From a bacterium (GTDB lineage Bacteria; Patescibacteria; Paceibacteria; UBA9973; SBAW01), in assembly GCA_021825025.1 (NCBI GenBank), contig JAKAIP010000001.1, positions 1 through 28,410 on the forward strand: DNA of 28,410 nt, written 5' to 3'. Made by a program: the position numbers and the translations under genes. Below, piece by piece: positions 1 to 28,410 of this stretch. Below the pieces are notes generated by a model, which made no database searches, was not told the origin of the DNA, and saw only the letters and a program-made list of their open reading frames with translations. Within the stretch, counting starts at the first letter, position 1; each line of letters starts with the position of its first letter.

Positions 1-531
1 GGTTCCGAAGTGCTGGAAGAAGGCGGTTCTCTGCATCGCGACTCATTCACCCTTGAAGAATGGCAGATGCTCATGGGCTTTGTGGCGTGGCACACCGCCA
101 ACAAGCCGAAGCTCGTCTTCATGGAGAAATCGGTCGTGTCAGACGATTCGGAGACAGGCGGAACAATCGATCGCGTGTATCTGATCGGGAGCAGAACCGT
201 TCTTCTCGACATCAAGACATCTTCGTCCATTCACGAACAGTACTGGGCACAGACTGGCAAATACGCGGAGATCTTCATGAAGACCCACGATATTCCTCTT
301 GACGCTACTGCAATTCTGCGTCTTGCTCCAAGACGTAAGGATCTGTACGAATACGAAGAACATACAGACTTCTTTTCGGATGCCCAGATGTTCGATCACA
401 TCCACTCAATCTGGAAGTACCTAAATCCAAAAGCGAAGCCGAAAGTGATAGAATTACCAGTAGTACTCACGTTGCCACGATATGCACCGAAGCCAAAAGG
501 TCGCCGCAAAAAGGCTCAAACGCAAGCGTAA
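1..531 (+). CDS. RecB/Cas4-like PD-(D/E)XK nuclease, 5' end cut by window edge
   Basis: The frame is open from base 1, so the gene probably starts upstream; the first in-window start is GTG at 10. Numbering from that codon, the core reads Glu39 (FMEKSV), then GGTIDRV (Asp54), then the LLDIKT strand (Asp67 and Lys69), followed by EQYWAQTGKYAE (residues 76-87). This is the order of metal- and DNA-binding motifs in the RecB/Cas4/lambda-exonuclease branch of PD-(D/E)XK enzymes, the QxxxY-type helix included. A role in phage recombination or end-processing is inferred. The C-terminus is a basic tail (PKGRRKKAQTQA). The position at the left edge fits the end of a replication/recombination block leading into the lysis genes. 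No Cas genes are adjacent, so a CRISPR role is not supported. Confidence 0.8.
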   Translation, partial: GSEVLEEGGSLHRDSFTLEEWQMLMGFVAWHTANKPKLVFMEKSVVSDDSETGGTIDRVYLIGSRTVLLDIKTSSSIHEQYWAQTGKYAEIFMKTHDIPLDATAILRLAPRRKDLYEYEEHTDFFSDAQMFDHIHSIWKYLNPKAKPKVIELPVVLTLPRYAPKPKGRRKKAQTQA

Positions 532-605
532 GGTCGATGCGCTGCGCCTGGCACATCTACAGCGTGTAACCAGCGTGAGTCGTAAGTTACGTATACTCGA
601 GGCAT

Positions 606-755
606 ATGCAGAAAAAGAACAAGGTAGCGAAGGTCATGGGCGAATTCAAGAAGGGAACACTTCATTCCGGGTCCAAAAAGGGACCAAAGGTGAAAAGCCA
701 GAAGCAGGCAGTAGCGATAGCGCTGAGTCAGGCTCGCAAGCAGAAGAAGGGTTAG
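606..755 (+). CDS. DUF6496-like small basic protein (49 aa)
   Basis: ATG at 606, TAG at 753-755. The protein begins MQKKNKVAKVMGEFKKGTL and continues HSGSKKGPKVKS, then QKQAVAIALSQARKQKKG. The pattern E-F-K-x-G-x-L-x-S-G-S...S-x-K-Q-A-x-A-I-A-L-S-x-A matches the short domain usually annotated DUF6496 in bacterial and phage genomes. Its function is unknown; the strong positive charge and a predicted helix (KQAVAIALSQARKQ) suggest nucleic-acid contact, which is inference. It lies between the nuclease and the 62-aa gene and is in another frame from the longer overlapping reading frame at 482-799. No Shine-Dalgarno is present at usable spacing. Confidence 0.72.
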   Translation: MQKKNKVAKVMGEFKKGTLHSGSKKGPKVKSQKQAVAIALSQARKQKKG

Positions 756-773
756 TAGATAATCAATCATCAT

Positions 774-962
774 ATGGCAGAGAAAAAGTGGATTCATAAA
801 GCAATTAAGCATCCTGGAGCATTGACGCAGAAGGCTAAGAAAGCTGGTATGTCAGTCTCCAAGTTCGCAGCAGCACACAAGCACGATAGCGGCAAGACTG
901 GCGCGCAGGCTCGTCTCGCACAGACACTCAGTAAAATTAATAAAGGTAAGAAGAAGAGTTAA
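774..962 (+). CDS. small basic phage protein (62 aa)
   Basis: The protein starts MAEKKWIHKAIKHPGALTQK and contains KKAGMSVSKFAAAH followed by GAQARLAQTLSKI and a KGKKK tail. The block W-I-x-K-A-I-K-x-P-G-A-L-x-x-K-A-K-x-A-G-M-S resembles small proteins I know from many phage and CPR genomes, but I cannot give a formal family name. It is lysine-rich, helical by appearance, and lacks a signal peptide or membrane segment. The stop is 3 nt before the ATG of the holin-like gene, so the two are probably co-transcribed. Like the neighbouring 49-aa protein, it could be a DNA-binding accessory protein; function unproven. Confidence 0.72.
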   Translation: MAEKKWIHKAIKHPGALTQKAKKAGMSVSKFAAAHKHDSGKTGAQARLAQTLSKINKGKKKS

Positions 963-965
963 TAT

Positions 966-1247
966 ATGCTTACACTCGCAACGATAGGTGTTCTCAGTTC
1001 ACTCGCCACAGAGATCGTCACGTGGCTCAACAAGAAGTTTGCAGGTACGGTCTTCCAGGGCGATGGTGCGTTCGCGCTTTCTGGCGTTATCGCTGTAATC
1101 GCTTCTGCGATCGAGGTCGCAACGACTGGTGGGTTCACCGCATGGACGTTCTCTGGCATGTATGTGTACGCAGGATCGGTTTGGGCAACTTCTCAGGTGT
1201 TCTACGCAGTCATTATGCGTCAGTTAAACCTTACGGTACAAAACTAG
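966..1247 (+). CDS. putative holin (93 aa membrane protein)
   Basis: Three hydrophobic stretches are visible: about residues 2-20 (TLATIGVLSSLATEIV), 36-54 (FALSGVIAVIASAIEVA) and 58-82 (TAWTFSGMYVYAGSVWATSQ). They are separated by a short loop containing LNKKF and an FQGDG turn. Size, multiple membrane spans and position upstream of the lysin fit a class I-type phage holin, a membrane protein that forms the lesion allowing lysin release. No specific holin family can be named from sequence alone. It starts 3 nt after the preceding gene. A competing lysis membrane pair lies at 12784-13343 on the other strand. Confidence 0.6.
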   Translation: MLTLATIGVLSSLATEIVTWLNKKFAGTVFQGDGAFALSGVIAVIASAIEVATTGGFTAWTFSGMYVYAGSVWATSQVFYAVIMRQLNLTVQN

Positions 1248-1249
1248 AT

Positions 1250-1342
1250 ATGAATTTACTGAGACGACTGTATAACGAAATACATTTTACTTTTTTCAAT
1301 CTATTGCGCGACTTTGATGCAGCACGTAGATTGAAAGAATAA
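1250..1342 (+). CDS. possible 30-aa protein downstream of holin
   Basis: ATG at 1250 is only two bases after the holin-like stop codon, and TAA is at 1340-1342. The peptide begins MNLLRRLYNEIHFTFFNLL and ends RDFDAARRLKE: amphipathic, with an aromatic-rich centre and charged ends. The close spacing suggests translational coupling. It could be a small lysis accessory peptide, but it resembles nothing I recognise, and a 30-codon frame can arise by chance. Confidence 0.4.
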   Translation: MNLLRRLYNEIHFTFFNLLRDFDAARRLKE

Positions 1343-1457
1343 TCTTAGCAGCTCTTATGAGCTGCAGCCCAGATTTTTGGTTCCCCATGCTGCCTGAATA
1401 CAGCTAAGGACGTAAGTAAGCGGCCAGCCAAGAATCGGGACTGTAGCTCACAACACT
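1343..1457 (+). promoter_or_regulatory. structured spacer upstream of lysin gene
   Basis: This 115-bp gap contains a perfect 7-bp hairpin, GCAGCTC/GAGCTGC with a TTAT loop (1348-1365), followed 7-8 nt later by TTTTT. An alternative long-range pairing, CTTAGC (1344-1349) with GCTAAG (1403-1408), would compete with it. The T-run is too far from the stem for a classical terminator. The sequence may be an attenuator, an RNA element delaying lysin translation, or a weak terminator after the holin. No Shine-Dalgarno precedes the ATG at 1458; the start is preceded by AACACT, also found before the gene at 28372. Confidence 0.35.
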
Positions 1458-2510
1458 ATGAAACCTACATTTAAACTTCTCATCGTAGCTAATAACTGTG
1501 ACTGGGCATCATGGCAAGATAAGATCACAGTGCTCACTAACTTTTTTGCTCCAGTTTGCGATCTCCAGATCACGCTCACGCATACGCAGTTCGATCCGGT
1601 GCCAATGCAATCTGTGGCGGTGACGAATACCGCGTACGAATCATTCGCGCCGAATGTTCCGACGCTTATCGTAGACGAGAATTGGTATAACACCAATGTG
1701 GTACCTCTTGCCAAAGGCTACGACATCGTGAGCCTTGTTCTTGCAATCGGACAATGGCCGCTGCAGGACAATGCACGAGGACTGACGTATCAATCTGGTC
1801 CGGCGCCTGTGCGCATTGAGGTAGGAGCGGATGAGAATGAAGCAGTATACGTGAATGGAAAGATGCTCTTCAATTCTGCAGTTCATTACCTCGAGCATGA
1901 GATCATGCATGCCCTGTTCTATCTTTCAGGTTCAGGCGATACGACACACTATTGGGATTTCGTGAAGGGAGAGTTGTGCAATGCAATGTACGATATACAT
2001 TTCAAGCCACCGAATACCACCGATACCGTGTCACAAAGTTTGCTGGCGCAGTATATAATTCAAGGGTATCAGTTTCTCTTACAAGCGTTTAAGAATCAGC
2101 TTATGAATCCTCAGACTTCCATGATCGATAAGATGTGCCTCGCTATACAGCAGTATGAAGGGTACATCCCTCCGGGCGTGAATCCTTCGTACCCTCAAGG
2201 AACTACTGCATGGCGCAATAATAATCCTGGCAATCTCCGATACGTCGGTCAGTTTCTCGCCACTGGCGAAGACGCACGCGGGTTCGCGATCTTCAAGAAC
2301 TATCAGGATGGCTACAATACGCTCCGTAACATGATCCTGAACGCGGCTAAGGGATCGTCGAAGGTATTCAATCCAACCATGACTCTTGTACAGTTCTTCG
2401 GAACCTACGCTCCATCTTCAGACTCGAACGATCCAAACGCATACGCAGTCTTCGTCGGTAAGCAGATGGGCGTTGATCCGAACGTGTTTACACTTAGTCA
2501 GTTGGCTTAG
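1458..2510 (+). CDS. two-domain lysin: zinc-metallopeptidase-like plus NNPGN hydrolase-like domain
   Basis: A 350-aa protein. The N-terminal half contains LEHEIMHALF with an HExxH zinc site (His147, Glu148, His151); a possible third ligand is His164 in DTTHYWDF. The preceding beta-strand pattern (PAPVRIEVG) and HExxH helix suggest a zincin-type peptidase domain. The C-terminal third has AWRNNNPGNLRY (residues 251-262), GFAIFKNYQDGYNTL and YAVFVGKQMGVDPNVFTLSQL, the hallmarks of the muramidase/transglycosylase-like domain often annotated as structural protein P5. The combination predicts attack on both peptide and glycan parts of the wall, or an ejection-associated enzyme. No signal peptide is visible, so export would depend on a holin. 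Position after the holin-like gene supports endolysin. Confidence 0.75.
   Translation: MKPTFKLLIVANNCDWASWQDKITVLTNFFAPVCDLQITLTHTQFDPVPMQSVAVTNTAYESFAPNVPTLIVDENWYNTNVVPLAKGYDIVSLVLAIGQWPLQDNARGLTYQSGPAPVRIEVGADENEAVYVNGKMLFNSAVHYLEHEIMHALFYLSGSGDTTHYWDFVKGELCNAMYDIHFKPPNTTDTVSQSLLAQYIIQGYQFLLQAFKNQLMNPQTSMIDKMCLAIQQYEGYIPPGVNPSYPQGTTAWRNNNPGNLRYVGQFLATGEDARGFAIFKNYQDGYNTLRNMILNAAKGSSKVFNPTMTLVQFFGTYAPSSDSNDPNAYAVFVGKQMGVDPNVFTLSQLA
2474..2504 (+). repeat. 31-bp direct repeat, copy 1 (3' end of lysin gene)
   Basis: This 31-bp stretch, starting TGATCCGAACG and ending AGTCAGTTG, recurs at 2961-2991 with one mismatch. It encodes DPNVFTLSQL, a normal end of NNPGN-type domains, so this copy is probably the ancestral one. 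Confidence 0.9.
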
Positions 2511-2517
2511 GTAGAAT

Positions 2518-3000
2518 ATGAAGGACTCACTCACTAAAGGACAACAGAACGATATAGCGCTGTGTGAATGGTTCTATCCCGCGTGTGTAGGAAAATATAC
2601 AGAATTGGATATCAAAGAATATCTTGCTCTTTCCGAAAGAGGCGAAGACCTAAATGGAAACAAGATACCAAAAACAGAACGAGAAGACTCGAAGTTTTCC
2701 AAAAATCCATTGATTGTCGCTAAAGGTCGTCGTGGTCTTCATATGGCAATGTGGGAAGATGGAATTATGGATTGTTCGGTGCCGTATTTTACTTTATTGG
2801 GCGGCTATGAAGGAGTACGCAAATGGTACAACCCAATGCGATGGTTAAAAGGTAGATTCTATCATAAACCTATCCCTCGTTTCGTAGTAGACTTTATGAA
2901 AAAAGAGATGTTCAAAGGTGCCGATGCCGATATTATTGAAAATTGTTATCAATATTTGTTTGATCCGAGCGTGTTTACACTTAGTCAGTTGCTGGCGTAA
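2518..3000 (+). CDS. unknown protein (160 aa) with lysin-derived C-terminal tail
   Basis: ATG at 2518 is 7 nt after the lysin stop. The product is soluble, with many aromatic residues (CEWFYPACVGKY, VRKWYNPMRWLKGRFYHK) and no membrane segment. I do not recognise the family. The last residues, FDPSVFTLSQLLA, copy the lysin C-terminus (DPNVFTLSQLA), and the underlying DNA is 30/31 identical. The gene appears more A/T-rich than the lysin by eye. Together these suggest a gene inserted or exchanged next to the lysin, keeping or gaining the lysin 3' end. A link to lysis or cell-wall targeting is possible from position only. Confidence 0.65.
   Translation: MKDSLTKGQQNDIALCEWFYPACVGKYTELDIKEYLALSERGEDLNGNKIPKTEREDSKFSKNPLIVAKGRRGLHMAMWEDGIMDCSVPYFTLLGGYEGVRKWYNPMRWLKGRFYHKPIPRFVVDFMKKEMFKGADADIIENCYQYLFDPSVFTLSQLLA
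2961..2991 (+). repeat. 31-bp direct repeat, copy 2 (3' end of 160-aa gene)
   Basis: Second copy of the 31-bp element, differing from 2474-2504 only at A to G in TGATCCGAGCG, in the same reading frame (DPSVFTLSQL). The repeat unit spans 487 bp and includes the entire intervening gene start and body. Confidence 0.9.
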
Positions 3001-3004
3001 ATGT

Positions 3005-3208
3005 ATGGGACCTAAATTTACAGGTTTTTATTCTGAAGATGCTGAGCCTATATATGAGGGCGATGTCGTTGTGTGGAATGATATAGAAGGAAAAGAATGC
3101 ACCATGAAGGTTCATTTTTATATGGATCATTGGCATCCATTCAAGAAAATAGACTCTTCAAAATGTACTGTAATTAAGGACATTCATCCTATTCTTTCGC
3201 AACATTAA
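3005..3208 (+). CDS. YopX-like miniprotein (67 aa)
   Basis: The ATG at 3001 hits a stop after four codons, so the start used is ATG at 3005. The protein begins MGPKFTGFYSEDAEPIYEGD and continues VVVWNDIEGKE. The arrangement T-G-x-x-x-x-x-x-x-x-I-Y-E-G-D-V-V resembles the small beta-barrel of the phage/prophage YopX family. Function in that family is unknown. The 3' end overlaps the convergent ATP-grasp gene by 20 nt. The next visible feature on this strand is far away, so this is the last gene of the plus-strand operon in this part of the window. Confidence 0.6.
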   Translation: MGPKFTGFYSEDAEPIYEGDVVVWNDIEGKECTMKVHFYMDHWHPFKKIDSSKCTVIKDIHPILSQH

Positions 3209-4568
3209 ACGCCTTACCATCAAGCGCGCGGTAACGGCGCATAATCGATCCATCATATCCTTCGGATAGGAAATCTTCCATAGGTCGCTTCATAGACTTC
3301 TCGATGTAGAGATGCTCAGCCGCCTCATATGCCAGCTCCACTGCTTTCTGCAGGTCATCACTCGCTCCAGTGAAGACCCCGAGATCCCAGGAGAAGCCAG
3401 TAGTAACTAACGATTCAGTATCGTAGTCTTTGGTTACATCATACAACCATATGTGCTTCTCATAATCTGGATCGAATTGGAAACGCAACCCCGATTCGGC
3501 AAAGTCCTTCGGCACGTTGTCAGTATCGCCAAGGCTATGGATGCGCGTAGCAGCGCCGAATTTCTTTATTAGTGGGTTTTTCCCTTCACGTATCTTTTCA
3601 AAATAATCCTGCAAACGATCTCCTGACATTTCCATTTCAGTGAAGTTTGAATCGTAACCGAAACGATTCGGACAAAATTCTCCAAAGAAGTATTGACCGT
3701 CCTTGTAGTACAAAGAGATATCGAGCAGCCTCAGGCCCACGTCACCTTTGTATTGATCGATGATTGCCTGAGGGAAGGAGATCTTGTTGATCTCATCCTC
3801 TATGTTGGTCTGAATGACAAGATCGCCGCCGCAGCCCGTCTGCGTGCCTTCATTACCTGCCCCAACCTCTTTGAGTTCGATGTTCACATTGGTCATGATC
3901 GGCTTTCCGTTCCACAGATACATCTGAGGCGTAAGCTCATGCATATCATGGATACGTCGCTCCAAGATAAAACCACCATTCTCATATTCTGCCTTATCCT
4001 TCTTCAATGAATCGGTCAGCAATGTTGCCCCCCAACGAGCATTCTTGGTTCGCGGAGCGCGTGTCTTGGCGCTTTCATTACTTCCCTTGAGCACCCACAC
4101 CTCATCGGTTTCCTCAAGGAATTCTATTGCTTCCTCGATTTTAGAGAATTCCTTGAACTCGCCGATTTGCACCGACGGATAGTATTTTTCAACCAATTCC
4201 TTTGCCTTTGCGCGATCTGATTCCAACGAGTAGTCTTCTTTGGTCGGGAAATTACCGTACTTGAAACCCATGTCACGTATCTGTTTTGCATATCTGAATA
4301 GACAGTTGAAGTCGACGTGTACCCAATAGTTATCCTTGTTGGGCAACTTTGCCATTGCCTTGATGAGATACTTAGCCGGTACCACGTCAAGCATTCCACT
4401 ATATAACGAGTGACGTGCTGTCTTAAAGATATTCTCTTCGGTATCGTCACCGATACCAAGCTCCTTCGGATCTTCCACCATCCCGACTGTGACATCAGCA
4501 CCTTCCCGCATCAGATGGTATGCTACCGCTAATCCTTCGCCTTTATAGGTAAAGATGATGTATTTCAT
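3189..4568 (-). CDS. PurD-like ATP-grasp ligase (459 aa)
   Basis: The N-terminus (YIIFTYKGEGLAVAYHLM) looks like the Rossmann-like pre-ATP-grasp domain of glycinamide ribonucleotide synthetase (PurD). ATP-grasp features follow: WVLKGS with Lys161, FILERRI (200-206), a glycine-rich stretch GAGNEGTQTGCGGD (236-249), and FGEFCPNRFGYDSNF (295-309), matching the PurD metal-site signature with Glu297 and Asn301. Such enzymes join a carboxylate to an amine through an acyl-phosphate. No other purine genes are present, and the gene overlaps the ejection-protein gene by an ATGA junction as the last cistron of the virion operon. A role in modifying a protein, peptide, nucleotide or wall component is therefore as likely as purine synthesis. 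An AAGGA just upstream may be coincidental coding sequence. Confidence 0.75.
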   Translation of the reverse strand: MKYIIFTYKGEGLAVAYHLMREGADVTVGMVEDPKELGIGDDTEENIFKTARHSLYSGMLDVVPAKYLIKAMAKLPNKDNYWVHVDFNCLFRYAKQIRDMGFKYGNFPTKEDYSLESDRAKAKELVEKYYPSVQIGEFKEFSKIEEAIEFLEETDEVWVLKGSNESAKTRAPRTKNARWGATLLTDSLKKDKAEYENGGFILERRIHDMHELTPQMYLWNGKPIMTNVNIELKEVGAGNEGTQTGCGGDLVIQTNIEDEINKISFPQAIIDQYKGDVGLRLLDISLYYKDGQYFFGEFCPNRFGYDSNFTEMEMSGDRLQDYFEKIREGKNPLIKKFGAATRIHSLGDTDNVPKDFAESGLRFQFDPDYEKHIWLYDVTKDYDTESLVTTGFSWDLGVFTGASDDLQKAVELAYEAAEHLYIEKSMKRPMEDFLSEGYDGSIMRRYRALDGKAFNVAKE

Positions 4569-7500
4569 TGTTGTCCTTGAGTTTGTTGTTCAATAAATAT
4601 CTGCAACTGTTGCTTGGTCTGAGTAGTGAACAGACCTTCCTTATCTAAGTGATCTGCCCATGCCTTTGCCTCTTCATCATTATTGAACGTTTTGAGCTTA
4701 TAGTAAATATACTGTGCTCGTTCAATTGGTGATAGCTGTTTCAGTTGTGTATCAGCAAACGTAGTATTCTTTGCCGCATCTTCAATCAAAGTCTTTAATT
4801 TAGACACGATTCTAGGATTCGATTTTATGTCATCTAAAATCTTCTGCGCTTCGGCATCGGACGATGCTTTGCGCAATGCATTGAAGGCATTCTGTGCTGT
4901 ACGCGTCTCTATCACATTCCGATCTGCCATTTGAGTTTGGAATTTTGCAATGTCTTCATCGGCTTTCTTTGTGCTTGCTCCTCCACGCGCTTGCATGAAT
5001 CGTTCGCCAGCGGCTGTAAATGGCAGAGTCATGCCTGGTTTCTCAACAGTTCCAGCAAGATTCAATGCCTGGGTACCAGCACCTCCCATCAGAGTTTGTA
5101 CCGCATCTTGAATCTGTAATGGAGACAAGTTCAACAGACTACCTAATTTCTGGGCAATCAGAGATGTATAGGGTTTATATTGTTCTCGCGGAGATGCATT
5201 TTCCATAGATTTAGGAACAATTGGCTGCATACGATACAGATCAAAATTAGTCATCCATTGTACTGGTGCCTTTATTTCAGTGGGGAAGGTGTTCACCAAA
5301 CTACCTCCCAAAGACTGAGCAAACGTATCACCTTGTACCGTAGTCAACGGAACGAAATCCATCAAGGAGTCTGATGCTAGAGTGTTAAATAGCGGCACAT
5401 TCTTGTCAACCATCCAATTCATCACATCTTGTATAGGATCGATGAAATAATTCCAGTCGCCTTTAGGCATTTTAATTACTTGATCATATGCGCCTGAATC
5501 GTCCTGATGATTACCATAAATGAGGATGATATTATTGGCTTTCTCATAATCTGCAATATCATTCCAGACTTCTGGGAAACGATACACATTATTATAATAT
5601 GATGCGAGGAATGGGACGATCGCGAGTCCACCAATCTTGGCCCCTAACCATGCTGCACGCGCAGGATCTTTTATGTCATGTCCAATAGACTTCATGATGT
5701 TGACTTCACCCTGTAGACGTGCGTTCAAAAACGGTACCCACAGATTCAAGATCTTCCCAGTTTCACCCATCTTCGCGAAGTCAACCGTTGCTTCACGGGA
5801 CTGGAAAGCCGCCTCAATGCCGCTTTTACCTTTGCTCAAAGCTTTACCATATACACCTAGACGCGTAGATCGTTCACTGATCTGACCAGCTGTCTCAATC
5901 AGTTTAAGAGGATTTAGTAAGCTAAGCAGCTTACGAGCGTTGGATTGCGTTAGTTCCTCTACAGTTCGTGGTATTTCATTCAGATAGGTTGAGTAATAGC
6001 CGCCCATTGATCCACCGTCTTTTAGATACGATTGATACAAGCCATCATCTACTTTCACGCCATATTCTGTTGCCACTGATTTAATTGATTCAAACAACCC
6101 ACGTCCAAGATCTACAATGTTAAAACCGTCCTTATTGACTAACGTGGCAGTCTCAAAGTCACGAAGTGAGTTTGGTACAATAAAGGCAACATTCATGGAC
6201 GTGGCACCAGATCGTAGCGCTCGAGTCCAAAACGATGCGGCGCGAGTAATCATATCTGCTTGCTTTGCAGATAGCCGCTTCATCGCATCCGCTACGTCCT
6301 GCGGTAGGATCACTTGTTCTTTTACCCCATCCCTCAAGTAGCTGATTTTATCAAATCCTTTAGGAATAGATGTTTTGTCACTAGCACGAATCGTGGCAAA
6401 ATCTTTAATATCTTCACCAAAACGCTTGACCATATCCCCAACTTTCATGGCAACTTTGTTACGTTCTACCTGATCCACCATTTTAATTGCTTTACGCACA
6501 AAAGCATTTAACGGATCGTCCACACGTTGACCCGGTGCGGCACCCTTCAAGGTTTGAACTAAGTCTTGTTCAGCAACATTGAACCCCCTTCGATTGGCTG
6601 GTACAATCGTTTCGTTATCAATGAGATGTTCAATCACATCGAATGGAGTGTATTTTTGATTATTTTTCTTGATACCATCAATCTGTTCTTGACTGAGCAA
6701 CCCACCATCTTTCATATACTGGAGCATGTCATCAGCATAACCGTATATACGTTGCGCTGCAGCTTCTACCTTAGCGAAGGCTTCAGAGCCTATGCGCCCA
6801 GACATTTCAGTAAGAGCCGCCCGCGATTCTTCAGCGGTCAACTCTCCAGGGTTCGAAAACCCACGATCAGCTCGTTCGGCGGACCGTTGAGCAAACAGGT
6901 ATGATGAAAGATCAGACAGGGCTGTACCATCTTTCTTGGTCTCTTTTAAAATATTACCGAATCTTGATGTCCATTGTTGTATCTTTCCTGAAGAAGCTTT
7001 GTAAATGCGTGCAGCAATATAAGCGTTCTCATCAGCAGAAAGCGTTGAGCCGGTTTTTTTCTCAACATCCGTAACCAGTTTTGATATAGGATGCGCCGAA
7101 TCATATAGTTCAGTTAATGCTTTATCGGCAACCTTTCCAAATGATTTTTTCTTACTCTCAACAATCTGCTGTTGTCCTTCCTTTAAAATTCTTTCGACTT
7201 TTGTCAACGCTGTTTCTACGGCAGGCTTAAGGACCGTTCCAATCTCTTTGGCGACAAAATCTTCTCCAATCGTACCAAGCCCAATATCTTGAGCCTTAGC
7301 ACTCCATCCTGGATTGAGTCTAAGTTTTCCATTTGAGTCTTTAATGAACTCTTCGGGCATCTTGGAACTTTCGCTAAGTGTGTGAAGATATGGTTGCCAG
7401 TCACCAGTCTTGATGCCACTGTAAATCTCTTTCACTCCAGGTGCCACATCATCCAGCACCTTACTTGAAACAGCTCCCGCAGTTCTCCCTATGGTGTCAA

Positions 7501-7792
7501 CAACGTTCCACGCTGAGCCAGGCATAGCTTTCAATGTGTTCATGATCATGTTCTGAGGTTTCGCGGCTTCTTTAGCCAGATTCTCTGCGTTGTCTGCTTG
7601 AATTTTTAGCGATTTTATCTTGCTTTGCTCCAATGACTGCGACGCTTCAGTATTTGCTGGTTCATAAGTACGTGTGATTGTAGTATCCATACCGTGTTGT
7701 TTGGCAATGGAATCAAAAGTGTTCTTCACGCCTTGTTCGGCCTGACCTGCCACATATCCTACAGATTTTGCAATTGAACCAAATATATCCAT
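4565..7792 (-). CDS. large internal virion / DNA-ejection protein (1075 aa)
   Basis: The frame extends upstream to 7879, but ATG at 7792 (MDIFGSIAKSVGYVAGQAEQ) follows the preceding stop directly and gives a sensible start. The protein is mostly helical. A central region (about residues 515-710: FWTRALRSGATSMN, VPNSLRDFETATLVN, LNLWVPFLNARLQGE) resembles the large polyvalent protein-associated domain type (LPD38-like) found in phage ejection proteins. A hydrophobic stretch (AAWLGAKIGGLAIVPFLASY, about 713-732) could insert in a membrane. The C-terminal third is charged and coiled-coil-like. Size and position after the adaptor/nozzle genes resemble the internal core proteins of podoviruses, which form the channel for genome entry. 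It ends in an ATGA overlap with the ATP-grasp gene. Confidence 0.7.
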   Translation of the reverse strand: MDIFGSIAKSVGYVAGQAEQGVKNTFDSIAKQHGMDTTITRTYEPANTEASQSLEQSKIKSLKIQADNAENLAKEAAKPQNMIMNTLKAMPGSAWNVVDTIGRTAGAVSSKVLDDVAPGVKEIYSGIKTGDWQPYLHTLSESSKMPEEFIKDSNGKLRLNPGWSAKAQDIGLGTIGEDFVAKEIGTVLKPAVETALTKVERILKEGQQQIVESKKKSFGKVADKALTELYDSAHPISKLVTDVEKKTGSTLSADENAYIAARIYKASSGKIQQWTSRFGNILKETKKDGTALSDLSSYLFAQRSAERADRGFSNPGELTAEESRAALTEMSGRIGSEAFAKVEAAAQRIYGYADDMLQYMKDGGLLSQEQIDGIKKNNQKYTPFDVIEHLIDNETIVPANRRGFNVAEQDLVQTLKGAAPGQRVDDPLNAFVRKAIKMVDQVERNKVAMKVGDMVKRFGEDIKDFATIRASDKTSIPKGFDKISYLRDGVKEQVILPQDVADAMKRLSAKQADMITRAASFWTRALRSGATSMNVAFIVPNSLRDFETATLVNKDGFNIVDLGRGLFESIKSVATEYGVKVDDGLYQSYLKDGGSMGGYYSTYLNEIPRTVEELTQSNARKLLSLLNPLKLIETAGQISERSTRLGVYGKALSKGKSGIEAAFQSREATVDFAKMGETGKILNLWVPFLNARLQGEVNIMKSIGHDIKDPARAAWLGAKIGGLAIVPFLASYYNNVYRFPEVWNDIADYEKANNIILIYGNHQDDSGAYDQVIKMPKGDWNYFIDPIQDVMNWMVDKNVPLFNTLASDSLMDFVPLTTVQGDTFAQSLGGSLVNTFPTEIKAPVQWMTNFDLYRMQPIVPKSMENASPREQYKPYTSLIAQKLGSLLNLSPLQIQDAVQTLMGGAGTQALNLAGTVEKPGMTLPFTAAGERFMQARGGASTKKADEDIAKFQTQMADRNVIETRTAQNAFNALRKASSDAEAQKILDDIKSNPRIVSKLKTLIEDAAKNTTFADTQLKQLSPIERAQYIYYKLKTFNNDEEAKAWADHLDKEGLFTTQTKQQLQIFIEQQTQGQQ

Positions 7793-7793
7793 A

Positions 7794-9074
7794 TTAATGT
7801 GTCGTTGATGCACCAGAGTCCGTTGAACGTATAGTTGAGATAAGATCGCCCAAACTTGCTGCTGGTTTCCCAATACCAAGTTTAGTGGCTGATTCAGGAT
7901 TCAGGAGTTGTTTAAATTTAGCATCGAAATCAAGCACACTCCCATATGTAGAATAATCATTTCGCAATGCCATATAAAGGCCCGGGTCGACGTATCCATC
8001 TGATCCAAGAGCGTTATATTGAACACCGTCGTATTCTCCCCCTGAGCGCAGAATGGAGTCTGCTGCATTGAATGCCTGCGTTTTAAATGCAGTTGTAGTG
8101 GTGTCTTTTAAGCCGGTAGGATACACAGTAGTAGTAATATCGCCCGTATCGGGATCTTGCGAGATGATAGACATCATCTTATTACCATTTGCATCTACGC
8201 CACTAGTTGTTCCGATTACATTTGCTCTTGGTTTTGTACGCGCAAATTCAGCCATAAACCCAGGTGGGAAGCCTGCCTTCATTTCAAGATCATTGATCTG
8301 AGCGCCGAGAGCTGGGTTTGATTTCACAAAATCAGTGAAGCTCTTTCCTGAGCTTGCAATGATCGTATTCATTGTCGATAACTTGGCGCGCGCGTCGGTA
8401 GAGATACGTTCCGTGAGCGTTTGTTCGTGATATTGCTTGGTCTCAAACGCATTCTGTAACTGCATGTTTTGAGTGAAAGTCTTATTATAGGCATCAGCGG
8501 AAGCCGTGTAATCCTTCTCGGTAAGACTCATCATCGTATTGATGAAATTGTTTTTGATAGTCAAAGCACTATTGATCGCAGCCTCTTCCAGATTCAATGA
8601 GTCCAGCTGTGCCTGAGCGTTTCGCTGCGCTTCACTCATACGACCGGTATAACCCGCCATAGTCTCTCCACCGGCGCCTTCTTCAGATGCCTTAAATTGG
8701 AGCAATGATCCCTGGATCGCTGCCTTCTCCTGCTGGATATTGGAAAGATTGTCTTCCAGTGCGGGAACGCCAGCATCGGCACGCATCTTAGCGTATATGT
8801 CGGTATACGATGGAGGTGGCGGTGGCGTTGCCCCGCCACCAGGCATGACCGCCTGTGCGAATTCGGAAAAACTCTGCCCATCTGTAGGCTTGGTGCCAGT
8901 GCTGTCAACCAATGAACGAAGTGCGCTCGAGCTGGAGACGCCACCAGTACTGGTAGTGCTTGTGCCACCAGTACTGGTGGATGCAGGCGGTGGTGTCACC
9001 AAAGCTCCCGTGTCGGTGTTCACGGTAGCGCCTGACGGCGTCTTAACATCTCCTGTAAGTGGTTGATCAGCCAT
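7794..9074 (-). CDS. probable internal virion protein, helical with low-complexity N-terminus (426 aa)
   Basis: The first 90 residues are Thr/Ser/Gly/Pro-rich (VTPPPASTSTGGTSTTSTGG and a PPPPP run), resembling a flexible linker. Residues about 100-240 form a long helical or coiled-coil region (LSNIQQEKAAIQGSLLQFK, MSEAQRNAQAQLDSLNLEEA). A more globular Thr-rich segment and a short helical C-terminus follow. No enzyme motif is visible. The gene lies between the adaptor-like and large ejection-protein genes, with one base to the latter's start, where podoviruses encode small core proteins. The start has TAAACT six bases upstream instead of a Shine-Dalgarno. Confidence 0.6.
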   Translation of the reverse strand: MADQPLTGDVKTPSGATVNTDTGALVTPPPASTSTGGTSTTSTGGVSSSSALRSLVDSTGTKPTDGQSFSEFAQAVMPGGGATPPPPPSYTDIYAKMRADAGVPALEDNLSNIQQEKAAIQGSLLQFKASEEGAGGETMAGYTGRMSEAQRNAQAQLDSLNLEEAAINSALTIKNNFINTMMSLTEKDYTASADAYNKTFTQNMQLQNAFETKQYHEQTLTERISTDARAKLSTMNTIIASSGKSFTDFVKSNPALGAQINDLEMKAGFPPGFMAEFARTKPRANVIGTTSGVDANGNKMMSIISQDPDTGDITTTVYPTGLKDTTTTAFKTQAFNAADSILRSGGEYDGVQYNALGSDGYVDPGLYMALRNDYSTYGSVLDFDAKFKQLLNPESATKLGIGKPAASLGDLISTIRSTDSGASTTH

Positions 9075-9083
9075 AATTTAAGT

Positions 9084-10340
9084 TTAATCGAAAATAAATC
9101 CTTGCTCATCCTCCCATCGACCGTTTTCAATATTCTTGATCGTGATGTCGTAATCGCCCTCAAGTGATGGCAAGAAGTGATACGTCGTCTGGCGGAGCAT
9201 TCGTTGGGACGGGTATGTCCTCTGATAGTTCGGCAGCGCGACCTGCATATAATATTCCAGTGCCATTTGGATCGTCTGCTTATCTGCGCGCGCGGCGATC
9301 GCCGCGCGATAGTCTCCCCACGCCACAATGAGGTCGAACTCATCGGTATCGGCGACTAACACATCGGTTGATGCACCAGTGGAATTCTCAATGTAGGTTC
9401 CTGACGAATTCTGCCATCCATACTTTGTGTAGTAGAACAGATCATGGAAATCACCATATGCTGCTTCACACCAATCAAGCAACCATGCCGTCGTTGCAAC
9501 GAGGCTGCTGGTTTTCGTAATGATAAACTGAAGATAGTCGATTGCAGCAATGTTCGGAGAACCGGTTGCGGAAGACTTTGATACGGTGAACTTAAGCGTG
9601 TTCCACCCCTGATAGAAAGAAAGACCCTCCCACGTCGTAGTAACTGCTGTGAGCGTATAATAGTCGCTCGCGCTTGAACCTATCACCATCTGGAAATTCG
9701 TCAGACCAGTGAGCGCAGCGGTTGTCGGGATGAACACGCGGATGAAGATCTGGCGGCCTACATAATTCGTGAGGTCCTGCGGAGTCATGCCAGTCACCGT
9801 AATGGTTGCTGCCGTGTTGCTCGAGGCGGTATCGAATTGCAATGAACCGGAACCATGAAGGAAATTCTGGATGTTGATTGATGCATTGCTTGCGTCTCCT
9901 GACGCAGTGATGGTGCCATTGTTTGTCAATGAATCAAAATCATTGAGCATGATATTCTGCGTTTGCAGGCTCGTAGAAATATTCAAGAACCCAAGACCAT
10001 CATGGTCATCGATACAGATCAAACCGCCGACGCGTGTCTTGTTCACATCGAATTCCTCGCGCGACGTCAGATAAAATTCCTCTGAACGGTTAACCTGACG
10101 AGCAAGGTCAATGATCGCTTCACCCTTAAGGTCCACTGGTCGCTGATACGAGGTAATATCCTGAAAGATACCTGGCGCCATCGACACCTTGCGCACCGCT
10201 GAACGCAGGTCCACCTGCGCGAATACCTCGCGTACGATGCGATTGTAGAGCGCCTTCTCATTAAGGAATTGCGCATTCTTGCCGGTCACGCCTTCGGCGA
10301 TCGCGGTCTGAAGATCTGTGTAGGTATAAGTGAAAGACAT
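9084..10340 (-). CDS. head-tail adaptor-like protein with inserted beta-sandwich domain (418 aa)
   Basis: Residues 1-125 are helical then beta (YTDLQTAIAEGVTG, NEKALYNRIVREVFAQVDL, SYQRPVDLKGEAII). Residues about 330-418 return to a helical pattern (DEFDLIVAWGDYRAAIAARA, MALEYYMQVALPNYQRTYPS). Both flanks resemble podovirus adaptor/stopper proteins that bridge portal and nozzle; this is pattern recognition, not a named match. Between them, about 130-300, lies a Ser/Thr-rich domain with jelly-roll style strands (GSGSLQFDTASSNTAATITV, RQIFIRVFIPTTAALTG, YQGWNTLKFTVSKSS), reminiscent of carbohydrate-binding or galactose-binding-like folds. The insert could decorate the tail and bind a surface glycan. 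TAATAT lies six bases upstream of the ATG. Confidence 0.55.
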   Translation of the reverse strand: MSFTYTYTDLQTAIAEGVTGKNAQFLNEKALYNRIVREVFAQVDLRSAVRKVSMAPGIFQDITSYQRPVDLKGEAIIDLARQVNRSEEFYLTSREEFDVNKTRVGGLICIDDHDGLGFLNISTSLQTQNIMLNDFDSLTNNGTITASGDASNASINIQNFLHGSGSLQFDTASSNTAATITVTGMTPQDLTNYVGRQIFIRVFIPTTAALTGLTNFQMVIGSSASDYYTLTAVTTTWEGLSFYQGWNTLKFTVSKSSATGSPNIAAIDYLQFIITKTSSLVATTAWLLDWCEAAYGDFHDLFYYTKYGWQNSSGTYIENSTGASTDVLVADTDEFDLIVAWGDYRAAIAARADKQTIQMALEYYMQVALPNYQRTYPSQRMLRQTTYHFLPSLEGDYDITIKNIENGRWEDEQGFIFD

Positions 10341-10349
10341 AGCTATATA

Positions 10350-12185
10350 TTACAACGGAGCGGCCAAATAATCTTCTGAATCCACATTTAGAGATTCCAC
10401 TTGAACATCCGTACCGCGCATTTCGACCTCAAATTGCGCAAACGCACCGGCTGCCTGAATCACTCCTGGTGTCAGCGTACTATATGATACTGAACCAAAA
10501 GCAACAGGAAGTGTCGGAGATGTCGTACCGAATTGCGTTATGGGATTATTCTTAGTCATCGTAAGGAAGTTATCAAAACGCACCAAAACTCCGCGCGCAG
10601 AGGTATACGGAGCATTCTCAGTAAGGGTTATCGTGATAGTCGATCCTGATGTTCCTGCGTCATTGCCATCAGGAGTTTTGCTAAAAGACGCGATGGTAAA
10701 TGTACATCCGGCGTTATCTCCTGCTAGGATTTCGATATGTGAATTCTCGGGCGATATAGAGCTTGACACTTTTGCAGGAACAATTCCGCTTAATGTTGAT
10801 GCAGATGTCCACGTCAAGTATCCTACGACTGGTAAACCATTCGATTGCGTCAATGGATCTGACACACGATACTTGACGATGACAGAAGCTGCATTGGCAG
10901 CGAAATTTTTACCCTTCACCCATAATGCTTTGAATAAATTGAATATAGCGGTAGCTTTCACATATCCTGTCCTGATTCTGGAACGATTATTATTCGTTAA
11001 ATTACCAGTGTTATAGATTGCTGTCAAATATGATGGAGCGTTGAAGTCGGTATATACCCTACCGCTCAAAAGGAAAGCTGGATTCGTAAATGTGTAAACG
11101 ATTGCACCAAGAGCTCCATAAATAGATGCGCCGAAGTCGATATCCGTTCCAGCTACTTTGTATTGTCCTAATGCACTTTGATGATACAAATTATGAGTGT
11201 TCACATTATATATCCAGACGCCGCCCCTGAGATCCATTCCTTGGACGGGATTTATGAGCATATAGATCAAATTGTTGACCGCTGTCATACCACGAGCGCT
11301 ATTGGTTGATGCATCCAATGTAAGTTGATTGAATGCGTACTTGAATGGAAAATACGTGACTTCTTGAAAATTGTTACCATTAAAAGCCATCAACGAACCA
11401 TTAGTAGCCAATACCCAAGGATTTCCATTCTGTATACACATCTGCATAGGAAAAATATCTAGGGCATAAAAGCTGTTGTATGTAGTAGAAGATCCATCCC
11501 AATATGCAATGGCACCTTTTATATAAAAAGTACTTTGCAAAAGAAACCAAAATCCATCCTGATTCGTGACAATGCTAGCTATCTTATATTGCGGTGGAAA
11601 TATTAATCGACTCGCCGTTATCGTGTCACTACGATCTGTGGTATGTACAAGATTACCATCTCCAACCGCCACTAAGCGCATTGCATCATAACGCGCCATC
11701 GGATGCGCGTTTGTTGATGTCAAAGTAAAACCATATGATGACCATACATGTGCTGAGCCGACCGCATTCAAAACATAGACTACCGTGCTGTCTGATACAA
11801 GGAGACGTTCGTTTTGGTTATTTGTACCATTAATCTCATGCACAACTGCTTCTTGTGCGCCCGTTCCTCCGTAACCCGTATCTTTTGCAAAGGAAGATCC
11901 CGGAGATGAGTTCGAACTTTTAGAGACTATTCCTCCTCCTGCAGCAAACCACTTACTGGCACCATCTGCATCAGTGTTCACAAAACTCTGCGCTATCCCA
12001 AGTCCTGAAATATCCGTACCATCACTGTTCACATTCACACGTAAGGCCGTCCCTATACGTCCAGGAAATCTATCAAGATCAACATTGGAGCAATCCGAAA
12101 AATCACAGGCATATTTATTCGGAGAAATTCCAGACCACCCAGATGCAGATATGTTGGGTATTCGATTCGAATAAGTTTGTATCAT
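10350..12185 (-). CDS. tail nozzle/tube-like structural protein, probable beta-propeller (611 aa)
   Basis: The N-terminus (NRIPNISASGWSGISPN) leads into many short strand repeats with propeller-like spacing: NERLLVSDSTVVYVLNAV, YDAMRLVAVGDGNLVHTTDR, NGNPWVLATNGSLMAFNGNN, VNNLIYMLINPVQG. The C-terminal 200 residues are beta-rich, suggesting an added sandwich domain. Podovirus nozzle proteins (T7 gp12 type) contain a beta-propeller of similar overall size. The assignment rests on size, beta composition and position between the adaptor-like gene and the fibre block, not on sequence identity. No signal peptide or catalytic motif is visible. TACAAT sits six bases upstream of the ATG, inside the end of the previous gene. 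Confidence 0.5.
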   Translation of the reverse strand: MIQTYSNRIPNISASGWSGISPNKYACDFSDCSNVDLDRFPGRIGTALRVNVNSDGTDISGLGIAQSFVNTDADGASKWFAAGGGIVSKSSNSSPGSSFAKDTGYGGTGAQEAVVHEINGTNNQNERLLVSDSTVVYVLNAVGSAHVWSSYGFTLTSTNAHPMARYDAMRLVAVGDGNLVHTTDRSDTITASRLIFPPQYKIASIVTNQDGFWFLLQSTFYIKGAIAYWDGSSTTYNSFYALDIFPMQMCIQNGNPWVLATNGSLMAFNGNNFQEVTYFPFKYAFNQLTLDASTNSARGMTAVNNLIYMLINPVQGMDLRGGVWIYNVNTHNLYHQSALGQYKVAGTDIDFGASIYGALGAIVYTFTNPAFLLSGRVYTDFNAPSYLTAIYNTGNLTNNNRSRIRTGYVKATAIFNLFKALWVKGKNFAANAASVIVKYRVSDPLTQSNGLPVVGYLTWTSASTLSGIVPAKVSSSISPENSHIEILAGDNAGCTFTIASFSKTPDGNDAGTSGSTITITLTENAPYTSARGVLVRFDNFLTMTKNNPITQFGTTSPTLPVAFGSVSYSTLTPGVIQAAGAFAQFEVEMRGTDVQVESLNVDSEDYLAAPL

Positions 12186-12187
12186 AT

Positions 12188-12637
12188 CTATATTGTAACA
12201 GTAAACGTGAATTCTGTGTCAGTGGCAGCCGCAGACGAATTGTATGTTTTAACGATAAATGTCGTATTGGTAGCATTTCGCGTATATGTCATGAAAGCGA
12301 TTGCTGTGGCGCATGGCGCAAAGGTAACGGAATAGTTTTGTGTTACGCCAGTTGACGGAGGTGGCAAGGTATGAGTGATGGTGTATACTCCTGTTGCGGT
12401 ATGAGCGACCGACCAACCAGCTGGGAAAAAGTCTCCAATGGTGCCATTTGATTTTACGTGCCCGATATATTCAGATCGTGGCTTAAAGTTCCACTGGTTC
12501 AAAAACCAGAGCAAGACTTTCTGCGACACCGGATCCAAGGGATACCTCAGTTGCTGGTAAATAGGACCCGCGGTGTTTTCATCCGGGGTTATAGAGATCG
12601 CGGACTCAAGCTGATTAATAGGATCTGACGAAGGCAT
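12188..12637 (-). CDS. small tail-associated structural protein (149 aa)
   Basis: The N-terminal half is mixed (PINQLESAISITPDENTAGP, VSQKVLLWFLNQWNFKPRSE). The second half is a beta-sandwich-like stretch (GDFFPAGWSVAHTATGVYTI, THTLPPPSTGVTQNYSV, NTTFIVKTYNSS, FTFTVTI). The phrase GWSVAHTATGVYTITHTL resembles repeats in the C-terminal parts of phage fibre or receptor-binding proteins. It sits two bases before the nozzle-like gene. A minor tail or fibre-tip role is likely, but the family is not identified. Confidence 0.55.
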   Translation of the reverse strand: MPSSDPINQLESAISITPDENTAGPIYQQLRYPLDPVSQKVLLWFLNQWNFKPRSEYIGHVKSNGTIGDFFPAGWSVAHTATGVYTITHTLPPPSTGVTQNYSVTFAPCATAIAFMTYTRNATNTTFIVKTYNSSAAATDTEFTFTVTI

Positions 12638-12638
12638 A

Positions 12639-12794
12639 TCAGGAAAGTTTCTTATAACCGATGTTCTTGGCGAGATTCTTTACATTGACGCGAACCGACT
12701 TTGTCTTGCGCGGCGTGAACTTACCGACTCCGATCTTTCGACCAGTCTGTGCGGTCTTAGGCGTGAACTTTCCGATACCTGGATTACTGTTCAT
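12639..12794 (-). CDS. small basic protein with internal GKFTP repeat (51 aa)
   Basis: ATG at 12794, TGA at 12639-12641. The sequence starts MNSNPGIGKFTPKTAQTGRK and continues IGVGKFTPRKTKS, so the unit G-K-F-T-P-(K/R) occurs twice, 16 residues apart. The rest (VNVKNLAKNIGYKKL) is also strongly basic, and there are no acidic residues. It overlaps the membrane-protein gene upstream by 11 nt and ends one base before the 149-aa gene, so the frame is locked into the operon. It may bind nucleic acid, or be a small virion or membrane-partner peptide; unknown. Confidence 0.6.
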   Translation of the reverse strand: MNSNPGIGKFTPKTAQTGRKIGVGKFTPRKTKSVRVNVKNLAKNIGYKKLS

Positions 12795-12951
12795 ATACGG
12801 TCATGTTAGTGGTTTGTAATGCTTCAAGCACAGCTGTTTTCTGTGCTTCGGGAGTAGTATTGCGATAGATGAAGATCAGCGTCACAAGGCTGGCAATAGC
12901 AAGCAGGCAAACGACCACGAGCGTATACAGAAGTTTGTCGAGATCGGTCAT
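12784..12951 (-). CDS. single-pass membrane protein (55 aa), possible lysis partner
   Basis: The open frame extends to 13044, but the ATG at 12951 overlaps the previous stop as ATGA and gives MTDLDKLLYTLVVVCLLAIA. One transmembrane segment spans about residues 8-29, followed by a polar tail (NTTPEAQKTAVLEALQTTNM) that may be a short helix. It pairs with the upstream coiled-coil membrane protein and could form a small holin/antiholin or spanin-like unit, but no signature confirms this. Confidence 0.6.
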   Translation of the reverse strand: MTDLDKLLYTLVVVCLLAIASLVTLIFIYRNTTPEAQKTAVLEALQTTNMTVYEQ

Positions 12952-13343
12952 TTTATCGCAATGAATTGAGAAATAAAAATGAATAGGATAGGGAGCACCA
13001 AAACAGCTATGATCGTTAAACCACCCACAATGAACATCTTCCACAACTCTAGCGCGCGGACACGCCCGTTGGTACGCTTCACATGCTCAAGAACTTCTTT
13101 CGTCAACGCAGTATCGGTCTCGATCTTCTGATTCAGATTCGAAAACTGAAGATCGCTTTCAGATTTCGTATAAACGCTACCGAGTCGATCAGAGAGTTCT
13201 TGCAATTGCTTAGCTGTCTCAGGACTCATCGTTGCGTGTTCCCGTCCGATAATTATTCCCTCTTCTTTCGACTTTTCTTTGATAGCTTCAAGTGCTGATG
13301 ACGTGAGCGTTATCTTCCTATTCTGTTGTTCGGTGATAGACAT
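12948..13343 (-). CDS. coiled-coil protein with C-terminal membrane anchor, XhlA-like (131 aa)
   Basis: Residues about 10-90 are helical and charged (TSSALEAIKEKSKEEG, ETAKQLQELSDRLGSV, LNQKIETDTALTKEVLEHVK). Then comes NGRVRALELWKMFIVGGLTI and a hydrophobic stretch VLVLPILFIFISQFI. The layout of a coiled coil ending in N-G-R-V-x-x-L-E-x-W-K followed by one membrane helix is common in small phage proteins and resembles XhlA-type lysis accessory proteins. No catalytic motif is present. It is translationally coupled (ATGA) to the single-pass membrane protein downstream. A role in lysis or in membrane docking during infection is inferred. Confidence 0.6.
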   Translation of the reverse strand: MSITEQQNRKITLTSSALEAIKEKSKEEGIIIGREHATMSPETAKQLQELSDRLGSVYTKSESDLQFSNLNQKIETDTALTKEVLEHVKRTNGRVRALELWKMFIVGGLTIIAVLVLPILFIFISQFIAIK

Positions 13344-13344
13344 G

Positions 13345-14271
13345 TTAGAAGAAGCGGAGGAAGCGGAGGAAGAAGATGGAGGAGACCGGAGTCACGGTAG
13401 GTGTCCATGTTCCACTGGACGTGAACGTCCATATGTCATTACCGCCTGAGACGGTATGAGTTCCGCCTGTTGCGATGATTCCTGCGGAAGTCGGTGCGGA
13501 GATTATGACAATCCCAGAGCCGCCGTTCCCTCCTGTGCCTGTTGAACCGCCACCACCACCACCACCGCCTGTATTTGCCGTGCCAGCAGTTCCATTTGCG
13601 GTATCGACACCACCTGCACCGCCACCTCCGGCGCCCCCAGAACCAGCCGTACCGCCAGTGTAATAGACACCTCCTCCACCACCACCTGCGTAGGTGACAG
13701 ATATGCCGCTTATTGAATTTGCCGTTCCGTCACCACCCTTACCGCCAGTAGAACCAGCAGCATCCCCACCATTTTGTGAGGCGCCCCCGCCTCCCGCAGA
13801 CGGAAATGGTGAACCTGTCTGATTCCATGCTCCACCATTTCCCCCCTGACTACCCGTGCCGCCGACGAAACTAAAAGCATCTCCTGTCGCACCTGCTCCA
13901 CCGCCAGAGCCTCCGTTCCGGCCATTGCCTGCTCCTGCTGAGTTGGTCGCTACCTGACCACCACCGCCACCACCAATAGCAGTTATCGTATCGAATACGG
14001 AATTAGTTCCGTCGCCACCTTGCGCTCCACCTCCACCGCTCACTCCGGTACCTCCTGACCCGACAGTAATTGAATATGGAGTCCCTGAAGTGATCGTGTG
14101 ACCAGAACCTGCCTGATATCCACCTGCGCCACCTCCGGCTCCTGAACCTCCTCCACCACCCGCCACCACTAAGTAAGAGATAGTCGTTGCGGCATTCGCA
14201 TATACTACAGGCAACACAAAAACTCCTATGGAGAGAGCTATTGTGGCGAATGTATATAGTATTCCTTTCAT
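13345..14271 (-). CDS. secreted glycine-rich adhesin/fibre-like protein (308 aa)
   Basis: The N-terminus MKGILYTFATIALSIGVFVL followed by PVVYANA-ATT is a convincing Sec signal peptide with cleavage near residue 27. Residues about 35-265 are built from Gly runs (AGGGGGSGAGGGAGG, IGGGGGGQ, NTGGGGGGGGSTG), resembling polyglycine-II sandwich domains of phage adhesins such as T-even-type gp38 proteins. The region GTHTVSGGNDIWTFTSSGTW is the closing strand module commonly found in glycine-rich domain proteins. The last residues, SIFFLRFLRFF, are odd, hydrophobic-aromatic and come from a purine-rich 9-nt tandem repeat. A signal peptide on a fibre-like protein is unusual for a cytoplasmically assembled virion. 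Its start overlaps the 45-aa gene by ATGA. Confidence 0.7.
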   Translation of the reverse strand: MKGILYTFATIALSIGVFVLPVVYANAATTISYLVVAGGGGGSGAGGGAGGYQAGSGHTITSGTPYSITVGSGGTGVSGGGGAQGGDGTNSVFDTITAIGGGGGGQVATNSAGAGNGRNGGSGGGAGATGDAFSFVGGTGSQGGNGGAWNQTGSPFPSAGGGGASQNGGDAAGSTGGKGGDGTANSISGISVTYAGGGGGGVYYTGGTAGSGGAGGGGAGGVDTANGTAGTANTGGGGGGGGSTGTGGNGGSGIVIISAPTSAGIIATGGTHTVSGGNDIWTFTSSGTWTPTVTPVSSIFFLRFLRFF

Positions 14272-14405
14272 TCTGTTGCTCCTGCTATATAGCCCTCTTC
14301 ATAAGACACATCAAGCCCTTGCGCTTTATAAAAAGCTATCTTAATAAGATTTATAAAATGCTTTCCAGCAGATTTTCCATCTATATATCCTTTTTCGTAA
14401 TTCAT
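14268..14405 (-). CDS. small unknown protein (45 aa)
   Basis: ATG at 14405 lies one base after the 491-aa gene stop, and the TGA overlaps the next gene's ATG (ATGA). The frame therefore fills the gap exactly. The sequence begins MNYEKGYIDGKSAGKHFINL and ends YEEGYIAGATE, so the motif Y-x-x-G-Y-I-x-G occurs near both ends. It is more A/T-rich than the surrounding fibre genes. It lacks a signal peptide or membrane segment and belongs to no family I recognise. It might act as a chaperone or assembly factor for the flanking fibre-like proteins, from position only. Confidence 0.6.
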   Translation of the reverse strand: MNYEKGYIDGKSAGKHFINLIKIAFYKAQGLDVSYEEGYIAGATE

Positions 14406-14406
14406 A

Positions 14407-15882
14407 CTACGGTGTCGCATTAACGAACGCATCGACGGTATACGAGTAAGGAGTGACCACAGTCGAGGTGCTTACCTTGTTATAGAGATTGATGTAGTTG
14501 CACTTGCCGGCGGTCGTAGAGAACGTACCAGAGAGCGTATAAGCTCCTGTGAGCGTCAGCGCACCGCCAGAGGCTCCTGATGGGTTGCAAGCCACAAGAA
14601 CACGTGAGCTGCCTGCGTTAAGGGTCGTGGTGGCATTTATGATAGTGATAGACGTTGCCGATCCGCCGATAAAGTATTGAGCAGCGTTCGCAGAGTTCCA
14701 GTCATAGACGATAGTCGTCGTAGTCGCGGGTTCGGCTTGACTGACTGCGATAGCGCCGTTCTGGTTGACTTGAAGAAGATTGCCCGTCGAAGATGCGATG
14801 GCGAAGAACGGCGCCGAAGTTGCTTGCGCATCAATCGAGAGTTTGGAGAATGGTGTTGAGCTTGCAATCCCAACATTCCCCCCACTGGTTGCGAAATACG
14901 CCGAACCAGTAGAACTCATTACTGTTGTAGACGCATACGGAATCGTGATAGCGGCCGTCGTAGGAGCCGTGGAGAGACGCGTACCGTCGTAATATACAGC
15001 GTTGCCTGAGGTGGTGAAGGAAGATGCGTTCGTACCACCGTTTGCTATAGGTAGGATACCTGTGACGTTTGCCGTTAGGTCTACAAGAGCCGAGGAGACG
15101 ACACCCGCAGTTGCTTTAAGGAAACCAGACAGAGCCGTTGCGAGAGTGGTCTGTCCCGTGACATTAAGAGTACCCGTTGCCGTAAGATTGGCTCCGCTTA
15201 TGTTGCCCGATACTTGTGCATTCCCCATGACTGAAAGCGCTTCAGAAGGAGAAGAGCTGCCGATGCCGACCTTGTTGCTCGACGAGAGAGTCATAGTGTT
15301 TATGCCAGCATTCACAAGATTCATCACATCTGGGGCTGTTGAATCTATACCCGTATTCGGGTCAGCATTGAAAGAATATTCTGGGTAGGGAGCATAGCCA
15401 GTACCGACAGTGATTCCGGTAGCGAATGTCGAGGTAGCTGTACCGGCTACACCACCCACAGTGATCGTACCATTAGAGTTTATAGATGTCTGTCCAGTTG
15501 TGCCGAAATACGATGTCGAGGACGCCATCAAGCCTGCTGTGTCCCATAGAGGGGTCGAGGTCGAGTTCACTGCTACACCGAAGTTAGTAGTAGGAGTGAA
15601 AGGGAAAGAACCGCTCGGAGGAAGTGCCTGAAATGTTGGATCCGAGCCGACGCCATTAGAGGTCAATACATATCCTGAGGTGCTTGGAGAGGTGGTGGAG
15701 ATTGGATTTATACCATTGCCGATCAGTATTGTATGCGCCTGTAGACCTCCAGGATAACCCCAACCAGTACCACCGCCACCTGGAAACAGAATGGTTGCTG
15801 CATTCGCTATCGACACAACGCTCGCACCACCCAAGATCAAAAGGCATGCCACTGCTATGAATGTAAAAATCTTTTTCATCAT
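14407..15882 (-). CDS. secreted fibre-like protein with Parcubacteria-type repeats (491 aa)
   Basis: The signal peptide is clear: MMKKIFTFIAVACLLILGGA then SVVSIANA-AT, cleavage near residue 28. The rest is Ser/Thr/Gly/Ala-rich beta repeats: LPIANGGTNASSFTTSGNAV, YASTTVMSSTGSAYF, GNVGIASSTPFSKLSIDAQ, SSSPSEALSVMGNAQVSG. The LPIANGGTN phrase is typical of tail fibres. The SSTPFSKLS, YASTT and ATSTF phrases are ones I associate with surface proteins of Parcubacteria. No S74-type chaperone is evident at the C-terminus, which ends YSYTVDAFVNATP with one cysteine pair before it. It could be displayed on the infected cell or belong to a virion assembled outside the cytoplasm. Its start overlaps the preceding gene by ATGA. 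Confidence 0.7.
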   Translation of the reverse strand: MMKKIFTFIAVACLLILGGASVVSIANAATILFPGGGGTGWGYPGGLQAHTILIGNGINPISTTSPSTSGYVLTSNGVGSDPTFQALPPSGSFPFTPTTNFGVAVNSTSTPLWDTAGLMASSTSYFGTTGQTSINSNGTITVGGVAGTATSTFATGITVGTGYAPYPEYSFNADPNTGIDSTAPDVMNLVNAGINTMTLSSSNKVGIGSSSPSEALSVMGNAQVSGNISGANLTATGTLNVTGQTTLATALSGFLKATAGVVSSALVDLTANVTGILPIANGGTNASSFTTSGNAVYYDGTRLSTAPTTAAITIPYASTTVMSSTGSAYFATSGGNVGIASSTPFSKLSIDAQATSAPFFAIASSTGNLLQVNQNGAIAVSQAEPATTTTIVYDWNSANAAQYFIGGSATSITIINATTTLNAGSSRVLVACNPSGASGGALTLTGAYTLSGTFSTTAGKCNYINLYNKVSTSTVVTPYSYTVDAFVNATP

Positions 15883-16217
15883 GGATGTCTAAAATAATTT
15901 ACCATTAAGATCTGTCCAGTTGCCGGGGCGTTGTTCATCGTGATCGTCACATTGTTGTCAAAGGTATAATCCGTCGTCAGTTGTAGCTTCTGACCCCCGA
16001 GCCACACCTCCAAAGAGCTACTTGGACTTGGTGTATGCGCTATAGTAAACGTGACGTTGACACCATTGATTAATCCAGTAGGTATTTCACTCAACACAAA
16101 AAATACATTGTTGTCGATCGCCTGTAGAGTCAGGAGTTCACTTGGAGTGACCTGATTAGACCCAGGCGAAAGCATGGCTCCAGGAGTTGTCGGTGCTAGA
16201 AATCGGGATCCAGACAT
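15879..16217 (-). CDS. short tail-fibre module protein (112 aa)
   Basis: After a polar N-terminus (MSGSRFLAPTTPGAMLSPGS) comes the phrase PTGLINGVNVTFTIAHTPSP, then SLEVWLGGQKLQLTTDYTFD and TGQILMVNYF. This G-x-x-N-G-x-N-x-T-F-T-x-x-x-T-P...L-x-x-x-L-x-G...D-Y-T pattern is a common small beta-sandwich repeat of phage tail fibres. No signal peptide is present, unlike the next gene. It could be a fibre base or adaptor. ATGA overlap couples it to the 491-aa gene. Confidence 0.7.
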   Translation of the reverse strand: MSGSRFLAPTTPGAMLSPGSNQVTPSELLTLQAIDNNVFFVLSEIPTGLINGVNVTFTIAHTPSPSSSLEVWLGGQKLQLTTDYTFDNNVTITMNNAPATGQILMVNYFRHP

Positions 16218-16218
16218 A

Positions 16219-16884
16219 TTATTCCTTAGGCATACGATGATTAAGAATCTCTTCGACCTGTATCTTCAGACCAACATGGTCATAGTACTTTTGCAGGCGA
16301 CCTGCGTAGACATAGATATCACTTCGGACGATCGAGATATCACGCAGAATCCGACCGTTCTCTTCAATTTTAGCATCAATATCGGATTCCAGCTTATGCG
16401 CTTCTTGTTCACGAGCTTCCACGGCAGTAAGACGCTCATCAGTAGAAGTGGTGAGTTCTTCTCTTTGCTTTCTCAGGTTCCCGATTTCAGCCTCGAGATC
16501 CGAGAACTGTGTTGACAAGGTTTTGAATTCCTTATGTTTTGTGCGCAGAGCTTCGAGATCTACAGATGCTTGAGCGATATTAGAGACTACCGATTGTATC
16601 TTATCGGAGTGCTCCGACATGAGGCGTTCATGTTCTATAACGATGTCATGAACTCGATTTGTGTGGGACGCATGATCAAGATCTAATTGGGCCAACTTTC
16701 TTAGCATCTGACTAATCTGAGTTTGCAGAGACTCTTTCTCTATCCTAAGTTTAGCAACTTCAGAATGAACGCTGTCTAAAAACATCCTCTCGCTTCCGAG
16801 CGCGCTACTCACAGATGCCAGTTCAGCCTTTAATTGATTGATCTGGCGTACATATTCAGGTCGTTCATCGCGTCGATAGTTCAT
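16219..16884 (-). CDS. long coiled-coil protein (221 aa)
   Basis: Nearly the whole protein reads as heptad-rich helix: IEKESLQTQISQMLRKLAQL, EALRTKHKEFKTLSTQFSDL, EAEIGNLRKQREELTTSTDE, AREQEAHKLESDIDAKIEEN. The N-terminus is MNYRRDERPEYVRQINQLKA and the tail is ILNHRMPKE. It lacks a signal peptide or membrane segment. Its place among fibre genes suggests a rod-like tail part or an assembly chaperone for trimeric fibres. It has no recognisable enzyme motif and contains no cysteine. Confidence 0.65.
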   Translation of the reverse strand: MNYRRDERPEYVRQINQLKAELASVSSALGSERMFLDSVHSEVAKLRIEKESLQTQISQMLRKLAQLDLDHASHTNRVHDIVIEHERLMSEHSDKIQSVVSNIAQASVDLEALRTKHKEFKTLSTQFSDLEAEIGNLRKQREELTTSTDERLTAVEAREQEAHKLESDIDAKIEENGRILRDISIVRSDIYVYAGRLQKYYDHVGLKIQVEEILNHRMPKE

Positions 16885-16885
16885 T

Positions 16886-17428
16886 TTAATTACATGCGTT
16901 CGGCTGCACTACAATCGTTGGCGACGATGTGCCCTGAATATACATACAGGATGTACTACCGTTGCTCGTCATAATCGTGAATTGCGCTGGCGAGGTGGTG
17001 GCGAATATATTCCCTAAGGTAAGGGTCGTCGATGCCACATTGGTTGTTGATGACGCGTTCGGATTCGTCACCATAAATAGAGTGGTGGTAGGCGTAGTAG
17101 TGCCAATAGCCACAGTATTTGCGAACGTCGAGGTAGCCGTCGTTGAAGTGGCCACCAGATTCCCCACTGTGAGTTGCGGCGTCCCTGTAGCTACGAAGCT
17201 GGATCCGTTGTAGCCGATAAGAACATTCGTAGGATACGAGGTGGCATTCGTACCGCCATTCTGAATAGGGAGTGTGCCGCTCACATGACTTAGATCAATG
17301 ATTACTGGAGTTAGCAGACCGCCACCATGATTCGGTTCGAGCAAGCTGCTAGCTGCCGCAAAGGAACCAATGAAGAGACTCGCCCCAACGATCGCACCGA
17401 ACATGATGTACAAGAATTTGTGGGGCAT
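16886..17428 (-). CDS. secreted short fibre-like protein (180 aa)
   Basis: The N-terminus MPHKFLYIMFGAIVGASLFI followed by GSFAAASS is a signal peptide or uncleaved anchor. The body has VSGTLPIQNGGTNATSYPTN, a fibre-type phrase, then Thr/Ser-rich repeats (ATSTTATSTFANTVAIGTTT, NASSTTNVASTTLTLGNIFA) and a C-terminal pair of cysteines (TSCMYIQG, QPNACN) that could form a disulfide after export. It looks like a short relative of the 491-aa secreted protein (14407-15882), sharing the LPI-NGGTNA and ATSTFA phrases. It is the first of the three exported fibre-like proteins in transcription order. Confidence 0.65.
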   Translation of the reverse strand: MPHKFLYIMFGAIVGASLFIGSFAAASSLLEPNHGGGLLTPVIIDLSHVSGTLPIQNGGTNATSYPTNVLIGYNGSSFVATGTPQLTVGNLVATSTTATSTFANTVAIGTTTPTTTLFMVTNPNASSTTNVASTTLTLGNIFATTSPAQFTIMTSNGSTSCMYIQGTSSPTIVVQPNACN

Positions 17429-17431
17429 AGA

Positions 17432-18046
17432 TTACACAATAGCCGCTGCACGACGAACCTGTATATACGACAGTAATTCGTTATCAGCGACACCGTTATT
17501 GATATAGATCGGAAGTGAGTTCTTCGGTATGCCCTGCACGATTGTTGCTGAGTCAGTCAGATTCATCTCATCAACAGTCGCCACAACCACATCATTAATC
17601 AGAACCTGAATACGGTCCGATTCCCAGCGAATTCGGAATCGCGTAAAAGTGTTCGTATAACCAGCTGCCCACGTCAAGGTCTTGGAAAGTACGTTGCCCA
17701 GATTATCGACAACCTTGAAGGTAAACGCCGTACCAGTGATGTCGAAATACAACGCACCAGTCACTGCAGCGCCTCCCTGATTCAGTTGAGCTGGTGCAAT
17801 CAATCCCCACTGACGAGAGTGCCCAGCAGTAGGTGCGACAGGAACCGTAAGACCGAATTCAATATCTACAAAGCAGTGCAAGAGATAAGATGCCGCTGAC
17901 TGAGAGTTGAACTGAAGAACTTTAGTAAGAGCAGTACCACTCACCGTTGGAGTACCTACGATCGATGACCAAAAATTCGTATCGTAACCTTTGATCACTG
18001 GGTCATAGATATACCCATCACGCTTATCAAGATGTAATAGTTCCAT
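17432..18046 (-). CDS. lectin-like beta-sandwich structural protein (204 aa)
   Basis: The protein begins MELLHLDKRDGYIYDPVIKG and has strand-rich segments VLQFNSQSAASYLLHCFVDI, ALYFDITGTAFTFKVVDNLG, TFTRFRIRWESDRIQVLIND and LPIYINNGVADNELLSYIQV. The pattern F-R-I-x-W-x-x-x-x-I-x-V-x-I-(N/D)-x-x-V-V-A-T resembles concanavalin/LamG-like jelly-roll domains of phage tail or head fibres. No signal peptide is present. It follows the beta-helix gene, and a TATAAT sits 8 nt before its ATG, so it may have its own start signal. Confidence 0.6.
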   Translation of the reverse strand: MELLHLDKRDGYIYDPVIKGYDTNFWSSIVGTPTVSGTALTKVLQFNSQSAASYLLHCFVDIEFGLTVPVAPTAGHSRQWGLIAPAQLNQGGAAVTGALYFDITGTAFTFKVVDNLGNVLSKTLTWAAGYTNTFTRFRIRWESDRIQVLINDVVVATVDEMNLTDSATIVQGIPKNSLPIYINNGVADNELLSYIQVRRAAAIV

Positions 18047-18054
18047 ATGCCTAT

Positions 18055-18060
18055 ATTATA
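18055..18060 (-). promoter_or_regulatory. -10-like TATAAT just upstream of ATG (18046)
   Basis: TATAAT on the minus strand ends 8 bases before the ATG, so transcription would begin close to the start codon (near-leaderless). No good -35 is visible. It adjoins the large stem-loop at 18060-18112. Confidence 0.3.
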
Positions 18061-18112
18061 TCGCGGATCTATTTCTGTGGAAGAATATTCATCCACAGAA
18101 TAAACCCGCGAT
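18060..18112 (-). other. 53-nt two-tier stem-loop between beta-helix and lectin-like genes
   Basis: The outer arms ATCGCGG/CCGCGAT (18060-18066 with 18106-18112) enclose inner arms TTCTGTGGA/TCCACAGAA (18073-18081 with 18092-18100). Both stems are perfect; internal loops of 6 and 5 nt separate them, and the apical loop is 10 nt. No U-run follows on the minus strand, so this is unlikely to be an ordinary terminator. An mRNA-stability, processing or partial-termination element separating highly and weakly expressed late genes is plausible. Confidence 0.55.
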
Positions 18113-18118
18113 CAATTA

Positions 18119-19030
18119 CTAGATAAGGGTGCCAGCTGTTGCAACCGCTGCAGCATAGTAGTTTCCACCAACCCATGACATCGCAGCACCAGTAATCGGA
18201 GCGGTACCCGAAAGGATCTGCATCTTGTTGCCTGAAATCTGTCCCGTCGAACCAGCGGTGAAGGTCATAGCCTTCGTCGAAAGTGCGGTTAGATTGTTAA
18301 TGAGATTGTCCTTCACAACAAGATTGACGCAATCAGTGGTGATATTTTCAATTGCACCAACGCCAGAGCTATAGCCGCCAATGAAGCTATTGCGTTCGAT
18401 GTGAATGTTCGTACCACCAACGAGGCGAACGACCGACGTAGTTCCCGCATCTGATGTTCCGTAGAATTCGTTATCGAGAATCTTGAGGTCGTTGGCAGCA
18501 GCTGTGGTAAGGAACCCGAGCGTCGCCTGTGCAGTAGCACTTGCCGTAACGAACTTGTTGCCAAGAACCGAGACACCAGCCGCCGTAACGCTGAACATCG
18601 ATGCGATAGCGTCAATGCCAGTACCATCAACAATACAATTCTCAAGCGATGTATTCGCTGCTGAGAATGTAAGGATGGCTGAAGTAGCAGTCTTAAGGGT
18701 GAAGGTTGGCCGATTATTACCGGAACCAAGACCGACGACGCGCACACCAGCTACGTTGATGTTTAGATCAGTTGCGCTAGTGATGTCCTCGGTATGATTC
18801 GGCATAATGAGAATAACATCGCCACGAGATGCTACACAATTTGCTAATGCTGTCTTAACCGAGGAATATACACGTGGAACACCATCATAGTCGGGCGAGA
18901 ATTCATTTTCGAAATTTCCGAACCATGATTGTGAACCATTGAGAACAAAGAATACTTTTGATGTAGGAGCGACGTTAAGCGCTTTTGCAATAGTGCTATA
19001 ACGCGTAAGTTGATTTGGTCTATCTGACAT
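18119..19030 (-). CDS. right-handed beta-helix structural protein (303 aa)
   Basis: The N-terminal part (TSKVFFVLNGSQSW, SSVKTALANCVASRGDVILI, MPNHTEDITSATDLNINVAG) is the opening of the pectate-lyase-like beta-helix proteins commonly found near phage capsid genes. It is followed by regular rungs: VRVVGLGSGNNRPTFTL, TSLENCIVDGTGIDAIA, NDLKILDNEFYGTSD, IHIERNSFIGGYSSG, NLVVKDNLINNLTAL, GQISGNKMQI. Asn/Gly stacking at the turns supports a solenoid. No lyase active site is evident. Position directly after the capsid gene suggests a head or tail decoration or spike-like protein. Confidence 0.7.
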   Translation of the reverse strand: MSDRPNQLTRYSTIAKALNVAPTSKVFFVLNGSQSWFGNFENEFSPDYDGVPRVYSSVKTALANCVASRGDVILIMPNHTEDITSATDLNINVAGVRVVGLGSGNNRPTFTLKTATSAILTFSAANTSLENCIVDGTGIDAIASMFSVTAAGVSVLGNKFVTASATAQATLGFLTTAAANDLKILDNEFYGTSDAGTTSVVRLVGGTNIHIERNSFIGGYSSGVGAIENITTDCVNLVVKDNLINNLTALSTKAMTFTAGSTGQISGNKMQILSGTAPITGAAMSWVGGNYYAAAVATAGTLI

Positions 19031-19078
19031 ATATTTGTATGTTTGTGATTAAAGCGTCACTTACCGCCTTCGGAGTTA

Positions 19079-19125
19079 GAATGTGCGTCCAATGATTAGA
19101 TCCACATTCCAACCCCGAAGGGTTG
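19079..19125 (-). other. paired hairpins after major capsid gene, one with UUCG loop
   Basis: On the minus strand a CAACCC-TTCG-GGGTTG hairpin (19110-19125) begins 6 nt after the capsid stop and carries the very stable cUUCGg tetraloop. It directly abuts a second stem, GAATGTG/CACATTC (19103-19109 with 19079-19085). No T-run follows. The structure may protect the capsid message from 3' decay or cause partial termination. Confidence 0.55.
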
Positions 19126-19131
19126 AAAGGA

Positions 19132-20139
19132 CTAAGCCGTACCGTCGCCCGATGAGAACCCGATCCACTGAGCGTTAGTGATTGCAATGCCATAGCCTGC
19201 ACGTACACCGAACGTCCAATCATCGGTCGAGAAATCGTCACCGTTGTTCCCCTCTGACGGAGATTTGAGATGTGGTTCCTCCCATACGAGAAGATGGGCA
19301 GTGGACTTCTTGGTTGAAGCAAGACCCCAATACTTATTCTTCGTCGAGTCTACAAGACCATTCACATCAGTTGCCACGAGCGGCAAAATGACATGACGGT
19401 ACTTGTACTTGTAAACGTTCTCGACACCTGAGTTCACTGCATCCGGAGAGGCGAGCGACTTCAGATATTCCTGCACCACGTTGATCTGCGTCGGATCATC
19501 AGTCGTCCAGAGCAGATCCGGAGAAATGCGGATCTTCTCGCCGAACTGGTTCACCGACTGCTCGACAAACTGCCGCTCCATCGACTCAAGCGAACCGCGC
19601 GAGATAAGCGGGTTGTTCGCCAAACGGTTTCGGTACGTCACTGACGAACCTTTGACCGTATGCGCCGTGTTGAAGAGCGAGAGCGTATCTCCCACTGCGA
19701 TTGCCACGGAGACACCGTCCATGTCGGTATACGACGTAGAGGTGCCGAAGGTAATGCGGTGCGACAGGTCGAGCTCCATGCGCTCTGCGCCCTGCGTACC
19801 AAGCGAGGTAAGGGTGTCAATGACATCCTGATACTTGTTACGGGTTCGCATTTCGTAAGTGATCGAAAGATCTGCAGCCACACGATATGCGGTGAGGTTA
19901 ACCGAATAGCCCTGCTGCACCTTTGCGTGTGCAGACTGATCGCCTTCCTGCTTACGACGCGCATACCGATTGCGATCGATCTCGGTAAACTGTCGGATGT
20001 CGCCTGTCTGTTCTGGTACAGTCTCGACAATGAAGAGGCCCGAATTACGAGCATTCATTTCCACCGTGTCTTTCTCCTTTTCGAAGATGACGTTGGCGAG
20101 CTGCACGAAGACATTGAGTCCTACTGTATTTAGATCCAT
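19132..20139 (-). CDS. major capsid protein, HK97 fold (335 aa)
   Basis: The order and length fit an HK97-fold capsid protein. The N-terminal helical arm (NVFVQLANVIFEKEKDTVEM), the QQGYSVNLTAYRVAADLSIT strand-helix, the spine-helix-like segment (GAERMELDLSHRITFG), the loop FNTAHTVKGSSVTYRNRLAN and the C-terminal WTFGVRAGYGIAITNAQWIG resemble Mu gpT-like/HK97-like head subunits. It lies after the decoration protein and scaffold candidate in the late operon. No cleavable delta-domain or adjacent protease is apparent, so assembly probably depends on the separate scaffold. It should be the most abundant virion protein. Confidence 0.8.
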   Translation of the reverse strand: MDLNTVGLNVFVQLANVIFEKEKDTVEMNARNSGLFIVETVPEQTGDIRQFTEIDRNRYARRKQEGDQSAHAKVQQGYSVNLTAYRVAADLSITYEMRTRNKYQDVIDTLTSLGTQGAERMELDLSHRITFGTSTSYTDMDGVSVAIAVGDTLSLFNTAHTVKGSSVTYRNRLANNPLISRGSLESMERQFVEQSVNQFGEKIRISPDLLWTTDDPTQINVVQEYLKSLASPDAVNSGVENVYKYKYRHVILPLVATDVNGLVDSTKNKYWGLASTKKSTAHLLVWEEPHLKSPSEGNNGDDFSTDDWTFGVRAGYGIAITNAQWIGFSSGDGTA

Positions 20140-20166
20140 AAACGTCTAAATGCTAAATGCTAATAA

Positions 20167-20583
20167 CTATGCCCCGTTAAGATGCCCAAAGAAACTATTG
20201 AGAACAACCAAGACGTGAGTAGCGTCAATAACATCAGTGATCGTAACCACCTTGTGCGACGTGCCGCCTCGGTTAACCGTGACTGAATCAGTAAGGTCAC
20301 AAGCGACACCAATATCGGTTGCAACCGCTGATGCAGTAAGTGCCTCCCACTTCACACCGTCTTCCACCGGAACTTCGACCGGAATAAGCGTATGCGAAGC
20401 ATAGTCGCTATCGGTTGATGCAACGGTCTTGCGAGAAATACCCGCAAGGATCGGAGAAGTGGAGGTTGCTGGAGTCACATAGCCGCTGCTAAATACCAGC
20501 GCCGCTCCTTCAGCAATGGCGGTTGAGGCCGCCTTCGGGAACCACATTGCCTTGGTCTTCCCGGTCCTACGTGTAAAGGCCAT
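20167..20583 (-). CDS. capsid decoration/cement protein (138 aa)
   Basis: This is a small beta-rich protein: GAALVFSSGYVTPATSTSPI, LAGISRKTVASTDSDYASHT, IPVEVPVEDGVKWEALTASA, IGVACDLTDSVTVNRGGTSH. The central A-G-I-S-x-K-T-V...V-E-V-P pattern is typical of capsid-stabilising proteins encoded directly upstream of phage major capsid genes. It starts after a long structured leader and is followed 27 nt later by the capsid start. No signal peptide or membrane span is visible. Confidence 0.65.
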   Translation of the reverse strand: MAFTRRTGKTKAMWFPKAASTAIAEGAALVFSSGYVTPATSTSPILAGISRKTVASTDSDYASHTLIPVEVPVEDGVKWEALTASAVATDIGVACDLTDSVTVNRGGTSHKVVTITDVIDATHVLVVLNSFFGHLNGA

Positions 20584-20744
20584 AAGAAGATAAAAATTAA
20601 CCCTATAATCGCCCTGTCCGATGATCCGTTGGGTGGATTAATCCAAAATGATCGGATGATTTGTTAGGTAGGGTGATCTCCCCCAGGGTGACTTGTGGTC
20701 ACAGACCGGAACACATTATCTGCGTTCCGCGTCTCTAACCGCAA
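20584..20744 (-). promoter_or_regulatory. structured leader upstream of decoration/capsid genes, possible promoter
   Basis: This 161-bp gap is the longest in the leftward operon. On the minus strand it contains CGGAAC/GTTCCG (20724-20729 with 20707-20712), GTGAC/GTCAC (20698-20702 with 20688-20692), a 12-nt palindrome TGGATTAATCCA, and TCCGAT/ATCGGA pairing around it. A weak promoter-like arrangement, TTGCGG (20739-20744), 18-nt spacer, GATAAT (20715-20720), lies inside the first hairpin region. It could give extra capsid transcription or protect the capsid mRNA 5' end. There is no coding frame of note. Confidence 0.4.
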
Positions 20745-21272
20745 TTATTGCTGATCAGATGGGACTGTCTCGTCCTCTGGTTTAACATTATCAGACACTT
20801 GTGTGTTTTGCACAAGTACTTTATGCACATCCTGCATACGACGTGTATATTTACCTACGCCACCATACAACATTTCCGATGCTTTGTCAAAGGAATAGTT
20901 GAGACTCTCTGACGTAAGGCTCGCAACCGCACGTATCTCACTCATGAACGTATCGAAGATGTGCTCAATGTCGACCAGTTTCACGTTCCATTGGTGAAGC
21001 ACCACCAAGATCTTTTGCACCGCTTCCTGACGCTTATCATCATCCTTCATGGATGATTTATATTCATTCAAGATAGTGAAGATCTCATCGATCACTGGCT
21101 CGCATTCGCGGTCGCGAAGCGTTGTGAGATCAACGGCTTCATCCGTCGGGACGACTGCAAGCATCTTTTCTGAGATGATCTGTGTCTTCTCGCCCTCAAG
21201 GTGCACTTCCTTAAACCCTGGTTCTGCGTCTTTGATATCGAGAATCTCTCGATTGCCGTAATACTTTGCCAT
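20745..21272 (-). CDS. unknown late-operon protein (175 aa)
   Basis: The N-terminal 50 residues are beta-like (AKYYGNREILDIKDAEPGFK, QIISEKMLAVVPTDEAVDLT). The middle is helical (IDEIFTILNEYKSSMKDDDK, AVQKILVVLHQWNVKLVDIE), with a flexible acidic C-terminus (KPEDETVPSDQQ). No motif identifies it. Position between the small basic protein and the capsid leader suggests a head-assembly or virion accessory role. The acidic, partly coiled composition would also suit an assembly chaperone. Confidence 0.55.
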   Translation of the reverse strand: MAKYYGNREILDIKDAEPGFKEVHLEGEKTQIISEKMLAVVPTDEAVDLTTLRDRECEPVIDEIFTILNEYKSSMKDDDKRQEAVQKILVVLHQWNVKLVDIEHIFDTFMSEIRAVASLTSESLNYSFDKASEMLYGGVGKYTRRMQDVHKVLVQNTQVSDNVKPEDETVPSDQQ

Positions 21273-21276
21273 GATA

Positions 21277-21420
21277 TTACGCGCGCTTTGACTTCATAGT
21301 CTTCTTCATCTTCAGACCCATATGCTTGCCGCTGTTCTTCATCGGCATTGTGATGTTCATCTTCTTACCAAGCGCAGCTGCTCCTTTCTGGGTGCTGCTG
21401 TTTGTCTTTTTTGTAGCCAT
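21277..21420 (-). CDS. very basic 47-aa protein in head gene cluster
   Basis: ATG at 21420 follows the previous stop by one base, and TAA at 21277-21279 is 4 bases before the next gene. The sequence begins MATKKTNSSTQKGAAALGKK, then MNITMPMKNSGKHMG and ends LKMKKTMKSKRA. It has no acidic residues and many Lys and Met. The composition recalls protamine-like or nucleic-acid-packing peptides, but no family is recognised. The snug fit in the operon is the main evidence for a real gene. Confidence 0.6.
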   Translation of the reverse strand: MATKKTNSSTQKGAAALGKKMNITMPMKNSGKHMGLKMKKTMKSKRA

Positions 21421-21421
21421 G

Positions 21422-22042
21422 TTAATTGACAAAGTTACCCTTTAATGTGAACGTATCTTCTCGACCCTCCAACTGAAGCGTAAAAGTCTCTGTGAGGACT
21501 TCGACGCCGTTGTCATCATCCTCAAAGTGTTGGTCACGCTTAACAACCTTTGCAGGGCGCGATTCGAGCAAGGTACCGAAATCACGAATATCCATCTGAT
21601 GCGTCGCGCCGCTTTCGGTCGTGATCTCGTATGTCTGGCGCTCGTGCCAGTTGTTATCATTGTCCTTCCACACGCGATCTAGCACTGATCGCCACGAAGT
21701 AACTAGTTCGCCATCGTAGAACTTCACTTTGACAACACGCACGATCTTACGATCCTGTTTCGCTTCCCACTTCGCCAGTGCGCCCTTATCAGCCACAGCC
21801 TTCAACATACCCACTTCCTCTGCGTACTTCTTCTTGTCTTCTTCACGATCGCGCTGCAACCCTTCAATGAGCTTACGCAAAGCAGCGATCTCTGAACCGT
21901 TCTCCTTAGCTGCTTTATGCGAAGAGAGTTTTGATACTGGCGCAGGTTCAGGCGTGATAACTGTTTTCTCAACAGATGCCTCACCCTCAGACGCACTAAC
22001 GTATTCTTCCGGAACCACCGGATTATTTTTTGGTCGTCCCAT
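21422..22042 (-). CDS. unknown late-operon protein with coiled-coil N-half (206 aa)
   Basis: Residues about 45-90 form a charged helix (SEIAALRKLIEGLQRDREED, KKKYAEEVGMLKAVADKGAL). Residues 95-206 are beta-rich (KIVRVVKVKFYDGELVTSWR, RQTYEITTESGATHQMDIRD, VEVLTETFTLQLEGREDTFT). The N-terminal 40 residues are flexible and Pro/Glu/Ser-rich. It follows the scaffold candidate by 5 nt. Proteins with this helix-plus-beta layout recur in head clusters of phages with similar portals, but I cannot name the family or a function. Confidence 0.55.
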   Translation of the reverse strand: MGRPKNNPVVPEEYVSASEGEASVEKTVITPEPAPVSKLSSHKAAKENGSEIAALRKLIEGLQRDREEDKKKYAEEVGMLKAVADKGALAKWEAKQDRKIVRVVKVKFYDGELVTSWRSVLDRVWKDNDNNWHERQTYEITTESGATHQMDIRDFGTLLESRPAKVVKRDQHFEDDDNGVEVLTETFTLQLEGREDTFTLKGNFVN

Positions 22043-22047
22043 GGTAA

Positions 22048-22623
22048 TTACTTGTTATACTTTTTAATATCTTCATCAGTAACCTTGTAACCATTCTTGC
22101 CGAAATTAGCAGCAAGAGCGGAAACGTTTGGATCAATCGAATCATTTTTAACACTGATGCGACCTGAGCGCGCAGCTGAAGAACCGCGTCGCATGATGTC
22201 CTCGTTGTCATCTGGGCGCGCGCCAGTAGCAAGCGTAAACGCCTCTTTCATGCGCGCTTCGATTTCCTGAGGAGTGCCTTCTGGCATAGCAAGCTTGGCG
22301 TAATTCTCTTCAAGACTCTTACGCAGGTCTGCATTCGCTCCCGCAAATGCATCGATGAGCTCCGTCTTCTTGCTCGTAACCTCGCGTACGTCTCGCTCCT
22401 TAAGACTGGTCTCAAGAGTCGTGATCTTGTCGAGTAATGCCTTCTCGCCCTCTTTCATCTTCGAAAAATCGAAGTCCTTGTTCTGAAGTTTCTCCAATTC
22501 CTTCTTCGCATTATCAAGCTCCGTCTTAAGAGCTTGAGCTGCTTCCTCGGCTTTCGCCTGTGACTTCTGATCGATCTCCGCTTGGATCTCTTCTTCAGTC
22601 ATGTCAGATAGTTTCTTTTCCAT
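22048..22623 (-). CDS. capsid scaffolding protein candidate (191 aa)
   Basis: The protein is acidic and largely helical. The first 90 residues are coiled-coil-like (MTEEEIQAEIDQKSQAKAEE, LKTELDNAKKELEKLQNKDF, LDKITTLETSLKERD). The middle (NADLRKSLEENYAKLAMPEG, PQEIEARMKEAFTLATGARP) and an extended Ser/Asn-rich C-terminus (VSALAANFGKNGYKVTDEDI) follow. Length, composition and position between portal and capsid are typical of phage scaffold proteins, which guide procapsid assembly and leave before DNA entry. No protease motif is fused to it. Confidence 0.65.
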   Translation of the reverse strand: MEKKLSDMTEEEIQAEIDQKSQAKAEEAAQALKTELDNAKKELEKLQNKDFDFSKMKEGEKALLDKITTLETSLKERDVREVTSKKTELIDAFAGANADLRKSLEENYAKLAMPEGTPQEIEARMKEAFTLATGARPDDNEDIMRRGSSAARSGRISVKNDSIDPNVSALAANFGKNGYKVTDEDIKKYNK

Positions 22624-22631
22624 AGATAATC

Positions 22632-22703
22632 TTATCGTTTGTTTTGGGTGGAAATTTTGGTACCGTCCACCATACGGCCATTAACAATAATATTATCGAC
22701 CAT
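22632..22703 (-). CDS. possible 23-aa peptide (very short frame)
   Basis: ATG at 22703 and stop at 22632 encode MVDNIIVNGRMVDGTKISTQ plus three residues, filling the gap between the 119-aa gene and the scaffold candidate. The repeated M-V-D-(N/G) is notable, but no start signal is visible and the frame is short enough to be chance. It is listed because nothing else occupies this gap. Confidence 0.2.
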   Translation of the reverse strand: MVDNIIVNGRMVDGTKISTQNKR

Positions 22704-22710
22704 ACGAACA

Positions 22711-23070
22711 TTATATCTCAGGTAAAGAGTTTTGTTCGTCAAATTCAGGCGCATTGCGTCGCGCCGATTCAAATTCACTATTGAGTGCCAGGACTGCTTC
22801 ATACACCAACGACACGCCATTGATCGTCCCCCTTCCATATGCCAACTGCACATCGGTCTCGGCATCGCAGATTGTCATATCGCGCTGTTTCAATGAGATA
22901 AGTTTACAAATATTCTGAAACACGGGATTGAGCATCAGCTCATGCGCATATGCCAAATAGTTCTTACGGTCTGATCCATTCAACCTCGAATCATCCACAA
23001 CATCAACAATCGACAGCACACTTAAATTGTGCCGTGTCAATTCCAGTTCATCTTTTTTGGATTTCGTCAT
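22711..23070 (-). CDS. unknown protein next to portal (119 aa)
   Basis: A mostly helical soluble protein: KSKKDELELTRHNLSVLSIV, NGSDRKNYLAYAHELMLNPV, FQNICKLISLKQRDMTICDA, GVSLVYEAVLALNSEFESAR. It begins one base after the portal stop, so translation is probably coupled. Small helical proteins at this place often help portal or head assembly, but no family motif is visible. The C-terminus ends in acidic FDEQNSLPEI. Confidence 0.6.
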   Translation of the reverse strand: MTKSKKDELELTRHNLSVLSIVDVVDDSRLNGSDRKNYLAYAHELMLNPVFQNICKLISLKQRDMTICDAETDVQLAYGRGTINGVSLVYEAVLALNSEFESARRNAPEFDEQNSLPEI

Positions 23071-23071
23071 A

Positions 23072-25099
23072 TCACATCATACCAACCGCTGCCTGACCTG
23101 GCGGTGTTGGCGTGGGAGCCTTACCTGCTTCGATTAATGTCTTCGGCATCAATTTGCCGCGCGCGCCCTGACCACCTGCAGTTGGCTGCGGCGGTTGCTG
23201 CTGATCACCACCACCTTGATCACCCTGTTGCGGCTGTGCTTGTTTGAACATCTTCATCGGATTCTGCCGCCACACCGTCGCATACTCCTTCTGCATCTCT
23301 TCCTTATTGAGAGTATCTGGGAAATACTGCATCGCACCGTCCATCATCTCCTTGAACATGATCTTACCAAGATCCGAAGTCTTCTTTTCCTTATGGATCA
23401 CATTCACGCGAAAAGTGTACTTACCGCCCTGCACCACATCTGGATCAATCGTATGTATGCGTGTCGGAACACCCGTGCGCATTTTGATGTCTTCCTCCTC
23501 ACGATAAATATCCGCCCCATCTTGTGCCGGACCGATACGTACGATCGATTGCCCCGGTCCCTCATTGTCGATCATCTTATCGAGGTTCATCGTCCTATAT
23601 GTGTTCTTCAATTCCTTACGCGCGTCATCAATCTTCACCTCTTCACTCTTCAGCGGCCGGAACCAGTTCTCCAGCACATTGTACAGGCGCGCCTGACCGA
23701 GCTTACGCTCAAGCGTCGATGCAGCGAACACAATAAGCACCACCATGAGTTCCGCCTGGCTTTGCATCTGTCGTCGCTGTGTTGCTGTCTGACGACCGCC
23801 TCCTTGAGACCCAACACCTGTAATAGATGCGGAAGCTGTGTCATTATCAATTGACTTCTGCAGTTCCTGTACCACCTGCATCTCCGCGCGCGTCACTCCG
23901 ATCGACCCCTCAGGATCCAATCGTTTGATCTTGTCCGCATCAATACCGTGCGTCATCTTTCCTGGCATGAAGATCCGATTGCTCAGCTGCACACCAGTCA
24001 TGTTCGCATACGACGGAATGAACGACTTCTGCGTCTTCAATATCATGAGCCGCCAGAATTCATCGTTCAGTAACTGCTTCGTGCGCATGATCATCGGAAC
24101 CGACTTACCGTATGCGAAGAACGGTGAAATGATCCACAGCACCTGCATCGTAATGTTGTACTGCGGTTCATCACCCCACTGCCACGGGAGCGGCAGACCT
24201 ACCGGCGTCATGAGAATGCCGTTGATTATAACCGCGTATTCATTGTTGAACCGGTCCTGATATTTAATCACTTCACAGTGATCTTCCTGCAGTTTCGTTA
24301 GCGACCAGTTGTTGTTGTACACCGTTCCCTGCGCTTGGGAAGCATATGAAAAATACTGCACTTTCTTCTGCACGCTCTCCCACCGCTTCCATGTACCATA
24401 CTCCTCTTCGACCAACTCGTACGGAAGCTGCTGCACCGTAAAGATGAATGGTTGATTTTCGATGCCGAATACCGTAATGTCTCCGAGAAACACGTTCTCA
24501 TTCTGAATTATGTTATGAACTGGACGTCCTGGCTTTTTCTTGTGCTGCGTTATCCATTTTGCGGTATCGAAATTCTGTCCGTTGAATGCCTCAACGAATC
24601 GCTTGAGCTTCACCGTTCCCGTCTCCCACACCTCTTCGAGGAACACTTCCCCCTGCTCAAGCATCACCCGCTGACGCGCTGCGATCTTCTCATCGTCATC
24701 CTCATCGTAATACGTCTTAATGATGATGTCTTCGAATGAGATCGCCATATCATTGTCTTTCAGAGCCGACTCGTTCCACGCCATCACCTCCGGCGTGAGG
24801 TTGAGATTCATGAGATACGAATGAATCAGCGTCATCTTCTCGTTCGTCACACCCGTCACGAACGTCGTATCGTCTTTATTCCTCTTCGGCTGAATATAGG
24901 TGTTCGCACCCTTCCTATTCCATTCACATCGCTGCGTATACGTCATGCCATCGAACTCGTCGTGTTCGTTCTCACGAATGTCTCGTGCTCTTGCCATCTT
25001 GTTTCGCAGGATCCCGATGTACTGCATCTCGAGATCGGAATAATCCGGCGCAGTGATCGTCGGGTTCTGGCGTTCGTCAAGAGTTTTTTGTGTCTCCAT
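23072..25099 (-). CDS. portal protein (675 aa)
   Basis: Length and gene order (terS-terL-portal) fit a podovirus-type portal. The wing-like N-terminal domain includes LIHSYLMNLNLTPEVMAWNE. The central part has VIKYQDRFNNEYAVIINGIL, ISPFFAYGKSVPMIMRTKQL and LNDEFWRLMILKTQKSFIPS, the kind of stem/clip region seen in large portals. A helical crown region (VTRAEMQVVQELQKSIDNDT) precedes an extended Gln/Gly/Pro-rich C-terminus (QGDQGGGDQQQPPQPTAGGQ). The portal forms the dodecameric vertex through which terminase pumps DNA. TATAAT lies 8 nt before the ATG, with no Shine-Dalgarno. Confidence 0.8.
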   Translation of the reverse strand: METQKTLDERQNPTITAPDYSDLEMQYIGILRNKMARARDIRENEHDEFDGMTYTQRCEWNRKGANTYIQPKRNKDDTTFVTGVTNEKMTLIHSYLMNLNLTPEVMAWNESALKDNDMAISFEDIIIKTYYDEDDDEKIAARQRVMLEQGEVFLEEVWETGTVKLKRFVEAFNGQNFDTAKWITQHKKKPGRPVHNIIQNENVFLGDITVFGIENQPFIFTVQQLPYELVEEEYGTWKRWESVQKKVQYFSYASQAQGTVYNNNWSLTKLQEDHCEVIKYQDRFNNEYAVIINGILMTPVGLPLPWQWGDEPQYNITMQVLWIISPFFAYGKSVPMIMRTKQLLNDEFWRLMILKTQKSFIPSYANMTGVQLSNRIFMPGKMTHGIDADKIKRLDPEGSIGVTRAEMQVVQELQKSIDNDTASASITGVGSQGGGRQTATQRRQMQSQAELMVVLIVFAASTLERKLGQARLYNVLENWFRPLKSEEVKIDDARKELKNTYRTMNLDKMIDNEGPGQSIVRIGPAQDGADIYREEEDIKMRTGVPTRIHTIDPDVVQGGKYTFRVNVIHKEKKTSDLGKIMFKEMMDGAMQYFPDTLNKEEMQKEYATVWRQNPMKMFKQAQPQQGDQGGGDQQQPPQPTAGGQGARGKLMPKTLIEAGKAPTPTPPGQAAVGMM

Positions 25100-25107
25100 G
25101 TGCTGTA

Positions 25108-25113
25108 ATTATA
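25108..25113 (-). promoter_or_regulatory. -10-like TATAAT just upstream of portal ATG
   Basis: TATAAT on the minus strand ends 8 bases before the portal start codon; no matching -35 is seen. If active it would give a leader of one or two bases. It overlaps the short terL-portal spacer rather than coding sequence. Confidence 0.3.
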
Positions 25114-25122
25114 CGCTGTAAA

Positions 25123-26703
25123 TTAAAATTGCCCTATGCCGCTGAACGCATCAAATGCGCTATCCGACGATGTGACGACCACCCTATTTCCGGTTGCAAA
25201 ATTTTTCATGTGGTATGCGATCATAAGCGACTTCGCGCGATCCCAGTGCTTTCCCCGACTATCTTTCTTCGACGACGACTGCTTCGGAAATGTTTTCAGT
25301 TCATCAACCGTCTCTTTATCTGGAACATTGATCTCGTCTTCGTTGATCGCCGTCGAAAGGTCATATGCTATTTTAGCATTCATTCCCGCCGTTGCGTGGA
25401 AACCGATGCGTTCCGTTTCGGAATCCAGCATCGTATCCATCTTGATCTCCTTAAAAATATTAAAATATATATCTCGTAGTTTGACAAGAGTCGCGAAACC
25501 ATGATTGTTTCGTTCCACGGCAACGATGCAGTTCCCGTAGCGGGTCCCGCCATTACGTATCTCATATGCGAAATTATCCGGAGCGATGCGATCCGATACG
25601 TACAGTGCCACCAGCTCCGCCTTCGGCTTCGCATCGAAGTCCACGATGGCGATCGTAGCATTATCCTGGCCCACCCCTTCGGATGGGTCTGCCCCCAGCC
25701 CATATCGGTGCCCTGGCTTATAGTCCGCGAAGTATAGCCAATCCCCGACCTGTTCTCCATCGCGAACTTTCATCTCGTTCAATTTTTCGATCGAGAACAG
25801 ATTTCCTCCCGAGTTCACGAAGGCTTCCTCCGGTGTCGTCGGATATTCCTGATGCAGCATGTCCCAATCCTTGTTCAGCGACAGCCATTTCAGGTAGTAG
25901 TACGTAATCTCACGGTCTGTGAGCGTGTGTTCCTCCTGGTACAACTTGAACCGTCGCGGCATCGTAGACGGGTCCATCGTCTGTATTTTTTCCAATTCCT
26001 GATCGTCGAACGTCCAATTGAAGAAATGCGCCTTATACTCCGACGGGTTCGTAGGATCCCCCCTTTCGTATGCCTCCCAGAACATGTCGTGAAACAGACC
26101 TGTATCCCCCTCAGCGGTCGATTCAATGTCCACCCTTCCATGCATCGGAACAGCCTGAACAGTACCTGAGATGATCTCTCTTGCTTCTGCTGGTGACTCC
26201 CGGCATATCTTCCCGAATTCGGAAACGTGCGCGCGGCTGAAGGTACCGCCGCGACCCTTTGCCAGAACCGTTATCGACGATGAACTGCCATCCCCAAAGT
26301 TGAATTTCAGCTTGTTTGCGCGCTCAGCATCCAGCGTCCACATAGACCGGAGCGCCGGTGATAGCTGCCCCCACGCCAATGACACCTTATTGTCGAAGAT
26401 ATCCAACTGAGAACGTTGGTCATAAGATAGGATCAGGTTGTCGGTATTCGGAACGAATAGGGCATCATCCAGCGAATCTATGGCTTCATCGGTAGTAAAA
26501 CCGAGACGACGAGATTTCAGTATGATGTTTCGGTTGTGTTTATCTTCATTGAACTTTCTTTGTGCACGGTTCCGGACGAAGGGAATAATACGGTTTTCGA
26601 TTCCTTTGACTTTATACAAATGATTAATACGCCAGTCTTTGTCAAGGAGACGTGGATCGTGACCGGTTAGGACATGAAGTTTATCTATTTGTTTCGATTT
26701 CAT
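25123..26703 (-). CDS. terL: terminase large subunit (526 aa)
   Basis: The ATPase part has a Walker-A-like NIILKSRRLGFTTDEA (residues 59-74), Walker B with catalytic Glu in SRAHVSEFGK (Glu162), and the coupling motif ESTAEG (194-199). The C-terminal RNase-H-like nuclease shows all three acidic positions: Asp339 in GLGADPSEG, Glu397 in IVAVERNN, Asp488 in KHWDRAKSLM. This motor cuts concatemeric DNA and packages it through the portal. The start overlaps the small-subunit gene by 23 nt, as is common. All key residues are present, so the protein should be active. It is the best gene for placing this phage in a tree. Confidence 0.92.
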   Translation of the reverse strand: MKSKQIDKLHVLTGHDPRLLDKDWRINHLYKVKGIENRIIPFVRNRAQRKFNEDKHNRNIILKSRRLGFTTDEAIDSLDDALFVPNTDNLILSYDQRSQLDIFDNKVSLAWGQLSPALRSMWTLDAERANKLKFNFGDGSSSSITVLAKGRGGTFSRAHVSEFGKICRESPAEAREIISGTVQAVPMHGRVDIESTAEGDTGLFHDMFWEAYERGDPTNPSEYKAHFFNWTFDDQELEKIQTMDPSTMPRRFKLYQEEHTLTDREITYYYLKWLSLNKDWDMLHQEYPTTPEEAFVNSGGNLFSIEKLNEMKVRDGEQVGDWLYFADYKPGHRYGLGADPSEGVGQDNATIAIVDFDAKPKAELVALYVSDRIAPDNFAYEIRNGGTRYGNCIVAVERNNHGFATLVKLRDIYFNIFKEIKMDTMLDSETERIGFHATAGMNAKIAYDLSTAINEDEINVPDKETVDELKTFPKQSSSKKDSRGKHWDRAKSLMIAYHMKNFATGNRVVVTSSDSAFDAFSGIGQF

Positions 26704-27121
26704 CGAGGATGTCGCTTATAGTCTTACGCTTCTCTGAACCGTCCTGTTTGGCTTTACGGCGACCGTAACCGTGATATTGCTCTAGTAGTAGGATGCCTAT
26801 GTTACGGTCGATCCTAGCGTCGAAAAGAGCGTTTAGGATGTAGTTTTCACACTGAAGGAGAGAGTAATCGACCACCTTTTTTCTAAAGTCATCTATGGCA
26901 ATCAATTCCGCCGGAAGCATGCCTAAATAGGACGCTAAGGCTGGTACAGTGTAGTGTCTGGTATGAACCCCAGCTATACGTCTATCGATAGCGTCTTGGA
27001 CCGTTTGGACCTTAAAGAAGCCATATACCTTTTTCTTAAAGGCATTCAGTTCCCGTCTCTGGTCAGCGGTCAGGGATGTTTTTGTTGAGGTGTTCGTTAT
27101 AGGTTTCTTGGATTGTGACAT
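26681..27121 (-). CDS. terS: terminase small subunit candidate (146 aa)
   Basis: ATG at 27121 (MSQSKKPITNTSTKTSLTAD) is preferred to the upstream in-frame ATG at 27139, because a TATAAT lies between the two. The body is helical: QRRELNAFKKKVYGFFKVQT, VQDAIDRRIAGVHTRHYTVP, ALASYLGMLPAELIAIDDFR. This region looks like a DNA-binding helix-turn-helix, followed by KKVVDYSLLQCENYILNALF and DRNIGILLLEQYHGYGRRKA, a layout like many phage small terminases that choose DNA for packaging. The gene is first in the leftward operon and overlaps terL by 23 nt. The identification rests on position, size and helical pattern. Confidence 0.65.
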   Translation of the reverse strand: MSQSKKPITNTSTKTSLTADQRRELNAFKKKVYGFFKVQTVQDAIDRRIAGVHTRHYTVPALASYLGMLPAELIAIDDFRKKVVDYSLLQCENYILNALFDARIDRNIGILLLEQYHGYGRRKAKQDGSEKRKTISDILDEIETNR

Positions 27122-27127
27122 GAAAAT

Positions 27128-27133
27128 ATTATA
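27128..27133 (-). promoter_or_regulatory. -10-like TATAAT upstream of terS start
   Basis: TATAAT ends 6 bases before the terS ATG, so a transcript from here would be nearly leaderless. No convincing -35 lies at 16-18 nt. This is one of three TATAAT hexamers placed the same way before late genes. Confidence 0.35.
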
Positions 27134-27278
27134 CAACACATTTCAAAAGGCGCTGATCTGAAAATTCAGGCTGTGTGTATGGAGAGAGAGGGACTGTTGA
27201 TTAAAAAGATTCCGACCACCTTTCATGGGGGTGAGCGGCCCTATATTTAACAAGGCACGTCTTTCTATTCTGTCAATA

Positions 27279-27304
27279 CGTCGGACAATATATCTTGTCC
27301 GACG
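27279..27304. promoter_or_regulatory. perfect 10-bp-arm palindrome, probable operator or hairpin
   Basis: The arms CGTCGGACAA and TTGTCCGACG flank a 6-bp TATATC centre. There is no T-run on either side, so an intrinsic terminator is unlikely. On the minus strand it lies directly downstream of a TATAAT (27315-27320), and a TTGACA (27271-27276) follows it. A dimeric repressor or activator site controlling the leftward late operon is the most economical reading; a 5' stabilising RNA hairpin is the alternative. Confidence 0.6.
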
Positions 27305-27314
27305 CTTATTAACC

Positions 27315-27320
27315 ATTATA
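27315..27320 (-). promoter_or_regulatory. possible leftward late-operon -10 (TATAAT)
   Basis: A consensus TATAAT on the minus strand is placed so that transcription would begin just before or in the 27279-27304 palindrome and read toward terS. The -35 position does not match TTGACA, suggesting activator dependence if it is used. Confidence 0.3.
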
Positions 27321-27521
27321 GCCTTATTTTACAACGACGAGACCGGCAACAGTAGGGGGACTTGACAGAAAACAGGATCGCGCCGCGTTTCACGTGGCAC
27401 GTGTTGTTGTGGTTAAGCCATATTCTGACGCGAGGTGGGGGGTGACCCTGACAATAGGGGTATTTTTTATATATATATGTTTTTTTCTTTTTCTCCTTTG
27501 TTATATATGTAATAAAGACTA

Positions 27522-27550
27522 TTGACAAATTAACAAAAACGTGGTATAAT
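27522..27550 (+). promoter_or_regulatory. consensus sigma70-type promoter, rightward
   Basis: TTGACA (27522-27527) and TATAAT (27545-27550) are separated by exactly 17 bp, and TGG immediately before TATAAT gives an extended -10. Both hexamers match the consensus completely. Transcription would start near 27557 and run toward the small genes at 27884 and beyond, after a roughly 325-nt untranslated leader containing the large inverted repeat. Such a strong constitutive promoter fits immediate-early phage transcription by host polymerase. Confidence 0.8.
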
Positions 27551-27702
27551 TCATGTTATAAAAAAAGTGACTGTAAAATATACCTGCCTCACGCACCCCC
27601 CCACCACTACACCACAAAACGGCTTAACCGCAACAAGTGCCATTTTTGCCTCATTTTCAGTCATTTTTACAGAAAACGGCTCCGTTAAGCCATTTAGTCG
27701 AG

Positions 27703-27711
27703 TTATCCACA
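27703..27711 (+). promoter_or_regulatory. DnaA-box match TTATCCACA
   Basis: The nine bases match the strict bacterial DnaA box, in a non-coding region 15 bp before the 107-bp inverted-repeat nest and followed by a nine-T run (27712-27720 approximately). A single box can occur by chance; its placement raises the likelihood of an origin function. Confidence 0.5.
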
Positions 27712-27725
27712 GTTTTTTTTTGCCT

Positions 27726-27832
27726 TTTTGGCATAGGCTATGCTATAGTCTATGTAGTAGCCCATGTAGTATACCATTCAGTATACCACTGAATAGACTA
27801 TGTAATGGTATACTACATAGCCTATGCCAAAA
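27726..27832. repeat. 107-bp nested inverted-repeat array
   Basis: Four perfect inverted pairs are nested or overlapping. They are a 17-bp outer pair (27726-27742 with 27816-27832), ATAGTCTAT/ATAGACTAT (27745-27753 with 27793-27801), a 15-bp pair (27764-27778 with 27804-27818) and a central ATTCAGT/ACTGAAT hairpin (27776-27782 with 27788-27794). ATGTAGTA also occurs twice directly (27752, 27764). Several arms share bases, so alternative folds compete. As DNA it could extrude a cruciform; as RNA it would form a long switchable hairpin in the early leader. Confidence 0.85.
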
Positions 27833-27883
27833 CAGCACCGGTCGATGTGTTGTAATATTAAAAAAATCACTCAAAAACACACC

Positions 27884-28039
27884 ATGTATATCCAATTTAA
27901 CCCCATCACCGGTCGCTATACCGGTCACGTAGTCCATCGCAACGTCCGTCACTTCGCTTCCGCGTCCTCTCGTTCCGCTCTCATCGATCTTTTATTCAAA
28001 ATCAAGGCACGTCACCTCCACATCTCATATGGCCTATAA
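27884..28039 (+). CDS. small unknown early protein (51 aa)
   Basis: The frame is open from 27824, but that ATG lies inside the inverted-repeat nest; the ATG at 27884 gives a compact basic protein: MYIQFNPITGRYTGHVVHRN, VRHFASASSRSALIDLLFKI. It has His/Arg-rich strands then a helix and ends KARHLHISYGL. It overlaps the next gene by 11 nt, suggesting coupling. No family is recognised. As the first gene after the consensus promoter, a host-takeover or regulatory role is possible. Confidence 0.55.
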   Translation: MYIQFNPITGRYTGHVVHRNVRHFASASSRSALIDLLFKIKARHLHISYGL

Positions 28040-28253
28040 CCAAACCATAACCGCCGCAGACGTGGCCTATGCACGCCGCTGGTACACGACACCAGAAGCA
28101 CGCATCCGCCAACGCTGGCAGCGTATAGATCGCATCTTCTACCCTGTTTCCGGTTCAATCATCATCACCCTCGCCATCGTAGCCCTCTATACCTGGTTAT
28201 TCTGCTCGATCTCAGTCGGTGCGACACATCCACTATATCTGTTCACGTATTAG
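28029..28253 (+). CDS. small membrane protein (74 aa), early operon
   Basis: The N-terminal half is basic and helical (TITAADVAYARRWYTTPEAR, IRQRWQRIDRIFYPVSG). It is followed by one strong membrane segment IIITLAIVALYTWLFCSI and a short outside tail ending HPLYLFTY. The positive charge before the membrane helix suggests N-in, C-out topology. Small membrane proteins at the start of early operons often block superinfection or change host metabolism, but there is no sequence evidence for either here. Confidence 0.6.
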   Translation: MAYNQTITAADVAYARRWYTTPEARIRQRWQRIDRIFYPVSGSIIITLAIVALYTWLFCSISVGATHPLYLFTY

Positions 28254-28266
28254 TACCCCGCTAGGC

Positions 28267-28345
28267 CGCCGGACTCACCCCATTATTCCGGCGCCCAATG
28301 CGGAGCATTAGAAAGGTTCCGCGCCACCACCTGCTAGTGATGGCG
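28267..28345 (+). other. three consecutive hairpins in early intergenic region
   Basis: CGCCGGA/TCCGGCG (28267-28273 with 28287-28293), AATGC/GCATT (28297-28301 with 28305-28309) and CGCCA/TGGCG (28322-28326 with 28341-28345, with an inner CAC/GTG) occupy most of the spacer between the 74-aa gene and the next gene. No T-run follows any of them. They may form a processed spacer, an RNA-protein site or a translational control leader. Confidence 0.4.
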
Positions 28346-28371
28346 GCACATTGACAACTAAATAAAACACT

Positions 28372-28410
28372 ATGACACAAGAAAAAAAGTGCTCCGAATT
28401 GGTGCGCAGT
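28372..28410 (+). CDS. start of an unidentified gene, cut by window end
   Basis: ATG at 28372 opens a frame MTQEKKCSELVRS that continues past the last base. The start is preceded by AACACT, as at the lysin start, and by no Shine-Dalgarno. Thirteen codons are too few for assignment. Confidence 0.4.
   Translation, partial: MTQEKKCSELVRS

Follow-up and report, generated by a model that had tools for sequence, protein, structure and literature searches.

Signal-led fibre-type proteins encoded in the virion operon of an uncultured tailed phage

Three signal-led genes among the virion genes

The window, by which we mean the whole 28,410-base stretch of DNA that was analysed, is the virion half of a tailed phage, with all of it read on the minus strand. 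Three open reading frames in this half, here called A, B and C, are present where the first-pass annotation had placed them. From C onwards, the gene order is a coiled-coil protein, a small protein of 112 aa, B, a 45-codon ORF and A, and neighbouring genes are separated by gaps of a few bases or overlap. The features discussed here are as follows.

25123-26703, minus strand: terminase (PHROG terminase match)
23072-25099, minus strand: probable portal, from place and size only, with no Pfam or PHROG match
19132-20139, minus strand: capsid (Pfam Phage_capsid_4 below its cut-off, 20.5 vs 27 bits)
17432-18046, minus strand: protein without signal, possibly lectin-like, a possible virion receptor binder (Pfam DUF1942 and GH16-type matches)
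16886-17428, minus strand: gene C, 180 aa, signal peptide and short fibre body with LPIQNGGTNA and C-terminal cysteines 161 and 179
17351-17428, minus strand: predicted signal peptide of C, roughly residues 1-26, with a less certain cleavage site (home-made rule)
16219-16884, minus strand: coiled-coil protein, 221 aa, in the same operon as A, B and C
15879-16217, minus strand: small fibre-domain protein, 112 aa, without signal, its end overlapping the start of B by 4 bases
14407-15882, minus strand: gene B, 491 aa, signal peptide and fibre-shaft-type body (GGTG / LPIANGGTNA), mature cysteines 432 and 461
15799-15882, minus strand: predicted signal peptide of B, residues 1-28, cleaved between ANA and AT (home-made rule)
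14268-14405, minus strand: 45-codon ORF linking B and A, its stop overlapping the start of A (sequence read directly)
13345-14271, minus strand: gene A, 308 aa, signal peptide, Gly-rich fibre-tip domain and short aromatic C-terminal tail
14191-14271, minus strand: predicted signal peptide of A, residues 1-27, cleaved between ANA and AT (home-made rule)
12188-12637, minus strand: tail-fibre-tip-like protein without signal, a possible virion receptor binder (PHROG tail and tail fiber matches, E 2e-4 to 4e-3)

The identity of the capsid is supported by an annotated relative at 25% identity, and a capsid domain is also listed for the same protein in the capsid homologue search. The three genes lie, as had been claimed, inside the virion operon and beside signal-free fibre-type genes, namely those at 15879-16217, 12188-12637 and 17432-18046. 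The DUF1942 match of the last of these is just above cut-off (23.4 vs 22.4 bits) and its GH16-type matches are weak and below cut-off; relatives of this protein occur in the loci L182, L185 and L210. Two overlapping small membrane-protein genes, possibly lysis genes, follow A at 12784-13343, and one of the two products has a C-terminal transmembrane stretch behind a coiled coil. Farther along, positions 4565-7879 encode a protein of 1104 aa that matches Pfam LPD38 (large polyvalent protein associated, E 3.5e-17), and its neighbour of 459 aa (3189-4568) has no Pfam match. The longest contig in the cluster containing B measures 40,900 bases.

Signal peptides were called with a home-made rule for the n-, h- and c-regions rather than with SignalP. 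By this rule A, B and C all have the classical start proposed for them, with a basic n-region, a hydrophobic core and a small-X-small motif, and the cleavage point between ANA and AT was recovered in both A and B. The N-termini read MKGILYTFATIALSIGVFVLPVVYANA followed by ATTISY in A, MMKKIFTFIAVACLLILGGASVVSIANA followed by ATILFP in B, and MPHKFLYIMFGAIVGASLFIGSFAAA followed by SSLLEP in C. When residues 2-40 were shuffled, the rule was passed by 218 of 2000 versions of A, 309 of 2000 of B and 73 of 2000 of C (4-15%), so that each single call is only moderately strong. The position of the calls, counted in 27 capsid-anchored loci, is far from even: none of 251 genes upstream of the capsid carries a called signal, compared with 16 of 184 downstream (Fisher p 7e-7). 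This count, which rejects a chance clustering of signals, covers the window and 26 of 30 capsid loci, with L184, L193, L197 and L208 omitted as near-duplicates or cut off. The 16 downstream calls fall in 9 of the 27 loci; three are the window's own and three belong to its closest relative, and for some of the 16 (82, 135, 138 and 193 aa) the product is short or its fibre character uncertain.

Fibre-type bodies follow the signals, in line with the first-pass annotation, but the LPI-NGGTNA motif that it had described as repeated occurs once in B and once in C. Gene A matches Pfam Gly_rich_2 (PF21722) well above cut-off (62.2 vs 24.3 bits, E 9e-17) as well as phrog_2295 (function unknown), and its predicted fold is that of a phage fibre tip, like the solved Gly-rich tips of Bxb1 and Pam3. 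The domain begins at the cleavage point, with only the signal preceding it, and mature A contains no cysteine. B and C have no Pfam match up to E 1, and the AlphaFold model of B (pLDDT 37) is confident only at the N-terminal helix. At its other end, gene A (13345-13400) finishes in a short aromatic tail, SSIFFLRFLRFF, that lies past the end of many Gly_rich_2 proteins. Its relative in the locus L014 (10030-10073) likewise ends in such a tail, ATFAFWQWLDF, and an anchored neighbour in L014 has a similar ending.

Homologues of the signal-led genes and cysteine parity

The search with B at E 1e-3 listed 59 proteins, B included, of which 56 start with methionine and 26 of these 56 pass the signal rule. 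Nineteen of the homologues have a GGTG motif close to the N-terminus; 12 of these pass and 16 begin with a hydrophobic stretch, compared with passes in 138 of 3800 shuffled starts. In an alignment of eight B homologues, one of which starts too late to show a signal, the signal has diverged and the sequence directly behind it is well conserved. Neither a single-protein search nor an alignment search found B homologues in IMG/VR, and the phage family was assembled via the capsid gene, whose family comprises 1671 proteins at E 1e-3.

The first-pass annotation had held that homologues lacking the signal would refute its proposal, and some such homologues do exist. Gly_rich_2 tips, which include the Bxb1 tail tip and the fibre of cyanophage Pam3, carry a signal in only 7 of 116 M-start proteins among the best-listed 120 of 3067 matched. 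In the Pam3 fibre the match starts at chain residue 94, in contrast to gene A, where it starts directly at the cleavage site. Two members of the window's own family, L191 and L200, encode Gly-rich proteins that start at the domain, carry no signal and contain three cysteines each. The signals are thus a trait of some lineages, and their lack of a counterpart in some homologues is not a sign of inactivity where they are present.

Disulfide-bonded proteins tend toward an even number of cysteines. Of 26 signal-led B homologues, 23 have an even mature cysteine count (p 4.4e-5); along these 23 chains, short and long spacings between successive cysteines alternate, with a median of 16 within pairs and 140 between pairs. 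An even count was found in 8 of the 18 cysteine-containing proteins among 20 B homologues without a hydrophobic start (homologues that have one but do not pass the rule were left out). For the remaining genes of these phages with a length of 120 aa or more, the figure is 101 of 243 with cysteine. The signal-led genes of the capsid family gave 11 of 13 with cysteine, the window's B and C included. Because homologues share domains, the rows of these counts are not independent; with one B homologue kept per C-terminal similarity group, the count is 12 of 15 (p 0.018). In a separate set of proteins, the Gly_rich_2 homologues listed, cysteine-containing members have an even number in 5 of 5 cases with a signal vs 18 of 61 without. 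Mature B and C of the window contain two cysteines each and A contains none; in the relative all three counterparts have two. Signal-called genes in unrelated phages are even in only 8 of 15, which is no enrichment. In a set of 14 signal-led fibre-type proteins from unrelated phages, picked by hand after the fact, 11 contain cysteine and 9 of these 11 are even.

The pairing of cysteines in signal-led proteins suggests folding outside the cytoplasm. The sequences support well, and we consider very probable, an export of A, B and C by the host's Sec machinery; folding would then take place outside the cytoplasm, and in B and C disulfide bonds would form. Export as first proposed is thus upheld by the cysteine pairing and by signals kept in a syntenic relative, with the qualification about signal-free homologues given above.

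The host is likely patescibacterial, as judged from the B homologues that bear an organism name, all three of which are from Patescibacteria (Minisyncoccia, Patescibacteria group and Gottesmanbacteria). The capsid homologue P0245 (63%) sits in a 736,713-base contig, which may be a small genome carrying it on a prophage. The terminase search in GTDB genomes, of which the best 80 of 257 loci were kept, did not reveal a host, since its top locus reached only 47% and belongs to a short contig of an Acidobacteriaceae MAG. Isolated phages gave no match for A, for B or for the signal-led fibres of L061, L026, L036 and L032; the capsid matched two unclassified records weakly and nothing else, and 17 records share short stretches with a protein of L082. 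With no useful relative in these searches, no isolate with virion proteomics was found.

An optional cassette in the phage family

The closest relative that holds the region is IMGVR_UViG_3300012964_000007, with 59% identity in the terminase and 71% in the capsid. It has counterparts of A, B and C in the same order, with identities of 54%, 32% and 29%, respectively. All three are signal-led despite this divergence, so that conservation of the signals, on which the first-pass annotation had proposed to judge the matter, holds in this relative. Local tblastn with mature A or C returned nothing at 1e-4, even in L014, where A and C were matched by synteny and alignment only; because L014 was also missed, these searches are uninformative on absence. 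The L014 protein A3 was compared from a start one codon late.

The small 112-aa protein proved to be a marker of the exported-fibre cassette in relatives. It has tblastn relatives in L182, L185, L198, L204, L205 and L210, and tblastn found none in the signal-free loci L183, L189, L191, L192, L194, L196, L200, L201 and L203, nor in the signal-labelled loci L187, L190 and L209. A gene for a membrane-targeted protein directly follows the small gene in the window, L182, L198, L204, L205 and L210. In L185 the contig ends within the next gene, which shows a hydrophobic anchor start and an FPYQGGTG motif. When nine further records were searched with a profile, the small protein turned up in two, the record of L185 and that of L207, and in L207 the next gene overlaps the small gene by 4 bases and encodes a membrane-targeted protein with the same motif; both L185 and L207 were checked after the pattern had been noticed. 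In total, a membrane-targeted protein follows in 8 of 8 family members found to have the small gene, with an overlap in most, where the count includes L205, whose next protein is short and anchored and whose fibre lies two genes later. The starts in L185, L198, L204 and L207 look more like uncleaved anchors than like cleaved signals. In unrelated phages, none of the 6 small proteins that share this domain has a called signal in the next gene (in L036 that gene is signal-like by eye), so that the link between small gene and membrane-targeted protein is a trait of the window's family. As to what the small protein is, the T7 gp17-like domain PF03906 was hit below cut-off in one of seven members (15.8 vs 25.2 bits, E 0.011), and CBM_X2 was hit in three of seven, with a best E of 0.0039.

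On a capsid tree of the 18 loci with enough downstream sequence, the signal label is carried by 9, including the weaker L187, L190 and L209; it is not clustered and needs a minimum of 4 and at best 6 changes, which fits repeated gain and loss of the cassette. In the sister locus L183, the stretch covered contains no ORF that is signal-led or of the poly-Gly, NGGT or GGTG type, and tblastn with B or the small protein gave no match, which indicates that the phage can do without the cassette. On the sequences compared, the virion operon carries the cassette as an optional insert, patchy among relatives. An architectural variant is seen in L210 (9022-11091), where one exported chain fuses a B-type start, a Gly-rich domain and a C-type cysteine tail.

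Outside this family, three IMG/VR loci near the INGxNxxFT-type fibre domain (L026, L061 and L036) belong to unrelated phages, perhaps of Bacteroidota by signal style, and contain runs of two to four signal-led fibre-type proteins. We stop short of the wider claim that many unrelated phages export fibres, against which the cysteine parity and the small-gene order in unrelated phages both speak.

Possible uses of exported fibres

We infer from the sequences translocation, disulfide bonds, a common fibre of A, B and C, and receptor binding. A, B and C would probably form one fibre, with B as the shaft, A as the Gly-rich tip and C as a short companion, since the L210 chain joins all three types. 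In the explanation that we favour, with a probability of roughly 45%, the infected cell would display or release these receptor-binding fibres before lysis, and they would occupy receptors on its own surface, on debris and on neighbours, so that rival and sibling phages are not wasted there. An accessory role is plausible because the operon also encodes the signal-free receptor-binder candidates at 12188-12637 and 17432-18046, and because a close relative lacks the cassette. Their location in the virion gene block points to late expression of the three genes, a timing compatible with several roles. A purified phage fibre adhesin added from outside is reported to block adsorption (PMC12946066). 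Counted against receptor occupation are the anchor-like starts in four relatives, the signal-labelled L187, L190 and L209 that have no small gene, the lack of cysteine in A, and the parity in unrelated phages.

The main rival is mounting on the virion outside the cell, which we regard as nearly as plausible as receptor occupation; taken by itself it is doubtful. According to this explanation the fibres would be exported for the sake of their disulfides and be taken up by progeny virions at lysis or later, with a virion-bound protein, perhaps the small 112-aa one, as the foot on which they dock. Speaking for it are the position of that protein ahead of the exported fibre in every family member found to have it, the conserved mature N-terminus directly behind the cleavage site, and the signal-less Gly-rich fibres in the same region of L191 and L200, which look as if they did the same job from inside. 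However, secreted fibres would be diluted unless something held them, the anchor-like starts of relatives would retain them in the membrane, the sister locus does without them, and the resemblance of the proposed foot to a T7 fibre is below cut-off.

A change in the attachment of the infected cell, perhaps an episymbiont, to other cells and a helix internal to the virion are less plausible than display or outside mounting. The former has a precedent in the tail protein PblB of phage SM1, a surface-located adhesin (PMC4508584), but is unlikely given that genes in a virion operon are probably expressed late and that no integrase appears in the relative's ORF list (by eye) or in 10 Pfam-scanned genes. 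It is improbable that the hydrophobic N-termini are instead virion parts, as a buried or membrane-penetrating helix. Composition alone lets some shuffled starts through the rule, and the solved structures related to A come from phage particles; against this, small-X-small motifs precede a conserved mature start in diverged homologues, and the cysteines are even and paired. Host cell-surface genes carried into the phage, with no phage function, would account for homologues that look cellular, such as P0057 with its C-terminal anchor-like tail; the syntenic position, and the recurrence of the genes in the virion operon throughout the family, make this very improbable.

Some superinfection-exclusion proteins mask receptors, among them Llp of T5, which resembles A, B and C in being exported and in the effect proposed here, and differs in being a small lipoprotein, not a fibre. 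PblA and PblB of Streptococcus mitis phage SM1 are tail-fibre-type proteins that reach the surface and bind cells. A signal peptide is predicted for the pneumococcal PblB, and S. mitis PblB differs in being released when the lytic cycle of the phage permeabilises the cell (PMC4508584). In comparison with PblB, the window has three linked genes with Sec signals, and B and C have paired cysteines. Lom of phage lambda is a signal-bearing envelope protein encoded between tail genes (PMC12309495); it is an outer-membrane beta-barrel and not a fibre. Signal-bearing proteins between tail genes (Lom) and tail proteins on cell surfaces (PblB) are therefore already known. Among the open-access papers listed by our searches, as judged from titles and the openings of abstracts, we found no description of Sec-exported tail fibres apart from pneumococcal PblB, and none of a linked, Sec-targeted and probably disulfide-bonded fibre set that forms an optional cassette of the virion operon.

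More broadly, we tentatively propose that a widespread family of uncultured tailed phages may finish or deploy its receptor-binding fibres outside the cell, by Sec export and disulfide formation followed by cell coating or by mounting on virions after release, and that the cassette of small foot protein and exported fibre may move between phages as a unit.

The fibres of tailed phages are taken to fold and assemble in the cytoplasm. Exported, disulfide-bonded fibres would mean a different site of folding or use, and, if the proposal is true, not all tailed-phage fibres are made for cytoplasmic assembly. The cysteine-parity test needs sequence only and is usable over all phage genomes for exported proteins of virion operons. 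Exported fibres would add a protein class to the tools with which phages act on the surface of the infected cell.
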